DNA of 64,000 bases, taken from positions 186,001 through 250,000 of the forward strand of contig NZ_BAGC01000044.1 of assembly GCF_000308655.1 (NCBI RefSeq). The letters are read 5' to 3'. The stretch is from Nocardia niigatensis NBRC 100131 (GTDB taxonomy: Bacteria > Actinomycetota > Actinomycetes > Mycobacteriales > Mycobacteriaceae). The number at the start of each line of letters is the position of its first letter. Positions within the stretch are counted from its first letter, which is position 1. Below the pieces are notes generated by a model. It was not told where the DNA came from, made no database searches, and was given only the letters and a program-made list of their open reading frames with translations. Positions 1-64,000 of the stretch are shown here, one piece after another. The translations under genes were made by a program, and so were the position numbers.

Positions 1-347
1 TCCAGCATGGCCTGCACGGCCGGGCGGATGCGGCGGTTGGGGCCGGAACCGCCGCGGCAGTTGAAGTTCGGATCTCCCGCCTTGGCGAAGTTGAGCAGGT
101 GCACCCGCTGGGCGGGGGTCAGTCGCAGCGCGTCGGCCAGCGCGATCAGCACGGGCGCGGACGGATGGCGGTCCCGGCCCTGCTCCAGGCGCGTCAGGTA
201 CTCGACGGAAACGCCTGCGAGCGTGGCCAATTCGGCGCGGCGCAGGCCGGGGGTGCGGCGACGCGCACCGGTGGGCAGGCCGGCCTCGGCGGGTGTGACC
301 GCCTCCCGGCGCTGCCGCAGGAACAGTCCCAGCTCGTTCTCGCTCAC
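1..347 (-). CDS. XRE-family regulator, MmyB-like, 5' part only
   Basis: Minus-strand frame opens at a GTG (347) and runs off the left edge, giving about 115 N-terminal residues. It shows the helix-turn-helix of the actinobacterial MmyB group: a FLRQRRE start, TPGLRRAELATLAGVS (recognition region) and the signature YLTRLEQGRDRHPS, followed by LADALRLTPAQRVHLLN. In this family the missing C-terminal half is an MmyB-type PAS-like ligand-binding domain, and members often control a divergent oxidoreductase or SDR gene. A flavin reductase gene starts divergently 143 bp away, which fits that arrangement. The exact start is uncertain. The family call is firm. Confidence 0.85.
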   Translation of the reverse strand, partial: MSENELGLFLRQRREAVTPAEAGLPTGARRRTPGLRRAELATLAGVSVEYLTRLEQGRDRHPSAPVLIALADALRLTPAQRVHLLNFAKAGDPNFNCRGGSGPNRRIRPAVQAML

Positions 348-490
348 GATTTCGACGCTAGCAACGGAGGCTGTTCTTATGGTGTCCCTGCCACTACCAC
401 TCTCAGCGTGGTCTCCCTAGCACTCGCGCCGGCTCGCAGAGTTGACCTCGAGCGGCCGACCGGTCGCAGCGCATTGTGAAGGAGACCCCC

Positions 491-1087
491 ATGACCAGCA
501 CGCCTCTGCGCCTCGCGGTGATCATCGGCAGCGTCCGGGAGGGACGTTTCGGGCCGGTGGTGGCCGACTGGTTCGCCGCGCAGGCTCGCGCGCACGGCGC
601 GTTCGAGGTGGACGTCGTCGATCTGGCCGACTACAACCTGCCGCACGAGCTGCCCGCGGTGCCGATGGTGATGGAGCCGAATCCGGCCCGGCCCGGGCAG
701 GGCGACGAGCTGGCCGCGCGGCTGGCCGCCGCCGACGCCTTCGTGGTCGTCACCCCGGATATCAACCGCAGCTTTCCGTCGTCACTGAAGACGGCTATCG
801 ATTGGCATCTCACCGAGTGGGATCGCAAGACGGTGGGTTTCGTCGGCTACAGCGGCAAGTCCGGCGGCCTGCTCGCCATCGAGGGCCTGCGCGCGATCTT
901 CAACGAACTCAATGCCCACACGGTGAAGGATTACGTCTCCTTCAGCCGCTACTACCTGCTGTTCGACGAGTCCGGCACGCTGCGGGATCCGGCGGAGTTC
1001 GAGGATTCCGCGACCCGGCTGCTCGACGGACTGCGGTGGTGGGCAACGGCGCTGGCCGCGGCCCGCACCGCCCCCGTTCCCGCGTGA
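491..1087 (+). CDS. NADPH-dependent FMN reductase-family flavoprotein
   Basis: 198-residue flavodoxin-like protein. The N-terminus LRLAVIIGSVREGRFGPVVADWF is cut by the family's GS-x-R-x-x-R phosphate-binding loop, and the mid-protein segment VVTPDINRSFPSSLKTAIDW matches the TPEYN(R)S(F/Y)P...K region that holds the FMN of NAD(P)H:FMN and quinone reductases. The ATG at 491 is chosen over a GTG at 476 because GAAGGAG (479-485) sits just before it. It lies divergent from the MmyB-like XRE gene, which probably regulates it. Cytoplasmic. The substrate (free flavin, quinone or azo compound) cannot be read from the sequence. Confidence 0.88.
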   Translation: MTSTPLRLAVIIGSVREGRFGPVVADWFAAQARAHGAFEVDVVDLADYNLPHELPAVPMVMEPNPARPGQGDELAARLAAADAFVVVTPDINRSFPSSLKTAIDWHLTEWDRKTVGFVGYSGKSGGLLAIEGLRAIFNELNAHTVKDYVSFSRYYLLFDESGTLRDPAEFEDSATRLLDGLRWWATALAAARTAPVPA

Positions 1088-1205
1088 TCGGCGAGCGGCA
1101 CACCGATCTGGGAGATAACGGGCAATTCACCATCACCGTTGTGCCACCCAGCGTTGGGGACGTGGGACACCACTTGTTAACGGGGGAGGACTAACGTGCT
1201 GGGGC

Positions 1206-1991
1206 GTGACCGGATACTCCGCTGACCTGGAACTCGCGCTGAAGCTGGCCGACGCGGCCGATGGGATCACCCGTGAGCGGTTCGGGGCGCTCGATTTGAA
1301 GATCGATTCCAAACCGGATCTGACGCCGGTGTCGGATGCCGATCTGGCGGTCGAGCGGACGCTGCGGGAGATCCTGGCCGTCGAACGGCCGGACGATCTG
1401 GTGCTCGGTGAGGAGTTCGGCGGGGATGTCGAATTCAGCGGGCGGCAGTGGGTCATCGACCCGATCGACGGCACCAAGAACTTCGTGCGCGGGGTGCCGG
1501 TCTGGGCCTCGCTCATCTCGCTGCTCGAGGACGGCGTGCCGGTGGTGGGCGCGGTGAGCGCGCCAGCGCTGGCCCGGCGCTGGTGGGCGGCGGCCGGGCA
1601 CGGCGCGTGGAGCAGTTTCGAGCAGGGTGAGCCGCGGGCCATCTCGGTTTCGGCGGTGGCCGAACTGGGTGCGGCCAGCCTGGCGATCTCCAGCCTGTCG
1701 GGCTGGCGGGCCATCGGGCGACGGGCCAAGCTCATCGCGCTCACGGACGAGGTGTGGCGGGTGCGCGGCTACGGCGACTTCTACGGCTACGCGCTGCTGG
1801 CCGAGGGCGCGGTCGACATCGTCACCGAACCCGAGCTGTCGCTGTGGGATATGGCGGCGCTGGACATCCTGATCCGCGAGGCGGGCGGCACCTTCACCTC
1901 GCTGGACGGCAAGCCGGGACCGCATGGCGGCAGCGCGGTGGCTACCAACTCGCATCTGCAGGACCAGGTGCTGGCCGCCCTGCAGGCCTGA
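1206..1991 (+). CDS. hisN: Histidinol-phosphatase, inositol monophosphatase family
   Basis: 261-residue member of the Mg-dependent inositol monophosphatase superfamily. Metal-site motifs are [18 protein letters not shown] and WDMAALDI; the C-terminus ends in [11 protein letters not shown]. The sequence closely follows M. tuberculosis HisN (Rv3137) along its whole length, including [10 protein letters not shown] near the N-terminus and [15 protein letters not shown] in the middle, so the last dephosphorylation step before histidinol dehydrogenase in histidine biosynthesis is the likely role. GTG at 1206 is the first start in frame; a strong purine tract (1182-1190) lies 15 bp upstream, longer than usual spacing. 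No other his genes are nearby, as expected for hisN in this group. Confidence 0.93.
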
Positions 1992-1998
1992 ACCGGCC

Positions 1999-2418
1999 TC
2001 AGCCGAGTCGCCGCACGGCGGGCCACATCTCGGACCAGGGTCGGCGGGGCGCGCGGCACGGGATGATCGCGCGTCCCTGCTCGATATCGCGGATGTTCAG
2101 CCCCTTGTCGATGCGGCCAGGGGTTCCCGGTCCGCGCAGAAGCGGGTCACCCGGTCGGCGGCCGCCGCCGAGTTCGCGGGCGGTGAGTCCGGCGCAGATC
2201 ACCACGGCGGTCGCCGTCATGGTCGCCGGAAAACGCAGCAGCAGTACGGAATTCGCATCGATGGCCGACATCGCGCGGGCCAGTAGCGGCGGCTGATCGG
2301 GTACCCCCAGTCCGATCGCCGTCGCGCGGCCAGGAAGTAGAGCTCGTCGCGAGCGATATCCGTGCCGGGCGGAGAGCGCGGTGAGCAGGACCGCGAATAT
2401 CCCTGCTATCCAGTACAT
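1999..2418 (-). CDS. Hypothetical protein with N-terminal membrane segment
   Basis: 139-residue frame starting at ATG 2418. Residues 1-14 (MYWIAGIFAVLLTA) form a single hydrophobic segment, followed by a basic stretch HGYRSRRALLPG typical of a membrane anchor with the rest in the cytoplasm. A second apolar patch (TMTATAVVICAGLTA) lies mid-protein. I do not recognise a family. It is convergent with hisN with only 7 bp between stops. Codon use is normal for the region. An upstream extension to 2463 is possible but adds no hydrophobic signal. Confidence 0.55.
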   Translation of the reverse strand: MYWIAGIFAVLLTALSARHGYRSRRALLPGRATAIGLGVPDQPPLLARAMSAIDANSVLLLRFPATMTATAVVICAGLTARELGGGRRPGDPLLRGPGTPGRIDKGLNIRDIEQGRAIIPCRAPRRPWSEMWPAVRRLG

Positions 2419-2577
2419 TTCGCCACCCAGGGCGTTCGCCGGCCGTTCGAGCGTCCCTCGCATCGCATCCGGGGCGGCCGGGCCCCCGGTGCTGCGGCAA
2501 TACCCGGCGCGGGCTGCGGTCCCGCCACCGGGCGCGTTGCTACGCCTGTTATGTCAGCGTCGCTACGCCATCGTTTC

Positions 2578-2835
2578 TCAGGCGAGCGGGACGCACACCG
2601 AGCCGAAGTCGAGGAACGGGCCACCGGGGGCAGCCGAGCCGACGCCGACCGAGCCGAGTCCGAGCTCGGTGCCGACGCCGTTGATGCACCCGCCCGAGGC
2701 GGAGCCGGTGCCGATGCCGGAGCCGGTGACGCCCACGTCGATCGGCTGCAACTGCACAGCGTCGGCGTTGGCCATCGGGGCGGAGAGGAAGAGACCGGCG
2801 GCAATGAAGCCCACCGTTCCGAGCGCGATCTTCAT
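2578..2835 (-). CDS. Small secreted glycine/serine-rich protein
   Basis: 85-residue protein with a clear Sec signal peptide: MKIALGTVGFIAAGLF, then an ANA|DA-type signal peptidase site near residue 25. The mature part of about 60 residues is rich in Gly, Ser and Val, with two cysteines (in GGCING and near the C-terminus in GSVCVP) that could form a disulphide. Short secreted proteins of this kind are common and uncharacterised in Nocardia and mycobacteria. An AGGTTCG-like purine tract precedes the ATG. It is divergent from the acyl-CoA dehydrogenase operon. Function unknown. Confidence 0.72.
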   Translation of the reverse strand: MKIALGTVGFIAAGLFLSAPMANADAVQLQPIDVGVTGSGIGTGSASGGCINGVGTELGLGSVGVGSAAPGGPFLDFGSVCVPLA

Positions 2836-2991
2836 ATGTACGAACCTCCATCAGGAGCGAGTTATGCGCCGACACACTAGCCCAGTCGGCGAGCTTCTGA
2901 AGCATATTTGTTTCACTAGATCCGGGAGGTACCGGCCAGTAAGTTGAAACCACCCCTCTGACCTGGCGATTCGACAAGCCTGGACGCCACT

Positions 2992-3030
2992 TCTTACTCT
3001 GAAGTAAGATAGTCTTACTCAGGAGTAAGA
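2992..3030. promoter_or_regulatory. Two tandem operator palindromes before the acyl-CoA dehydrogenase operon
   Basis: Site 1 (2992-3009) reads TCTTACTC-TG-AAGTAAGA with 7 of 8 arm positions symmetric. Site 2 (3013-3030) is TCTTACTC-AG-GAGTAAGA, a perfect 8-bp inverted repeat. Their centres are 21 bp apart, two helical turns, so two dimers could bind the same DNA face. They lie 46-84 bp before the ATG at 3076. This is the usual layout of a TetR-type fatty-acid regulator operator; the cognate regulator is not identifiable here. Confidence 0.75.
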
Positions 3031-3075
3031 TTGCTGGGCAGGATCACCCACCTCCTCGATAGAAAACTGGTGATT

Positions 3076-4458
3076 ATGAGCACTCGAGACACCGCAACGA
3101 AGCGGGATACCTCCGCCGTTGGCCTCAACCCGGTCAAACGTGACTGGATGGGCGCGGCGATGCGGGTCATGACGACCATCACGGGATCGGACCTGGCGGA
3201 GAAGTACAAGCTGCGGAAGCCGATCGAACGAATCACCTACGAAGGCACCAAGACCGGATTCCGGACCCTGGGCGCGGCCACCCGGGTGTTCGAGAAGGTC
3301 GCCGGCGGTGGCGCTCCGAAGCGTCTGCCCGCCAACGAGTCTCGTAAGAAAGACTACTTCGACCTCACCCCGTCCGACGAGCAGCAGATGATCGTCGAAA
3401 CCGTGCGCGACTTCGCCGGCGAGATCCTGCGCCCGGCCGCGTACGAGGCCGACAATTCCACCAAGGCCCCGCGCGACCTGCTCGAGCGCGCCGCCGAACT
3501 CGGCATCACCCTGATCAACGTGCCCGAGGAGCTCCAGGGCGCGGCCTCCGAGCGTGGCGCAGTCACCAATTCGCTGGTGGCCGAGGCGCTCTCGTACGGC
3601 GACATGGGCCTGGCGCTGCCGATCCTGGCGCCGAGCGGTGTCGCGGTCGCGCTGTCGCAGTGGGGTACCGACGCCCAGCAGCAGACCTACCTGGGCGCCT
3701 TCACGGGTGAGAACGTGCCGCAGGCCTCGGTCGTCATCTCCGAGCCGCAGGCGCTGTTCGATCCGTTCGCGCTGCAGACCAAGGCCACCCGCTCCCCCAG
3801 CGGTTTCCGCCTCAACGGCGTGAAGACCCTGGTCCCGGCGGCCGGTGACGCCGAACTGTTCATCGTCGCCGCCGAGCTGGACGGCCGCCCCACCTTCTTC
3901 ATCGTCGAGTCCGACACCGAGGGTGTCGTGATCGAGGCCGACCCGAGCATGGGCATGCGGGCCGCGGGCCTGGGTCGCCTGCACCTGAACAATGTCGCCG
4001 TTCCGGCCACGGCTCTGCTGGGTGACTCGGAGGGCGCGGTGCGCGCCGAGGAGTACGCCGACGCGGTGCGGCTGGCCCGCCTGGGCTGGGCCTCGATGGC
4101 CATCGGCACCGGTCAGGCCGTGCTGGACTACGTGATTCCGTACGTGAAGGAGCGTGAGGCGTTCGGTGAGCCGATCGCGCACCGGCAGGCGGTCGCGTTC
4201 ATGGTCGCCAATATGGCGATCGAGCTGGACGGTCTCCGTCTCGTGACACTGCGGGGTGCGTCGCGCGCGGAGCAGGGGCTGTCCTTCGCCCGCGAGGCGG
4301 CGCTGGCCAAGAAGCTGGCCACCGACAAGGGCATGCAGATCGGCCTGGACGGCGTGCAGCTGCTGGGCGGTCACGGCTTCACCAAGGAGCACCCGGTCGA
4401 GCGCTGGTACCGCGATCTGCGCGGCGTCGGCGTGGCCGAAGGCATCGTCCTCATCTGA
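3076..4458 (+). CDS. Acyl-CoA dehydrogenase, first gene of pair
   Basis: 460-residue flavoenzyme. Order: a basic N-terminal extension of about 90 residues, the acyl-CoA dehydrogenase N-terminal helices (LTPSDEQQMIVETVRDFAGE), the middle beta domain, and the C-terminal four-helix domain ending RWYRDLRGVGVAEGIVLI. The Glu in the final AEG corresponds to the catalytic base of the family, and the protein stops 5 residues later, shorter at the C-terminus than usual. ATG at 3076 is preferred to an in-frame TTG at 3031, which would overlap the operator. It is followed after 28 bp by a second dehydrogenase, so the two probably form a co-transcribed pair, perhaps a heteromer as known for some actinobacterial FadE pairs (inference). 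Confidence 0.9.
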   Translation: MSTRDTATKRDTSAVGLNPVKRDWMGAAMRVMTTITGSDLAEKYKLRKPIERITYEGTKTGFRTLGAATRVFEKVAGGGAPKRLPANESRKKDYFDLTPSDEQQMIVETVRDFAGEILRPAAYEADNSTKAPRDLLERAAELGITLINVPEELQGAASERGAVTNSLVAEALSYGDMGLALPILAPSGVAVALSQWGTDAQQQTYLGAFTGENVPQASVVISEPQALFDPFALQTKATRSPSGFRLNGVKTLVPAAGDAELFIVAAELDGRPTFFIVESDTEGVVIEADPSMGMRAAGLGRLHLNNVAVPATALLGDSEGAVRAEEYADAVRLARLGWASMAIGTGQAVLDYVIPYVKEREAFGEPIAHRQAVAFMVANMAIELDGLRLVTLRGASRAEQGLSFAREAALAKKLATDKGMQIGLDGVQLLGGHGFTKEHPVERWYRDLRGVGVAEGIVLI

Positions 4459-4486
4459 CCCGACTTCTCAACGGAGAGACCACCTC

Positions 4487-5722
4487 ATGATCAATCTCGA
4501 ACTCCCCAAGAAGCTGCGGGCCAGCGCCAACCAGGCCCACCAGGTCGCGCAGGAGATCTTCCGTCCCGCGTCGCGCAAGTACGACCTGGCCGAGCACGAG
4601 TACCCGGTCGAGCTGGACACCATGGCCGCCATGGTCGAGGGCCTGTCCGATTCCGGGTCGGCCGACGTCTCCGGCGCCACCGGTGGCCGCAAGGCCGGTG
4701 AGAAGACCGCGGGCGACGCGCACGCCACCGAGTTGCTCGGAAACACCAACGGCGGCAATATGTCCGCGCTGATGAACGCGCTGGAGACCTCGTGGGGCGA
4801 TGTCGGCCTCATGCTGTCGATCCCCTACCAGGGCCTCGGCAATGCCGCCATCGCGGCGGTCGCCACCGATGAGCAGCTGTCGCGGTTCGGCAAGGTGTGG
4901 GCCGCCATGGCCATCACCGAGCCGTCCTTCGGCTCCGACTCGGCGGCGGTGTCCACCACCGCGGTGCTCGACGGCGACGAGTGGGTGCTCAACGGCACCA
5001 AGATCTTCGTGACCGCTGGTTCGCGCGCCACCCACATCGTGGTGTGGGCGACCGTCGACAAGGCGGCCGGCCGCGCGGCCATCAAGTCGTTCGTGGTGCC
5101 GCGGGATGCCAAGGGCCTCACCGTGTCCCGCCTCGAGCACAAGCTGGGCATCAAGGCCTCCGACACCGCCGAGCTGCGCCTCGAGGACTGCCGGATCCCC
5201 AAGGACAACATCCTGGGTTCGCCGGAAGTCAATGTGGAGAAGGGTTTCGCGGGCGTCATGCAGACGTTCGACAACACCCGTCCGCTGGTGGCCGGCATGG
5301 CCATCGGTGTCGGCCGCGCCGCCCTCGAGGAGCTCCGCACCGTCCTCACCGACGCGGGTGTCGAGATCTCCTACGACAAGCCGGCCAACAACCAGCACGC
5401 CGCCGCCGCGGAATTCCTCCGCCTGGAGGCCGACTGGGAAGCCGCCTACCTGCTCGCGCTGCGCGCGGCATGGATGGCCGACAACAAGAAGCCCAACTCC
5501 CTCGAGGCTTCCATGTCCAAGGCCAAGGCCGGTCGCATGGGCACCGACGTCACCCTCAAGGCCGTCGAACTCGCCGGCACCACCGGCTACTCCCAGCGCC
5601 CCCTGCTGGAAAAGTGGGCCCGCGACTCGAAGATCCTCGACATCTTCGAAGGCACCCAGCAGATCCAGCAACTCATCGTCGCCCGCCGGGTTCTCGGGCT
5701 GGGCAGCGACAAGCTGAAGTAA
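4487..5722 (+). CDS. Acyl-CoA dehydrogenase, second gene of pair
   Basis: 411-residue acyl-CoA dehydrogenase that oxidises acyl-CoA to trans-2-enoyl-CoA using FAD. Visible are the FAD/substrate-contact segment AAMAITEPSFGSDSAA, the FVTAGSRATHIVVWA strand, and the C-terminal catalytic signature ILDIFEGTQQIQQ with the base Glu at residue 388. ATG 4487 follows an ACGGAGAG ribosome site. It sits 28 bp behind the first dehydrogenase and before a strong terminator, completing a two-gene operon controlled by the 2992-3030 palindromes. Substrate chain length cannot be predicted. The Gly-rich stretch SADVSGATGGRKAGE near residue 60 is an unusual insertion. Confidence 0.92.
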   Translation: MINLELPKKLRASANQAHQVAQEIFRPASRKYDLAEHEYPVELDTMAAMVEGLSDSGSADVSGATGGRKAGEKTAGDAHATELLGNTNGGNMSALMNALETSWGDVGLMLSIPYQGLGNAAIAAVATDEQLSRFGKVWAAMAITEPSFGSDSAAVSTTAVLDGDEWVLNGTKIFVTAGSRATHIVVWATVDKAAGRAAIKSFVVPRDAKGLTVSRLEHKLGIKASDTAELRLEDCRIPKDNILGSPEVNVEKGFAGVMQTFDNTRPLVAGMAIGVGRAALEELRTVLTDAGVEISYDKPANNQHAAAAEFLRLEADWEAAYLLALRAAWMADNKKPNSLEASMSKAKAGRMGTDVTLKAVELAGTTGYSQRPLLEKWARDSKILDIFEGTQQIQQLIVARRVLGLGSDKLK

Positions 5723-5736
5723 GTTCTGGCACAAAG

Positions 5737-5777
5737 GAAGACCGGTGCGGGCGCATTCGTGGCTCGCACCGGTCTTC
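5737..5777 (+). terminator. Hairpin terminator of the acyl-CoA dehydrogenase operon
   Basis: GAAGACCGGTGCG (5737-5749) pairs perfectly with CGCACCGGTCTTC (5765-5777), loop 15 nt, followed by TTG-TTT. It lies 15 bp after the stop of the second dehydrogenase and ahead of a convergent gene, so it may work both ways. Confidence 0.85.
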
Positions 5778-5807
5778 TTGTTTCCGGACGCTCTGGTCCG
5801 TGGTGGG

Positions 5808-6350
5808 TTAGAGACCGAGCGCCTTCAGCAGGTTGCCGATAACCGGGAGGGAGTCGGCGCTGCCGGTGCTGGTTTGCGCAGCGGACACGGTCACGGGCAA
5901 TGTCGCGGTCGGGGGGCGGGAGCCAGGGTATCCAGCGCCGCTGGCGCAGCCATACGCTTCGATGGTGTGTGCGCCTGTAGTGGTCGGCGTCCACTGCACA
6001 GTGGCAAGCAGATTCGGGCCCGGCGCGATGGTTCCACCGCCGAGCAGCTGACTCGCGTCGGTTGCCGAATAGGGATCGAGGTCGATCGCCACAGCGAGGG
6101 TGGACTGCACCTGACAATGCACGGTGATCGTGTACGTCTGGTTGACAGTCAGGTTGGTGCCGCCGGACACGGTGATCGAGGTAGGCGCGGTATCGGCCGA
6201 CGCGACACCGACACCCATCGCGCCGATGACCGCCAGCGCCGACGCGACTCCCCCGCCGATCCAACGGCCGCGTGTTGTTGTGCTCGTTCTTCTCCTGAAT
6301 GCGTTTTCGAACCGCTTGCGGACTCGGCAAGTTCGCGAGTCGCGCGACAC
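5808..6350 (-). CDS. Secreted protein with Ig-like fold
   Basis: 180-residue protein with a long basic n-region (residues 1-30), a hydrophobic core GGGVASALAVIGAMGVGV and an ASA|DT-type cleavage site near residue 54. The mature domain is beta-rich and reads like a bacterial Ig-like or DUF-type adhesion domain: SITVSGGTNLTVNQTYTITV, then TVQWTPTTTGAHTIEAYG. Two cysteines (VHCQV and YGCAS) could bond. The C-terminus SLPVIGNLLKALGL is an amphipathic helix seen in several secreted Nocardia proteins. Start is GTG 6350 with GAGGGG 8 nt before. A better-placed start for a normal signal peptide would be at about 6290, where the codon is ACG. Confidence 0.68.
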   Translation of the reverse strand: MSRDSRTCRVRKRFENAFRRRTSTTTRGRWIGGGVASALAVIGAMGVGVASADTAPTSITVSGGTNLTVNQTYTITVHCQVQSTLAVAIDLDPYSATDASQLLGGGTIAPGPNLLATVQWTPTTTGAHTIEAYGCASGAGYPGSRPPTATLPVTVSAAQTSTGSADSLPVIGNLLKALGL

Positions 6351-6641
6351 TAACGAGTCCCCTCGGCCGGAACAACGGGGTCGTATCGGTAGTCGGATCG
6401 GTCTCGGTTCACGCCGAATCCCGTACCGATCTCGAAGTCGCCGGTCGACGGACGAGCAGCGCTAGCTGCAAGCTGCCGGGTATGCGCGGGCACTGGCGGT
6501 CAACTGGGGCGCGGCTGCGGTGGTGGCCACTGTATGACCTGATCCGTGACGCCATCTACTGAGCCGCACGACTCAGCGACATAAGCTGGGAGTTTCGGGC
6601 TCTGGTTGCCCAAATGTGATCTACGCGGATAGGTTTCGCCG

Positions 6642-7610
6642 GTGCGTGGATTCAGTAGGCGGATGCTATTGGGGGCCGGTGCTATCGCCGCTGGGGGGAT
6701 GGTGCGGGCGGGAACGGCCCGGGCGGGTGTGCCTGTGGTGGGGCCGGCGTTCGATGCCCAGTATCGGGCCATCACGAAGGTGGCCGGGGGGCGGTGGCAC
6801 TGTCTGGTCAGCGATCTCGGGTCGGGGAAGCCGGTTCCGGTCGTCGAGGAGGACGCCGACTTCGTCATCGAGGGCGCCAGCGTACAGAAGCTGGCGGTGA
6901 TGACCGCGGTGATGACCGAGGTGGATGCCGGGCGGATCAAGTTGTCGGACACCACGACTCTGGATGCCGATATGGTGGCCGAGGGCAGCGGGCTGTATCT
7001 GAACCAGGCGGTATTCGGGGATCAGCTGACGGTGGCGAATCTGCTGACGACCATGCTGCAGGTGTCGGACAACACCGCGGTGCGGTTGTTGTCGCGGTTC
7101 GTGTCGGGGGATCAGATCAACGAGATCTTGGATCGGCTGGGGTTCAAGGCGACCCGGGTGCTGCCGATAGCCGGGGAGAGCCGGTTCTATCTGGGGAACA
7201 CGACGGCGCGGGAGAACAACGACCTGCTGTTCCGGCTGGCGTCGGGGACGCTGCTGTCGAAGGAGTCGACACAGGCGGTGCTGCGGATCATGACGTGGAC
7301 CGCGGTGGGATACGCCGATGGGATCCGGCGGAACATGTCCTCGGACGAGCGGGCGCGGTTCGCCACCAAACACGGTGCGTCCGAAGACAAGCGGCACGAC
7401 ACCGGGATCATGTTCGACGCGGCGGGCGCGCCGCTGGTGGTGTTCTCCTTCTTCGCCGATCAGGCGCCGGACGCGGACAACTACGGAGCCACGAATCCGG
7501 TGGTGGAGGCGCATGCCACGCTGGGGCGGGCGCTGTTCGACACCTACACGCATCTGTCGCCGCTGCAGTCGTTCATCGATCCGAAGAAGATCGCCTCGGG
7601 CGGGCACTGA
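6642..7610 (+). CDS. Tat-exported serine hydrolase, class A beta-lactamase fold
   Basis: 322 residues. The N-terminus RRMLLGAGAIAAGG resembles a twin-arginine signal. Active-site motifs of the penicillin-recognising fold are present: S80-V-Q-K83 (SxxK), S142-D143-N144 and K243-H244-G245 in place of KTG. The omega-loop ExxLN motif of true class A beta-lactamases is not visible: between PIAGES and GNTTAREN the loop is short. That suggests a beta-lactamase2-type serine hydrolase (peptidase or esterase-like) rather than an efficient penicillinase. Start GTG 6642 is the only one that keeps the signal. It is convergent with the next gene with a 16-bp gap. Confidence 0.82.
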   Translation: MRGFSRRMLLGAGAIAAGGMVRAGTARAGVPVVGPAFDAQYRAITKVAGGRWHCLVSDLGSGKPVPVVEEDADFVIEGASVQKLAVMTAVMTEVDAGRIKLSDTTTLDADMVAEGSGLYLNQAVFGDQLTVANLLTTMLQVSDNTAVRLLSRFVSGDQINEILDRLGFKATRVLPIAGESRFYLGNTTARENNDLLFRLASGTLLSKESTQAVLRIMTWTAVGYADGIRRNMSSDERARFATKHGASEDKRHDTGIMFDAAGAPLVVFSFFADQAPDADNYGATNPVVEAHATLGRALFDTYTHLSPLQSFIDPKKIASGGH

Positions 7611-7626
7611 GCCGGCGCGGGAAGTA

Positions 7627-8433
7627 TCAGCCCGCCAGTAGATTTCGCATGGCGGTGAAGACCTCGGAAGCGCCGCCCAGCGACCAGCCGCCGTCGACGG
7701 GGATGATGGCGCCGTTGACGTAGGTGGCGTACGGGGACGCCAGCCACAGGCAGCAGTCGGCGATCTCCTGGGCGGTGCCGTAGCGGCCCAGCGGCACGGA
7801 TCTGGTCACCAGCTCGGACAATTCGGGAGTGGGAGCCAGGCGGGACATGCCCTCGGTGTCCTCGATGGGGCCCGGAACCACGGCATTGACGCGGACGCCC
7901 GCCCCCGCCCATTCCAGCGCCGCGACCTTGGTGAGCATGTCCACGCCCGCCTTGGCAGCACAGGCGTGGGCCTGCAGGGTCATCGGAACGGTCGACTGCG
8001 GCGCCGAGATGGTGATGACCGACGCCCCGGGCGTGCGTAGGTGCTCGCGGGCGGCGCGCAGGACATTGAAGGTGCCCTTCAGATCGATGTCCACCACGGC
8101 CCCGAAGGCCCGCGCCGACATGGATTCCGTTGCCGCGGGGAAGTTCCCGGCCGCGCCCGAGACCAGCACGTCCAGCTCGCCGAGCTCGGTGCAGGTGGCC
8201 GCGAGGCCCTCGGCGACCGCCTCGAAGTCGCGTACATCCGCGGCGAAACCCAGGGCGGTGACCCCGCATTCGCCGAGCGAGTCGACGGCCGCGCGTACCT
8301 TGTCCGGCGTGCGCGAGAGCACCGCCACCGAGGCCCCCGCCCGCGCGAAAGCTTGAGCCACAACGAGATTGATGCCGCTGGTACCGCCCGCCACGAAGAC
8401 CGTCCGGCCGGAGAAATCGAAGAGGTCGCTCAT
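7627..8433 (-). CDS. SDR enzyme resembling 2,4-dienoyl-CoA reductase
   Basis: 268-residue Rossmann protein. The NAD(P)-binding loop is GGTSGIN. The usual catalytic Tyr-x-x-x-Lys is replaced by AHACAAK, followed by AGVDMLTKVAALEW and RVNAVVPGPIEDTEGM. This Tyr loss with a His-Ala context is the mark of peroxisomal-type 2,4-dienoyl-CoA reductases, which reduce dienoyl-CoA intermediates during beta-oxidation of unsaturated fatty acids. With acyl-CoA dehydrogenases and two FadD ligases within 7 kb, a role in unsaturated fatty-acid breakdown is reasonable but inferred. ATG 8433 is used; a GTG directly upstream is equally possible. Confidence 0.82.
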   Translation of the reverse strand: MSDLFDFSGRTVFVAGGTSGINLVVAQAFARAGASVAVLSRTPDKVRAAVDSLGECGVTALGFAADVRDFEAVAEGLAATCTELGELDVLVSGAAGNFPAATESMSARAFGAVVDIDLKGTFNVLRAAREHLRTPGASVITISAPQSTVPMTLQAHACAAKAGVDMLTKVAALEWAGAGVRVNAVVPGPIEDTEGMSRLAPTPELSELVTRSVPLGRYGTAQEIADCCLWLASPYATYVNGAIIPVDGGWSLGGASEVFTAMRNLLAG

Positions 8434-8524
8434 CACCTGATTTTGCGGCGCTGTCTCGGCGCCGGTACCCGGATCGACCGGTTCGATACCGGATGGTGGC
8501 GCGGTCAGGCCACCGCGAGCGCGG

Positions 8525-9361
8525 TCAGGCGGCGGCGAAGCGGACGGCCAGCTGAGTGCGGCTGGCGCAGGCAGTCTCCGCCAACACCCGGCTGAGGTGC
8601 TTCTTCACGGTATCGACGCCGATGAACAGGCGCTCGGCGATCTGCCGGTTGGTGAGTCCGCGCGCGGCCAGATCCGCGACCTCCCATTCCCGGGGCGTCA
8701 GTTGCCAATTCGCGGTGGTGTCACGCCGTTCCCGGTCCCGGGCGAGCTGATCGGCGGCCAATGGGGCGAGGTGCCGTCGCAGGGCGTGCAGGACCGCGAC
8801 GTCCCGTTCCGGCACCCGTAGCGAGTCAGCCACGGCCATACCGACATACAGCACACCGGCGGGTCCGCCGTCCACCAGCATGGCGGCCTTGTCATTGATT
8901 CCGTTGGGGCGCAGGAAGTCTGTCAGGAACGGGGTGGCGCCGGGCACCTCGCTGAGCCGGATGACGCCCCGGTTCCGCAGCAGATCGGCGACCATCTCGC
9001 CGCGCAGAGGATCCGCGTCGATCCACCGCGCGGCGTAGTCGGCGAGGAACTCGGAGGTGTACCCGCCCTGGATGCCGCAACCCTCACGGATCGCATCGTC
9101 CAGCGAATCACCGTGCAGCACAGCGACTCCGGTGAATCCGAACCAGCTCTGCAGGGCGAGCAGCAGCCGCTCCCGGAACTCGGTCAGATCCCCGGCCCGA
9201 TCCACCGATTCGAGCACCCCGATCAGCCGCCGATGATCCTCGGCGCTCAGCGGGTCGCCCTCGGGGAGCGGGCGGGGACGGCGAGTGGGGTCGGTGAGGG
9301 CTCCGGTCACCGGTCCATATTCCACCTTTGGGCCATACCGGAGCACGCCGCGCGCGGGCAT
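8525..9361 (-). CDS. LuxR-family transcriptional regulator
   Basis: About 278 residues. The C-terminal 65 residues are a LuxR-type helix-turn-helix: LTPREWEVADLAARGLTNRQ then IAERLFIGVDTVKKHLSRVL. The N-terminal 180 residues look like a GAF/PAS-type sensor (LLALQSWFGFTGVAVLHGD, then PFLTDFLRPNGINDKAAMLVD and PAGVLYVGMAVADS), with no receiver domain, so it probably binds a small ligand. It is divergent from an SDR gene starting at 9418, and an autoregulated pair is likely. The start is uncertain: ATG 9361, GTG 9325 and GTG 9310 are in frame, and AAAGGTGG precedes the last. Confidence 0.85.
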   Translation of the reverse strand: MPARGVLRYGPKVEYGPVTGALTDPTRRPRPLPEGDPLSAEDHRRLIGVLESVDRAGDLTEFRERLLLALQSWFGFTGVAVLHGDSLDDAIREGCGIQGGYTSEFLADYAARWIDADPLRGEMVADLLRNRGVIRLSEVPGATPFLTDFLRPNGINDKAAMLVDGGPAGVLYVGMAVADSLRVPERDVAVLHALRRHLAPLAADQLARDRERRDTTANWQLTPREWEVADLAARGLTNRQIAERLFIGVDTVKKHLSRVLAETACASRTQLAVRFAAA

Positions 9362-9417
9362 TGTTGGGGACAGCACTCCGGCGGACCCGCCGGAAGAACC
9401 GATCAAGGAAGCGACCC

Positions 9418-10245
9418 ATGACTGCACAGACCTCCCGCCGCTGGCTGATCACCGGAGCGAACAGCGGTTTCGGCGCGGCCTTCACCGCGGCCGTGCTGGC
9501 CGCCGGTGACGAGGTGGTGGCCGCGGTCCGTCGTCCCGAGACGATGGCGGACGTGGTTGCCGCGCACCCGGGCCGGGTGCAGGTGGTGACCCTGGACGTC
9601 CGCGATCCGGCCGCCGCGGAACGAGCGGTCAAGGAGGCCGGGCGGATCGACGTCCTGGTCAACAACGCGGGCTACGGCATCGTCGGCGCGATCGAGGAGA
9701 CCACCGAGGCTGATCTGCGGGACGCCATGGAGGTCATGTTCTTCGGCCCGCTGCGCCTGACCCAGCTGGTCCTGCCCCAGATGCGCGAGCGCCGCGCGGG
9801 CGCCGTCGTCCAGCTGACCAGCATGGGCGGATTCCTGTCCTTCGCGGGCGTGGGCGCCTACAGCGCCGCCAAGGGCGCGCTGGAGCTGGCCAGCGAAGCC
9901 CTTGCCGCCGAGGTGAATCCGCTCGGCATCCAGGTGCTGATCGTCGAACCCGGGGAATTCCGAACCGGTTTCGCCAAGCCCGCCGCCCTCACCATCGGCT
10001 CCGCCATCCCGGACTACGCCGGCACCGTGGGCGCCATCCGCGACGGCCTGCCCGCCTCCGATCAGCAGCAGCAGGGCGATCCCGGCAAGGCCGCGGCCGC
10101 CGTCCTCGCGGTGGTCGGCCAGGCGGACGCCCCGCTGCGCCTGGCCCTGGGCCCGGATGCGGTCGGCGCGATCCGCGGCAAGCTGGCCACCGTCGCCGCC
10201 GAACTGGACGCCACCGCCCACCTGGGCCTGACCACCGGCTTCTGA
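9418..10245 (+). CDS. Short-chain dehydrogenase/reductase
   Basis: 275-residue classical SDR. Cofactor loop TGANSGFG, NNAGYG, a catalytic Ser in QLTSMGG and the active pair YSAAK are all present. The VEPGEFRTGF segment matches the subfamily of SDRs usually annotated as oxidoreductase or retinol-dehydrogenase-like proteins. The acidic residue in LDVRD after the second strand together with R38-type residues (AAVRRPETM) suggests NADP use. ATG 9418 follows AAGGAAG. The divergent LuxR regulator 57 bp upstream probably controls it. Substrate unknown. Confidence 0.9.
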   Translation: MTAQTSRRWLITGANSGFGAAFTAAVLAAGDEVVAAVRRPETMADVVAAHPGRVQVVTLDVRDPAAAERAVKEAGRIDVLVNNAGYGIVGAIEETTEADLRDAMEVMFFGPLRLTQLVLPQMRERRAGAVVQLTSMGGFLSFAGVGAYSAAKGALELASEALAAEVNPLGIQVLIVEPGEFRTGFAKPAALTIGSAIPDYAGTVGAIRDGLPASDQQQQGDPGKAAAAVLAVVGQADAPLRLALGPDAVGAIRGKLATVAAELDATAHLGLTTGF

Positions 10246-10268
10246 ACCCGGATCTCAGAGCCCGGATA

Positions 10269-10306
10269 CGCGAACAGCCCGCCGAGTGATCGGCGGGCTG
10301 TTCGCG
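10269..10306 (+). terminator. Strong hairpin terminator after the SDR gene
   Basis: Perfect 17-bp stem CGCGAACAGCCCGCCGA with its complement, loop GTGA, 23 bp after the SDR stop. No U-tract follows, as is common for actinobacterial terminators. Confidence 0.85.
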
Positions 10307-10317
10307 TGAGCTCGCTA

Positions 10318-10392
10318 CTACAGGGCCGCGAGCGACGAGCTGCCGCTGGTCATGGCGGAGACGATGTTGGCGAGCACGGCGAGCAGTTCCAT
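10318..10392 (-). CDS. Possible 24-residue hydrophobic peptide
   Basis: Minus-strand mini-ORF from ATG 10392 to a TAG at 10318, with AGGAA 4 nt before the start. The peptide begins MELLAVLANIVSAMTSG and ends SSSLAAL: one short hydrophobic helix with a serine-rich tail, no charge except Glu2. It sits alone in the 10.25-10.63 kb gap. An in-frame ATG at 10404 would give 28 residues. The spacing and composition look gene-like, but the frame is short and could be chance. Conservation in other genomes would decide. Confidence 0.3.
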   Translation of the reverse strand: MELLAVLANIVSAMTSGSSSLAAL

Positions 10393-10503
10393 GAGATTCC
10401 TCATCGATCGGGGGAAGGGGAACCCGCAGCCTTGGCGATCGGGGTTACGAGCAGGCTATCGGCAGGTGAATACGACAGGGCCATTCGCTCAGAATTGCCG
10501 TGC

Positions 10504-10573
10504 CTGTCGTGACCGACGTTGCTGTGTCTGTCGTGACCGGAATTGTGTAACGGCGGTCACATACCGCTGTTAC
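10504..10573. promoter_or_regulatory. Direct repeats and inverted repeat before the first fadD gene
   Basis: CTGTCGTGACCG occurs at 10504-10515 and 10528-10539 (24-bp period). An inverted repeat follows: GTAACGGCGGT (10547-10557), CACAT, ACCGCTGTTAC (10563-10573), one arm mismatch. It ends 60 bp before the ATG at 10633, a likely promoter/operator position. The rest of the 10.25-10.63 kb gap contains only the terminator and the possible peptide. Confidence 0.55.
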
Positions 10574-10632
10574 GGTGACGCTACCGCCGTCGGGTCCGGG
10601 CGGCGGACGGTTCGTCAACGGAGGTGGTCCGC

Positions 10633-12294
10633 ATGGCCTCGGTTCTGCATTCGGCTCGGCAGCGCTTGGTGCACACCGGTGAAGCGCTCAGAGGCTTGAA
10701 GCGGCTGCGGGAGCTGGGCCTGAGCGATCCCACCGATCCCGTGGAGACGGTGCGATTGCTCAGGGACGCCAGGGTTTTCGGGCCGCCGGCGACGGCCGTA
10801 CGGCGCGGGGCGCGCCTGTTCGGGGACCTGCCGGCCCTCGCGGACGAGCGCGGCGAGCTCACCTACCGGGAGCTGGACGAGCAGTCGAACGCGCTGGCGC
10901 GCGGCCTGCAGCGCTCCGGCGTCAAACCCGGGACCGTGGTGGGCGTGCTGGCCCGCGATCACCGGGGCCTGGTGCTGACCATGGCGGCGCTGGGCAAACT
11001 CGGCGCCCGGCTGGCACTGATGAACACCGGATTCGCCAAACCTCAGTTCGCCCAGGTGTGTGAGCGCGAGAACGTGCGAGTCGTGTTGCACGACAGCGAG
11101 TTCCTCGGTCTGCTCGATGCCCTGCCCGCAGACCTTCCCCGCGTACTGACCTGGGTCGACGAGGGCACGGAAGTACCGTCCGGGGTAAAGACTCTGGACG
11201 AGCTGATCGAGTCCAACGCGCCGACGCCGCTGCCCGCGCCCAAGAAGCCGGGCGGATTCATCATTCTCACCTCGGGCACCACCGGCCTGCCCAAGGGCGC
11301 ACCGCGCGAGCGCACCGGCCCCCTCTCGACCGTGCAGATGGTGGACCGCATCGACTTTCCGCAGCAGGGGACGATGATCATCGTCTCCCCCATCTTCCAC
11401 TCCACCGGATTCGCGACCTGGCTGACCGCGTGCGCCTTCGGCAACAAGGTGGTGGTGGCGCGCCGCTTCGACGCCGAGCGCACGCTGCGCCTGATCGCCG
11501 AGCACCGCGCCGACATGCTGGTCGCGGTGCCGACCATGCTGCATCGAATGGTGGAGCTGGACAAGGAGATTCGACAGAAGTACGACACCTCCTCGCTGAC
11601 CGGGATCGTGCTGGCCGGTTCGGCGCTGTCGCCGGAACTGTCGGTGCGCACGGCCGAGGTGTTCGGGCCGGTGCTCTACAACCTGTACGGCTCCACCGAA
11701 TGCGCGATCGCCTCGGTCGCTCGGCCCGAGGATCTGACCCTCGCGCCGGGGACGGCGGGACGGGCGCCGCTGACCTGCGAGGTGGCGCTCTTCGACGACG
11801 ACGGGACGCGCGTTCACGGCAAGAACGTGACCGGCCGCGTGTTCATCCGCTCGGGCTCGCCGTTCAAGGGCTACACCGACGGGCGGATGAAGGAGGTCAT
11901 CGACGGCTATATGTCCAGCGGCGATGTCGGGCACTTCGACGATCGCGGACTGCTGTTCATCGACGGCCGCGACGACGACATGATCGTCTCGGGCGGGGAG
12001 AACGTCTTCCCGCAGGAGGTCGAGAACCTGCTGCTGGAGCGTCCCGACGTCTTCGACGCGGCCGTGGTCGGGGTGAACGATGTCGAATTCGGTAAGCGGC
12101 TGCGCGCGTTCATCGTTCCCGAGCCGGGAATGGAGCTCGCGCCCGAGGAGATCCGGACCTATGTGAAGGCCAATCTGGCCCGCTACAAGGTGCCGCGGGA
12201 CGTCTTCTTCCTCGACGATCTGCCGCGCAATGCCACCGGAAAGCTGCTGCGCCGCGTCCTCGTGGAATACGAGCCTCCCGTAGCGAGCCAGTAG
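10633..12294 (+). CDS. FadD-type acyl-CoA synthetase, copy 1
   Basis: 553-residue member of the ANL (adenylate-forming) superfamily that activates a carboxylic acid with ATP and then forms the CoA thioester. Motifs in order: phosphate loop ILTSGTTGLPKGAPR, substrate-side PIFHSTGFATWL, YNLYGSTECAIAS (A5), GYMSSGDVGHFDDRGLLF with GRDDDMIVSGGENVFPQEVE (A7/A8), and NATGKLLRR with the catalytic C-domain Lys. ATG 10633 follows GGAGGT (10619-10624). It is a close paralogue of the next gene; both share MNTGFAKPQF and LTWVDE blocks. Substrate is likely fatty or branched acyl, inferred from the fad genes around it. Confidence 0.92.
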   Translation: MASVLHSARQRLVHTGEALRGLKRLRELGLSDPTDPVETVRLLRDARVFGPPATAVRRGARLFGDLPALADERGELTYRELDEQSNALARGLQRSGVKPGTVVGVLARDHRGLVLTMAALGKLGARLALMNTGFAKPQFAQVCERENVRVVLHDSEFLGLLDALPADLPRVLTWVDEGTEVPSGVKTLDELIESNAPTPLPAPKKPGGFIILTSGTTGLPKGAPRERTGPLSTVQMVDRIDFPQQGTMIIVSPIFHSTGFATWLTACAFGNKVVVARRFDAERTLRLIAEHRADMLVAVPTMLHRMVELDKEIRQKYDTSSLTGIVLAGSALSPELSVRTAEVFGPVLYNLYGSTECAIASVARPEDLTLAPGTAGRAPLTCEVALFDDDGTRVHGKNVTGRVFIRSGSPFKGYTDGRMKEVIDGYMSSGDVGHFDDRGLLFIDGRDDDMIVSGGENVFPQEVENLLLERPDVFDAAVVGVNDVEFGKRLRAFIVPEPGMELAPEEIRTYVKANLARYKVPRDVFFLDDLPRNATGKLLRRVLVEYEPPVASQ

Positions 12295-12406
12295 AGGGGC
12301 CCGCACCACCGGAATTCGGCCCGCTCCCCTACCGGGCGCGGGCCCGAATGGCGTCCGCGACACGGCGGCAATCATGGGATCCCGGCCACCAGCCGCGCGG
12401 TCTATT

Positions 12407-12423
12407 CGTTACCGCTAGTAACG
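12407..12423. promoter_or_regulatory. Inverted repeat before the second fadD gene
   Basis: CGTTAC (12407-12412), 5-nt spacer, GTAACG (12418-12423), 114 bp before the ATG at 12538. It shares the TTAC/GTAA half-sites seen in the acyl-CoA dehydrogenase operators and the GTAAC half-site of the first fadD repeat. Candidate operator; the surrounding 12.30-12.54 kb gap shows no gene. Confidence 0.4.
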
Positions 12424-12537
12424 GAGACCTCGGCCACAACTCCGCTGCCTGCGCTTGCTAGGGTTAGCACCGCACTGGATCTCGATGTTGCGGTCCCGGC
12501 CGACTCGTCCGGCAGGCGATCGCGGAAGGTTGTACCC

Positions 12538-14199
12538 ATGCCACTTGCCCTTCCATCGGCTGCCACGGTTCTTCGCAGGGCCGGCGATACCGCGCTCAGC
12601 GTCAACGCCATGGTCCGCGGCGGACTCTTCAGCCCGCTGCGCCCCGATCACGCGGTGCGCTCGGCGCTCAATGTGCTGAAGTTCGGTCCGTTCGCGGGCG
12701 CGGTCGTGCACGCGGCCAACACCAATCCCAAGTCCGCGGCCATCGTCGACGAGCGCGGCGAGCTCACCTTCGAGCAACTCGACCAGCAGTCCAATGCCTT
12801 CGCGCGCGGCCTCGCCGCCCAGGGCCTGGGCCCCGGCGACGTGATCGGCGTGCTGGCCCGCGACCACCGCGGCATGGTGCTGAGCCTGGTCGCCGCCGGC
12901 AAGCTGGGCGTGCGTGCGGTCCTGATGAACACCGGCTTCGCCAAGCCGCAGTTCACCGATGTCGCCGCCCGCGAGAACGTCAAGGCCGTGCTGCACGACA
13001 GCGAGTTCTTCGACCTGATGTCGGCCATCCCCGCCGAGATCCCGCGCATCCTGACCTGGGTCGACGAGAAAGACAATGCCGACCCGTCGATTCCGACCAT
13101 CGATTCGGTGACCGCCGGGCAGTCCACCGCGGCACTGGCCCCGCCGGAGAAGCCGGGCGGCATGGTCATCCTGACCTCGGGCACCACCGGCACCCCGAAG
13201 GGCGCGCCGCGCGACAAGGTCAGCCCGTTCATCACGGCCCAGTTCCTGGATCGAATCCCGTTGCCGCGCAACAGCACCGTGGTGATGGCCGCCCCGATCT
13301 TCCACGCCACCGGCCTGTCGCAGTTCACACTGTCGATCGCACTGGGCAACCGGGTGGTCTTCCAGCAGCGCCGCTTCGATCCCGAGGGCACACTGGCCAA
13401 CATCCAGAAGTACCGCGCCCAGGGCCTGACCGTGGTGCCGACCATGCTGCAGCGCATCCTGGATCTGCCCGAGGAGACCCTGGCCAAGTACGACCCGAAG
13501 CAGACGCTGAAGGTCATCTTCGCCGCCGGCTCGGCCATCCCGCCGGACGTCGTCACCCGCACTCTCGACTACTTCGGCGAGACCCTCTACAACGTGTACG
13601 GCTCCACCGAGTGCGCGGTCATGACCGTGGCCACCCCGGCGGAGCTGCGCAAGGCGCCGACCACCGCGGGCAAGGCGCCGGTCGGCATCCGCGTCGCGCT
13701 CTACGACGAGAACCGCAAGCGCATCTCCGCGCCCAATGTGACCGGCACGATCTTCATCGAGAACGGGCACTCGTTCAAGCAGTACACCGACGGCCGCACC
13801 AAGGAATACGTGGACGGCCTGATGTCCTCCGGCGATGTCGGTCACTTCGACACCGACGGGCTGCTGTTCATCGACGGCCGCGACGACGACATGATTGTCT
13901 CCGGCGGCGAGAACGTCTTCCCGCAGGAGGTCGAGAACCTGCTGTCCAACCGGCACGACATCCTGGAGGCGGCGGTCGTCGGCGTCGACGACCGCGACTT
14001 CGGAAAGCGGCTGCGCGCCATCGTGGTTCCGGGGCCCAACTCCAAGCGGGACGTGCAGGAGATCAAGGACTACGTGAAGGAGAACCTGGCGCGCTACAAG
14101 GTGCCGCGCGAGGTGATCTTCCTCGATGAGCTGCCGCGCAATGCCACCGGCAAGTTGCTGCGCAAGCCGCTGATCGAGATGGACGCCACCGAGGGCTGA
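12538..14199 (+). CDS. FadD-type acyl-CoA synthetase, copy 2
   Basis: 553-residue ANL-family ligase, tandem paralogue of the gene before it and of the same length. ILTSGTTGTPKGAPR (P-loop), PIFHATGLSQFTL, YNVYGSTECAVMT, SSGDVGHFDTDGLLFIDGRD and NATGKLLRKP are intact, so both copies look active. The N-terminus MPLALPSAATVLRRAG aligns with the other copy's basic amphipathic start, suggesting peripheral membrane contact. The copies differ in the substrate-pocket region (TGLSQFTLSIALGN versus TGFATWLTACAFGN), which may mean different acyl specificities (inference). It has its own 243-bp upstream gap and is closed by a strong terminator. Confidence 0.92.
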   Translation: MPLALPSAATVLRRAGDTALSVNAMVRGGLFSPLRPDHAVRSALNVLKFGPFAGAVVHAANTNPKSAAIVDERGELTFEQLDQQSNAFARGLAAQGLGPGDVIGVLARDHRGMVLSLVAAGKLGVRAVLMNTGFAKPQFTDVAARENVKAVLHDSEFFDLMSAIPAEIPRILTWVDEKDNADPSIPTIDSVTAGQSTAALAPPEKPGGMVILTSGTTGTPKGAPRDKVSPFITAQFLDRIPLPRNSTVVMAAPIFHATGLSQFTLSIALGNRVVFQQRRFDPEGTLANIQKYRAQGLTVVPTMLQRILDLPEETLAKYDPKQTLKVIFAAGSAIPPDVVTRTLDYFGETLYNVYGSTECAVMTVATPAELRKAPTTAGKAPVGIRVALYDENRKRISAPNVTGTIFIENGHSFKQYTDGRTKEYVDGLMSSGDVGHFDTDGLLFIDGRDDDMIVSGGENVFPQEVENLLSNRHDILEAAVVGVDDRDFGKRLRAIVVPGPNSKRDVQEIKDYVKENLARYKVPREVIFLDELPRNATGKLLRKPLIEMDATEG

Positions 14200-14200
14200 C

Positions 14201-14248
14201 CAAACTCGTTCGTGCCCCGCCACTTCAGTGGTGGGGCACGAAAGTTTG
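14201..14248 (+). terminator. Terminator after the second fadD gene
   Basis: Near-perfect hairpin: CAAACT..TTCGTGCCCC..CCAC, loop TTCA, GTGG..GGGGCACGAA..AGTTTG. It starts 2 bp after the stop codon. Confidence 0.85.
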
Positions 14249-14276
14249 CCTGGAATTCGATCGCTATTATCAGCGC

Positions 14277-14852
14277 GTGAGTTCCGTGTCCGGCCGCCGT
14301 GCGGCGCAAACCAGCAGCGATGCTGCGGTATTGCGTGGCGCGGCGGCCGGTTCGGTTTCCGGCGCGCTCGCGGTCGCGGCGCACGGCTGGATCTCGGGGG
14401 CCGCGCCCCTGGAATCGGGGCCGTTGACGCTGTTGGTAGCCGCCTCGGCTGCGGTCGGCGCGGTGGTAGCGAGTGTGCACACGCTGCGCACCACGGCGCT
14501 CGGGCTGGTGGTCGCCCTGATCGGCGGACAGCTGCTCGGGCACTTCGCCATGATGTGGGGCTCGCCCGGCAGCATGCACCATCAGCACCACACCGCCTCG
14601 ATGTGGAGTCCGGCCATGCTGGCCGCGCACCTCGTGGCGGCCTGCGCAGCGGCCGTGGTCATTCTGGGCGCGGAGGCGGCCTATCGGATCGGCACCACGG
14701 TGCTGGCCTGGGCGCTGCCGCGGCCGATCGCACTGCCGGTCCTCACCGGTCCGCCGCTGCTGCCCATCCCGCACCGGGATCTGGTCGTGCTGCGCATCTT
14801 CGCGGCCGACGTCTTCCGCACCCGCGGTCCACCTCTGCTCGTTCGAGGCTGA
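14277..14852 (+). CDS. Membrane protein with histidine-rich loop
   Basis: 191 residues, with about four hydrophobic helices: roughly 20-38, 48-66, 72-92 and 112-132. Between helices 3 and 4 is a loop with MHHQHH (H101, H102, H104, H105) plus nearby methionines, a typical soft- or transition-metal ligand set. The C-terminal 50 residues are basic and cytoplasmic (DLVVLRIFAADVFRTRG). Start is GTG 14277. The next gene, 238 bp on, encodes a PepSY membrane protein that also has a His cluster, so the two may act together in copper or other metal handling. I do not recognise a named family. Confidence 0.72.
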   Translation: MSSVSGRRAAQTSSDAAVLRGAAAGSVSGALAVAAHGWISGAAPLESGPLTLLVAASAAVGAVVASVHTLRTTALGLVVALIGGQLLGHFAMMWGSPGSMHHQHHTASMWSPAMLAAHLVAACAAAVVILGAEAAYRIGTTVLAWALPRPIALPVLTGPPLLPIPHRDLVVLRIFAADVFRTRGPPLLVRG

Positions 14853-15089
14853 TTCCTTTATTTCACCCGGGCACATGGGCTTTCACGGCCGTGTGACTTC
14901 GCTGTACGCCCGCGGCCGTCGCGGTGGTGTCATGCGCGTCCCGGTATTCCATGACCGCTGTGCGTACGCGGTGGCAGTCTCGTGCGCGCCATGAGGGGGT
15001 CCTGGCATGCCCGGACACAGCGCCGCATCGACGTGCCCGCTCCGATACCGCGTGTTCCCGGGTGTTCCCTCGAACCCGAAAGATCGCTG

Positions 15090-16556
15090 GTGACAATCAC
15101 TGAGAGCGGTGTCGAGACGACACCGCCGCCCTCCCCTACCCGGACGACGGAGCCGCCGCCCTCCGGGCAGGCTCCGAAACGCAGCGCGGGCAACGCCTTC
15201 CAGGCGCTCATGCTGCGACTGCACTTCTACGCCGGTGTCTTCGTGGCGCCGTTCATCCTGATCGCGGCCGTGACCGGTGCGCTCTACGCGATCTCGCCGA
15301 CGCTGGAGACCATCACCTCCAGCGGACTGCTGCACACCGATTCGACCGGTCCGGCCAAACCGTTGCAGGAGCAGGTCGCCGCCGGGCAGGCGGCGGAACC
15401 GAACCTGGCGCTGGTGGCGGTGGCCCCCGGGCAGAAAGCCGGGGAGACCACACGGGTCATCTTCAGCGATCCGTCGCTGGGTGAATCCGAGCGGCGCGCG
15501 GTGTTCGTCGACCCGGCGACCGCGCAGCCGGTGGGCGACAGCGTCGTCTACGGCAGCTCGGGCGCGCTGCCCATGCGCACCTGGATCGACCGGCTGCACA
15601 AGGATCTGCACCTGGGCGCGTTCGGCCGCTACTACAGCGAGTTCGCGGCCTCCTGGCTGTGGCTGGTGGCGCTGGCCGGGCTGGTGCTCTGGTACCGGCG
15701 GGTGCGGGGGCGGCGCGAGAAGCGTTCGCCCGGCTGGCTGGTGCGGCCGGATCGGTCGAAGCCGCGGGCCCGGACGCTGAATTGGCATGCGGTGGTGGGT
15801 GTCTGGATTCTGCCGGTGCTTCTGCTGCTGTCGGCCACCGGCATGACCTGGTCGAAGTACGCGGGCGACAATGTGACCCAGTTGCGGCGGGCGCTGAGCT
15901 GGACCACGCCCGCGGTGAGCGCCACCCTGCCGGGTTCCGGACCCGCCATGCCGGCGGGCGGTGAACACGACCATCACGGTGGCGGTGCGCCCATGCCCGC
16001 CGCGGGCAAGGCGGCGCTGGTCGACACCGTGTACGGCGTGGCCCGGGCCAATGGCCTCAACGGGCCGCTGGAGATCAGCATTCCGGCCAAGGACGGCACC
16101 GCCTTCGTGGCGCAGGAGCTGCGCCGGCCCGGGCAGTACACCCGCGATGCCATCGCGGTGGACGGCGCGACCGGCAATGTCACCGACAAGCTGCCTTACG
16201 CCGATTGGCCGCTCATGGCCAAGCTGACCAACTGGGGCATCCAGTTCCACATGGGTCTGCTGTTCGGCCTGGCCAATCAGCTGTTGCTGCTGGTCATCAT
16301 GGCCGGGCTGGTCACGGTGATCGTGCGCGGCTACCTCATGTGGTGGCGGCGCCGCCCGACCAAGGAGTCGAGCCTCGCCGTGGGCAAGGCCCCACGCCGG
16401 GCGCTGGCGCAGACCCCGCTGATCGTCCTGGCGCCGTTGGCAGCGGCCGCCGCGGTGGTCGGCTGGTTCGCGCCCATGATCGGCATTCCGCTGCTGGCCT
16501 TCCTGGTGATCGACGTGCTGGCGGGTGTGGGAGCCCGCCTTCGCGCCACCGCCTAG
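15090..16556 (+). CDS. PepSY-associated membrane protein
   Basis: 488 residues. After a proline-rich cytoplasmic N-terminus, a first helix LHFYAGVFVAPFILIAAVTG opens the PepSY-TM fold; three more helices lie near WLWLVALAGLVLWY, VVGVWILPVLLLLSAT and LLLLVIMAGLVTVIV, with two further C-terminal helices. Conserved histidines of the family are visible (RLHFYAG, DRLHKDLHLG, NWHAVVGVW, IQFHMGLLFG). An extracytoplasmic loop has EHDHHGGG (residues 292-299). Relatives are often found with metal or siderophore uptake and copper homeostasis genes. GTG 15090 with GAAAG upstream is preferred to the longer frame from 14982, whose added part is not conserved-looking. Confidence 0.82.
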   Translation: MTITESGVETTPPPSPTRTTEPPPSGQAPKRSAGNAFQALMLRLHFYAGVFVAPFILIAAVTGALYAISPTLETITSSGLLHTDSTGPAKPLQEQVAAGQAAEPNLALVAVAPGQKAGETTRVIFSDPSLGESERRAVFVDPATAQPVGDSVVYGSSGALPMRTWIDRLHKDLHLGAFGRYYSEFAASWLWLVALAGLVLWYRRVRGRREKRSPGWLVRPDRSKPRARTLNWHAVVGVWILPVLLLLSATGMTWSKYAGDNVTQLRRALSWTTPAVSATLPGSGPAMPAGGEHDHHGGGAPMPAAGKAALVDTVYGVARANGLNGPLEISIPAKDGTAFVAQELRRPGQYTRDAIAVDGATGNVTDKLPYADWPLMAKLTNWGIQFHMGLLFGLANQLLLLVIMAGLVTVIVRGYLMWWRRRPTKESSLAVGKAPRRALAQTPLIVLAPLAAAAAVVGWFAPMIGIPLLAFLVIDVLAGVGARLRATA

Positions 16557-16692
16557 TTCAAACGAGAACCGCTGAGCGACAAGGCCTCCGGGCCATGCCG
16601 TCGGCCGGTCACATCCTCTCGTGGCTCACGCACAGAGAAGAGCCACGCCACCCGTGCGGACCCTGACCCGCACCGACGAAAGCCGTAACCTG

Positions 16693-17415
16693 ATGAAGCT
16701 CAACAAGTTCGCCATGTCCGCCGCCCTCCTGACGACCGCGCTCGGGGTCACCGCCGGAACCGTGAACGCCGCACCCGCCCCGTCCGACGCGGGTGTCGTC
16801 AACTACACGGCCACCACCGGCGAGAAGGACCTGGTCATCCGCACGGATGCCGGGTCGCTGGTGGTCGACAACGGTGTCCTGAAGATCCGGGCCGCCGACG
16901 GCACCACCGTCGCCGGCACCGAATTGTCTTTCCGGGTAGACGATTTCGTCTTCCCCGTCGCGGCCGACATCCACGACCGCGTCGCCACCCTCACCCCCCA
17001 GTTCGACGCCGCACACGCGGTCTACCAGCCGGTCGCCCTCCCCTTCGAGAGCAGCGCCCCCTGGAAGTCCGACTACGAGCGCGAACAAGCCGCCTGGAGC
17101 CGTATGACGAGCACCCTCTCCATGGGCGCCACCATCGGCACCCTCGCGGGCGGACTGGGCGGCGCAGCCCTCGGCTGCCTCCTCGGCGCAGTAGGCGCCG
17201 CAGGCCTGGTCACCCTCGGCTCCGCAGGCGTCCTGGCCGCCATGTTCATCCCCCTCCTCGGCGCGGCAGGCACCGGCTGCCTCATCGGCGCCGCCTCCGT
17301 CGGCTTCCTGGGCACCATCGCCGGCCAACTCTTCGTCACCGCCCCGGTAGCCATCGCCGCCGCAGTCCAGTACTTCACAACCATCAACCAGCCCAGCATC
17401 CAGCCGGCCAAGTAG
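16693..17415 (+). CDS. Secreted/membrane protein with C-terminal glycine-rich helices
   Basis: 240 residues. Signal peptide MKLNKFAMSAALLTTALGVTAG with VNA|AP cleavage near residue 27. Residues 30-140 form a soluble region (TEKDLVIRTDAGSLVVDNG, FRVDDFVFPVAADIHDR) and the last 90 residues hold two long apolar Gly/Ala-rich helices (GATIGTLAGGLGGAALGCLL and AGVLAAMFIPLLGAAGTGC) that should insert in or associate with a membrane. Similar uncharacterised proteins are frequent in Nocardia and Rhodococcus. ATG 16693 is chosen because it starts the signal peptide directly. Function unknown. Confidence 0.75.
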   Translation: MKLNKFAMSAALLTTALGVTAGTVNAAPAPSDAGVVNYTATTGEKDLVIRTDAGSLVVDNGVLKIRAADGTTVAGTELSFRVDDFVFPVAADIHDRVATLTPQFDAAHAVYQPVALPFESSAPWKSDYEREQAAWSRMTSTLSMGATIGTLAGGLGGAALGCLLGAVGAAGLVTLGSAGVLAAMFIPLLGAAGTGCLIGAASVGFLGTIAGQLFVTAPVAIAAAVQYFTTINQPSIQPAK

Positions 17416-17430
17416 ACCGAAAACCGTTCG

Positions 17431-17467
17431 CCGCCATCCGATCTCGAGCCACGCGATCGGATGGCGG
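17431..17467. terminator. Bidirectional hairpin between convergent genes
   Basis: CCGCCATCCGATC (17431-17443) pairs perfectly with GATCGGATGGCGG (17455-17467), loop 11 nt, between the secreted-protein gene and galK, whose 3' ends face each other. Confidence 0.85.
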
Positions 17468-17517
17468 GTTCAGGTCCGCGGTCGACACCACACGGTTGCC
17501 GGTCGGCGTGGGTCGAC

Positions 17518-18627
17518 TCAGGGGAGGCGGTGGGCGCCGGCGGAGGGGGTGACGGTGTAGTCGCGGGGTGGGTTGAACCCGTTGGCTGAGAAGGCTTCTC
17601 GGACGGACGTTCGTACTTCCGGGACGCGGTCCTGGTCGACGAGGGCGAGGATGCTGCCGCCGAAGCCGGCGCCGGTCAGGCGGGCGCCGTGGGCGCCGGC
17701 GGAGAGGGCGGCGGTTACGGCGGTGTCCAGGGGTGGGGCTGAGACTTCGAAGTTGTCTCGGAGGGAGGTGTGGCCTTCGGTGAGGAGGGGGGCTATGCGG
17801 CGGGGGTCGGCGCCGGTGCGCAATTGTTCGGCAATTCGCAGGACACGGGCGTTTTCGGTGATGACGTGGCGGGCGCGTCGGCGGAGGACGGGGTCGGGGA
17901 GGTGGTCGGCTTCGGCGGCGAAGGGGACGTCGCGGAGGGTGCGGACGCCCAGTTGAGCTGCGGCGGCGGCACATTCGGCGCGGCGGGCGGCGTATTCGCC
18001 GTCCACCAGACGGTGCGGGGTGCCGGTGTCGATGATCAGCATGGAGAGGCCGAAGGCGTTCAGGTCGAAGGGGATCTGTTCGGTGGCGCCGGTACGGGTG
18101 TCCAGGAAGAGGAGATGGCCGGGGGTGCAGAGCAGGGAAGCGGACTGGTCGAGGATGCCGGTGGGGACGCCGGCGTAGACGTTCTCGGCGGTGCGGGCGA
18201 TGTCGACGAGTTCGGACACGGTGACCGCGGGGGCGAAGAGATCGCGCAGGGCGAGGGCGACCGAACAGGACAGGGCCGCCGAGGAGGACAGGCCCGCGCC
18301 GATCGGGACCGTGCCGTCGAGGTCGAGGTCGATGCCGGGCACCTCGTGGCCGCGGCGCTCGAATTCGCGGACGACGCCGAGCGGATAGTGCGACCAGGCA
18401 GGGAGATCGGACCAGCCGGCGGCGCCGAGGGCGGCGGTGGTGGTGTCGACCGCACCGGGCCGCTGCCGGGATCTCAGCCGCACCACGCCATCCGGTCTGG
18501 CCAACGCGGTGCAGGTCACACCCAGTGGCAGGGCCATCGGCAGCACGTAGCCGTCGTTGTAATCGGTGTGCTCGCCGATGAGATTCACCCGGCCCGGAGC
18601 CCACCAGCGTGGCGCCGTCGATTCCAC
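17518..18627 (-). CDS. galK: Galactokinase
   Basis: 369-residue GHMP kinase that phosphorylates galactose at C1, the entry of the Leloir pathway. All signatures are present: GRVNLIGEHTDYNDGYVLP near the N-terminus (the galactokinase signature), the ATP loop PIGAGLSSSAAL, and the C-terminal GARLTGAGFGGSILALV. The GTG start at 18627 is fixed by an AGGAG 6 nt upstream; the frame could otherwise extend to 18684. No galT or galE is adjacent, so in this window the gene stands alone. Its codon and base use match the neighbours. Confidence 0.95.
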   Translation of the reverse strand: MESTAPRWWAPGRVNLIGEHTDYNDGYVLPMALPLGVTCTALARPDGVVRLRSRQRPGAVDTTTAALGAAGWSDLPAWSHYPLGVVREFERRGHEVPGIDLDLDGTVPIGAGLSSSAALSCSVALALRDLFAPAVTVSELVDIARTAENVYAGVPTGILDQSASLLCTPGHLLFLDTRTGATEQIPFDLNAFGLSMLIIDTGTPHRLVDGEYAARRAECAAAAAQLGVRTLRDVPFAAEADHLPDPVLRRRARHVITENARVLRIAEQLRTGADPRRIAPLLTEGHTSLRDNFEVSAPPLDTAVTAALSAGAHGARLTGAGFGGSILALVDQDRVPEVRTSVREAFSANGFNPPRDYTVTPSAGAHRLP

Positions 18628-18897
18628 TTCCGGCTCCTGTTCACAGGGTCGCGCAGGCCGTATGGTTCGATTCGCAGGGAGCATAGCGAGTCTCTCGGAA
18701 AGCAGTCCTGCGGGTTCGCCGAACTCCGCTCCGGAGCGGGCGTTTTCATGTCATGATCGGATCGGTTGCCCAGATAGTGGCAGCGCCTTCGTCGACCGGG
18801 CACTCTGCCACCGCTGCGTGGGGACCTATGCTCGTACCGCAACACTCGGTTGATGATCGGCGGTGTTTTTCGAGTACTGCTCGGACAAGGGGGGCTG

Positions 18898-20418
18898 GTG
18901 GGAACGGACGTACAACCGGCCGAACGGTCCGGTCCGCGGTTCAGAATCTGCTGGCGCACCACGCTGTTCATCGGTGGCGTCCTCATTCTCGGCCTGCCTA
19001 TGGTGATCAACACTCGCGCGGTCGCGCTGGGAACCCTCTTCGTCTCGGTGGCCATCAGCCTCACCATGATCGGGCTCGGCGTACGCAAGTACCGCCCCCG
19101 CCATCCGCTGCCCTGGTACCTATTGTCCGCGTCCGCGGTGCAATTCGCCATCGGCACCGGGCTGCGCCACGTCTCCGAATCACAGCGCCACCCCTTCGAC
19201 GATCTGTTCACCCTCAGCGGATACTGCTGCGTCGGCGTGGCCGCGGTGCTGTGGCTGCGCCCGCGCCAGAACAGCACCGATCACGATCTGCTGCTGGACT
19301 CGGGACTGATCGGCCTGGGCGCGCTGCTGCTGTCGTGGACGTTCCTCATCTCACCGGTGCTGCACATGACGCACCACACCCACTTCACCACCATCACCTC
19401 CGTCGCGGATCCGATCGTGGACGCGCTGCTGCTCACCGTGATCGTGCACTCGGTGATCACCGCGGCGCGCTCGGAGACCTCGCTGCGGCTGGTACACCTC
19501 GGCATGCTGGTGATCCTGGCCGGCGACCTGGCCTACAACCTGGAGACCGCGGGCTCGGCGGTCTTCGGCCGTCAGATCCAGCTGCTGCCATTGCAACTGG
19601 GATTCACCCTGATCGGCGCGGCCGCGCTGCACCCGAGCATGGTGGTCCTCGGCGGCCCCCGCGACATTCATCCACACCGGTCCCGGCAGCGGGCCAGCAT
19701 CATCGCCATCGTGATGATCGTGGCCTCACTGGTGCCGGTGGTGGGCTCCAGCCTCGACACTCTCGACCGCGTGGTGGTGTCCTCGCTATTCGCCCTACTA
19801 CTAGCGGGCGTACTGCTACGCAGTGAACGCGCCATCGAACGCAGCGCCCGCAGCGAACGGCGCGCGCAGTATCAGGCAGACCATGACATGCTCACCGGAC
19901 TTCTGAACCGCGCCGCCCTGCTGCGGGCGCTGCATCGTAATCGGGACCGTTGGGCCGGACAGCCTTTGGCCCTGCTGTTCATCGACCTGGACGGCTTCAA
20001 ACGGGTCAACGACAACTACGGGCACGCGGTGGGCGACGAGCTCATCGCCAATGCCGCGGCCCGCATCCGACGCGTGATCCGCCGCGATGACGCGGCCGCC
20101 CGCTACGGCGGCGACGAATTCGTGGTGCTGGCCCCGCTGGCGCAGCCGCAGGCCCGTCAACTGGCCGAGCGGCTGCTGGCCACCATGGGGGAACCGTTCG
20201 AGCTGAGCGCGGCCGAGGTGCGCATCGCGGCCAGCATCGGAATCGCCTGCACCAAGCCGCGGGAGACCGAGACCACGGTCTACGAGTTACTGCGCGAGGC
20301 GGATTCGGCGATGTACCACGCCAAGGAGTACTCGCTCGGCTACATCTTCCACGATGACCTGCGACGCAGCCGTCCCGACACCGGTCCGCGCACCTGGCAC
20401 CGCGAATCCGCGGTGTGA
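18898..20418 (+). CDS. Membrane-anchored diguanylate cyclase (GGDEF)
   Basis: About 506 residues. The N-terminal 310 residues carry around 9 hydrophobic helices (for example TTLFIGGVLILGLPMVI, ALLLSWTFLISPVL, IIAIVMIVASLVPVVG). This is followed by a short linker and a complete GGDEF domain: DHDMLTGLLNRAALL, FIDLDGFKRVNDNYGHAVGD with metal Asp residues, and RYGGDEFVVL. No RxxD inhibitory site is obvious before it and no EAL domain follows, so it should synthesise c-di-GMP from two GTP. GTG 18898 with AAGGGGGG before it is preferred to ATG 18853, which has no ribosome site. Confidence 0.9.
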   Translation: MGTDVQPAERSGPRFRICWRTTLFIGGVLILGLPMVINTRAVALGTLFVSVAISLTMIGLGVRKYRPRHPLPWYLLSASAVQFAIGTGLRHVSESQRHPFDDLFTLSGYCCVGVAAVLWLRPRQNSTDHDLLLDSGLIGLGALLLSWTFLISPVLHMTHHTHFTTITSVADPIVDALLLTVIVHSVITAARSETSLRLVHLGMLVILAGDLAYNLETAGSAVFGRQIQLLPLQLGFTLIGAAALHPSMVVLGGPRDIHPHRSRQRASIIAIVMIVASLVPVVGSSLDTLDRVVVSSLFALLLAGVLLRSERAIERSARSERRAQYQADHDMLTGLLNRAALLRALHRNRDRWAGQPLALLFIDLDGFKRVNDNYGHAVGDELIANAAARIRRVIRRDDAAARYGGDEFVVLAPLAQPQARQLAERLLATMGEPFELSAAEVRIAASIGIACTKPRETETTVYELLREADSAMYHAKEYSLGYIFHDDLRRSRPDTGPRTWHRESAV

Positions 20419-20447
20419 GCCGGAGCGGGCTCCGCACAAGGGATGTA

Positions 20448-20475
20448 GCCCAACCCCGCACGAAAAGGGTTGGGC
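20448..20475. terminator. Hairpin terminator between convergent genes
   Basis: GCCCAACCC (20448-20456) pairs with GGGTTGGGC (20467-20475), loop CGCACGAAAA. It lies between the diguanylate cyclase gene and the minus-strand gene ending at 20505. Confidence 0.75.
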
Positions 20476-20504
20476 CGACTGTCCTCTACGTGAGCGGCGT
20501 CGCG

Positions 20505-21245
20505 TCAGGCCAGGTCTTCGAGTAGCCGACGGGCCGATTCGAGTTCGGCCTGCAGCTGCTCCACCTTGGCCTGCTGCGCGGAGCGGACCGACTCGTGGAT
20601 GGAGTCGACGACCTCGGCGAACTCGGGGTGGAGGATCTTGGCGGCCTGGGCCACAGCGGAACTCGTGACGACGAGGCCCTTGATGGCGCGCTTCTTGCCG
20701 TTCACGACATCGAGGGTCCACTCGCCCTCGGCGGTGCCGCTGAGGGTGACCGTCACCTCGGGGGCCTTCGCCTTCTTGGCGGCGGCGCCGGCGGCATTGC
20801 GCGCCGGGCGCGAGGCGGCGGGCTTGGCCTTGACCTCGGGCGCGGATTCCGCGACCGGCTGCGCGGTCTCGATTTTGGCTTCCGGAGCGCTCGGCGCGGT
20901 GGCCGGCGTCGTCGCGGGAGACGACATCGTCACGGTGGGTTCCTTCCTGGTTGCCGTTTTCGGTTGAGCTCCGGCCGGTTTGGCCGGGTTCTGCCGGGCC
21001 GGTTTGGTCAGGGTCACCTCGGTGGGACCGAAGGACAGCACGTCCTTCGAGCCCGTCGGCTTCACCTGCAGGAAATCCCCCTCGGAGGGATCCCCGAGGG
21101 ACATCACCTTTCCGGAACGGCCTTCCGGAACGCCGACCGCCACCGCGGTGAACCACACCATCGGTGGCCGGCCCGCGTCGATTTCCGCGGCGATCTGCCG
21201 AATTTCGGTATCCGACAAGGGCTGTGGCTTGGTACGGGTCGACAT
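20505..21245 (-). CDS. Conserved hypothetical protein, conserved N-domain plus Lys/Ala linker and coiled coil
   Basis: 246 residues, no signal peptide or membrane helix. Residues 1-90 form a compact acidic domain (LSDTEIRQIAAEIDAGRPPM, VWFTAVAVGVPEGRSGKVMS, then SEGDFLQVKPTGSKDVLSF). Residues 95-160 are a low-complexity Ala/Lys/Pro linker. Residues 165-215 form a second beta segment (VTVTLSGTAEGEWTLDVVNG) and the last 35 residues a charged coiled coil (AKVEQLQAELESARRLLEDL). Proteins of this shape occur across Mycobacteriales; I recall a DUF6319 label for them but cannot verify it. Nucleic-acid or partner binding is possible from the basic linker. Function unknown. Confidence 0.72.
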   Translation of the reverse strand: MSTRTKPQPLSDTEIRQIAAEIDAGRPPMVWFTAVAVGVPEGRSGKVMSLGDPSEGDFLQVKPTGSKDVLSFGPTEVTLTKPARQNPAKPAGAQPKTATRKEPTVTMSSPATTPATAPSAPEAKIETAQPVAESAPEVKAKPAASRPARNAAGAAAKKAKAPEVTVTLSGTAEGEWTLDVVNGKKRAIKGLVVTSSAVAQAAKILHPEFAEVVDSIHESVRSAQQAKVEQLQAELESARRLLEDLA

Positions 21246-21485
21246 GGGGCACTCCGGGCGGACGGGGCGGACATCTGCGTGCCAAGAGCATGCACCATGG
21301 CACCGACAAATCCACATCCGGAGAACGCACATGGTCACCGCCCGAGAGCCAGTGAACCGTCAGCAATTCCTATAGGTGCGGCCCACAGAGCATGGCCGGC
21401 GCTGGTGATCCTAAGCGTCCGCCCCTGTCCCCACGCAACTTTCGAGGTCGCGCGACCGCACCGGCGTCCGATATGCGCGTATCGA

Positions 21486-21896
21486 TCAGAGTTGCTCGAC
21501 CCCGCGCAGCACACACCGCACGGTCTGCGGCCGCGAGACCGGATCCAGCAGCGTCTCCGTGGTGAAGTCCTGGGTCGAGCCCGGCGCCACCAGCACCTCG
21601 GTGCGTGTCCGTTCCAGATCCGTGGACTCCGGCGACATGAAACTGATCACCACCAGATACCTGTGCTCCACCACATCCCGATTGCTCACCACGGCCGTCG
21701 CCTGCCAGCCCGCCGAGGTGCCCGCACAGGCGGTGACGAAGGCGCTGCGCTGCATCTCGCCGCCATCGGTCGACGCCATCTCGGTGTTGGACTGGTGTGC
21801 GTGCGCGGAATCGGTGTGGCCGGCGTGGGCGCATCCGGTGAGCAGCGCCGCACATCCCGAGACGACACCGACGAGACCTCGGCCGGGGGTGATCAT
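21486..21896 (-). CDS. Small lipoprotein
   Basis: 136 residues with a lipoprotein signal: basic start MITPGRGLVG, hydrophobic VVSGCAALL and lipobox LLTGC with the acylated Cys at residue 22. A His-rich segment follows directly (AHAGHTDSAHAHQS), then a beta-rich domain of about 80 residues with two cysteines (TACAGT and VRCVLR). ATG 21896 is chosen as the start that places the lipobox correctly; the frame is open to 21977. The His-rich tail after the lipid anchor hints at metal binding. It is divergent from the molybdopterin oxidoreductase gene. No family recognised. Confidence 0.7.
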   Translation of the reverse strand: MITPGRGLVGVVSGCAALLTGCAHAGHTDSAHAHQSNTEMASTDGGEMQRSAFVTACAGTSAGWQATAVVSNRDVVEHRYLVVISFMSPESTDLERTRTEVLVAPGSTQDFTTETLLDPVSRPQTVRCVLRGVEQL

Positions 21897-22078
21897 GAAT
21901 CTCCCATTCCACCGCGCACTTCCGCCCCCGCAATCCTGTTGCGGCTGATTAGCCGCGCGCCGAGAGTACCCCAGCACGACCGCGTGTCGTCACATGACGG
22001 CATAGGCGTGTCGCCGTCCGAAATGGGCCATACGCTCGCATTTCGCGCACTCACAGGCACCTGCCTACGATCAGTGAG

Positions 22079-24043
22079 GTGAAGGTTCTCGGCGCATGCC
22101 CGCTCGACTGCCCGGATGCCTGCTCCTGGGTGGTGGACGTCCAGGACGGCCGGGCCACCGGCCTGCGCGGCAACAAGGAGCATCCGGTCACCCGGGGCGC
22201 GCTGTGTGTCAAGGTGAACCGCTACCTCGAACAGGTCCACTCCCCTGAACGCCTCACCCGACCGCTGCGCCGTGTCGGCCGCAAGGGCGAGGGCCGCTTC
22301 GAGCCGATCACCTGGGACGAGGCGCTCGACGAGATCGCCGGCAAGCTCACCGGCATCATCGCCGAATACGGCGGCGAGGCGATCTGGCCGTTCCACGGCA
22401 CCGGCAGCCTCGGCTACCTCCAAGGGCTGGAGGGCTTTTCCGGCAGGCGATTCTTCAACGCGCTCGGCGCCTCCCTGCACGACCCGGCCATCTGCTCGAT
22501 CGCGGGCAGCACGGGATTGAAATACACCCTGGGCACCTCGGGCGGCATGGACCCGGAGGACCTCGCGAAGTCGAAGCTGATCCTGTTGTGGGGCACCAAT
22601 CCGCTCAGCTCGGGCCATCATGTCTGGAAGTTCATCCAGGACAGCGGCGCGTACACGATCGCCATCGATCCGGTGCGCACCCGCACCGCCGAACGCTGCG
22701 ACGAGCATCTGGCCCCGCTGCCCGGCACCGATGCCGCGCTGGCGCTGGGCCTCATGCACGTGATCGTCGGGTTGGGGGCCGAGGACACCGAGTTCCTGGC
22801 CGCCCATACCGCGGGCTGGCCCGAATTCCGTGACCGCATCGCGGAGTACCCGCCGGAGCGGGTCGCCGAGATCACCGGGCTGCCGGTGGAGCGCATCGTG
22901 GCCCTCGGCGAGCGCATCGCCCGCACCCGGCCCACCGCCATTCGCGCCTCGCAGGGCATGCAGCGGCACGCGGGCGGCGGTATGGCGCTGCGCACCCTGG
23001 CCTGCCTGCCCGGCGTCACCGGCGACTGGGCGATTCCCGGTGGCGGACTGCACTATTCGACCAGCGGGCACTTCCGGCTCGATACGCCCGCGCTGATGCG
23101 CCTGGATCTGCTGCCGCATCCGGTCCGGACGCTGTCCATGACCCGGATGGGCGAGGAGCTGCTGGAGACCGACGGGCCGCCGGTGCAGGCGCTGTTCGTG
23201 ATCGCGGCGAATCCGGTGGGCTCCAATCCCGATCAGCGACGGGTGATCGAGGGGCTCTCGCGCGAGGACCTGTTCACCGTTGTCCTGGAACATTTTCCGA
23301 CCGACACGGTCGACTACGCCGATATCGTCCTCCCGGCCACCATGCAGCCCGAGCACCTCGATGTGCTGGCCGCGTACGGCAATCTCTATCTGGTCTGGAA
23401 CGAACCGGCCGTGACCCCGCCCGGTGAATGCCTGCCCACCACCGAGACCTTCCGCCGGCTGGCCCGGCGCATGGGGCTGACCGAACCAGCGCTCTACGAC
23501 TCGGATGAGGACCTGGCGAACCAGCTGCTGAAACAGTACGACGTCGACCGCCTGCGCGCCGAGGGCTTCCTGAAGATCGATCCGGGCCCCGTGCCCGCGA
23601 ACAGGCTACGGTTCGTCTCGGACCGCGCGGCCAAGGCGGGCCACGATCCCCTGGCCGGATACACCCCGCCCGCCGATCCGGGCGACGGCCTGGTGCTCAT
23701 CTCCGCGGCGTCGCACTACTTCCTTAACACGACCTTCGGCATCGATCCCGAATTACGCAGGCGCGCAGGCGTACCGACGATCACCGTTCATCCGGAGGAC
23801 GCGGCGGCACGCGGCATCGCGGACGGTGATCCGGTCACCGTCCACAACGACCGCGGTTCCTTCGAAGCCACCGCCGAGATCTCCGACCGAGTCCGCCGGG
23901 GCGTCGCCGCGACCACGAAGGGGCGCTGGGCCAAGCACTCCGGCGGCTCGACGGTGAACGCCACGGTCGCGGAACGCGACTCGGACTTCGGTGGCGGCGC
24001 CGTCTTCCACGACAACCGGGTATCGATCACCCTGCGCCGCTGA
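22079..24043 (+). CDS. Molybdopterin oxidoreductase, DMSO-reductase family
   Basis: 654 residues. The N-terminus has the [4Fe-4S] ligand set CPLDCPDAC with a fourth Cys in GALCVK, then the molybdopterin-binding domain (FHGTGSLGYLQ, LILLWGTNPLSSGHH, IDPVRTRTAERCDEHLAPLPGTD) and the C-terminal beta-barrel MoCo-binding domain (NTTFGIDPELRRRAG, ISDRVRRGVAATT). The arrangement is that of the cytoplasmic anaerobic-reductase/formate-dehydrogenase-like group with no Tat signal. GTG 22079 directly precedes the cysteine motif with only 6 residues before it. No partner subunits are adjacent, so the electron acceptor is unknown. Confidence 0.92.
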   Translation: MKVLGACPLDCPDACSWVVDVQDGRATGLRGNKEHPVTRGALCVKVNRYLEQVHSPERLTRPLRRVGRKGEGRFEPITWDEALDEIAGKLTGIIAEYGGEAIWPFHGTGSLGYLQGLEGFSGRRFFNALGASLHDPAICSIAGSTGLKYTLGTSGGMDPEDLAKSKLILLWGTNPLSSGHHVWKFIQDSGAYTIAIDPVRTRTAERCDEHLAPLPGTDAALALGLMHVIVGLGAEDTEFLAAHTAGWPEFRDRIAEYPPERVAEITGLPVERIVALGERIARTRPTAIRASQGMQRHAGGGMALRTLACLPGVTGDWAIPGGGLHYSTSGHFRLDTPALMRLDLLPHPVRTLSMTRMGEELLETDGPPVQALFVIAANPVGSNPDQRRVIEGLSREDLFTVVLEHFPTDTVDYADIVLPATMQPEHLDVLAAYGNLYLVWNEPAVTPPGECLPTTETFRRLARRMGLTEPALYDSDEDLANQLLKQYDVDRLRAEGFLKIDPGPVPANRLRFVSDRAAKAGHDPLAGYTPPADPGDGLVLISAASHYFLNTTFGIDPELRRRAGVPTITVHPEDAAARGIADGDPVTVHNDRGSFEATAEISDRVRRGVAATTKGRWAKHSGGSTVNATVAERDSDFGGGAVFHDNRVSITLRR

Positions 24044-24055
24044 GCGCCGGGTCGC

Positions 24056-24946
24056 TCAGGAGTTCAGCGTCTCCAGCACTCGCCGGGCCTGGTAGTCCGC
24101 GCCGAGCTGGTTGGGGTGGAACGGGACGGCGAGGCCGAGGGGGCTGCCGGAGAAGGGCAGGAGACCTTCGACCCAGCGGGTGCCGACAGGCTTGCAGGCG
24201 TCGTGGCCGGAGCTGCCGTCGTAGGTGTCGACGAAGTCGACGCCGGTCTCGTCGGCGACCCGGGCGAGCATGTCGTGCATCTCGATCAGCTTCTGCCCCA
24301 GCCAGATCGCGTCGGGGTCGGAGATGGGGATCTCGGGCCAGCAGCCGCCGTCGAGGCCGATGCCCTCGAAGTAGTCGAGGAGCAGGATGCGGGCGTGCGG
24401 GGCGCGCTCGCGAATGCCGGCGATGGCGGCGGCCACGCGGGGTTCGGTGCGGGCGATGTTCTGCGACATCCGGTCGACGCCGTTCACCACCATCTCGTTC
24501 AGGCAGGGGCTGACGGCAGGGTCGGCGGTGATGCAGTCGGAGACGGTTCCGGCCAGATCCGCGTCGTTGCCGCCGATTTCGAGGGTGACCAGGTCGGTGG
24601 TCTCGGTCAGCCGGTCGAACTGCGGGGCGTTGTCGCCGAGCACGGTGTGCTGCGGCCGGGTCATGTCGGCGGTGACCGCGCCACCGCAGGTGGCGTCGCG
24701 GAACACCGGCACGGCCAGGGCCGCGGCGACCTGCTTGGCGTAGTCGTGGACGCTCTGCGCGCAGCCGGCCGCGGTGAAGGCGGTGGTGAGCTGGCTCAGG
24801 GTGGCGTCGGCGGCCCAGGAATCACCCAGGGCCACATACTCGTTGACGGCCGGGGTATCGGCGGTGGCCGGGTCTGCCTGGGCGGCGACGGCCGGAATGA
24901 TGGCGGCTAGGGCGGCGACGGTCAGCAGTACACGCGAGGTCTTCAT
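24056..24946 (-). CDS. Secreted SGNH/GDSL hydrolase
   Basis: 296 residues. Signal peptide MKTSRVLLTVAALAAIIPAV with AQA|DP cleavage near residue 24. SGNH family blocks: GDSW (nucleophile Ser43), a Gly in the CGGAVTADM stretch, LEIGGNDADL (block III Asn) and the C-terminal PFHPNQLGADYQ (block V His). It resembles actinobacterial secreted GDSL lipases/esterases with six or more Cys forming disulphides (Cys in GCAQS, TCGGA, DCITA, PCLNE, GCWPE, ACKPV). It should hydrolyse ester bonds outside the cell. The convergent gap to the molybdopterin gene is only 12 bp. Confidence 0.9.
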   Translation of the reverse strand: MKTSRVLLTVAALAAIIPAVAAQADPATADTPAVNEYVALGDSWAADATLSQLTTAFTAAGCAQSVHDYAKQVAAALAVPVFRDATCGGAVTADMTRPQHTVLGDNAPQFDRLTETTDLVTLEIGGNDADLAGTVSDCITADPAVSPCLNEMVVNGVDRMSQNIARTEPRVAAAIAGIRERAPHARILLLDYFEGIGLDGGCWPEIPISDPDAIWLGQKLIEMHDMLARVADETGVDFVDTYDGSSGHDACKPVGTRWVEGLLPFSGSPLGLAVPFHPNQLGADYQARRVLETLNS

Positions 24947-25074
24947 GTCTGTTCTCCCCTGGACCAGCCCAATACCGAATGTCGGACTGTATTCAGTGCG
25001 GAACCTAACAGCTGCACGACCGCGGCGCGCGGCGAATTGAAACAATCTTCGGTCGCAACGTTTCCGGCCTCGGC

Positions 25075-27627
25075 TCAGACCCGATCCACCGACTCCAACC
25101 GCTCGTGTTCCGGCGACTCCACCCGCTCGTATCCCAGCAGGACATCGTGCGCGACCTCACCATCGGCGACCGTGACCCGGCTGAACACCGCAGGATAACC
25201 CCGGGCCATCACGGTGTAGCGTCCCTCGGTCAGATCCGGCACCACATAGCGTCCGGCGTCGTCGGTGCGGGTGATGGCGATCAGGTCCCCCGCCTCGTCC
25301 AGCACCGTGATCTGGGCATCGGGCACGCCGAGACCGCGCTCATTGCACGCCGACCCCGCCAACACCGCGCGCGGCGCCAATTCGATGTCGTGACGCAGCA
25401 TTCCGCTGTCCGGCACGGTCAGGGTGACCGCGGAGGGACGCATGTGGTCCGCCACCGCGACCAGCGTGTAGGTGCCGGCCAGCACGCCGCGGCAGGTGAA
25501 GTCGCCGTCCACGGTGGTAACCGCCGAGCCGACCACATCGCCGAACGCGTCGGTGAGGGTGATGGTCGCATCGCCCAGCGGCGCACCGCGTCCCGCCGAC
25601 CGCACCACGCCCGACACCTCACCGGAGCCGAGCAACGCCACGTCCAGGCTGAGCGGGCGGCTGCCGACCGAAATGGTCACGGCGGCGGGCTGATACCCGA
25701 ACGCCGACACGATCAGCACATAGCCGCCCGCCCGCGGCACGCCGATGACATAGCCGCCGTCGGCTGCGCCGACGGCGCGCGACACCTGCCGCCCACGCTG
25801 GTCGATGAGGGTGAGCACGGTATCGGGCACCGACTGCCCGTCCTCGCGGTGCACGCAGCCCGAGACCGACAGTCCCGACGGCTGGACGAAGTGGAACTCG
25901 GGCTCCGGCTCGGGCTCCGGCTCGATGTCGGGCTCCGGCTCGATGTCGGGCTCCGGCTCGATGTCGGGCTCAGGCTCGGCCACCTCAGCCACCACCCGCA
26001 CCGGAACATCCTGCAGCGGAATCTCTTTCATGAACATGAGCACGAACGCCGCTACCACCGCCACCGCGGCCGCCACTAAGAACACTCCGCCCATGGCATG
26101 GGTGAACCCGGTCAGGATGGGTACGCGCAGTTGCTCCGGCAGGGCCGCGATGCCGCTGGTATTGCTCTGGATCCGGCCCAGCTGCCCGGCATCGAATCCC
26201 GGCGGTAGCTGTCCGCCGAAGGCAGCCATGATCTTGCGGGGCAGCAGGTTGAACAGAATGGTCAGGAAGACCGCGACACCGAGCGTGCCGCCCATCTGCC
26301 GGAAGAAGGTGGCCGACGCGGTGGAGACACCCATATCGGTGCGCGGCCCGGCGTTCTGCGCCGCGATGACGAGCGTCTGCATGCACCCGCCCAGGCCGAA
26401 ACCGATGACGCCGCAGTACAGCAGCGGCTGCCACAGCGGACTGTCGTAGTGCACCAGCGCGAACAGCACCGACCCGGCGCCGATCACCAGCGAGCCGAGC
26501 ACCGGCAGCATCTTGTACCGCCCGGTGAACTTGGTGACGAGCCCGGACAATTGCGCGCCCAGCATGATGCCCATCACCAGTGGCAGCATGAAAAGCCCGG
26601 AGCGCGTGGGCGAATACCCACGCACCACCTGGAAGTAGAGCGGCACCAGCACGATCGCGCCGAACATCGCCACGCCGACGATGAACCCGCCCACGATGGC
26701 GATGCTGAAGGTGCGATTCCCGAACAGCCGCAGCGGAATCAGCGCGCTGTCCTTCATGAGGAATTCGACAACCAGGAACAGCACCAGCCCGGCCGCCGCG
26801 ATGGCATAGCCGAGCAGGGCGCGATGTGAACTCCAGCCCCAGTCCCGGCCCTGCTGGGCGACGATGAGCAGCGGAACCGTGCCCGCCGCAAGGGTTATCG
26901 CCCCCAGCCAGTCGGTGCGGTGGCGGTGCCGCTCGAAGGGTACGTCCAGCACCTTGCCGACGACCAGGATCGCCAGCACGCCGATCGGTACGTTCACCAG
27001 GAACACCCAGCGCCAGCCGGAGAGTCCGAGAATGTGGTCGGCATTGGAGAAGAAGCCGCCCAGCACCGGGCCGAGTACCGTGGCGATGCCGAAGACCATC
27101 ATGAAATAGCCCTGGTACTTGACTCTTTCGCGGGGCGGCACGATATCGCCGATGATGGTGAAGGCCAACGACATGAGCCCGCCGGCGCCGACGCCCTGCA
27201 GCGCACGGAATCCCGCGAGCTGATACATGGAGGTGGCGAAGGTGCAGGCCACCGAGCCGATCACGAAGACGCCGATGGCGATGAGGTAGCAGGGTTTTCG
27301 GCCGTAGATGTCGGCGAGCTTGCCGTAGAGCGGCGTCGAGATGGTGGCGGTGATGAGATAGGCCGTGGTGGCCCAGGCCTGCTTGTCGAACCCGTGCAGG
27401 CTGTTGGCGATGCGGACGATCGCCACGCTCACGATGTTCTGGTCCAGCGCCGCCAGGAAGACGCCCAGCAGCAGGCCGGACAGGATGGTCATGATCTGGC
27501 GGTGCGACAGCGTGCTCTCGATCGGCGGTGTTCTCTCGATCGGCGCGTTGGCGGCCGGGGCGACCCGGACCGGCGCCGCCACCCGCGACGGGATGGACAC
27601 CGATGTCTGGGTGGAGCTATTAGTCAT
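25075..27627 (-). CDS. MFS (DHA2) exporter fused to three Ig-like carboxypeptidase-regulatory domains
   Basis: 850 residues. Residues 45-545 are a 14-helix drug:H+ antiporter: the DHA2 motif LDQNIVSVAI in helix 1, GKLADIYGRKPCY (motif A), and the motif C region GVLGPVLGGFF. After helix 14 comes an acidic EPEPDI repeat linker (about 552-580) and then three copies of an 80-residue beta sandwich of the carboxypeptidase regulatory-like fold (SVSGCVHREDGQSVPDTVLT, EVSGVVRSAGRGAPLGDA, AVLAGSACNERGLGVPDA, each with a DGGY/DGDFT/DAGRY turn). Such a tail on an MFS pump is unusual. ATG 27627 starts the conserved part; the gene is monocistronic. Confidence 0.88.
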   Translation of the reverse strand: MTNSSTQTSVSIPSRVAAPVRVAPAANAPIERTPPIESTLSHRQIMTILSGLLLGVFLAALDQNIVSVAIVRIANSLHGFDKQAWATTAYLITATISTPLYGKLADIYGRKPCYLIAIGVFVIGSVACTFATSMYQLAGFRALQGVGAGGLMSLAFTIIGDIVPPRERVKYQGYFMMVFGIATVLGPVLGGFFSNADHILGLSGWRWVFLVNVPIGVLAILVVGKVLDVPFERHRHRTDWLGAITLAAGTVPLLIVAQQGRDWGWSSHRALLGYAIAAAGLVLFLVVEFLMKDSALIPLRLFGNRTFSIAIVGGFIVGVAMFGAIVLVPLYFQVVRGYSPTRSGLFMLPLVMGIMLGAQLSGLVTKFTGRYKMLPVLGSLVIGAGSVLFALVHYDSPLWQPLLYCGVIGFGLGGCMQTLVIAAQNAGPRTDMGVSTASATFFRQMGGTLGVAVFLTILFNLLPRKIMAAFGGQLPPGFDAGQLGRIQSNTSGIAALPEQLRVPILTGFTHAMGGVFLVAAAVAVVAAFVLMFMKEIPLQDVPVRVVAEVAEPEPDIEPEPDIEPEPDIEPEPEPEPEFHFVQPSGLSVSGCVHREDGQSVPDTVLTLIDQRGRQVSRAVGAADGGYVIGVPRAGGYVLIVSAFGYQPAAVTISVGSRPLSLDVALLGSGEVSGVVRSAGRGAPLGDATITLTDAFGDVVGSAVTTVDGDFTCRGVLAGTYTLVAVADHMRPSAVTLTVPDSGMLRHDIELAPRAVLAGSACNERGLGVPDAQITVLDEAGDLIAITRTDDAGRYVVPDLTEGRYTVMARGYPAVFSRVTVADGEVAHDVLLGYERVESPEHERLESVDRV
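25921..25974 (-). repeat. Three tandem 18-bp units encoding EPEPDI
   Basis: CTCGATGTCGGGCTCCGG occurs at 25921-25938 and 25939-25956, with a one-base variant at 25957-25974. In the minus-strand reading it encodes EPEPDI repeats that link the MFS and Ig-like parts. The near-identical DNA suggests recent slippage expansion. Confidence 0.9.
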
Positions 27628-27748
27628 GTTTGGGGCCCTTGTCAGATTTCGACTGTCCGTGCGTGCGGTACTACTCGAAAAGACCTCGCCATGAAGCAAT
27701 TCGGGCAGCCTACTCCCGCCGATCGGGGCCCCTCACACGAGGTGGCGG

Positions 27749-28414
27749 TTACGCCTCCGTTTGCGCGTAGAGCGGAATACCGGTGTGGAAGAAGCGAATG
27801 AGCCGCCCGATGCGCACACAGTGGTCGGCGCCGCGCTCGTAGTGGTGGGCCAGCAGCGCGATGTCGATGGCCATGGCCGGCCCGTGCGGCCAGCCGTCAT
27901 CGGCGGCCAGCTCCACCAGCCGGCCGCGCAGCCGCTCCAGATTCTCGTCGCGCGGCACCAGCGCGCGATCCCGCGGCGGGTTCTGTGCCGCAATGACTTT
28001 GCCCGCCAGGTCCGTGAGATCGGTGACCGCGGCGGACATTTCCGCGAGCAGGTCGAGCGCCTGCCGCGGGGCCACGGCATTCGGATAGCGGCGCACCACC
28101 ACATCGGCCACCCGGCTCAGCGCGCGGCTGACCGCGAGCAGGTCGTCGGCGATCTGCATGGCCGTCACCACCTGGCGCAGGTCGCGGGCCACCGGCGCCT
28201 CCAGGGCGAGCAGGATGACCGACCGGTCCTCACATTTCGCGTGCTCGATCTCCACCTGTTCCTCGAACGCGAACACCTCGTAGGCAGCAGTCAGGTCGCT
28301 GCCGAGGAGTGCCGCCGAGGCCCGTTCCGAGGCCTCGTGCGTCAGTCGCGCCATATGCGCGAGCTCGTCGGTCAGCGCCATCAGTTCGCTGGAGAATTTC
28401 GTGCGCACTCGCAT
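27749..28414 (-). CDS. PhoU-family phosphate-signalling protein
   Basis: 221-residue all-helical protein with two PhoU repeats. The first contains ELMALTDELAHMARLTHEAS and the metal-binding ED-type positions around FEEQVEIEHAKCEDRSVILLA; the second has IALLAHHYERGADHCVRIGR, the conserved ERxADH block of PhoU repeats. It resembles mycobacterial PhoY proteins, which bridge the Pst transporter and the PhoR kinase to dampen the phosphate-starvation response. No pst genes are nearby. ATG 28414 is preferred to ATG 28435, both in frame. Confidence 0.9.
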   Translation of the reverse strand: MRVRTKFSSELMALTDELAHMARLTHEASERASAALLGSDLTAAYEVFAFEEQVEIEHAKCEDRSVILLALEAPVARDLRQVVTAMQIADDLLAVSRALSRVADVVVRRYPNAVAPRQALDLLAEMSAAVTDLTDLAGKVIAAQNPPRDRALVPRDENLERLRGRLVELAADDGWPHGPAMAIDIALLAHHYERGADHCVRIGRLIRFFHTGIPLYAQTEA

Positions 28415-28695
28415 ATCTTCGCCGCCCACCCGCATACCTGCACACTATCGTGGCAAAACCTTTATCCCCGAATGACTCTCGGTTGTCGAGCCGAGAGAAA
28501 AACAGACCGACCAGAATTCTCTGTTCCTGCCAACAACGGCGGGTTCGATCGCGGGCCGCACCCTGGCCGGGCCGTGCCGAGGATCGAGCCCAGGATCACC
28601 AGCCCACTATCTCCACGCACCACCTGCCCCTTCCCGATCCGCGGGAGCGTAAGCCACGCCGCCGGCACGCTGGGTGGGGCAGCTGGATCATGAGC

Positions 28696-28733
28696 GGGAA
28701 ACTTTCCCAACGAGAAACATTGCCCATTGGGCA
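28696..28733. promoter_or_regulatory. Two 13-bp palindromes before the TetR gene
   Basis: GGGAAACTTTCCC (28696-28708) and TGCCCATTGGGCA (28721-28733) are each perfect inverted repeats around a single centre base, 22 to 59 bp before the TetR ATG. Either fits a repressor operator for autoregulation. The centres are 25 bp apart. Confidence 0.6.
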
Positions 28734-28754
28734 CGTTTTACGCATACTGGAGTC

Positions 28755-29375
28755 ATGCCGGACGAACAGCCCCTCGGTCTCCGCGAACGCAAGAAGCTCG
28801 ACACCCGGAAAGCCCTGAGCGACGCGGCCCTTCACCTCATGTTCGAGCGCGGCCTCGAGAACGTGGTGCGCGAGGACATCGCCGCCCGCGCGGGAGTGTC
28901 GGTGCGCACCTTCAACAACTACTTCACCGGCAAGTACGACGCGCTCGTCTACCGGCACCTGGCCCGACTCGGCAGCGCCGTCGAGATCCTGCGCTCCCGA
29001 CCGGCGAACGAGCCACTGTGGGAGTCGCTCACGGTGGCACTGCTCGAACCGTTCGAGACGGAACTGGCCGAGTCGGCGCGCTACATGCCCACGCCCGCGG
29101 AGCTCGCCGAGGTCCGGAAACTGATGGCCGCCCCCGAAACCAGGGCCCTGCTGGCCAAGGGCGCCGAGGACAACCTCGTGGCCGCCATCGCCGAACGCAC
29201 CGGCACCGATCCCGACGTGGACATCTACCCGCGGCTGGTGGCAGGAGCGGCGGGCGCCGCGCTCCAGGCTGCCTTCGAGGTCTACGCGCGCACCGCCCCG
29301 CCCGAACCCGTCACCCATCTGGTCCGCCAGGCCCTCGCGGCCCTTGCGGCGGGCCTGCCCCAACCGCCGGCCTAG
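28755..29375 (+). CDS. TetR-family regulator
   Basis: 206 residues. N-terminal helix-turn-helix: REDIAARAGVSVRTFNNYFTGKYDALVYR, the canonical TetR recognition helix. The C-terminal helical half (residues 60-206) should bind a ligand; it is not recognisable further but resembles the acyl-CoA-like or drug-sensing TetR type with a PETRALLAKG motif. ATG 28755 is chosen because it lies at the operator edge. It is followed after 57 bp by a flavin monooxygenase in the same direction, so it likely controls that gene and itself. Confidence 0.9.
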   Translation: MPDEQPLGLRERKKLDTRKALSDAALHLMFERGLENVVREDIAARAGVSVRTFNNYFTGKYDALVYRHLARLGSAVEILRSRPANEPLWESLTVALLEPFETELAESARYMPTPAELAEVRKLMAAPETRALLAKGAEDNLVAAIAERTGTDPDVDIYPRLVAGAAGAALQAAFEVYARTAPPEPVTHLVRQALAALAAGLPQPPA

Positions 29376-29432
29376 CAGCACCGCTCGCGCCGGTTCCGCC
29401 AAATACCCTCAACGACAAGAGGTTTATTTGCC

Positions 29433-31004
29433 ATGCCCGAAAACAAAGTCGACATCGTCATTGCCGGAGCCGGGCCGAACGGCCTGATGCTCGCCTGCGA
29501 ACTCGCGCTCGCCGGCCTCCGCCCCATCGTGCTGGACCGGCTCCCCGCGCCCAGCCCCGAACCGAAGGCCAACGGCCTGGCCGGACAGGTGGTCCGGGTC
29601 CTCGATATGCGCGGGCTCTACGGCGCGTTCAGCGGCAGTCCGGGCGCACCGGCCCCGGTGCCGCGCTACATCTTCGGCGGCATGCCCCTGGATCTCACTG
29701 CCGTACAACCGAATCCGGTGCACCTCGTCTTCAAACCGCAGCCGGAGATGGTGGAGATTCTCACCAAGCACGCCGTCGACCTCGGCGTCGACCTGCGCTG
29801 GGGCCACGCACTGACCGACCTCGAGCCCGGCGACGACCAGGTCACGGTCTCGGTGACCGCACCCGACGGGCCCTACCGGCTGACCGCCCGCTACCTGGTC
29901 GCGGCGGACGGCGGAAGGAGCCTGGTGCGCAAGCGGATCGGGATCGACTTCCCGGGTATCACCTCCGACGCGCACGTCAGCCGAGTCGGCCACGCCACCC
30001 TGCCCGACGAGTTCCGCGCCGGGGACGGCGCCATCGATATTCCCGGGGCGGGCCGTTTCGGGCTCGGCCATCACCGGCTCGAACGCGGCATGTTCATCTT
30101 CGCCGAACTCGATCCGGGGCGGCCGATCATCGGCACCATGGAATTCCAAGGCGGCGAACGGTTCTCCGACGACGAACCCCTGACCTTCGACGAACTGCGC
30201 GACAGTGCCGAACGCGTCCTCGGCGTCCCGCTGCCCATCACACCGCCGACCGGCCCGGGCCCGCACACCCTGCGCCGCACGGTCGGCCAGAACACCCGGG
30301 TGGCGGAGCATTACCGGCAGGGACCCGTCCTGCTGCTCGGCGATGCCGCGCACGTTCATTCGGCCATGGGCGGGCCCGGGCTGAATCTCGGTTTGCAGGA
30401 CACCGTCAACCTGGGCTGGAAGCTCGCGGCCGAAATCCAGGGGTGGGCGCCCGAGGGGCTGCTCGACACCTACGAGGCCGAACGACACCCGGTGGCCGAA
30501 CGCGTGGTGATGTACTCGCTCTCCCAGGCGGCACTGGTCTCTCCCGGGCCGGAAATCACCGCCCTCCGGCAGCTTTTCGGCGAGCTGCTGCAGCTGCCGG
30601 AGGCGGCCTCGCATATCGCCGGGTTGCTGGCGGGCGCGGACAATCGCTACGACGTCGGTGACGATCATCGGCTGTCCGGCTACTTCTTCCCCGATTGCGC
30701 CATCGAAACAGCCAGTGGCGCAAACCGGATCGCCGAACTCCAGCGGGGCGCCCGTCCGGTGCTGCTCAGCTTCGACGCCGCTCTCGATCCGATTGCGGCC
30801 GTGGACGGTTGGACCGACCGCGTCACGCCCATCGTCGCCACGGCCGCCGAACCTCCGGCCGCCGCGCTGCTGATCCGCCCGGACGGATACGTGGCCTGGG
30901 CGGCGGATGACATCACCCCGGCCGCGCGGGAGAGCCTCCGGACCGCGCTGCACCGGTGGTTCGGCGGGCCGCGGGTCCTGGGAATCGACGTGCGGCCGAA
31001 CTAG
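29433..31004 (+). CDS. FAD-dependent aromatic monooxygenase
   Basis: 523 residues, class A flavoprotein hydroxylase. Motifs: FAD-binding GAGPNGLMLACELA near the N-terminus, the DG motif AADGGRSLVRKRIG, and the GD motif LLLGDAAHVHSAMGGPGLNLGLQD. The C-terminal 120 residues form the thioredoxin-like domain typical of phenol hydroxylase, RdmE and rifampicin-monooxygenase relatives. The co-directional TetR gene upstream fits a drug- or aromatic-inducible system. Rifampicin-type inactivation is one possibility because RIFMO enzymes are known in Nocardia, but polyketide tailoring or aromatic degradation are equally possible. Confidence 0.9.
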   Translation: MPENKVDIVIAGAGPNGLMLACELALAGLRPIVLDRLPAPSPEPKANGLAGQVVRVLDMRGLYGAFSGSPGAPAPVPRYIFGGMPLDLTAVQPNPVHLVFKPQPEMVEILTKHAVDLGVDLRWGHALTDLEPGDDQVTVSVTAPDGPYRLTARYLVAADGGRSLVRKRIGIDFPGITSDAHVSRVGHATLPDEFRAGDGAIDIPGAGRFGLGHHRLERGMFIFAELDPGRPIIGTMEFQGGERFSDDEPLTFDELRDSAERVLGVPLPITPPTGPGPHTLRRTVGQNTRVAEHYRQGPVLLLGDAAHVHSAMGGPGLNLGLQDTVNLGWKLAAEIQGWAPEGLLDTYEAERHPVAERVVMYSLSQAALVSPGPEITALRQLFGELLQLPEAASHIAGLLAGADNRYDVGDDHRLSGYFFPDCAIETASGANRIAELQRGARPVLLSFDAALDPIAAVDGWTDRVTPIVATAAEPPAAALLIRPDGYVAWAADDITPAARESLRTALHRWFGGPRVLGIDVRPN

Positions 31005-31013
31005 AGTCCTCCC

Positions 31014-32381
31014 ATGGCGACATCGGCGGCGGGGTCGGCGGCGGGCGGTATCGGAGCGGCGGAGGCCGGGCGGGCCGCGCGGAAGCGAGTGCCGCGCAGG
31101 TCGCTGGGCGAGTGGCAGCCACCGGCCGATCGACCAGATCCGGTGGCGGTGCTGGAAAGGCAAGCCGCTACCCGGCTGCCCGAGCTGGTGCCGATCCGAT
31201 ACGCGCGGATGGCGGCCGGGCAGTTCCCGTTCTATCGCGGTGCCCCGGCGATCATGGCGGCCGATCTCGCGAGCGGACCGCACACCGGGCTGCACGTGCA
31301 GCTGTGCGGGGACGCGCACCTGTCGAACTTCGGGGTGTTCGCCTCGCCGGAACGATCACTCGTGTTCGATGTCAACGACTTCGACGAGACCCTGCCCGGT
31401 CCGTTCGAGTGGGATGTGAAGCGGCTGACGGCCAGTGTGGCGGTGGCGGTCCGGGCCAATGGGCATGACGACGCCGACGCGAGCGGGGCGGCGGTCGCGG
31501 CGGCGCGGGCCTACCGCGAGACCATGGTCCGGCTGGCGGGGCTCGGCGAGACCGAGGTCTGGTACGAGAAGGTCGACGCCGAGCAGGTGGCCCAGCTGCT
31601 CGGCCCGGCCGACCGCAAACGGACCGACAAGGTGATCACCCGGGCGCGGGCGCGCACCAGCCTGCACGCACTGGACAAGCTCACCGAACCCGGGCCCGAC
31701 GGCGCGCCGCGCATCAAGGCCGAGCCGCCCCTGCTGCGGCCCGTGCCGAAAGAGCAGCACGCCGAACTGCTCTCGGTGCTCTCCGACTACCGGGACACGC
31801 TGCCCGAGGAGCGCCGGGTGCTGTTGGACCGCTACGAATTACGCGACATCGCCGTGAAGGTCGTGGGCGTCGGCAGTGTCGGCACCCGGTGCTTCATCGC
31901 GCTGCTGACCGGGCGCAATACCGGCGATCCGCTCTTCCTCCAGGTGAAGCAGGCCGAGCATTCGGTGCTGGCCGCGCACCTGCGGAGCAGTCGGTTCGCG
32001 CATCAGGGGCACCGGGTCGTGCACGGGCAGCGGCTCACCCAGTCGGCGGGTGACATCTTCCTGGGCTGGGCGACGGGACCGGACGGGCTTTTCTACTACT
32101 GGCGGCAGCTCAGGGACATGAAGGGCTCCGTGGTGATCGCCGAGATGTCCGTGGACCGGCTGCGGCAGTACGCGGCGCTGTGCGGGCACACCCTGGCGCG
32201 CGGACACGCGCGGTCCGGCGACAGGGCGGCCATCGCGGCATACCTCGGCGGCAACGACGTCTTCGACCAGGCCATGGGCGAATTCGCGCTGGCCTACGCC
32301 GATCAGACGGCGGCCGATCACGAATCCCTGCTCGCCGCAATTGATTCCGGACGCGTCAAGGCGGCCGAGAACGGCGGGTAG
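31014..32381 (+). CDS. DUF2252 protein, kinase-like fold
   Basis: 455 residues. DUF2252 signatures: RYARMAAGQFPFYRGAPAIM, the catalytic-loop-like GDAHLSNFG, the metal-loop-like DVNDFDET and the Lys-containing FLQVKQAEHSV. These motifs match those of aminoglycoside-phosphotransferase-like kinases in a permuted order, so ATP-dependent phosphorylation is plausible though unproven for the family. Starts 10 bp after the monooxygenase stop, suggesting co-transcription with it. ATG 31014 is the first start in frame after the gap. Function unknown. Confidence 0.88.
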   Translation: MATSAAGSAAGGIGAAEAGRAARKRVPRRSLGEWQPPADRPDPVAVLERQAATRLPELVPIRYARMAAGQFPFYRGAPAIMAADLASGPHTGLHVQLCGDAHLSNFGVFASPERSLVFDVNDFDETLPGPFEWDVKRLTASVAVAVRANGHDDADASGAAVAAARAYRETMVRLAGLGETEVWYEKVDAEQVAQLLGPADRKRTDKVITRARARTSLHALDKLTEPGPDGAPRIKAEPPLLRPVPKEQHAELLSVLSDYRDTLPEERRVLLDRYELRDIAVKVVGVGSVGTRCFIALLTGRNTGDPLFLQVKQAEHSVLAAHLRSSRFAHQGHRVVHGQRLTQSAGDIFLGWATGPDGLFYYWRQLRDMKGSVVIAEMSVDRLRQYAALCGHTLARGHARSGDRAAIAAYLGGNDVFDQAMGEFALAYADQTAADHESLLAAIDSGRVKAAENGG

Positions 32382-32392
32382 GACCAGCCCGG

Positions 32393-33370
32393 TCAGGGGT
32401 TGACGGCGATCACGAGCTTGCCGGTCGAGGAGCGGCCCGCCATCAGCCGGTGCGCGTCCGCGGCCTCGGCGAGCGGGAACTCGGCGGTGATGGGGAGCCG
32501 CACCTTGCCGGAGGTGGCCAGATCGAAAGCGTGCGCGGCGATCTCGTGCAGCACGTCCGGGGCCGCGACGCTCAGGCCGAGAATGGAGAACCCGGCGACC
32601 GAGCGGCCCTGCGGGTAGAGGTCGGGCGCGCCGATCTGCCACGGGCCCGCGCCGCCCGCATTGCCGAAGGAGACCAGCCGGCCGAAGCGGGCCAGCGAGT
32701 CCAGGGTCCGGCGCAGGGTGTCGCCACCGATGGACTCCAGCGCGAGATCCACGCCGCGGCCGCCGGTGGCAGCCGCGACATCGGTGTCGAAGGATTCGTT
32801 CAGAAACGCCGCGTCATAACCGTATTCGCGGGCATACTCGGCCTTGGCCGGACTGGACACCACGCCGTACACCGCGCCCGCCCCGGCGAGCTTGGCGATC
32901 TGGGCGACCACCGTACCGACGCCGCCCGCCGCGGCCTGCACCAGCACGGTCTCGCCCGGCTGCAGGCGGCCGACGGTGTGCACCAGCGCGTACGCGGTCG
33001 GCAGGACCGTGGGAAGCGTTGCGGCGGTGCGCAGATCGACGCCCTCCGGCACCGGGAACACCGTCGCCGCCGAGACGACCGCGACATCGGCATACGCGCC
33101 GCCGTCGGTGATGGCGGCCACCGGCTGACCGACCGCCAAGCCCTCGACGCCCTCGCCCACGGCCCGCACCCGCCCGGACAGTTCCAGGCCGGGCACGAAC
33201 GGCAGCCCCGGCACCCGATAGCCCACGGCCCGCGCCTGCAGATCGGCGAAATTCACTCCGACATAGGCCACGTCGACGGACACCTGCCCGGGACCCGGCT
33301 CCGGCACCTCGAGCTCCACCGACCGCAGTACCTCCGGCCCACCGAATTCGTCGAATCGAATCGCACGCAT
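32393..33370 (-). CDS. NADPH:quinone oxidoreductase, zinc-free MDR family
   Basis: 325 residues. MDR layout: GroES-like N-domain (VAYVGVNFADLQARAVGYRV, PGLPFVPGLELSGRV), then a Rossmann domain with AAAGGVGTVVAQIAKLAGA. The zinc-binding Cys residues of alcohol dehydrogenases are lacking, which fits quinone reductase (zeta-crystallin type). The Tyr after ALESIGGDTLR typical of the subfamily is in place. ATG 33370 starts the conserved core. It is convergent with DUF2252 (12 bp). Likely removes quinones or reduces enone lipid products using NADPH. Confidence 0.9.
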   Translation of the reverse strand: MRAIRFDEFGGPEVLRSVELEVPEPGPGQVSVDVAYVGVNFADLQARAVGYRVPGLPFVPGLELSGRVRAVGEGVEGLAVGQPVAAITDGGAYADVAVVSAATVFPVPEGVDLRTAATLPTVLPTAYALVHTVGRLQPGETVLVQAAAGGVGTVVAQIAKLAGAGAVYGVVSSPAKAEYAREYGYDAAFLNESFDTDVAAATGGRGVDLALESIGGDTLRRTLDSLARFGRLVSFGNAGGAGPWQIGAPDLYPQGRSVAGFSILGLSVAAPDVLHEIAAHAFDLATSGKVRLPITAEFPLAEAADAHRLMAGRSSTGKLVIAVNP

Positions 33371-33529
33371 GCCGCCACACTCCCTCTCCGCCCGCTCACC
33401 GGGCGGGTCGAACCACATCATCCGAACGCCGGACGCACCGCCTTGCAGCACCAGGCCCTCGCCGGCTATTCCGCATGCTGCCGCCCGCCGCCCACTTCCG
33501 CCACCCGGGGCGGCACGGCACCGGCCTTG

Positions 33530-35977
33530 TCAGCCAAGGCGATTGGCGTTGCGGGCGGTGCCGCGGTGGGCGGTGACCGTGGTGGGGTCCTCGGGCCAGG
33601 AGTGTTTCGGGTAGCGGCCGCGCAGGTCGGCGCGGACCTGGGGCCAGCCGGTGCGCCAGAAGGACGGCAGGTCGGCGGTGACGGCCACCGGGCGCTGGGC
33701 GGGGGACAGCAGGTGCAGCAGGATGGTGACGCGGCCGCCGGCCAGTCGGGGCGGCTCGGTCCAGCCGAAGATCTCCTGCACCTTGACCGCGAGCACCGGC
33801 GGGTCGACCGAGTAATCGAGGCGGACGCGGCTGCCGGAAGGGACCTCCAGACGTTCCGGGGCGAGCTCGTCCAGGCGGGCGGCCTCGGGCCACGGGAGCA
33901 GCCGGCGCAACGCCTGACCGGCGTCGGCACGCTCCAGGTCGGTGCGGCGGCGGGCGCTGGAAAGCTCAGGGGCGAGCCAAGTTTCGGCCTCGGCCAGCAG
34001 GGTTTCGTCGTCGACGGCGGGCCAGGGCGCGCCGAGGGTGCGGTGCAGGAAGCCGAGGCGCTGCCGCAGACCGCGGGCGTCCTCGTCCCAGCGCAGCAGG
34101 TCCAGGCCGGTGGCGCGCAGACCCCGAAGCAGGGCGGCGGACACCAGGCTCGGATCCGGATCTCGGAGCGGCCGCTCCGACAGCACGATCGCACCGAGGC
34201 GCTGCACGCGGCGGGCCACCAGATCACCGTCGGCCCACTCGACCTCGTCGGCGGTCTCCAGGAGGTTCGCGGCCGCCTGCCGGGCGAGCTGCTCATCGGC
34301 CTTGGCGGCCAGCCTGATTCGCCCCTCGGACCGGCCCGGATCACGCCCGGCCACCGCGATGGCCAGCCACTCGGCATCGCCGAGCCCACTGCCCGGCGGC
34401 AGGCTGACCGCGGTGCCGCCGGCCATCAGATAGCTGGCCGAACCGGGCGCGCGGCGTCGGGCCAGGCGTTCCGGATAGGCCAGTGCCGCAACGAGAGCCG
34501 GGTCGTCGACGCCGTTGCCCGCGACGAGTTTCGCGAGCCGCTGGGCCTCCCGCTGCCAGCGCGCGGGCCGTTCGCCACGCAGGTTACGCAGGGCAGCGGC
34601 CAGATCGACGCCGGGAGCGAGCGAATCGTCATCGAGCAGTGCGACCACCTCGGCGGCCGCCCGCGCCCCCACCTCGCTCGCCCCGTCCAGCAGGGCGCGG
34701 GCCAGGCGCGGATGCAATCCGACGGCCGCCATCCGCCGGCCCCGATCCGTCACCGTCCCACCGTCGTCCACCGCGCCGAGTGCTCGCAGCACCGCCCGCC
34801 CCGCCGCCAGGCCGCCCGCCGGTGGGGCGTCCCACCAGGCCAGTCCCTGGCCGTCGACGGTGCCCCAGCACGCCAATTCCAAGGCGAGCCGGGTCAGGTC
34901 GGCCGTGCGGATCTCGGGCTCCGGATACGCGGGCAGGGTCGCGTGCTCGTATTCCGGCCAGCACCGCCACGCCCAGCCCGGACCCTCGCGGCCCGCCCGC
35001 CCGGCCCGCTGCTCGGCGACCGCGGCCGAAACCCGCACGGTCGCAAGCCCGGACAGCCCGCGCCGATGATCGATGCGCGGTACCCGCGCCAGGCCGGAAT
35101 CGACCACCGCTCGCACCCCCGGCACGGTCAGACTGGATTCGGCCACCGCCGTGGACAACACGACCCGCCGCCGCGCGCCCGGACGCAGGGCCGCATCCTG
35201 AGCCGCGGCGGACAGCCTGCCGTGCAAGGGCAGCACGTCGACGTCGGGCAGGCCCGACAACAGGTCGGCGGTCCGCCGGATCTCCCCCGCCCCGGGCAGG
35301 AAGACCAGGACGTCACCCGTACTGCCGGTCAAAGCCAGGCGCGTCACCCGCGCCACCTGCTGCTCGATGCGTTCCCGGGCGGCGGCCGGGATGTACTCCA
35401 TCTCGACCGGGTACGCCCGGCCCTTCACCTCGAGTACCGGTGCGGCAGGCTCCCCCTCCCCGCCCAGCAAAACCGAAAGCCGGTCCGCCGCAACGGTCGC
35501 CGAGGTCGCGAGCACGCGCAGGTCCGGCCGCAGTCCGGCGCGGGCGTCCAGCAGCAGGGCCAGCAGCAGATCCGCGTCCAGGTGGCGCTCGTGGCATTCG
35601 TCGAGCACCACCACGTCGACGCCGGTCAGCTCCGGATCGTTCTGCAGCCGCCGGACCAGCAGCCCGGAGGTCACCACCTCGATCCGGGTCCCGGTCCCCA
35701 CCTTGCGGTCCCCGCGCACCGAGTACCCGACGGTCTCCCCGACCCGTTCCCCCAGCAGCGCCGCCATCCGCGCCGCCGCCGCTCGCGCCGCCAGCCGGCG
35801 CGGCTCCGCCACCACCACGCGCCCAGCGGTGTTCGCGGCCAAGGCCAGCGGCACCAGCGTCGTCTTGCCGGTTCCCGGCGGCGCCACCAGCACGGCGGTC
35901 CCGCGCTCGCCCAGGGTGCCCGCGATCTCGTCGAGAGCGGGGCGTACCGGCAGGTCGGGAAGATCAGGCAGTTTCAT
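33530..35977 (-). CDS. hrpB: ATP-dependent RNA helicase HrpB
   Basis: 815-residue DExH helicase of the HrpB subfamily. Motifs in order: Walker A APPGTGKTTLVPL, the DECH box LDECHERHLDADLLLALLLDA, SAT motif ATSATV, motif IV FLPGAGEIRRTADLL, motif V-VI AVAESSLTVPGVRAV and QRAGRAGREGPGWAW. The C-terminal HrpB-specific domain (ARLDELAPERLEVPSGSRV then PPVLAVKVQEIFGW and WRTGWPQVRADLRGRYPKH) is complete. Ends just before a quinone oxidoreductase gene; divergent from the DUF4185 gene. The protein's cellular role is poorly known, possibly RNA processing. Confidence 0.95.
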   Translation of the reverse strand: MKLPDLPDLPVRPALDEIAGTLGERGTAVLVAPPGTGKTTLVPLALAANTAGRVVVAEPRRLAARAAAARMAALLGERVGETVGYSVRGDRKVGTGTRIEVVTSGLLVRRLQNDPELTGVDVVVLDECHERHLDADLLLALLLDARAGLRPDLRVLATSATVAADRLSVLLGGEGEPAAPVLEVKGRAYPVEMEYIPAAARERIEQQVARVTRLALTGSTGDVLVFLPGAGEIRRTADLLSGLPDVDVLPLHGRLSAAAQDAALRPGARRRVVLSTAVAESSLTVPGVRAVVDSGLARVPRIDHRRGLSGLATVRVSAAVAEQRAGRAGREGPGWAWRCWPEYEHATLPAYPEPEIRTADLTRLALELACWGTVDGQGLAWWDAPPAGGLAAGRAVLRALGAVDDGGTVTDRGRRMAAVGLHPRLARALLDGASEVGARAAAEVVALLDDDSLAPGVDLAAALRNLRGERPARWQREAQRLAKLVAGNGVDDPALVAALAYPERLARRRAPGSASYLMAGGTAVSLPPGSGLGDAEWLAIAVAGRDPGRSEGRIRLAAKADEQLARQAAANLLETADEVEWADGDLVARRVQRLGAIVLSERPLRDPDPSLVSAALLRGLRATGLDLLRWDEDARGLRQRLGFLHRTLGAPWPAVDDETLLAEAETWLAPELSSARRRTDLERADAGQALRRLLPWPEAARLDELAPERLEVPSGSRVRLDYSVDPPVLAVKVQEIFGWTEPPRLAGGRVTILLHLLSPAQRPVAVTADLPSFWRTGWPQVRADLRGRYPKHSWPEDPTTVTAHRGTARNANRLG

Positions 35978-36096
35978 TACCGATCAGTCTGCCGTCTCGA
36001 ATTACCGGTACCGCGACCGGTTCGTGTCGCCACGCGTCGCGGGCGGAACCGGACTAGGGTGGTCCAGTCGATCTTGGGTGAGGAGCCGCACACCAC

Positions 36097-37635
36097 ATGG
36101 GAATTCGATCCCGCCGCTGGCCTTTCCATTCCGGATTCCCTGCGGCGCCCGTCCTCTCGGGCGTCGTCGCGCTGGGCGCGATGCTGCTACCCGCGACTCC
36201 CGCCGGGGCCGCGCCGCATCCGTGGGCGCCCGCACCGGTGAACAGCTGCGGCGAAACCGGATTCGACCCGCTGAATCGCCAGGCGGACCCGAAGGGCACG
36301 CCGCCGCAGGCCAACCAGACCATCAAGGTCCCGGTTCCGGCACCGCAGATCGTGACCGTCCAGGTGCCCGGCCCCAAACCCGACAGCACCCGCGTGGATC
36401 CGGTCGCGCTGCCCGCCGATCCGTGCGCCAACCCGTGCCCGGACATCCGCGATACCGCTCCGGCCCCGGCGAATCAGCCCGGCGGCGGCAGCGCGTCGAT
36501 ACCGCAGATCGAGATCACCCCCGAGCCGGAACCCATCCCGATCGTGGTGCCGGGCGGCGAACCGCCCGAACCTCAGGCCGCGCCCACCGCCGCCGTGCAG
36601 CCTGCCGCACCGGCGCCCGCGGTCGCGGCGGTGGCCGCGCCGCAGGTGGATTCGGTCCAGCTGGTCAACCAGGTCACCGGGCAGGGCTCGGTCAATCGCA
36701 CCGATATGCGCTGGTCCGTCGACGGCACCGATCTCGGGCTCATGTGGGAAACCAAGCCCGGCCAGGTCGCCGTCGTGTTCGGCGACACCTTCGGCAAGGG
36801 CTGGAAGCCCACCGGCGCCGGCACCGACCAGCAGGACTGGCGCAGCAATGTGCTGGCCTACAGCAGCACTCGCGATCTGTCGCAAGGGCTGGTCCTCGAC
36901 GACTTCGTGCAGAACAGCCGCTGCCATGCCACCGAGCTGCTCGACAGCCGCAAGATCAAGAACTTCGAGACCACCACCATCCCCACCTCGGGATTCGCGA
37001 TCGGAGACCGCCAGTACCTGACCTACATGTCGGTCAATCACTGGTCCAAGATCCCGGGCATGTGGTCGACCAATCTCGGTGGCATCGCCTGGTCCGACGA
37101 CAACGGCCGCACCTGGACCAAATCGCAGTGGGCCCGCTGGGACAACCTGTTCGGGGTGGGCCGCTTCCAGGTCGCCACCATGGTTCCGCACGGCGACTAC
37201 GTCTACATGTTCGGCACCCCCAACGGCCGGCTCGGAGTCATCGGCCTCGCCCGCGTCCCCGCCGACCAGGTGCTCAACAAATCCGCCTACCAGTACTGGA
37301 TCGACGGCACCTGGACCGCCGCCGACGGCGCCAACGAATTGCTCGCCACCCCACTGGTTTCCGGCACGGCCAGCGAACTGTCCATCCACTTCGACCCCGA
37401 GTCGAACCAGTGGCGGATGGTCTACCTCGACGTCACCCGCAACCAGATCGTCCTGCGCACCGCCGCCGAACCCCAGGGCGCGTGGTCGGATCCGACCCCG
37501 CTGCTCAGCACCGACGACTACCCCACCGCCTACGGGGGTTTCATCCACCCGTGGTCGACCGGCAAGGACCTCTACTTCACCATCTCCACCTGGAACAGCT
37601 ACAACGTCTACCTCATGCACGCGAAGCTGAAGTGA
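36097..37635 (+). CDS. Secreted DUF4185 protein
   Basis: 512 residues. Signal peptide with hydrophobic core FPAAPVLSGVVALGAMLL and PAGA|APH cleavage near residue 37. Then a Pro/Ala-rich segment (about 40-185: VPVPAPQIVTVQVPGPKP, EPEPIPIVVPGGEPPEP) and the DUF4185 beta-propeller-like domain from about 190: RWSVDGTDLGLMWE, VAVVFGDTFGKGW, MSVNHWSKIPGMWST, GRFQVATMVPHGDYVYMFG, HFDPESNQWRMVYLD. This resembles glycosidase-fold (five-bladed) propellers; relatives in Mycobacteriales are cell-envelope proteins. ATG 36097 follows TGAGGAG. A role in envelope glycan binding or hydrolysis is inferred. Confidence 0.88.
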   Translation: MGIRSRRWPFHSGFPAAPVLSGVVALGAMLLPATPAGAAPHPWAPAPVNSCGETGFDPLNRQADPKGTPPQANQTIKVPVPAPQIVTVQVPGPKPDSTRVDPVALPADPCANPCPDIRDTAPAPANQPGGGSASIPQIEITPEPEPIPIVVPGGEPPEPQAAPTAAVQPAAPAPAVAAVAAPQVDSVQLVNQVTGQGSVNRTDMRWSVDGTDLGLMWETKPGQVAVVFGDTFGKGWKPTGAGTDQQDWRSNVLAYSSTRDLSQGLVLDDFVQNSRCHATELLDSRKIKNFETTTIPTSGFAIGDRQYLTYMSVNHWSKIPGMWSTNLGGIAWSDDNGRTWTKSQWARWDNLFGVGRFQVATMVPHGDYVYMFGTPNGRLGVIGLARVPADQVLNKSAYQYWIDGTWTAADGANELLATPLVSGTASELSIHFDPESNQWRMVYLDVTRNQIVLRTAAEPQGAWSDPTPLLSTDDYPTAYGGFIHPWSTGKDLYFTISTWNSYNVYLMHAKLK

Positions 37636-37757
37636 CACCGCGCGGCTGACGTGGCCCGCCGGCCGAACATCCCGGCTCGGTTGCCGTGAGGTGTCGGTTG
37701 TGCCTCGGATCGGTGGCGGCGGGTGTGGCGTCGCGAGGACCCGGACAAGCGGCCGTG

Positions 37758-39014
37758 ATGCTGGGGCGATCGAGTCGCGGGTGGGCTCGGGTCGAAGGGA
37801 GTGGGGCGTTGGGGCTGCGGCGGCGTGAGGTGCTGGGCGGAATTGTGGGGCTGAGCGGGCTGCTGGTCGCGGGCAGCGCGGTGAGCCCGGGCGCGGGACG
37901 GCTGCCGCCCGACGCCCGGCCCGCGCGGATCACGCTTCCGGTGCCGGGTGACGGGCGTCAGCTGGGCCCACGCCAGCGTCCCCGGGTCGACGCGGCCGAT
38001 GGCACATTGACCTCGGTCAGCTGGATCGATGAGACCGGACGGGCGCTGCCGGGCACGCTGTCGCCGGACGGCAGCGCCTGGATCGCCGCCGAACCGCTCG
38101 GCTACGGCCACACCTATACGGCCACCGCGGTGGCCAACGGGCGGACCGGGGACGTCACCGTCACCGGCGTCTTCACCACGATCCAGCCCCAGACGCTGGC
38201 GAATGTCTCACTGCGCTCGAACAATCTGAACGATCTCGAGGACGGCGAAACCTACGGCGTGGGCCTGGTCCTGGTCGCGCACTTCGACGCGGCCGTGGAC
38301 CGCGCCGCCGCGGAACGCACCCTCCAGGTCACCACCGAGCCGCCCGTGCAGGGCGTCTGGTACTGGCTCGACGACCACAACGCGCACTGGCGGCCCGAGC
38401 TGTATCACACCCCCGGCACCCGAATCACGCTGACGGCGAACGTGTTCGGCACTCGGCTCGGCGACGGGGTGTACGGCGGGGACGATCAGCGGGTGTCGGT
38501 CGTGATCGGTCCCGCGCACGTGTCCATCGCCGACGACAACACCAAGCAGATCGAGGTGTACGAGAACGGCAACCTGATCCGCACCATGCCCACCTCCATG
38601 GGACGGGGCGGCACCGCCGTGGTGGGCGGCCGGGTGCTGTCGTTCTGGACCCATCCCGGGGTCTACACCGTGCTCGACAAGAAGACCGTCGTCAGCATGG
38701 ACTCCTCGAGCTACGGCCTGCCCGTCGACTCGGGCCTCGGCTACCGCGAGAACATCAACAATGCCGTCCGTATCAGCCACGACGGCATCTACCTGCACGA
38801 ACTCGCCTCCACGGTCTGGGCGCAGGGCAATACGAACGTCTCCCACGGCTGCCTCAACCTCAGTCCCGGCAACGCCGCCTGGTTCTTCGACTTCGCCAAT
38901 CCGGGCGATGTGGTCGAGGTCCGCAATACCGGCGGCGATCCGCTCGACATCTGGCAGGGCGGCGACTGGACCATCCTCTGGCCGGATTGGCAGCGCGGTA
39001 GCGCGCTGGCCTGA
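37758..39014 (+). CDS. L,D-transpeptidase with Ig-like domains
   Basis: About 418 residues. A Tat-like signal LRRREVLGGIVGLSGLLVAG precedes two Ig-like domains (residues about 60-160 and 170-255: TLTSVSWIDETGRALPGTL, ADDNTKQIEVYENG at the boundary) and the YkuD catalytic domain: SMGRGGTAVVGGRVLSFW, ISHDGIYLHE and SHGCLNL with nucleophile Cys365. It cross-links peptidoglycan 3-3, like mycobacterial LdtMt2. ATG 37758 is chosen by position of the signal; GTG 37686 is in frame but adds a non-signal extension. It follows the DUF4185 gene by 123 bp, both envelope-directed. Confidence 0.9.
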   Translation: MLGRSSRGWARVEGSGALGLRRREVLGGIVGLSGLLVAGSAVSPGAGRLPPDARPARITLPVPGDGRQLGPRQRPRVDAADGTLTSVSWIDETGRALPGTLSPDGSAWIAAEPLGYGHTYTATAVANGRTGDVTVTGVFTTIQPQTLANVSLRSNNLNDLEDGETYGVGLVLVAHFDAAVDRAAAERTLQVTTEPPVQGVWYWLDDHNAHWRPELYHTPGTRITLTANVFGTRLGDGVYGGDDQRVSVVIGPAHVSIADDNTKQIEVYENGNLIRTMPTSMGRGGTAVVGGRVLSFWTHPGVYTVLDKKTVVSMDSSSYGLPVDSGLGYRENINNAVRISHDGIYLHELASTVWAQGNTNVSHGCLNLSPGNAAWFFDFANPGDVVEVRNTGGDPLDIWQGGDWTILWPDWQRGSALA

Positions 39015-39053
39015 CGGGTTATTGCGCCCGGGGCGAGCCGACGGGCTCGGGCT

Positions 39054-39689
39054 TCAGTCCGTCGTGTCGGTGCGGGTGAGAACGCCCCGGAGAATGACCG
39101 CGACCAGTTCGCGCAGTTCGGCGGCGATCTGCCCGTGGCCGGTCGGGCGGCGGGCCCAGCGGTACAGAACGCCGAGGTAAGCGTCACGCAGGAGGTTGCC
39201 GACGAGAATCGGATCCACCCGGGAATCGATGTCGCCGCGGCGGATGCCGATCTGAACGATCCGCGCGAAAACCTCAGCGGTGTAGGGCTCTTCGGTGAGG
39301 GGGCGGCCCATCTTCACCCATGCCGTCAGCATGATCCTGGTGACTCCGCGGTGCGCCTCGCCGAGCTGGGCGAGACCGTCCATGCACAGGTGCAGCAGGA
39401 CGCCGGTGTCCTCCGTCTCGCTACCGAGCCGCTGCTCCATCCGGTCCATCAGCGTGCGGCGGCGGTCCTCGGCCCACTCGGTGATGAGGTCTTCCTTGCG
39501 CGGAAAGTGGTTGAAGAAGGTGCCGCGCGAAACGTCGGCGCGTTCCGCGATCTCCTCGATAGTCGTTGCCTCGTAACCCTTTTCCGCGAACAGCTCCAGC
39601 GCCGACGTGTACATCCGGGCTCGGACCCGCTGCCTGTTCCGCTCCCTGCGGCCGATCACAGGCACGGATATCTCGGTCGTGGTCCCCAT
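39054..39689 (-). CDS. TetR-family regulator
   Basis: 211 residues. Helix-turn-helix TIEEIAERADVSRGTFFNHFPRKEDL is the perfect TetR DNA-binding signature. The ligand domain is helical, with IVQIGIRRGDIDSRVDP and LLRDAYLGVLYRWARRPTG as the dimer face. Convergent with the L,D-transpeptidase (39-bp gap) and upstream, beyond a terminator, of the cutinase-like gene on the same strand. Target gene unclear; no obvious palindrome lies within the 75 bp upstream. Confidence 0.9.
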   Translation of the reverse strand: MGTTTEISVPVIGRRERNRQRVRARMYTSALELFAEKGYEATTIEEIAERADVSRGTFFNHFPRKEDLITEWAEDRRRTLMDRMEQRLGSETEDTGVLLHLCMDGLAQLGEAHRGVTRIMLTAWVKMGRPLTEEPYTAEVFARIVQIGIRRGDIDSRVDPILVGNLLRDAYLGVLYRWARRPTGHGQIAAELRELVAVILRGVLTRTDTTD

Positions 39690-39763
39690 GATTCACTCCC
39701 CCTCAGGTCCGGCTCCCCACCGGGCCATACGTTTTCGGATCCTAGCCCGCCCCAACGCGACGC

Positions 39764-39790
39764 AGCCCCGGAACCAGTGGTTCCGGGGCT
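39764..39790 (-). terminator. Hairpin terminator of the cutinase-like gene
   Basis: AGCCCCGGAACCA and its reverse complement around a single central G, 16 bp beyond the minus-strand stop at 39806. The core is the same as at 48172-48210. Confidence 0.8.
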
Positions 39791-39805
39791 GGGGCGGGCG
39801 CGCGG

Positions 39806-41176
39806 TCAGGAGGCCAGGGAGCCCAGGAAGTTCAGCAGGATCTGGGCGTCGTCGCCGTAGTCGACGTGGGCGTTCGAGGCGTAGAAGGTGGCCATGTCGA
39901 CGCCTTGCCGGCTCAGCTCCAGCAGGTCGTTGATGCTCTCGGGGCCGCCGATGCTGAGCAGGGTCTGCGCGGCGACCCGCAGGTCACCGCGGACGGCGTT
40001 GGTGAAGGGGCCGATCACGGAGCCGGCCAGGTCGAGTCCGGCGGGGGTGAGGGTCGCCAGGGCGGCGGCGACGGCGGCCCCGTCGTTGCGGGTGAAGGAT
40101 TCGACTGCGTGCCACAGCGTTTCCTGCATGCGGCCGACATCCCCGGCGATCTTCAGAATGTCGATCTGGGTGAGGGCATCGGCGATGACGCTGGCGGCGC
40201 CGGTCCAGCCCGACGGGTCGATGGCGGCGGCCGCACGGATGACCGAGCCGATGAGCGGCAGGTCCACGCCCGCGGCGGCCTGAACCATCGGGGCCAGAGC
40301 GACATTGAGGTCGCTCGCGACCTGATGCGCGCCACTGATATCGCCCGCCTGGATCAGATCGGGGAGATTGGCGACGCTCTTCAGAATGGTGGGCAGGTTC
40401 GCCGCGGTCGCCGCCCAGCCCGCACCCACCTTCACGGCCTGCGCGAGCAGCGTACTGGGGTCGGTGCCCGCCGGAATCAGCGACGAGATCATCGCGGGAT
40501 CACCACTGAGCACCCGGCCGAGCGCCGAAAGGAACGGGGACGTGGCCGCATTGAGCGAGCAGTACAGATCGCCGTCGGCGCACAGTGTCCGCACCCGATC
40601 GGTCAGCGCGCCGAAATCCTGTCCCCGCGTTCCGGCGATCCCGTGACCGGGTTGCGGAGTGCCCAGCGAGAGCGTGGTTTTCGGATCGCGATGCGGATCC
40701 GCCAGCAGACCGACGCCGACCACCCGATCCGCGCTGATCGGCCCCTCGCCATTGCCGATCTCGGTCGCGAAATCGCCGATCCCGTCCGCCCCCTGGCTGT
40801 ACCCGGCGAGGAAGACCCGCGTCGAACTGCACAGGCTGCTCGCCATCTGATGCAACCGGGCTTCGAGCGTGCTCAGCGACTGCGCGTAACTCAGCCCCTG
40901 ATCGAACGCGCTTGCGGCATAGGGCGCGTACAGCACCGTGATGTCACTGCCGAACTGCCGCTGCAGACCATCCCCGATCGGCCGGAGCATGCCGACCGGC
41001 ACGGTCGGATCGGCATCGAACCGTGTCTCCCAGGTCCCCGGCGCGAGAATCGCCGTATACGGGGTGCAGGGCCGCGCCCCGGGCTTCTCAGCCCGAGCAT
41101 CGCCGACCGCCGCGTTCCCGACCATGACGCCCGCGGCAACCAAGATCGCCGCGCACGCTGTCGCCAGCCTGCTCAT
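39806..41176 (-). CDS. Secreted cutinase-like serine esterase
   Basis: 456 residues, signal peptide MSRLATACAAILVAAGVMVG with ARA|EK near 30. The cutinase-type core is residues 35-235: the nucleophile elbow AGYSQGA, Asp in ADPHRDP, and His in the YCSLNAATSPF/GHG region, with Cys pairs (PCTPY with SLCSST, LCADGDLYCSLN). Like the Culp proteins of mycobacteria, which hydrolyse lipids and phospholipids outside the cell. Residues 240-456 form an extra helical C-domain (AVKVGAGWAATAANLPTIL, LLSIGGPESINDLLEL) not part of standard 220-residue cutinases. Confidence 0.85.
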   Translation of the reverse strand: MSRLATACAAILVAAGVMVGNAAVGDARAEKPGARPCTPYTAILAPGTWETRFDADPTVPVGMLRPIGDGLQRQFGSDITVLYAPYAASAFDQGLSYAQSLSTLEARLHQMASSLCSSTRVFLAGYSQGADGIGDFATEIGNGEGPISADRVVGVGLLADPHRDPKTTLSLGTPQPGHGIAGTRGQDFGALTDRVRTLCADGDLYCSLNAATSPFLSALGRVLSGDPAMISSLIPAGTDPSTLLAQAVKVGAGWAATAANLPTILKSVANLPDLIQAGDISGAHQVASDLNVALAPMVQAAAGVDLPLIGSVIRAAAAIDPSGWTGAASVIADALTQIDILKIAGDVGRMQETLWHAVESFTRNDGAAVAAALATLTPAGLDLAGSVIGPFTNAVRGDLRVAAQTLLSIGGPESINDLLELSRQGVDMATFYASNAHVDYGDDAQILLNFLGSLAS

Positions 41177-41308
41177 TGTCCAATTCCTCTGGTGCCGATG
41201 GGGTTTCGGGCGATGCGGCGGCGGGGTGCACGTTCCGCTGCGCAGTCATAGACAATTCTCGCCACAACCGTTCGGTTTCGCAGGCTTTTCAGACACATAA
41301 TCGTTTCA

Positions 41309-41333
41309 GATCTACAACCCACGGTTGTAGATC
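41309..41333. promoter_or_regulatory. 25-bp palindrome between cutinase-like and stress-protein genes
   Basis: GATCTACAACC (41309-41319), CAC, GGTTGTAGATC (41323-41333), perfect 11-bp arms. It is about 130 bp before the start of the cutinase-like gene and lies next to the stress-gene terminator, so it is a candidate operator or an extra stem. Confidence 0.5.
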
Positions 41334-41355
41334 ACCAGCTCCGGAGGCGGACAGC

Positions 41356-41393
41356 GAAAAGGCCCCGGAGAGAGGGCGGTTCCGGGCCTTCTC
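41356..41393 (-). terminator. Terminator of the universal stress protein gene
   Basis: On the minus strand GAGAAGGCCCGGAA pairs with the GGGGCCTTTTC region across a short loop (41356-41393), ending in a T-rich tail, 2 bp after the stop. Confidence 0.75.
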
Positions 41394-41394
41394 G

Positions 41395-41961
41395 TCAGCC
41401 GGCCGTCGAGATGGTCGGAAGCCAGCGGCGCCGGACTGCCGGCACCGGTTCGAGGACGTCCGCCGCAGCGGTGACCACGAGGAGCTCGACCAGGCTGTGG
41501 CGGCGGATCTCGCCGGATAGGGTGCCCAGCCACCGGCCTTTCCTGGTCCCCGCGTCATGATCGGCGACAACCAGCATCGCGGCACCGGTCGCACCGGCGA
41601 CACCGAGGATGGCTTTGGCGAGTGGACCGGGTACGGCACGCCGGACAATACGATGAACCCCAGACGCTGCCGCCCTTTCCTCGGCGGTCCGGAGGATCTC
41701 GTCGACCGGAGTACTGCCGTGGATGAGGTAGGCCTCGCGCTTCAGAACGTCGGCCGCGCCGCAGAGGTCACGACGACGCCGGACGTCGTAGGCGCTGACG
41801 AGCACCAGCGGCGCCCCGGTCATGACGGCGACACTCGCCGCTCTGTCGACGGCCGCGTCGGAGAGTTCGGAACCGTCGACACCGACCACGACGGGTCCGG
41901 ACGCGGGCGCGGGCGGCTCTCGATGACCAGACCTGTTCTCGTAGAGCGTATTTCGCGTCAT
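41395..41961 (-). CDS. Universal stress protein
   Basis: 188 residues, UspA fold. The core begins VVVGVDGSELSDAAVDRAAS and ends LVELLVVTAAADVLEP, with ADHDAGTRKGRWLGTLSGEIRR in place of the ATP-binding G-2x-G-9x-G(S/T) motif, which is altered (GTLSGE). So ATP binding is uncertain. ATG 41961 gives a 30-residue N-terminal tail; the frame opens further to 42039. It lies directly downstream of the two-component system genes on the same strand, across an 83-bp gap, a known arrangement for dormancy/hypoxia-like regulons in this order (inference). Confidence 0.8.
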   Translation of the reverse strand: MTRNTLYENRSGHREPPAPASGPVVVGVDGSELSDAAVDRAASVAVMTGAPLVLVSAYDVRRRRDLCGAADVLKREAYLIHGSTPVDEILRTAEERAAASGVHRIVRRAVPGPLAKAILGVAGATGAAMLVVADHDAGTRKGRWLGTLSGEIRRHSLVELLVVTAAADVLEPVPAVRRRWLPTISTAG

Positions 41962-42044
41962 ATAGTCATTCTTCGCGAGACCACCCAGGCGCCGCGACGA
42001 CCGGCCGGTTGAACTCGTTGCCCACCCAACGGTGGACAACGCCG

Positions 42045-42668
42045 TCAGCTACCGAGCAGGCCGCGCGCCATCGCGGTGGTCACCGCCGCGGTGCGGTCGG
42101 AGACCTCGAGCTTGCCGAAGATGCGCAACAAATGTGTCTTCACGGTCGCTTCGCCGATATGCAGTTCGCGGCCGATGTCCGCGTTCGTCTCGCCCAACGC
42201 CACCCGGGCGAGCACCTGCACTTCGCGGGCCGACAATGTGGGCTGAGCGGGTCGGCGCAACCGGTTGACCAAACGGTCGGCGACCGTGGGCGCGAGTACG
42301 GTCTCACCCCGCGCCGCCGTGCGGATCGCGTTCGCCAGCTCGAGGCTCGAGGCGTCCTTCAGGAGATACCCCGAGGCGCCGGCCTCCACCGCGCGCAGAA
42401 TGTCGCTCTCGGTTTCGTATGTGGTAACCACGACGATCTTGGTTTCGGGGAGAATCGAGAGGATCCGCCCGATCGCCTCCACACCATCGCCGCCGGGCAT
42501 GCGCAAATCCATGAGCACCACGTCCGGCCGCACCACCGCGGCCATCGCCACGGCTTCGGTGCCGGAACCGGCTTCGCCACCGACGGTCAGATCGGGCTCG
42601 GCTTGGAGCATGCCGCGCAGACCCTCACGAACCATGGGATGGTCATCGACGAGCATCACCGTGATCAT
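42045..42668 (-). CDS. NarL/LuxR-family response regulator
   Basis: 207 residues. Receiver domain with phospho-acceptor Asp54 (VVLMDLRMPGGDG), acidic pocket MLVDDHP and Lys in YLLKDASS. C-terminal LuxR helix-turn-helix LSAREVQVLARVALGETNAD, IGRELHIGEATVKTHLLRIF. It overlaps the histidine kinase gene by 4 bp (ATGA), so the pair is translated together. Probable target: its own promoter palindrome at 43913-43942 and the stress gene downstream (inference). Confidence 0.95.
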   Translation of the reverse strand: MITVMLVDDHPMVREGLRGMLQAEPDLTVGGEAGSGTEAVAMAAVVRPDVVLMDLRMPGGDGVEAIGRILSILPETKIVVVTTYETESDILRAVEAGASGYLLKDASSLELANAIRTAARGETVLAPTVADRLVNRLRRPAQPTLSAREVQVLARVALGETNADIGRELHIGEATVKTHLLRIFGKLEVSDRTAAVTTAMARGLLGS

Positions 42669-43885
42669 GCGGGAATCTCGATTTCCACGGTGGTTCCGCG
42701 ACCCGGGCGACTCGACACCGCCATCGTGCCCCCAACCTGCTCAGCCCGCTCCCGCATCCCACGGAGACCGAAGCCGGTCGTTATGCGGTCGAAAGCGAAT
42801 CCGGTCCCATCGTCGGTCACCGACAGTCGAACCCCGGTGTCGGTGCGCAGCATGTCCACGGTCACCGTCGATGCCTCGGCGTGCTTGCGCACATTCGCGA
42901 ACGCCTCCTGCGCCACCCGCAACAGCACCACCTCACTCGCGGTGTCGAGGACGGGGAACGCCTCGGCCGCATTGACCGTCACCGCGATACCGGCGCCTTC
43001 GGCAAGCCGGTCACCCTGGCGCCGAACAGAATCGACGAGTGAGCCGTCGGCCAGCACCGAGGGTGTCAGTTCGACAACCATCGAGCGCGCCTCGGCGAGA
43101 TTCTCCCGCGCGGTGTCCCTGATGAGTCCGATGTGCCGGCGAGCGGCCTCCGGGTGCGCATCGACCTCCGACTCGACCGCCTGCGCGAGGGTGACGATGC
43201 TGGTGAATCCCTGCGCCAAGGTGTCGTGGATTTCCCGCGCCAGCCGTGCTCTTTCGTCCGATCGACCCGCAACACGCGACAGCCGGGCGGTTTCCGCCCG
43301 GCTTTGCGCCAGCTCATCGAGCAGCACCGCTTGCTGTTCGCCGCGTTCGACCGCTACCCCGATCGCGCTCCCGATCATGGGGCTGAGCACCAACCCCAGG
43401 AGCGAGATCGACAGCGCCAGTGGCACATCCGAACCGTGTACCCCCTGGGTCGCCAGGGCTGTCAGAGGGATGATCGCGCTGACCGTAGTACCCATCGCGA
43501 GCGCGGCGTTGAGTGGCAACTCCAGATAAATGAGCGAATAGACCACCGGAAGGGCGGCGGCCGCCCCGGCGGAGAGATAGATGGCGGTGGCGAACAGGGC
43601 CACCACGCCGAGCGTGAATCCCGCTGTTCGGCAGTTCAACTCGCGTGTCGAGTAGTACTCGGCACGTCCGACGCGGACCTGTCCGAACACCAGGGTCAGG
43701 ACCACGATGCCGGCCAACATGGCGCAGGAACCGAGTTGACGGGCTGGAGATTGGCTGTGGATGAGGAAAACGACGACGTCGGCCACGAAACATCCGACGA
43801 CGACGAACCCGCCCCAGAGCCGGTACCAGGGTCCGGGCGGTGGGCCGTACATGGCCTTGATACCGATCACCGGCGCACCGTTCAT
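42665..43885 (-). CDS. Sensor histidine kinase of the NarL-partner (HisKA_3) type
   Basis: 406 residues. N-terminal half: about 5 membrane helices (GFVVVGCFVADVVVFLI, LGSCAMLAGIVVLTLVFG, TLGVVALFATAIYLSAG and more) with no extracellular loop large enough for a ligand domain, so it likely senses membrane or intramembrane signals. The dimerisation segment has the phospho-site His220 in ARLAREIHDTLAQGF. The ATPase domain shows the N box AFANVRKHA, the G1 box DDGTGFA and GFGLRGMRERAEQVGG. ATG 43885 places 27 bp between the palindrome and the gene. Partner: the overlapping response regulator. Confidence 0.93.
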   Translation of the reverse strand: MNGAPVIGIKAMYGPPPGPWYRLWGGFVVVGCFVADVVVFLIHSQSPARQLGSCAMLAGIVVLTLVFGQVRVGRAEYYSTRELNCRTAGFTLGVVALFATAIYLSAGAAAALPVVYSLIYLELPLNAALAMGTTVSAIIPLTALATQGVHGSDVPLALSISLLGLVLSPMIGSAIGVAVERGEQQAVLLDELAQSRAETARLSRVAGRSDERARLAREIHDTLAQGFTSIVTLAQAVESEVDAHPEAARRHIGLIRDTARENLAEARSMVVELTPSVLADGSLVDSVRRQGDRLAEGAGIAVTVNAAEAFPVLDTASEVVLLRVAQEAFANVRKHAEASTVTVDMLRTDTGVRLSVTDDGTGFAFDRITTGFGLRGMRERAEQVGGTMAVSSRPGRGTTVEIEIPA

Positions 43886-43912
43886 CCCTCGAGGTTATCG
43901 GAGGTGAACGGC

Positions 43913-43942
43913 CCGGGTGTCCACCGATCGGTGGACACCCGG
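43913..43942. promoter_or_regulatory. 30-bp perfect palindrome before the kinase gene
   Basis: CCGGGTGTCCACCGA (43913-43927) followed directly by its exact reverse complement (to 43942), 28 bp before the kinase ATG. A LuxR-type response regulator usually binds such inverted repeats, so autoregulation is likely. It could also form an mRNA hairpin in the leader. Confidence 0.6.
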
Positions 43943-44124
43943 CCCGGGTCAGCGGTCGATCGACCGATAGCCGGGCACTATATCTCCGACCCACCTGCAG
44001 AATTGTGAGATTTCGGTTCAACCCATCCGATTGGGCAGGTTGTTCATCCGTGGATACACGAAAGATTGCAACGAGTGCGCATTGTTCGCCAGGTAGAACC
44101 TGTACTAGTTTAGGGTAACTTTTA

Positions 44125-44184
44125 GTCACGCGAATCGCGTGACCTTCGTCACAGTTGCAGTCGGTCGAATGCCGTGTGTAGAGT
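44125..44184 (+). promoter_or_regulatory. Palindrome and promoter of the biosynthesis remnant locus
   Basis: GTCACGCGA-A-TCGCGTGAC (44125-44143) is a perfect 19-bp inverted repeat. Just downstream TTGCAG (44155-44160), 18 nt, TAGAGT (44179-44184) forms a reasonable sigma-A type promoter reading toward the carrier protein gene. The palindrome touches the -35 side, so an activator or repressor site is plausible. The surrounding 43.95-44.33 kb gap is AT-richer than the rest of the window and holds no gene. Confidence 0.5.
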
Positions 44185-44328
44185 CCGCTAGGCGCCGGAA
44201 ATTGACACTGAAACAAGTCATGTAATTGGGGGATGAAAGGCGACTCGTTTACGCCTTTGATGGCGCGAATAAATCTATGGATAATACGGCTTCAATTCAG
44301 CCGGGGGGTGGGCTCGATCGAAATTGAT

Positions 44329-44607
44329 ATGGCTACTGATTTGATTACTATCGACGATGTCCGGCTCATGGTTCACGAAGGGCTCAAGGGGAGCCTCTCG
44401 CCTGACTACGACATTTCTGAGACCACTCGTATCGAAGACCTGGGACTGACAAGCCTGCAGGTCGCTGAAATTATCATGAGAATCGAGGACGAGCTCGATA
44501 TCGACCTCGATTCCACACTGCTCGCTGCGGTTCAAACCGTGGGCGAATTACTTGTAGCAGTGGACCTTTCTGCCTGTCACCAAGAACAACGAGGCATCAG
44601 AATTTGA
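44329..44607 (+). CDS. Acyl carrier protein
   Basis: 92-residue carrier protein. The 4'-phosphopantetheine site is Ser42 in EDLGLTSLQVAEIIMRIED, followed by ELDIDLDSTLLAAVQTVGELL, the standard helix II-IV pattern. ATG 44329 is chosen; GTG 44308 and ATG 44233 extend it in frame with weaker ribosome sites. The gene is AT-richer than its neighbours. A TTG start of the acyl-AMP ligase overlaps its stop (TTGA), so the two are coupled: the ligase would load an acyl group onto this carrier. The ligase is truncated, so the pathway is probably dead. Confidence 0.85.
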   Translation: MATDLITIDDVRLMVHEGLKGSLSPDYDISETTRIEDLGLTSLQVAEIIMRIEDELDIDLDSTLLAAVQTVGELLVAVDLSACHQEQRGIRI

Positions 44608-45119
44608 ACAGGATCGACGTCGAAGCCCAAGGTCCGGACCAGTTCTGGATTCGCCTTTTTGAAACGTCACTCACTTACGAGCATCGACTGTATTTCTGGG
44701 AGAGTGGCGCTTACCGGAGTTACACGCGAGCGGAGTTGATGGCCGGTGGCCGCTCGGTGGCACGCGAGCTGATCGATCGGGGCGTCCGGCGTGGCGACAT
44801 CGCGGCAGTTGTCCTGAACAACTCGGCCCAGGCGGTCTCGACGCTGATGGGGTGCTGGCTCGCCGGTGTCACGCTGGCTTCGCTGCCCGAACGGGCAGTC
44901 GGCAGCGATGTCGGCACCTATAGGGAGCAGATCGAGGCGATTTGCGCCCAGCTGCGGCCGGCGGCCGCATTCTGCGCGGCGGACGTCCTGGGCAGCCTCG
45001 GACCCGAGACCATCAGCGCAGCCACGTTCACCGGCTTCGACGAGGTGCTCGCCGAGCCTGCCGACCGCGCGGTCGAGGCCCGGTTCCTCGACTACGACCA
45101 GCCGGTCTTCATCCAGTAG
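44604..45119 (+). pseudogene. Acyl-AMP ligase, 5' fragment
   Basis: 171 codons of an adenylate-forming enzyme of the fatty acyl-AMP ligase/CoA ligase type. RSYTRAELMAGGRSVARELI, VLNNSAQAVSTLMGCWLAGV and the RFLDYDQPVFIQ segment are the N-terminal conserved blocks; full members run about 570 residues and continue VFIQYSSGSTG. Here the frame meets a TAG immediately after FIQ, and the following DNA is from a different gene family (MMPL), so the region from the P-loop to the C-domain has been deleted. TTG 44604 overlaps the carrier protein stop. Confidence 0.85.
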
Positions 45120-45463
45120 GCGCTGTCGCCCTGGGAATCGGGCAGACCGGCCGGGTCGTCACGGCTGCGGCATTGCTGATGGCGATCGTCTTCGCCGCAC
45201 TGACGGCATCCTCGGTCGCGATCATGCGCATGCTGGGTCTGGGGCTGGCGCTGGCGGTGATTCTCGATACCACAGTGATTCGCATGCTGCTGATGCCCTC
45301 GTTCATGAAATTGATGGGCCCTGCGAACTGGTGGGCGCCGCGGCCGCTGCGGGCATTCCATGGCCGCTTCGGCCTCGACAGAGACGTGGATCCGGTGCCG
45401 CACTCCGAGCGCAGCAGCGGCGACGAGCGTATCGATGCAAATTCAGTTGGAGGACGATCGTGA
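45120..45463 (+). pseudogene. MMPL transporter, 3' fragment
   Basis: Frame-2 open reading (codons ending at 45463) encodes about 110 residues of the C-terminal end of an MMPL/RND lipid exporter: ALGIGQTGRVVTAAALLMAI, then MLGLGLALAVILDTTVIRML and the diagnostic LMGPANWWAPRPLRAFHGRFGLD. Full MmpL proteins have about 950 residues. It has no start of its own and is joined to the acyl-AMP ligase fragment at about 45,115-45,125. Its stop overlaps the next start (GTGA), an original operon coupling that has survived. Confidence 0.85.
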
Positions 45464-46557
45464 ACGTTGTGATAGTTGGCGCCGGCTATGCGGGGACAAT
45501 CGCCGCGAACCGGTTGAAGAAGAAGTCGCCGAACGTGGCGATAACCGTGGTCAACCCACGATCGGAATTCATCGAGCGGGTCCGCCTGCACGAGGAGATC
45601 GCCGGCACCGGCGCCGCGGCGACACCGCTCGCGGCGATGCTCTCCGACGGCATCGCCCTCCGGACCGGCTCCGTGCGGAAGGTCGGCGACGGCGTGGTCA
45701 CACTCGACGACGGCGAAACCCTCTCCTACGAATACCTGTTTCTCGCGGTCGGCAGCACGGTCACGCCGATCCCGGGCGCAACGCCGGTAGGCACCTGGGA
45801 GGGTGCGGTCCGGGCTCGGGAGTGCCTGGCCGCGCTACCGGCCGCGGGGACCGTCACCGTCATCGGTGGTGGACTGACCGGCATCGAGACAGCCTCCGAA
45901 CTGGCCGCGGCCCGGCCGGATCTGCGCGTGCGCCTGGTCGCCGAGACGGTCGGAGCGAGTCTGTCCGCCGGTGCCCGCCGGCGGGTCCACCAGGTGCTGG
46001 AACAGTTGAACGTCACGATCGTGAACGGCTCGGTCGCCGCGGTCGAGCCGGGCGGCGTGGTCCGGCTCGAATCCGGTACCGAATTCGCCTCCGACCTCAC
46101 CCTGTGGGCCGTGGTGTCCGGGATTCCCGATCTCGCCGCCAGCAGCGGACTCACGGTCAACGATGAGGGGCGCGCCGTGGTCGACCAGTATCTGCGCAGC
46201 GTCGACGATCAGCAGATCTTCGTGATCGGTGACTGCGCGGCCGTACCGGGCGCCCGATTGTGCTGTGCCACCGCCTCACCGCAGGGTGCCCACGCGGCCG
46301 ACACGCTCGCGCGGATCCTGGCGGACAAGAAGCCGAAGCCGTATTCGATGGGCTACACCGGCCAGGCCCTGAGCCTGGGCCGGAAGAATGGCCTGGTACA
46401 GGCCAGCAGCCGCGACGGCCAGGTCCGCTGGCTCTACATCAGCGGCCGGATCGCCGCGGTGTCGAAGGAATACATCTCCCGGTACGCGAAATTCGGCTCG
46501 CGCACCGCGACCTATGCGTGGCTGCCCGGCAAGCGCACTCGAACGCAAAGGTCGTGA
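45460..46557 (+). CDS. FAD/NAD(P)-binding oxidoreductase, NDH-2-like
   Basis: 365 residues. Two dinucleotide folds: NVVIVGAGYAGTIAANRLKK (FAD) and TVIGGGLTGIETASELA (NADH), then the C-terminal FVIGDCAAVPGARL flavin block. Overall it fits the type II NADH dehydrogenase/rubredoxin-reductase-like superfamily. GTG 45460 with TTGGAGGA 7 nt upstream overlaps the MMPL fragment's stop, so it belonged to the same operon. A role in redox tailoring or electron supply for lipid biosynthesis is inferred. Reading frame is intact, which is notable as the two genes before it and the one after it are broken. Confidence 0.88.
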   Translation: MNVVIVGAGYAGTIAANRLKKKSPNVAITVVNPRSEFIERVRLHEEIAGTGAAATPLAAMLSDGIALRTGSVRKVGDGVVTLDDGETLSYEYLFLAVGSTVTPIPGATPVGTWEGAVRARECLAALPAAGTVTVIGGGLTGIETASELAAARPDLRVRLVAETVGASLSAGARRRVHQVLEQLNVTIVNGSVAAVEPGGVVRLESGTEFASDLTLWAVVSGIPDLAASSGLTVNDEGRAVVDQYLRSVDDQQIFVIGDCAAVPGARLCCATASPQGAHAADTLARILADKKPKPYSMGYTGQALSLGRKNGLVQASSRDGQVRWLYISGRIAAVSKEYISRYAKFGSRTATYAWLPGKRTRTQRS

Positions 46558-46618
46558 CGAATCGGCGAAATGCATGGCGTACAGCGAATTCCGGGCTCTG
46601 TCGCAAGGAGATGTTTCA

Positions 46619-48129
46619 GTGGTTGATCGCGAAGTTGTCATCGTCGGTGCGGGGTTCCCCGGCATCGGCCTCGGCATCCAGTTACGCAAGGCGGGCTTCA
46701 CCGACTTCGCGATCCTGGAGGCCGCCGACGATCTCGGCGGCGTCTGGCACCACAACAGATACCCGGGAGTCGCTGTCGACATTCCCTCGACGACATACTC
46801 CTATTCCTACGAGCCGAATCCGTCCTGGTCGCGATTGTTCGCGCCCGGCGACGAACTCGCGGCCTACGCCAAGCGTTGCGCCGCCAAGTACGGCGTCGTG
46901 AACCACATCCGGCTCAACACCCGCGTCGAGGCGGCGACATACGACGAGCGTCACCACCAGTGGAACGTACGGACGGGCAGGGGACCGCTCACGGCACGCT
47001 TCCTGGTCTCGGCGGTGGGGCCGCTCGACCAGCCGAAGTACCCGGACATTCCGGGGCTGGACACCTTCGCCGGGCGAACCGTGCACACCGCGCGCTGGGA
47101 CCCGGATCTCGAGTTGCGTGGCAAGCGGGTCGCCGTCATCGGAAGCGGCGCCTCCGCGCTGCAGCTGGTTCCCGAGATCGCGCCCGAGGTGAGACGACTC
47201 CTCGCCTTCCAGCGGACACCGATCTGGGTGATCCCGAAACCGAACAGCACCATCCCACCGCCGATGCGGCGATTGTTCGAACACGCCCCGGTCGTCCAAC
47301 GTGTACTGCGGATGGCGACCTCGCTGGCGGCCGAACTGGTGATGACCGCCGGCATCGCGTACCACATGCGCATACCGCTGTTCGTTCGCAGCGTCGAGAA
47401 GCTGTGCCTGTGGCACCTCCGGAGGCAGGTTGCCGACCCCGAGGTCCGCGCGCGGCTGACACCGCGGTACGGCCTCGGGTGCAAGCGCCCTTCCTTCTCC
47501 AACACCTACCTGCGAACCTTCAACCGCGACAACGTCATCCTCATTACCGACCGCATTCTGCGCATCGTCCCCGAGGGCATCGTCACCGCGACGGCCGACC
47601 GATCCTCGGGCGTGGTGACCGAGACGCTGCACGAGGTCGAGATCCTCTTGCTCGCAACGGGTTCAAGACGATGCAACTAGGAGTGGTTCCGCCGTTCCCG
47701 CTCCACGGCACAGACGGCATCGATGTCGGGCAGTGGTGGGATGAGAACCGCTACCAGAACTACGAGGGCATCTCGAGTCCGCTGGCGCCCAATTTCTGGC
47801 TGATGAGCGGGCCGTGGTCCGCCGCCGGGGCGTCCTGGTTCAGCGTGATCGAGTCCGGGAGCCGGCACATCGTGCGCTGCCTCCGCGAGGCACGGCGGCG
47901 TGGGGCCACCCAGGTGGTCGTCAAGCAAGAGCCCCACGACGCCTACATGCGGAGCATGCGCGAGAAGGTCCGGCACACCTCGTTCGCACAGCCCAGCTGC
48001 TCGCACGCCAACAGTTACTACTTCGACCGGCACGGTGAAGCACCCTTCATGCGCCCCATCTCGGGACCCGCGCTCGAGGTCGCCAGCCGCACTTTCAACC
48101 TCGGTCACTACCGGTACGAGCGGATCTGA
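46619..48129 (+). pseudogene. Baeyer-Villiger-type flavin monooxygenase with a frameshift
   Basis: Two overlapping frames together read as one 500-residue flavin monooxygenase: REVVIVGAGFPGIGLGIQLR (FAD site), GGVWHHNRYPGVAVDIPS, then GPLDQPKYPDIPGLDTFAGR and KRVAVIGSGASALQLVPEI (NADPH site). At about 47,659 the frame ends ATGSRRCN-stop, while the +2 frame continues GFKTMQLGVV...PISGPALEVASRTFNLGHYRYERI to 48129. One base missing from the ATG(F)K codon explains it. GTG 46619 follows AAGGAG. Real frameshift or sequence error cannot be told apart here. Confidence 0.85.
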
Positions 48130-48171
48130 AACCTCCGTCCCCGTCCGTCGGCATCGAGCCTCGGGTGACAT

Positions 48172-48210
48172 GAGAACGGCCCCGGAACCAGTGGTTCCGG
48201 GGCCGTTCTC
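48172..48210. terminator. Strong hairpin terminator before the first tRNA
   Basis: A 19-bp perfect stem centred on G48191 (GAGAACGGCCCCGGAACCA arm), 42 bp after the monooxygenase remnant and 5 bp from the 3' end of the minus-strand tRNA, so it can stop transcripts from either side. Confidence 0.85.
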
Positions 48211-48215
48211 TGTAG

Positions 48216-48289
48216 TAGCGGGGACAGGATTTGAACCTGCGACCTCTGGGTTATGAGCCCAGCGAGCTACCGAGCTGCTCCACCCCGCG
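48216..48289 (-). tRNA. tRNA-fMet (initiator), anticodon CAU, copy 1
   Basis: 74 nt, CCA not encoded. The anticodon stem has three consecutive G:C pairs (GGG/CCC) and C1 is unpaired to U72, both hallmarks of the initiator. T-loop GGTTCAAATCC and D-loop AGCAGCTCGGTAGCT are normal. A TAATGT -10-like element lies just upstream at 48302-48307 (minus strand). Near identical to the copy at 57126. Confidence 0.95.
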
Positions 48290-48353
48290 TTGGTACGGAT
48301 AACATTACACACGGGTGTGGAGTGGAACCTAATCGTCTGGTCAGGACAGGTTT

Positions 48354-50351
48354 TCAGGGGTGCGGCGGGATGAGGTGGAGGGATCGGGGCGTGGGGGCGG
48401 CGGGGTTCGGATCGGTGGTGCGCGCGGTGTAGCGGCGGGCGGCGATCATGATCGCCAGTGCGGCGGCGAGCAGGACGAGCAGGACCGTGACGGAGGTCCA
48501 GAACATGCGGTCGTAGAGAGCGATGTCGGCGCGGATGATGGCTCGGCGGGCGAAGGTCATCGGAGCGATGTCCTTGAAGGGGCGGAACAGGAGTGGAGTG
48601 GTGCCGGCCGGGAAGACCCCGCCGAAGGCGAAGATCTGGAACATGTAGAAGGAGAAGGCGGCGATGGAACCGGCGACACGGCCGAAGAGGACCACGAACA
48701 ATTGCGCGGTCACCGCCGCCACCAGGGCGACAAGGGCGATCACGGCGATCATGACCGGCCACTGTTGTGGGGACCAGCCGAGCGAGCTGCCGTAGACGGC
48801 GGTGAGGGCGGCCACGCCGAGGACGCACACCGCGCCGACCGCGGCACCGCGCAGGACCGGCGCGGCGGCGCGTCGCCAGGATGAGCGGCCGCGGGCCGTT
48901 CCGCCCAAGGGGCGCACCAGCATCCACAGAATGATGGCCGCGAGGAAGGCGCCCATCACGACCAGGACGGGGCCCGCGCCGCGGGCGATGTCCTTGTGAC
49001 TGCGGTCGCCGTCGCGGACGAGCTGGCTGGGTTCCTGGTTGCGGATGTCCATGGTGACGGGCTGGGCGATGATGTCGGCCGAGGCGCCGGGGTCGGCGAT
49101 GTGCGGTGCGGCGGCCGCGCCGTCGCGCAGGCCGTTGTCGAGCTGGGTTGCGCCGTCGCCCAATTGGGCGACACCGGCGCGAAGGTCGCGCCCGCCGGCG
49201 ACCAGCTGGTTCAGGCCGGCGGACAGGTCGGTCGCGCCACTGCCGAGCTGCACTGTGCCGTCGCGCAATTGGGCGCTGCCGTCGGCGAGGGCGAGCACGC
49301 CGGAGCGATAGTCGGCGTTGGGGTCGGTGAGCTGACGGGCCAATTCCTTTGTGCCGTCCCGCAGCTGGGTCAGCTGACCGACGAGCGAATCCGGATCGCC
49401 GGGCCGCACCTGGCCGATGAGGTTCTTCAGCTGGGTTACCGCGTCGGCCACGGCCGGGTCCGGGTTGCGGCTCAGCTGGTCGAGCAGCGGATCCAGCTGA
49501 CCCGCGAGCCGCCCCGCCGGCTGCAGCGCGTCGAGCAGCGGCGTCACGACCTGGTCCACGCCGTCGCGGATCTGCCGCGCCCCGGAGCCGAGCTGATCGG
49601 TGCCGGTGACCAATTGGTTCGCGCCGTCGGCGAGCTGGACCGCGCCGGTGTGGAGCTGGCCGGTGCCGGCGGCGAGCTGCGCCGCGCCGGTGGCGGCCTG
49701 ATCGAGTCCGTCGGCGAGCCGGCCGGAGCCGTCGGCGAGCTGCGCGGTGCCCTGGGCCAATTGGGTCGCGCCCTTCGAGGCGTCACCGAGGCCGGAGCCG
49801 AGACTGTTGACGCCGACCAGGATCTGACCGGCGTAGCCGCGCCCGATGGTGGCCGCGATCTGATTCTGGGCCTCGGTGACGACACTGTTGGCCACCGCGG
49901 GTCCCAGCGTGCCGTTGAAGTCGTTGTACCAGACCATGATCCGGGCATGCTGCGGTGCGGGATCGGTGACGCTCAGGACGTTGCGGGTGAAGTCGGCGGG
50001 GATGACGACCGAGAAGGCGTACCGGCTCTCCCGCAGCCCGCGCACCGCTTCGGCGCTGCTGACCCGGTGGAATTGGAGTTCGCCGCTGGACACCAGATTG
50101 TCGAGAATCTCGGTGCCCATGTTCTGGGCCTTGCCGTCGGAGACGCCGCCGGTGTCGTCGCTGGCGACGGCGACCGGAATGTGCCTCAGGTACAGCTCCG
50201 GATCCCACATGATCCACATGTAGACCGCCGAGATCAGGGTCGGCACGACCAGCAGCAGGACGATCGCGACCCGCGTGAGCGCGGATCCCCCCGGTGCGTG
50301 GCGGACCAGGCCACCGATGCGACTGCGGATGGATGTCGATCTGTCTGCCAC
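48354..50351 (-). CDS. YhgE/Pip-family membrane protein
   Basis: 665 residues. One N-terminal helix (TRVAIVLLLVVPTLISAVYMW), then a periplasmic-facing region of about 400 residues dominated by repeated LADGSxQLxxG heptad-like units (residues about 190-280 and 345-430), and five C-terminal helices of the ABC-2 membrane type (AGPVLVVMGAFLAAIILWM, APVLRGAAVGAVCVLGVAA, WPVMIAVIALVALVAAVTA and others). YhgE/Pip proteins are phage-infection-protein homologues and part of Firmicute type VII secretion (EsaA-like) but their role in Nocardia is open. ATG 50351 starts the helix-bearing part. Confidence 0.88.
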   Translation of the reverse strand: MADRSTSIRSRIGGLVRHAPGGSALTRVAIVLLLVVPTLISAVYMWIMWDPELYLRHIPVAVASDDTGGVSDGKAQNMGTEILDNLVSSGELQFHRVSSAEAVRGLRESRYAFSVVIPADFTRNVLSVTDPAPQHARIMVWYNDFNGTLGPAVANSVVTEAQNQIAATIGRGYAGQILVGVNSLGSGLGDASKGATQLAQGTAQLADGSGRLADGLDQAATGAAQLAAGTGQLHTGAVQLADGANQLVTGTDQLGSGARQIRDGVDQVVTPLLDALQPAGRLAGQLDPLLDQLSRNPDPAVADAVTQLKNLIGQVRPGDPDSLVGQLTQLRDGTKELARQLTDPNADYRSGVLALADGSAQLRDGTVQLGSGATDLSAGLNQLVAGGRDLRAGVAQLGDGATQLDNGLRDGAAAAPHIADPGASADIIAQPVTMDIRNQEPSQLVRDGDRSHKDIARGAGPVLVVMGAFLAAIILWMLVRPLGGTARGRSSWRRAAAPVLRGAAVGAVCVLGVAALTAVYGSSLGWSPQQWPVMIAVIALVALVAAVTAQLFVVLFGRVAGSIAAFSFYMFQIFAFGGVFPAGTTPLLFRPFKDIAPMTFARRAIIRADIALYDRMFWTSVTVLLVLLAAALAIMIAARRYTARTTDPNPAAPTPRSLHLIPPHP

Positions 50352-50444
50352 GGTGAACCCCGATACTGCGCACTGCCAAATTCGGGGCCCAAGCTACCTG
50401 GTCATTCGTCCAGTATGTGTGATTTCAGAGAAATGCCCGCGGGA

Positions 50445-51203
50445 TCAGCGGGTCGCGTCGACCACGAGGGCTGTGGTGTTGTCGGTGCCGCCACGACCCA
50501 GCGCCGCGCTCACCAGGGCCTCCGCAGTGTGGCCCGCCGAAATGCTGTGGGACAGTATCGACTTGACGATCGGCATGCCGAGTTTCTTGCCGACCCCGTC
50601 GGTGCAGAGCAGCAGGCGTCCCGCACTCGATCCCGAGGCGGTGCGACCGATATCGGCCGGCTGCACGGTCCGTACCGAGGTCGTCACCAGATGCCGCATG
50701 CCGGGCAGCGGGTCGTGGCCACGGACCCGGAAATACTCGGCGACCGTGTGATCGGTGGTCATGCGATGCAGGACACGGCCGTTCCAGCGGTAGGCGCGGC
50801 AGTCACCCACCCAGGCGATATCGCAGGGGCCGTCCAGCTGACCACTGCTCGGCAGCACCGCCACCACCAGGACACTGTCGGCGCTCGACTCGGGTAGCTC
50901 GCGTAGCAATTCGCGCTGGGCCGCGAGGATTCCGGCCTGCGCGCCGTCCCCGACCGCCGCCCGCGCCGCGGTCCGGGCCACCAGCCGCGCTGCCCGGGCC
51001 GCGGCCAGATGATCCCCCACGCCGTCCGCCACCACGAAAGCGCTGCGCCCCAGCCGCGCATCGGTGAAGGTGGCGAAGGCGTCCGCGTTGATCGTGCGCC
51101 GCCCGAGCCGGCTCACCCCGGCGCCGGCCACCAGCCCGAGCCGCGCCTGCACGTCGGTGTCGACGGCGGCGGAATCTCCTACTTCGATGGCTTCGGTGTG
51201 CAC
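50445..51203 (-). CDS. PP2C-type Ser/Thr protein phosphatase
   Basis: 252 residues. PP2C motifs: GAGVSRLGRRTINADAFA (motif with RN-type entry), VVADGVGDH with metal Asp, IAWVGDCRAYRWNGR, LLLCTDGVGKKL and GGTDNTTALVV. Metal ligands all look intact, so it should remove phosphate from Ser/Thr. No kinase is next to it in this window; in actinobacteria stand-alone PP2C proteins often act on forespore or stress switches. It is transcribed with the YhgE gene direction across a 93-bp gap. Confidence 0.9.
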   Translation of the reverse strand: MHTEAIEVGDSAAVDTDVQARLGLVAGAGVSRLGRRTINADAFATFTDARLGRSAFVVADGVGDHLAAARAARLVARTAARAAVGDGAQAGILAAQRELLRELPESSADSVLVVAVLPSSGQLDGPCDIAWVGDCRAYRWNGRVLHRMTTDHTVAEYFRVRGHDPLPGMRHLVTTSVRTVQPADIGRTASGSSAGRLLLCTDGVGKKLGMPIVKSILSHSISAGHTAEALVSAALGRGGTDNTTALVVDATR

Positions 51204-51340
51204 GACCCGACCTCCTGGGACTCGGCCTCACGGGATGCTGTCCAGCAGCACTACCCATTCAACGGCCGAAACCCGAGTGGCGCTCCCGAATTGTCTGTGC
51301 GCTTGCTGAGGAAATCGGGCATTCACCCTATTCTGGGGGC

Positions 51341-51574
51341 GTGTCGCGGCGGAAACCCGGTTCCGGACCACAGCCCGGATCAAACACACCGGGGCCCGCA
51401 CACACCGAACGACTGCGCAGCCCCCAGCCCGTCCTCGAGCGGCGCATGCCCTCCAAACGCGGTGCGATGGAACAACCCAACGCATGTCACGACGGCGACG
51501 CGGCGCTCACCCCGGTGTTCTGGTTCGTCCTCGGCTTGACCGGCGTCACTGCGGGCTCGGCGGAATCGCGTTGA
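51341..51574 (+). CDS. Possible small hypothetical protein
   Basis: 77-residue frame from GTG 51341 (weak ribosome site) to 51574, ending at the ATG of the hydrolase remnant (TGATG overlap). It is basic and proline-rich at first, then VFWFVLGLTGVTAGS forms one short apolar segment. No family seen. The overlap with the next frame argues for translation, but low complexity argues against. Confidence 0.3.
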   Translation: MSRRKPGSGPQPGSNTPGPAHTERLRSPQPVLERRMPSKRGAMEQPNACHDGDAALTPVFWFVLGLTGVTAGSAESR

Positions 51575-51765
51575 TGAGCCTGCGCTTCCACGTCGAGGCC
51601 ATCGCGTTTCCGGGCACCGGGCCGCTTGTCCCACTGCCGCACGGGTTCCCGGAACTCTGGTACTCCTGGCGGCATCGGCTTCCGGCCCTCACCGCGGCGG
51701 GGTATCGCGCTGTCGCGCCGGATCTGCGCGGTCACGGCCGCACCGAAGCACCGCCGCACACCGGG
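51574..51765 (+). pseudogene. Alpha/beta hydrolase (epoxide hydrolase type), 5' fragment
   Basis: About 65 codons matching the N-terminus of a soluble epoxide hydrolase: VPLPHGFPELWYSWRHRLPA and AAGYRAVAPDLRGHGRTEAP, i.e. the oxyanion-hole HG and cap-entry blocks. Conservation stops at about 51,765; catalytic Asp and His regions are absent, so this is a truncated remnant. From 51,766 to 52,173 I see no gene; that stretch contains GGGTTTC..GAAACC inverted sequence near 52,063-52,085. Confidence 0.7.
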
Positions 51766-52173
51766 GAGTCGTCTGAACGATTCGCCGCCGGGCGCGGTGC
51801 CGCTCATTACCCATCAGTCCGAAATGCCCGTTGCCACAAACGATCCCCAGCACCGGCGATAGCAGCCTTCGCCGATGGGTAGCGAACCCGCGTTCCCAGA
51901 AACCGAACCGCGGAGACCGTCCAGTGATCTAACGTTGTAGCAGCAGAGGTTTGCTGGGATCGGGAACGGGGCATCCCGCACCCTTTCCGCAATGGTTACT
52001 AGCTGATTGCTGTACGGTTTGTCTGATTTATTCAATTGGACTCGGTGACGTTGGGAAAGCGTGGGTTTCAAACACCCGAAACCGGGTAACCGGACATTTT
52101 CCCGAGTACCGACATTCGGGGTGCGGCCAGAGCCGCGGCAGCACCCCGAGGTTCGAGGGAGGTTCCAGACGTT

Positions 52174-52455
52174 ATGACCGCTGCACTACCTTGCCCGCCA
52201 GAGTTTTCGGGCAACTTCCTGTCCCCTCTCAACGAGGACGTCCCGCCGCCGAGCTACACCGCCGACGTGCCGTGCAGCACCTACGGCCTCGAACACCACC
52301 TGCTGGTCTCGGTGCTCGCGGATGTCGCCGGCCACGACCCCTCCCTGGTCGAATTGATCGGCATCGACGGTGATCTCGGCATGACGGTGAAGGACGCCAG
52401 GACCCTCGCCAGGGCACTGTGGGCCGCGGCGGAAGCGGCGGACCGCGAGACCTAA
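52174..52455 (+). CDS. Small conserved-looking protein next to the MmyB-type regulator
   Basis: 93 residues. No signal peptide. Acidic and Pro-rich N-terminus (PPSYTADVPCSTYGLEHHLL), followed by an amphipathic alpha/beta region (VSVLADVAGHDPSLVELIGIDG, DLGMTVKDARTLARALWAAAE). Its end overlaps the stop of the XRE gene by 4 bp in a tail-to-tail way. Small proteins paired with XRE regulators are common in actinobacteria (for example DUF397 types), but this one is not DUF397 by eye. Function unknown. Confidence 0.55.
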   Translation: MTAALPCPPEFSGNFLSPLNEDVPPPSYTADVPCSTYGLEHHLLVSVLADVAGHDPSLVELIGIDGDLGMTVKDARTLARALWAAAEAADRET

Positions 52456-53384
52456 TCCGACGTCGCGGTGTTCCTCGGCCAGCCGAGGAACACCGCCCCG
52501 CCGGAAAGCCATTGCGCGCGTTCGCACCTCAGCAGGTTCGACAGCTGCGACCTCGACTGGTCCGCGGCTCGTGGCACGGCTTCGGCGGGCGGAGGCATCC
52601 ACATGCCGACGAAAATCTGCACCCGATCACGCATCCCTGGACCGGGCACCAGCCAGGTGTGCGCCTGGACGGTTTTCACGCTGCCCGTCCAAGCGTCGCG
52701 CAGACGCATCGGTGCGGGTTCACGGTTGTACGCGATCTCACCGTCGTTCCATACCTTGACGAACAGCTGATCATTGCCGAACGTCGCGAACAGCTGCTTG
52801 GCCCAGGCCGTATCGGCGTCGCGGGCCGCCGACGTCCGGGCGCACCGGATCATCAGCGTGCACTCCTGCTCCCAGTCCGGCAGGGCCTCCCGCGAGCGCG
52901 GATCGTGCAGCAGCCACCGCAACAGGTTGGCGTCGGCGTGCAGCCCCGGAAACGCCTGGGCGTAGCTGGAATTGCACGCCAGTACGTTGCCGTGATGGTC
53001 GATGAACGCGGCCAGGTTCGGTTCGTGCGCGGACAGCACACTCAGCAGCTGCGGCGTCAGCAGCGTGCGCGGATCGATAACCTCCGGCTCGGCGGACACC
53101 CCGGCCGGCGGACGCGCCACCAGTTCCAGCAGATAGCGTTGCTCACTGGCCGGGATCGGCTTCACCCGCTGCAGATAGCGCAGCAGGGCCTCCACGACAT
53201 CGCGGGTCGGATGGGCGCGTTCGCCCCCTTCCAGATGCGACACGTAGCTCGCGCTGACACCCGTGGCGAACGCGAGACGCTCCCGAGACAGGTGGCGGTC
53301 CTCACGCAGTCGACGCAATTCGACACCGAATGTGGGTAGTCGCAATGCCTTCGAGTCGTGATCGCGATTCGCCTTCACTGCCAT
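52452..53384 (-). CDS. XRE-family regulator with MmyB-type ligand domain
   Basis: 310 residues. Helix-turn-helix LREDRHLSRERLAFATGVSA and SYVSHLEGGERAHPTRDVVEALLRYL. The C-terminal MmyB-like PAS-type domain spans about 110-260: NLAAFIDHHGNVLACNSSYA, LLRWLLHDPRSREALPDWEQ, KVWNDGEIAYNREPAPMRLR. Such proteins are thought to bind lipid-like ligands. Different in length from the partial one at the window's left end. Divergent from the TIR gene, whose expression it may control (inference). Confidence 0.88.
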   Translation of the reverse strand: MAVKANRDHDSKALRLPTFGVELRRLREDRHLSRERLAFATGVSASYVSHLEGGERAHPTRDVVEALLRYLQRVKPIPASEQRYLLELVARPPAGVSAEPEVIDPRTLLTPQLLSVLSAHEPNLAAFIDHHGNVLACNSSYAQAFPGLHADANLLRWLLHDPRSREALPDWEQECTLMIRCARTSAARDADTAWAKQLFATFGNDQLFVKVWNDGEIAYNREPAPMRLRDAWTGSVKTVQAHTWLVPGPGMRDRVQIFVGMWMPPPAEAVPRAADQSRSQLSNLLRCERAQWLSGGAVFLGWPRNTATSD

Positions 53385-53958
53385 CGCAAAATCCTAGTAA
53401 AGTCCGTTCGATCAGTTGACAGATTTGGAGACTTTCCCGCGAAGTCCCCGCATCACCAGTCCTGGTTACCGATTCGCCGCCAGATCCACCGACGGTTGAC
53501 AGTCGGCCGGATACCGTATGCATCACCGCCACCGCGACTGCCGCAACACCAACAGCAATCATGCCGCAATCGAGCCGCCATCCATTGGTGCAACACGGTT
53601 TGCGATGGCTTCGAAGATCTCCGAGGCGAATCCCCTAACAGAGAGGGCTGGCACCACAACGGCTTTCCAGCCCAGGACCTCGGGGATCGGCCCCGCGACG
53701 ACGGCAGAACACCATCCCGACCGAATGCGAATCTGTCACGCGCGCAAATATTCTGGAAACCCAGAAAGGATGCGAAAGCGCCGGCGATGAACGCTACGTC
53801 GGCGATGTCGGGGATCGCGGTCCCGCTGTACAGCGGACCGATTTCCCGGCCCGAGCGAAGTCCGTCACTTCATCACCCCATCGGTGAGTCAAGCGCCTCA
53901 AGAAAACGAGTAGTCCGGTACTCGCGAATGCACAGCTATCCGGGCGCAGTCTTGTCGC
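53385..53958. other. 574-bp intergenic region between XRE and TIR genes
   Basis: No credible gene in either strand. It is AT-richer than the flanks, which suits promoters for both divergent genes. A weak promoter-like pair TTGACA (53496-53501) and TATGCA (53517-53522), spaced 15 bp, points rightward. Confidence 0.6.
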
Positions 53959-56900
53959 ATGTACCGCGTGTTCCTGAGTCACTCCAGGCGGGACAACGCG
54001 GCCGCACAGGCCCTCTTCCGATGGCTGAACGGCGTGGATCCCAGCCTGAAAGGCCAGATCTTCCTGGACGTCAATCCCGAGACCGGGATCGCGCCGGGGG
54101 TGCGCTGGAAGTCCGAACTGTCGCGCGCGGTGGATCACTGCGAGGCGGTCGTCTGCCTGATCTCCAGGAACTGGGAGCACTCGCACGAGTGCCTCACCGA
54201 AGCCCGGCTCGCGGAATCGCTCAACAAACGCGTCTTCTGCGCCCGGGTCGACCCCGCCGCGCAGGGCCGGCAAGTGCGCGAGTGGCAGATCTGCGACCTG
54301 TTCCCCAACGGTGACAATGGTGTCACCACGGTCAATGACGACAATGGGGAACCGGTCGACCTCGCCACCGAGGGGCTGGCGCGACTACTGCGTGGGTTGC
54401 ACGATGCCGGAATCGGCGCCGAACACTTCCCGTTGCCGCCGCCGGACGAGAGCACACGAGCGCCGTATCGCGGCTGGCAGCCGATGGACGATGCCGACGC
54501 TGCGGTGTTCTTCGGCCGCGACTGCCAGATCCTGCGCGGCATGGACACGCTGCGCGGGATGCGCACCGCAGGCGTGGAAGGGCTGTTCGTGATCCTCGGC
54601 CCCTCCGGTGTCGGCAAGTCGTCGTTCCTGCGCGCCGGGCTGCTGCCCCGGCTCCGCCGCGATCCCGGGAACTTCCTGGTGAGCGAGATCGTGCGTCCCG
54701 ACCGCGATGCCTTGGCCGGTGATCGGGGTTTGGCCCAAGCGATTTGGCAGTTGCGAGCACAAGCCGGTCCGGGTGGTCCAGCGCTCGGCGAGGTCAAAAC
54801 CGCCTGCCGCGAAGCCGACATCGCCCGGCTCACCTCGTGGATCCACGAGGCCCAACGGGAAGCGACCGATGACGGCATGGCGCCGACAGTGGTGTTGCCC
54901 ATCGACCAGGGCGAGGAACTGTTCTCCGCGGAGGCCGGCACAGAAGCCACCACCTTCCTCTCGTTGCTGGGCGGACTGCTGCAGACCGACGCGATCGGCG
55001 AACTACCCCTGATCGCGGCGATGACGATTCGGGCCGATCGCTACGAATCGCTCCAGAACGCCCCCGAATTGCTGGCGGTACACACCCGGGAGTTCGGCGA
55101 CCTCAAACCGATGCCGGTCACCGAGTACAAGGACGTGATCACCGGACCGGCCGCCCGCGCCACCGCGGCCGGACGACGGCTGAACCTGGACGCCGCACTG
55201 GTGGCCCGGCTACTCACCGACACGACCGGGGGTGCGGACAGCCTGCCGCTACTCGCTCTGGTGCTGTCACGGCTGTACCTCGACTACGGCAGCACCGGGC
55301 GACTCACCCTGGCCAACTACGAGGCCATGGGTGGAATGGAGCACATCGTCGAAGCCGAGATCAACACGCTGCTGGCCAGCGAACCCGCCCGGCGCGCCCA
55401 GCAGCCGGACATATTGCGCAGCGCGTTCATCCCCTGGCTGGCCACCATCGATCACGAAACCGACTCCCCCTCGAGACGAATCGCGCACTGGGACGAACTT
55501 CCACCGGAGAGCCGGACACTGATCGACGCGATGGTCGCCCGGCGACTGCTCGTGAAGGACGAGCGCGAGGGCGAGACCGTCGTCGAAGTGGCCTTGGAAA
55601 GCCTACTGCGGCAATGGGAATCGCTGGCCCAGTAGCTGGCCGAACACGCACAGGATCTCGAGGCCGCCGACAGCCTGGACCGCGCGGCCGCCGACTGGGA
55701 GCTCAACCAGCGCGGTCCGGAATGGCTGTTCGAAGGCGTGCGCCTGGCCGCGGCCGAGCAACTCGCCGACTCCCCCATGTTCCGCGAACGGGTCTGTCGC
55801 GCAAACGAATTCCTGCGGGCATCGCGGCACCACGAGGACGCCCAGGCCGAGGCCGAGCGACAACGGCAGGAGAACGAGTTACGCAATGCGCAGGAGCGCC
55901 GAGAAGAGGCCGAGGCGCACGCGGCGGCCCTGCGTTCGCGCGCCCGGGTCCTGCGCGCACTGCTCGCCGTGACGTTGACGGTGGCGCTGGTGGCCGTCAC
56001 CGCATTCGTGGTGGCAGCCGTGTCCACTACGAATGCCAACGCCAAGCGCCACGAGGCCGAAGCCCTCAACCGTGACGCGCTGGCCGGGCGGCTGACCTCA
56101 CAGGTACAGGCGATGCTGGCCGGCGGACGGCCTGGCACCGAACTCGAAGTGGTGACCAAAGCACTCGCGGCACACCGGCTTTCAGAGAAGGAAGGCATCG
56201 GCGCCCTGCTGAGCGTCTTGCAGAAGAAGCCGCGGACTCGTGGACAGCTCGACCGGGCGACCGTATGGCAACGCGATCGATGTCGGCGACACACGCGTGA
56301 ACAGCATGGCTCTGAGCCCTGACGGACAAACGCTCGCGACGGCCACCGAGGACAAGACCGTCCAGCTCTGGGATTGGCGACACGGGAAGCCGACCGGGAC
56401 GCCGCTGAGTGGCCATGAGTTCGGGGTGGAGACGGTGGCTTTCAGCGACGACGGTCGCACGCTCTATTCCCGCAGCGTCGACTCGGTGCGAATCTGGGAA
56501 ACAGCCACACGGCGCTTACTCGGCACGGTGAAGACGAGGGCGTCCACCACCGCGATGGCGATCAGCCCCGATGGGCGCCGGATCGCGATCGCCGACTACA
56601 ACTACATCGAGGAGTTCAACGCCAAGAGCGCCGAACCCACGGGCGCGATGATCATAAGCCGCGGCCTGCAAGCGAACGCCCTCGCTTACAGCGGCGACGG
56701 TCGCTACCTGGTCTCCGTCGGCGGCGACAACACACTGCGACTCTGGGATGTCGACTCGAAGACACAGATCGGCGAAGCGGTCAACATCGCGGCGACAGGT
56801 AGCGGCGACGAGATCCAATTCAGCCAGGACCAGCGACACATCTTCATAACAACGTATCCCGCCGTCGATCCGGACGGTGGTTCACGCGTGCACGGCGGAG

Positions 56901-57052
56901 GGGTCTGGACTGTACCCGCTCCCGCCGCCTGGGCGGACGAGCTGTGCACCAAGCTGGTCACGAACCCGAGCCAGGAGGAATGGAAGAAGTGGGTCTCCTC
57001 CGACCAGAGCATGGCCGCCGGATTGTGCCCGGGCAAACGTGAACCGCCCTGA
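53959..57052 (+). pseudogene. TIR-nSTAND-WD40 protein, broken by an amber codon and a frameshift
   Basis: Reads as one long gene. TIR domain 1-150 (FLSHSRRDNAAAQ, catalytic Glu within SHECLTEARLAES). nSTAND NTPase about 190-560: Walker A LGPSGVGKSSF (near residue 215), Walker B TVVLPIDQGEELF. At 55,633 a TAG interrupts the frame after REWESLAQ-like QWESLAQ, yet the same frame continues LAEHAQDLEAADSLDRAA to a membrane helix (LRALLAVTLTVALVAVTAFV). At about 56,215-56,240 the frame shifts to a WD40 part (DGQTLATATEDKTVQLWDW, SGDGRYLVSVGGDNTLRLWD) ending WADELCTKL...EEWKKWVS...CPG, the usual STAND C-end. Only 4-5 blades remain. Abortive-infection role inferred. Confidence 0.88.
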
Positions 57053-57083
57053 CCTCGCACCCGCCGGTTCTCCACTCAAAAAG

Positions 57084-57121
57084 GCGAAGGGCCCGGAACC
57101 TGTTGGTTCCGGGCCCTTCGC
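57084..57121. terminator. Strong hairpin terminator before the second tRNA
   Basis: Perfect 17-bp stem GCGAAGGGCCCGGAACC, loop TGTT, complement to 57121. It is 32 bp after the WD40 end and 5 bp from the minus-strand tRNA 3' end. Confidence 0.85.
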
Positions 57122-57125
57122 TTAG

Positions 57126-57199
57126 TAGCGGGGACAGGATTTGAACCTGCGACCTCTGGGTTATGAGCCCAGCGAGCTACCGAGCTGCTCCACCCCGCG
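57126..57199 (-). tRNA. tRNA-fMet (initiator), anticodon CAU, copy 2
   Basis: 74 nt with the same initiator hallmarks as the copy at 48216: GGG/CCC anticodon stem, C1 unpaired with U72, CCA not encoded. Upstream TAATGT-type -10 at 57212-57217 (minus strand) preceded by TTGGAG 18 nt away. Confidence 0.95.
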
Positions 57200-57402
57200 T
57201 CGGTGAACACTACATTACACACGCGCTGACAGATGCTCCAAATCGCCTGATCAAGCACACTTTCGAGGACCAAGAAGTCCGGTCCAGCGAGGACGCCGGG
57301 GCGAATCAGGCCAGACGGTCGCCCGCTAAGCGGAGCAATGAAGGTGAAAATCTTCCATTTGAGAAGCTCGCGCGCACGTCGGCCACTCCAAGGGCCCTGA
57401 AA

Positions 57403-57441
57403 CGTGACTGGTGTCACAAATTCCTGGTGAGTTGAATCACA
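57403..57441 (+). promoter_or_regulatory. Two tandem CRP/GlxR-like sites before rpf
   Basis: Site 1 (57403-57418) is CGTGA-N6-TCACA and site 2 (57426-57441) is GGTGA-N6-TCACA, each 9 of 10 to the TGTGA-N6-TCACA consensus, centres 23 bp apart. They lie about 290-330 bp before the rpf start. In M. tuberculosis rpfA is a known CRP (Rv3676) target, which supports function here. Downstream, a probable promoter lies near 57,465-57,495. Confidence 0.7.
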
Positions 57442-57604
57442 TCACGGCGAGATAACAGACCGCTCGGGTTTAGCGTTTGCAGCATAGCTAACCTGCATCA
57501 ACGCCATTTTTCGAGTCATTCGCTTCATGCAATTCTTGAGTTATCAAGACGTGATCTGCCGAGATTTCCTCGTTATCGTCAGTTGCGGCCCGGATCAAAC
57601 CTGA

Positions 57605-58270
<666 letters not shown>

Positions 58271-58302
58271 CCCGAAACTCCTTCCCATACCGGAAGAAAT
58301 CA

Positions 58303-58338
58303 GAAAGGTGCTGCGTCAATGGCGACGCAGCACCTTTC
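58303..58338 (+). terminator. Terminator of the rpf gene
   Basis: Perfect 15-bp stem GAAAGGTGCTGCGTC with complement, loop AATGGC, 32 bp after the stop. The 58,339-58,660 stretch that follows has no credible gene. Confidence 0.85.
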
Positions 58339-58666
58339 GCCATTCAAGGGTCGCAATTCTCATTGCGCGACAGATAATTTCGCACGATTATCGAACCCCA
58401 TTCCTGAAAGGTTCGCGGTGACCGCTCCGTGATGGCGGCGACATCGGGTGCACCACCGAGGCGAAGGACTCGAGCGCCGTGCCGCGCGGCGCCATGATGA
58501 CGGCGGCCGGCTCCGGCGCCACGCCGAACCGCCGCCGATCCGCCCGCGGTTGCTCGGCCGAGATCCCCTCGAATCGCAATGGGCGGCTGACGATTTCGGT
58601 CAGGGTCTCGGTCTGCTCGCCGGGCGAGAGCGTCTGCGGACCGGTCACCGTACAGAACTGCCCGGC

Positions 58667-58863
58667 ATGGTCGGCCGGCGCGGCGAGCTCGACGCGGTCA
58701 CCGAATCCCTGTCCCAGCACGAGGAATTGGCCTTCGTCGCGGTCACCACCGGCCGCATCGGTCTGATCGCCGAGGCGCTCTGCCCGGATCCGGCAGCGCT
58801 GCAACGCTATCCGACCCGGAGCCTGGGCTCCTTCGATGTCATTCACGCGCTGGAACCACTCCG
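58667..58863 (+). pseudogene. Lrp/AsnC-family regulator, 3' fragment
   Basis: About 65 codons resembling the ligand-binding RAM domain of Lrp/AsnC regulators: GELDAVTESLSQHEELAFVA, VTTGRIGLIAEALCPDPAAL and TRSLGSFDVIHALEPL. The upstream helix-turn-helix part is absent or frame-broken. The frame stays open to 58942 but loses family likeness after 58,863. Probably a decayed gene. Confidence 0.5.
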
Positions 58864-58913
58864 GTGGCGGCGGCGGTCGAGGCGACCACGGCCCGGGCCC
58901 GCCGCCCCTGACA

Positions 58914-58956
58914 CGCGAAAGGCGCTGTCACCCAGTGGGTGACAGCGCCTTTCGCG
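58914..58956 (-). terminator. Terminator of the UPF0182 gene
   Basis: 21-bp perfect stem CGCGAAAGGCGCTGTCACCC(A) with complement around a single G, 9 bp beyond the minus-strand stop at 58965. Confidence 0.85.
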
Positions 58957-58964
58957 CTAACGGG

Positions 58965-61949
58965 TCAGTTACCTGTCTTCTGGTAGTTGTTCACAGCGGT
59001 CTGCAGTTGCTCGAGCGCCTTGCCCAGCTGCCCCAGGTCGCCGGACTTCTGCGCGTCCTGCACCGCTTTCAAGGCGTCGTCCAGCTGTTTGACCGCCGCG
59101 TCCTTGCCGCCCGATCCGGTGGCCGGAGGCGTCGCCGGGGTGGTCGGCGGGGTCGCGCCCTGGGTCGGCGGGGTCGCCGCCTGCCCGGGTTGATCGGTTG
59201 CGGCGCTGCCGGTTCCGGGCAGCACCTGGTCGAGGGCTTCCTTGACCGTCGATCCGTAGCCGACCTTGTCGCGGTAGCTGGCCAGCACCTTCACCAGCTG
59301 CGGGAACGACGGGGCGTTGGGTCCGCCGGTATTGCGTTCCAGGTACCAGGGCTCGACATACAGGATGCCGCCGTCACCGACCGGCAGGGTCAGCAGATTG
59401 CCGTATTTGATCTTGTTGACATTGCCGCCGGTCAACAGGTTCCGGTCTCGGGACACTTGATCGGCCGTCGTCATGGACGTCTGCGTCTGCCCCGGGCCCG
59501 GCGTCTGTGAATCCGCAGGCAGCTTCAAAACGGTGATCTTGCCGTAGTTGTCGGGATCCGAGTGCGCCTGGATGTAAGCGGACAGGAAGTTCCGCTTGTA
59601 ACCCACCATCACACTGGTCAGATTGAACTGCGACTTACCGGTCTTCGTATCACCGAGCAGCACGTAATACGGCGGTTGGTGCGCCCCGCTCGCCGCGCCC
59701 TCCTGGGTCGGATCGTTGGGTACCGACCAGAAGGCGTTGTTGGTGAAGAACTCTCGCGGATCGTCCACGTGGTACTTCGCCAGCATCTCGCGCTGCACCT
59801 TGAACAGGTCCTCCGGGTAGCGGAAGTGCGCGCGCAGCTCGTCGGAGATGGCGCTCTCCGGCTTCACCGTGTTCGGGAACACGCCCATCCACGCCTTGAG
59901 CACCGGATCGGTCTTGTCCACCTGGTACAGGCTGACGGTGCCGTCGTAGGCATCGACGGTGGCCTTCACCGAGTTCCGGATGTAGGAGACCTCCTTGCGG
60001 GGTAGTAGACGCCCCGTGGTCTGGTCGATGGAGTCCTCGACGACGCCGTCCAGCGAGGTCTTCTGTGCGTACGGATAATTGTCGAGGGTGGTGTAGGCGT
60101 CCACGATCCAGACGATGCGGCCCTTCACCACGGCCGGGTACACATCGCCGTCGGCGGTCAGCCACGGCGCCACCTGGGTGACGCGGTCGCGCGGATTGCG
60201 GTTGAAGATGATCTTCGAATCCGGTCCGATGGCGCCCGAGAACAGGATGTTGCGCTCGGCGTACTTGGCCGCGAAGGCCAGCCGGTTGAACCAGTTGCCG
60301 ATCGGCACGCCGCCCGCACCGTTGTAGGTGAACTGGGCGTCGGGCTTGTCGTATTCGCGCGCCGGTCCGCCATTGGCGCCGACGATGGCGTAGTCGGAAT
60401 CGCTCTTGGAGATCAGCTCGCCATAGTAGATGCGCGGCTCATCGACCGGTACGGCCTGCTCTTCCTTGGGCGTGAACAGGTCACTGACCGTCTTCTTGTC
60501 GCCGACATTGAACACCGGGTAGCCGTACCCGCCACCGGAATCACTGCCCGCGGACTGCCCCGCCTGCTGGGATTCCTTGGGCGGAGCCGCGTTCACCTTG
60601 TTGGCGGGCGAGGCCACGAAGCCGTTGCCGTGCGTGTACACGGTGTGCTTGTTGATCCAGTCGGTCTGGTTGCCGGACAGGTTCTGCGGCTGCAGCTCAC
60701 GCGCGGCCACGATGTAATCGCCCATCTCACCGTTGATGGTGTAGCGGTCGATGTCCAGCGGATCCGGGAAGCCGTAGAAGTTCTGCAGCTGCAGATTGCG
60801 CTGAATGAACGTCTGGGTCAGCAGGTTCGGGTCCAGCAGCCGGATGTTCTTGATGGTCTGCTGGTCGGCGGGCACGGTGACCGGGTCCTTGGTCGCCTCG
60901 CCCTTGTAGTCGACGTACTGGACCTTGTCCTGGGTGAGCCCGTAAGCCTCGCGGGTGGCCTCGATATTGCGCTCGATGTAGGCCTGTTCCTTGGTGGCCG
61001 CGTTCGGGCGCACCGAGAACTGCTCCACCAGCAGCGGCCACACCGCGCCCACCAGCACCGAGGACAGCACCAGCAGCGCCGCCGCCATGGCCGGAATCCG
61101 CAAGTCGCGCAGCACGACTCCGGCGAAGAAGGCGATGGCGCAGATGACCGCGATGGACAGCAGGATCAGCTTGGCCGGCAGCACCGCATTGATATCGGTG
61201 TAGGAACCACCGGTGAAGGTCGGTTCCTTCCGGGTGCTCGACAGCAGCGCGTAGCGGTCCAGCCAGTACGCGACGGCCTTGAGCAGCACGAAGATTCCGG
61301 CCAGGATGGCCAGCTGCACACGCGCCGAGGTGCTCAGCGTGCCCTCGCGGCCCGACAGCCGCAGCCCGCCGAAGACGTAGTGCGCCACCAGGTTCGCGAA
61401 GAAAGCGATCACCACGGAGACGAACAGCCAGTTCAGCACCATCCGATAGAACGGCAGGTCGAAGGCGTAGAAGCCGACGTCCAGGTGGAACTGGGGATCC
61501 TTGACCCCGAACGAGCCGCCGTGCAGGAACAGCTGCACCGTCACCCAGCTCGACTGCGCCACCAGACCCGACAGCACGCCGATGAGCACCGGGATGCCGA
61601 TGCCGAACAGGCGCAGCCGGCTCATCACCGTGGTGCGGTAGCGGGCGATGGGATCGCCGGGTCCGCTCACCGGCACGAACACCGGACGCGAGCGGTACGC
61701 CAGCAGCAGCGCCAGCCAGATGATGGCCGCCACGACCACCGCGACGACCAGGAACAACAGGATCCGGGTGAGCAGCACGGTGTGGTAGACGTTGCGGAAA
61801 CCCACCTCACCGAACCACAACCAGTTGGTGTAGGCGTCGGTGAGCCGGGGCCCGACCAGTAACAGGGCGGCCAGCACCAGTGCCGTGACGAGCAGAATGC
61901 GGCTGCGTCGCGACAGCGAAGGTAAGCCGGTCGGGGGGCGCATGCCCAC
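58965..61949 (-). CDS. UPF0182 large membrane protein (Rv3193c-like)
   Basis: About 994 residues. N-terminal third: seven hydrophobic helices (RSRILLVTALVLAALLLVG with GPRLTDAYTNWLWFGEVGFR after it, LLFLVVAVVVAAIIWLALLL and more). Then a long extracytoplasmic domain (ENIEATREAYGLTQDKVQYV, YPEDLFKVQREMLAKYHVDD) and a Pro/Thr/Ala-rich tail (TPPTTPATPPATGSGGKDAA) ending in a coiled coil. Matches M. tuberculosis Rv3193c and UPF0182 in order. GTG 61949 has GGGAGAG 7 nt before it; an ATG 61943 is also in frame. Function not established. Confidence 0.92.
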   Translation of the reverse strand: MGMRPPTGLPSLSRRSRILLVTALVLAALLLVGPRLTDAYTNWLWFGEVGFRNVYHTVLLTRILLFLVVAVVVAAIIWLALLLAYRSRPVFVPVSGPGDPIARYRTTVMSRLRLFGIGIPVLIGVLSGLVAQSSWVTVQLFLHGGSFGVKDPQFHLDVGFYAFDLPFYRMVLNWLFVSVVIAFFANLVAHYVFGGLRLSGREGTLSTSARVQLAILAGIFVLLKAVAYWLDRYALLSSTRKEPTFTGGSYTDINAVLPAKLILLSIAVICAIAFFAGVVLRDLRIPAMAAALLVLSSVLVGAVWPLLVEQFSVRPNAATKEQAYIERNIEATREAYGLTQDKVQYVDYKGEATKDPVTVPADQQTIKNIRLLDPNLLTQTFIQRNLQLQNFYGFPDPLDIDRYTINGEMGDYIVAARELQPQNLSGNQTDWINKHTVYTHGNGFVASPANKVNAAPPKESQQAGQSAGSDSGGGYGYPVFNVGDKKTVSDLFTPKEEQAVPVDEPRIYYGELISKSDSDYAIVGANGGPAREYDKPDAQFTYNGAGGVPIGNWFNRLAFAAKYAERNILFSGAIGPDSKIIFNRNPRDRVTQVAPWLTADGDVYPAVVKGRIVWIVDAYTTLDNYPYAQKTSLDGVVEDSIDQTTGRLLPRKEVSYIRNSVKATVDAYDGTVSLYQVDKTDPVLKAWMGVFPNTVKPESAISDELRAHFRYPEDLFKVQREMLAKYHVDDPREFFTNNAFWSVPNDPTQEGAASGAHQPPYYVLLGDTKTGKSQFNLTSVMVGYKRNFLSAYIQAHSDPDNYGKITVLKLPADSQTPGPGQTQTSMTTADQVSRDRNLLTGGNVNKIKYGNLLTLPVGDGGILYVEPWYLERNTGGPNAPSFPQLVKVLASYRDKVGYGSTVKEALDQVLPGTGSAATDQPGQAATPPTQGATPPTTPATPPATGSGGKDAAVKQLDDALKAVQDAQKSGDLGQLGKALEQLQTAVNNYQKTGN

Positions 61950-62130
61950 GATGCCACTCTCCCAGGGTCCCGGCGACGCCCCGGCCGGGATACCGGCACG
62001 CAGCGTCGCAGTCCGATGATGCGAGTTGGTCCCAGGGGACCGTTCGCGCCCCACTCTACGTAAAACGCCCGCCGCGCGGCCCAACACCTGCCGCGCGGGG
62101 CACACCCGGGCGGGATGCGAGGATTGCCGG

Positions 62131-62739
62131 GTGAATCCAGAGCAGTGGGCGGCCTCGGCCCTGTACCGGTGTATCCGGGAAGTCGCGGAATATGTGGACG
62201 GCGAGGGCTGGGACCGCCCGCCGCAGATGTTCGCGCTGGTACCGACGGCCGACCTGGTCGCCGCCGAACCCACCCTGCTGGATCAGCTGGACGAGCAGGA
62301 CGCCCTGACTCCCATTGCGCAGGAGCCGTTCCCGGAGGACATCGCGGGCGAGGCCGACGCCATGGCGCTCGACGAGTTCCTGGCCACCACCAGCTGGCCG
62401 CCGTCGGTCGAGGGCTGCGTTCTCGTCCAGCAGATCGTGGTGCTGCCGCCCACCGCAGAGCAGAGCCTCGACGATGCCATCGCTCCCCTGCTCGCCGACC
62501 GCGATGCCGCCGACCAGGCCGGCCGCCGCGCGGCCATGACCCACGCCGAGCGCCGCGACGCCCGGCTTTTCGTCGGTGTGCTGCGCGACGGCACCTCGCT
62601 GTCGCTGCTGCAGGTCCGTCCCAGCGAGGAGGACGAGGACCCCTTCGGCGATCTCGATCTGCGTACCGCCCCGAACCTGGCCCCGAATCTGGTCGAGGCG
62701 CTGCGGCACACCTTGGAGAACGACCCCGACGAGTTCTGA
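62131..62739 (+). CDS. PPA1309-family protein
   Basis: 202 residues, cytoplasmic. Recognised by NPEQWAASALYRCIREVAEY and LDQLDEQDALTPIAQEPFPE, LDEFLATTSWPPSVEGCVLV and the C-terminal NLAPNLVEALRHTLENDPDEF. The family is conserved in actinobacteria next to UPF0182 and the PDZ-Lon protease and is uncharacterised. GTG 62131 starts the conserved block; it sits divergent from UPF0182 and convergent with the Lon-type gene with a 6-bp gap. Confidence 0.88.
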   Translation: MNPEQWAASALYRCIREVAEYVDGEGWDRPPQMFALVPTADLVAAEPTLLDQLDEQDALTPIAQEPFPEDIAGEADAMALDEFLATTSWPPSVEGCVLVQQIVVLPPTAEQSLDDAIAPLLADRDAADQAGRRAAMTHAERRDARLFVGVLRDGTSLSLLQVRPSEEDEDPFGDLDLRTAPNLAPNLVEALRHTLENDPDEF

Positions 62740-62745
62740 CGGGGC

Positions 62746-63792
62746 TCAGCTACAGCTGGTGACTTCCTTGCCGGCGTTGATGTCCTCGAGCGATTGCACT
62801 GCGCCGGACAGGTTCTCGACCTTGACCAGGCGCAGGCCCGCCGGGGTCCGCTGCGCGGCCTCGTTGCAGTTGGCGGCGGGGACCATGAAGGTCTCGGCGC
62901 CGGCCTCGCGGGCGGCGATCATCTTGTACTGGATACCGCCGATCGGGCCGACCTTGCCGTCGGGGTCGATGGTGCCGGTGCCAGCGACGAACTTGCCGCC
63001 GGACAGGTCGCCGGTGGTGAGCTTGTCGACCAGGGCCAGGGTGAACATCAGGCCCGCCGAGGGACCGCCGATCTCGCCGAGATTGAAGTCGACCTTGATC
63101 GGGCCCTTGTTGACCTCGTCGGGTGTGATGCCGAGATAGCCCTTGCCGGAATCGTCGGGGCGCGCGCCCAGGGTGATCTCCGCGGTCTGCTCGGCGCCGT
63201 CGCGACGCACGACCACCGGGATCGTGGTGCCCGGCTTGGCCGAGGAGACCGCGGTCACAACATCTTTGGTGGTGGCGATCGGCTTACCGTCGACGCTGAC
63301 GATTTCGTCGCCCTTCTTCAGCATGCCCTTGGCCGGGCCGTCGTCGGCGACATTCGCCAGCTGCACCGCGGTCGGCAGCTTCAGATAGTTGAGGGCCGCC
63401 AATTCCGCGGAGTCCTCGGAATCCTTGAACTGCTGCTGATTGGATTTGTCTACATCGTCACGCGACTGCCCCGGCGGATAGACCTCGGCGCGCGGCACCA
63501 AACCGTGCTGACCGTCGATCCACAAGCCGATCGCCTCGAAGATATTCAGCCGGTCGCGAACGGAGACGGTCGTCATATTCAGATTGCCGGAGGTCGATTT
63601 CACCGGCGCGCCCTTCACGTCGACGACCTGTTTTCCGTCGACTTCGCCCAGCGTATTGAAGGTCGGCCCCGGTCCGAGCGCCACGAACGGGACAGTGACG
63701 ACACTGCCCAGTATGCCCAGCGCCAGAATCGGGACGAGAGCGGCGAGCAGGGTGAATATCCGACGGTTCACGCGGCCAAGGGTACTGGTCAT
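62746..63792 (-). CDS. PDZ-domain Lon-like protease (YlbL type, Rv3194c-like)
   Basis: 348 residues. A single N-terminal helix (FTLLAALVPILALGILGSVV) anchors it. A PDZ domain follows (LANVADDGPAKGMLKKGDEI, VSVDGKPIATTKDVVTAVSS) and the Lon catalytic domain: Ser in GEIGGPSAGLMFTLALVDKL and Lys in GPIGGIQYKMIAAREAGAE. The Ser-Lys pair is intact. It should cleave membrane-linked or secreted proteins. ATG 63792 is used; ATG 63801 and GTG 63771 are also in frame. Same gene order as M. tuberculosis Rv3193c-Rv3195. Confidence 0.9.
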   Translation of the reverse strand: MTSTLGRVNRRIFTLLAALVPILALGILGSVVTVPFVALGPGPTFNTLGEVDGKQVVDVKGAPVKSTSGNLNMTTVSVRDRLNIFEAIGLWIDGQHGLVPRAEVYPPGQSRDDVDKSNQQQFKDSEDSAELAALNYLKLPTAVQLANVADDGPAKGMLKKGDEIVSVDGKPIATTKDVVTAVSSAKPGTTIPVVVRRDGAEQTAEITLGARPDDSGKGYLGITPDEVNKGPIKVDFNLGEIGGPSAGLMFTLALVDKLTTGDLSGGKFVAGTGTIDPDGKVGPIGGIQYKMIAAREAGAETFMVPAANCNEAAQRTPAGLRLVKVENLSGAVQSLEDINAGKEVTSCS

Positions 63793-63856
63793 CGAGGCCA
63801 TTGCCGCGCTCCGCTCGGCGGTTCGCGTGCTTCGTGGCTCCAGTACCGTAGTGGGT

Positions 63857-64000
63857 ATGAGTGATTTTCCGTTCGGATTCTCGAATCGCGATGACGACCC
63901 GGAGCGCAAGCCCGGGGACCAGTCCAGCGGTTCTGGTGCGAACAACCCGTTCGGATTCGAGATGGGCGGTCCGGGCGGCGGCGGATTCGATCCCTCGCAA
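63857..64000 (+). CDS. Zinc-dependent metalloprotease (Rv3195-like), 5' part
   Basis: First 48 codons before the right edge: the Gly/Asp/Pro-rich N-terminus MSDFPFGFSNRDDDPERKPG, then NNPFGFEMGGPGGGGFDPSQ. It matches the opening of the M. tuberculosis Rv3195 type of coenzyme-F420-like/zincin protein, whose metal site lies further on and is not in the window. It is divergent from the PDZ/Lon protease with a 64-bp gap. Family by similarity of the N-terminal tail and by gene order. Confidence 0.75.
   Translation, partial: MSDFPFGFSNRDDDPERKPGDQSSGSGANNPFGFEMGGPGGGGFDPSQ

What the first reader, a model, noticed from the sequence alone, without database searches (positions are those of the whole stretch)
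44604..45463. Acyl-AMP ligase gene spliced to an MMPL gene by deletion
Seen: ligase reading stops exactly before its P-loop and, from about 45,120, the sequence codes for the last 110 residues of an MMPL exporter in another frame. The upstream carrier protein and the coupled overlaps (TTGA, GTGA) show one former operon. Inference: a deletion, probably of several kilobases including synthase genes, removed the core of a lipid/polyketide-type cluster. The lost genes may define an undescribed lipid pathway retained in relatives.
Basis: partly seen in the sequence, partly recalled or inferred. Interest (0 to 1): 0.7.

Follow-up and report, generated by a model that had tools for sequence, protein, structure and literature searches.

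The report
Deleted core of a lipid operon
In this Nocardia a deletion has joined the front of a fatty-acid-activating enzyme gene to the tail of a lipid-exporter gene, so that lipid operon is dead; a sister species lost the same genes with a different break, and a Rhodococcus still carries what looks like a whole version.

Summary
A 171-codon acyl-AMP ligase fragment (44604-45119) ends right before the P-loop that 12 of 12 inspected relatives have there, and from 45120 the DNA codes for the last 112 residues of an MMPL transporter in another frame. Carrier and ligase overlap as TTGA, MMPL tail and FAD oxidoreductase as GTGA. A sister genome (G130, one contig) has the same locus but keeps only the last 62 MMPL residues and lost carrier and ligase: another break at the same place, so loss of the core looks biological. 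No orphan MMPL half was seen elsewhere in the assembly; a stray ligase remainder is not excluded. Rhodococcus sp. HM1 carries an intact operon with these parts: oxidoreductase, carrier, ligase (TTG start, sister in the ligase tree), second AMP-ligase, 306-aa and 167-aa proteins, MMPL; the equivalent gap is 6,255 bp. By that model no polyketide synthase was lost. Weak points: gene order differs and the short MMPL tail does not pair with HM1's in a tree. The downstream flavin monooxygenase is also frameshifted here, intact in the sister. An ordinary decayed lipid operon; the intact HM1 operon is the lead worth following.

The parts
42045..42668 (-). LuxR-type response regulator, conserved neighbour
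   Evidence: Pfam PF00072/PF00196; 88% identical in G130
42665..43885 (-). Sensor histidine kinase, divergent from the operon
   Evidence: Pfam PF07730/PF02518; 82% in G130, 72% in G062
43886..44180 (.). Shared upstream region; similarity to G130 runs from the kinase gene to about here and then stops
   Evidence: pairwise alignment; inner part scores 58 against a maximum of 39 in 300 shuffles
44329..44607 (+). Acyl/peptidyl carrier protein, apparently intact (an upstream ATG at 44233 is also possible)
   Evidence: PF00550; 48% to the HM1 carrier over 71 aa, 41% over 75 aa in the reverse search
44604..45119 (+). N-terminal stub of an acyl-AMP ligase (FAAL type), cut before its P-loop
   Evidence: PF00501 16-99/384; 42% to the HM1 ligase; tree
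45117..45119 (.). Deletion joint
   Evidence: ligase similarity ends at the FIQ codons, 45116; MMPL DNA similarity starts at 45120
45120..45463 (+). C-terminal tail of an MMPL transporter, in another frame than the ligase
   Evidence: PF03176 244-311/333; 61% to the HM1 MMPL tail; last part kept in G130
45460..46557 (+). FAD/NAD(P) oxidoreductase, intact, under purifying selection
   Evidence: PF07992; 86% in G130, dN/dS about 0.18
46619..48129 (+). Flavin monooxygenase (FMO/Baeyer-Villiger like), broken by a net one-base frameshift near 47,662; intact and inverted in G130
   Evidence: ORFs; PF13738/PF00743; comparison with the intact 510-aa copy

Best explanation
A former lipid operon (carrier protein, fatty acyl-AMP ligase, unknown middle genes, MMPL exporter, oxidoreductase) lost its core by a deletion, probably of about 6 kb, with breakpoints inside the ligase and the MMPL gene. 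The ligase stub lacks its ATP-binding loop and the MMPL tail lacks most of the transporter, so neither should work and the product is no longer made or exported by this route. Inferred original function, by analogy with FAAL-carrier and MMPL systems and with the HM1 operon: the ligase adenylates a fatty acid and loads it on the carrier; a second AMP-ligase and a possible Cys-His-Asp acyl-transferring enzyme (306 aa) join it to another unit; MMPL exports the lipid. Shown: the break, the sister's different break, the intact HM1 operon. Inferred: that HM1 shows what was lost, the size of the deletion, and every chemical step.
For: Exact edges. Sister G130 (one contig, 8.0 Mb): same regulator and kinase, the same order MMPL tail then oxidoreductase, but carrier, ligase and more of MMPL gone. 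Own genome: 25 MMPL matches that fall, by position, on 12 loci matched twice plus this tail, so no orphan N-terminal half. HM1: oxidoreductase 57%, carrier 48%, ligase 42%, MMPL tail 61%, all in one run of genes, the ligase starting with TTG directly behind the carrier, nearly as here. Ligase tree: window and HM1 are sisters, 96/95.
Against: No reads were available, so the joint itself is unproved. HM1 has the oxidoreductase before the carrier, not after MMPL. 61% for the MMPL tail is not distinctive: MMPLs of the genus reach up to 63%, and in a poorly resolved tree of 22 tails a branch of support 94/95 separates HM1's tail from the 14 rows that hold the window's. The carrier's best bit score is to L055, not HM1 (61.2 against 54.7), though identity is highest with HM1. 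Oxidoreductases closer than HM1's (for example 75% in Rhodococcus maanshanensis) show no carrier, ligase or MMPL in the DNA held. No second genome with the full set was found. One of the 12 MMPL loci (contig 80) has a TGA inside its second match.
Confidence: 0.83

Rival explanations
1. Assembly artefact: the draft assembler joined two distant halves.
For: Draft of 114 contigs; no reads to check. A ligase remainder elsewhere is not excluded: the 92 ligase-like matches of the own genome include partial ones at 24-49% identity.
Against: No sizeable repeat at the joint; no leftover MMPL half; the one-contig sister also lacks the core at this very place.
Confidence: 0.07
2. Fusion of two unrelated loci by rearrangement, not a deletion inside one operon.
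For: The MMPL tail does not pair with HM1's; the conserved block sits between different flanks in window and G130, and the monooxygenase is inverted between them, so rearrangements happen here.
Against: MMPL tail and oxidoreductase overlap by GTGA here and keep the same order in G130; ligase, carrier, oxidoreductase and an MMPL share one operon in HM1.
Confidence: 0.1
3. A reduced but working operon: the stubs are kept as reading frames that couple translation to the oxidoreductase.
For: Carrier and oxidoreductase are intact; dN/dS of the MMPL tail is 0.42, below 1 as a point estimate; no further stops in the stubs.
Against: G130 has no carrier or ligase and keeps the oxidoreductase; the bootstrap range of the tail is 0.18-1.06.
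Confidence: 0.05

Closest known systems
Stand-alone FAAL beside its carrier protein (jamaicamide JamA as example; review PMC11837247, passages seen)
   Same: FAAL gene beside its carrier protein gene
   Different: Ligase truncated here; no desaturase gene between carrier and ligase, unlike clusters in the same genus and order (PF00487 found in L045 and L055)
Trehalose polyphleate locus of mycobacteria (Pks, PE, PapA3, FadD23, MmpL10; PMC10465359, abstract and passages seen)
   Same: FAAL plus MMPL surface-lipid locus; natural mutations in it occur in clinical M. abscessus isolates and make them insensitive to phages
   Different: No Pks or PapA3 in the HM1 model; product unknown; no phage data here
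Rhodococcus sp. HM1 operon (L147, NZ_JALPTB010000069.1)
   Same: Oxidoreductase, carrier, TTG-started ligase and MMPL in one operon
   Different: Intact; gene order permuted; 42-61% identity; no match to the monooxygenase in the 21 kb held

Membership tests
Fatty acyl-AMP ligase (FAAL) | AMP-binding domain with P-loop | tested here: not met
   Only profile positions 16-99 of 384 remain; stop right before the P-loop. A fragment of such a ligase, not a working one.
Fatty acyl-AMP ligase (FAAL) | Nearest relatives are FAALs with a neighbouring carrier | tested here: met
   Of 14 ligase loci fetched, 12 (L044-L055) show a carrier upstream of the ligase; L056 gave a ligase match only and L057 none at E <= 1e-4. 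The HM1 ligase matches FAAL models among its best NCBIfam hits, but all 25 shown are below their cut-offs.
Fatty acyl-AMP ligase (FAAL) | FAAL-specific insertion that hinders CoA use (recalled) | not testable with these tools
   That region is deleted here
MMPL/RND transporter | Whole transporter with two MMPL domains, about 700-800 aa | tested here: not met
   112-residue tail only
Carrier-desaturase-ligase cluster (as in L044-L055) | Desaturase gene between carrier and ligase | tested here: not met
   Carrier and ligase overlap directly; no desaturase in the HM1 operon either
HM1-type operon | Ligase sister to the HM1 ligase and directly behind the carrier | tested here: met
   Tree 96/95
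HM1-type operon | MMPL orthologous to HM1 MMPL | tested here: inconclusive
   61% identity, matched by other MMPLs; not grouped in a poorly resolved tree
HM1-type operon | Second AMP-ligase, 306-aa and 167-aa genes | not testable with these tools

The most novel reading that the evidence does not exclude
The lost genes belong to an undescribed acyl-lipid pathway (FAAL and carrier, second acyl-adenylating enzyme, a 306-aa Cys-His-Asp enzyme without a Pfam family, a distant nucleoside-deoxyribosyltransferase-like protein, MMPL export), kept whole in Rhodococcus sp. HM1 and lost by different breaks at the same locus in two Nocardia species, perhaps because the surface lipid is a liability such as a phage receptor.
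Probability: 0.25. Interest if true: 0.55.

Novelty: new member of a known kind. Interest (0 to 1): 0.3.

Why it matters
As a broken operon it is ordinary genome decay. It is useful because the break led to an intact Rhodococcus operon whose 306-aa and 167-aa genes match no Pfam or NCBIfam model at E <= 1e-3 and recur beside the same kind of AMP-ligase in a genome of another family, which makes a concrete pathway testable; and because two related species lost the same kind of lipid locus with different breaks.

Tried and rejected
Intact locus in the genus: the ligase was searched in 150 genomes, the window's own included; 134 have a match at E <= 1e-3, and the best-scoring others are 35-38% identical. 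In a sample of 397 genomes of the order 6 match at E <= 1e-8, the own one included, best other 39%. The oxidoreductase in 148 genomes gave G130 at 86% and next 68%. In 12 further oxidoreductase loci (L075-L086; 11 upstream side, L081 mostly downstream) no MMPL, carrier or ligase match at E <= 1e-4. A scan of genome contigs with the ligase alone found no relative. Plasmids: one weak ligase match. In two plasmid oxidoreductase neighbourhoods no carrier, ligase or MMPL gene is listed (that gene table is incomplete).

Carrier-desaturase-ligase clusters were considered as the parent type and rejected: about 1 kb between carrier and ligase, a desaturase in the two tested, ligase identity at most 39%, and separate in the tree. 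The tree kept 18 of 21 candidate loci plus window and HM1; L131, L132 and L231 fell out by length or stop. The MMPL tail tree kept 20 of 25 (L001, L002, L006, L120, L139 fell out) plus window and HM1.

Polyketide synthase as the lost core: not supported by HM1. Structure of the 306-aa protein: mean pLDDT 40, not used, no fold search made. PDB sequence search: 306-aa none, 167-aa only weak matches, best E 0.034. Pfam at E up to 5: 306-aa none; 167-aa PF05014 at 0.14 and its G373 homologue at 6.2e-4, both below the cut-off. Plasmids: neither protein matches at E <= 0.01. A first dN/dS of the MMPL tail was in the wrong frame and is replaced.

Literature: word searches of an open-access library showed no title or abstract start naming this operon among the papers listed; that is not proof of absence.

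Full report
WHERE. The window is 64 kb of contig 71 (345,789 bp) of an 8.22 Mb assembly in 114 contigs. Its genus is Nocardia: genome G034 of the same genus has its oxidoreductase match at contig 2, 246990, the same place as in Nocardia camponoti NZ_BMMW01000002.1 (L151, whose contig range puts the match start at 246990).

THE BREAK. Carrier (ending 44607), ligase (44604-45119), MMPL tail (to 45463) and FAD oxidoreductase (45460-46557) lie on one strand with TTGA and GTGA overlaps. The ligase fragment covers only the start of the AMP-binding domain (positions 16-99 of 384), the MMPL fragment only the end (244-311 of 333). The ligase reads FIQ and stops; 12 of 12 relatives read on with Y or F and SSGSxxxPKGC. 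DNA similarity to an intact MMPL begins at 45120. The two frames differ, so no fusion protein forms. The DNA across the joint is unique in the assembly.

NOT JUST AN ASSEMBLY PROBLEM. In the one-contig genome G130 the neighbouring regulator (88%), kinase (82%), oxidoreductase (86%) and monooxygenase (86%) lie together. DNA similarity covers 41,429-43,988, 45,265-46,536 and, inverted, 46,597-48,119; a pairwise alignment carries the first stretch on to about 44,180. In between G130 has no carrier or ligase match and only 62 residues of the MMPL tail. So the two genomes show different breaks at one place; one shared deletion followed by a second in G130 is not excluded. In the window's genome the 25 MMPL matches fall, by my reading of positions, on 12 loci matched twice plus this tail; the locus on contig 80 has a TGA inside its second match. 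The 92 ligase-like matches (24-49% identity) include partial ones, so a ligase remainder elsewhere cannot be excluded that way.

WHAT WAS LOST. A scan with the oxidoreductase found 140 relatives, of which 80 loci were kept. Of these 80, one holds carrier and ligase matches and two hold an MMPL match at E <= 1e-5. The one with all is Rhodococcus sp. HM1 (L147; genome G660 has the identical ligase). Its genes, behind a gene that I recognise as rpoC (recalled, no family search), read: oxidoreductase 10001-11089, carrier 11083-11373, ligase 11374-13062, second AMP-ligase (about 13143-14747), 306-aa protein, 167-aa protein, MMPL to 18474. The ligase begins with TTG, Asn directly behind the carrier stop; in the window TTG, Asn overlaps the stop. 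From the ligase edge to the MMPL tail is 6,255 bp. The ligase tree of 20 rows puts window and HM1 together (96/95). Ligases like HM1's are rare: in a sample of 401 genomes of the family 7 have a match at E <= 1e-75, of which one is HM1 itself and the next best is 49% identical.

AGAINST THE MODEL. Gene order differs. The MMPL tail identity (61%) is reached by many MMPLs of the genus, and a 22-row tree of tails does not pair window with HM1; a branch of support 94/95 sets HM1's apart. The carrier scores highest with L055, although identity is highest with HM1. Closer oxidoreductases than HM1's, such as that of Rhodococcus maanshanensis (75%), lack the operon in the DNA held.

THE MIDDLE GENES. 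The 306-aa protein has matches in 4 of 397 sampled genomes of the order, HM1 included; only G373 (44%) is a strong other one, two are weak (E 1.3e-4 and 8.4e-4). In G373, of another family, second AMP-ligase (48%), 306-aa (43%), 167-aa (43%) and a ligase of 26% identity to HM1's lie together, with no MMPL match in the 20 kb read. The two 306-aa proteins share C55 (ACVFQT), H82 (GRH) and D97 (LDPYLLH). Their order and spacing recall arylamine N-acetyltransferase or transglutaminase-like enzymes; that is recalled, and no family search confirmed it.

DECAY AROUND IT. The monooxygenase of the window carries a net one-base frameshift near 47,662, not in a run of more than three equal bases, while G130 has an intact, inverted copy. 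dN/dS between window and G130: oxidoreductase about 0.18, monooxygenase parts 0.24 and 0.19, kinase 0.23, regulator 0.15, MMPL tail 0.42 with a bootstrap range of 0.18-1.06. So the oxidoreductase seems kept for its own sake, the frameshift is recent or a sequencing error, and nothing firm can be said on the tail.

VERDICT. A deletion scar in a lipid operon: ordinary as decay, useful as a pointer to an intact and apparently uncharacterised operon in Rhodococcus. Loss of a FAAL-MMPL surface-lipid locus has a known parallel: some M. abscessus clinical isolates are phage-insensitive through mutations in trehalose polyphleate genes (PMC10465359, abstract and passages). Any such link here is speculation.

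Noticed in passing
48215-48289 and 57125-57199: Two identical tRNA-Met genes (75 of 75 bases) in the same orientation, 8.9 kb apart; the first lies about 90 bp from the end of the conserved block. Possible island borders.
   Followed up: partly
53959-57052: A TIR-nSTAND1 gene that stops at 55635, with an apparent continuation in the same frame (55738-56322) and WD40 repeats in another frame (56240-57052): looks like a broken TIR-NTPase-WD40 gene; the TIR part matches no PADLOC model.
   Followed up: partly
41429-48119 versus L073/L074: The regulator-kinase-operon block has different flanks in window and G130; in G130 a gene that looks like rpoC lies shortly before it, and in Rhodococcus HM1 one lies right before the operon.
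   Followed up: no
46619-48129 versus G130 (L074, about 971-2499): The monooxygenase gene is inverted between the two species right behind the oxidoreductase.
   Followed up: no
L120/L121 (G062), about 19427-27035 of the joined stretch: The same kinase-regulator pair (72% and 84%) lies near another MMPL gene (750 aa) with a 461-aa gene behind it; the pair may go with MMPL lipid loci more widely.
   Followed up: partly
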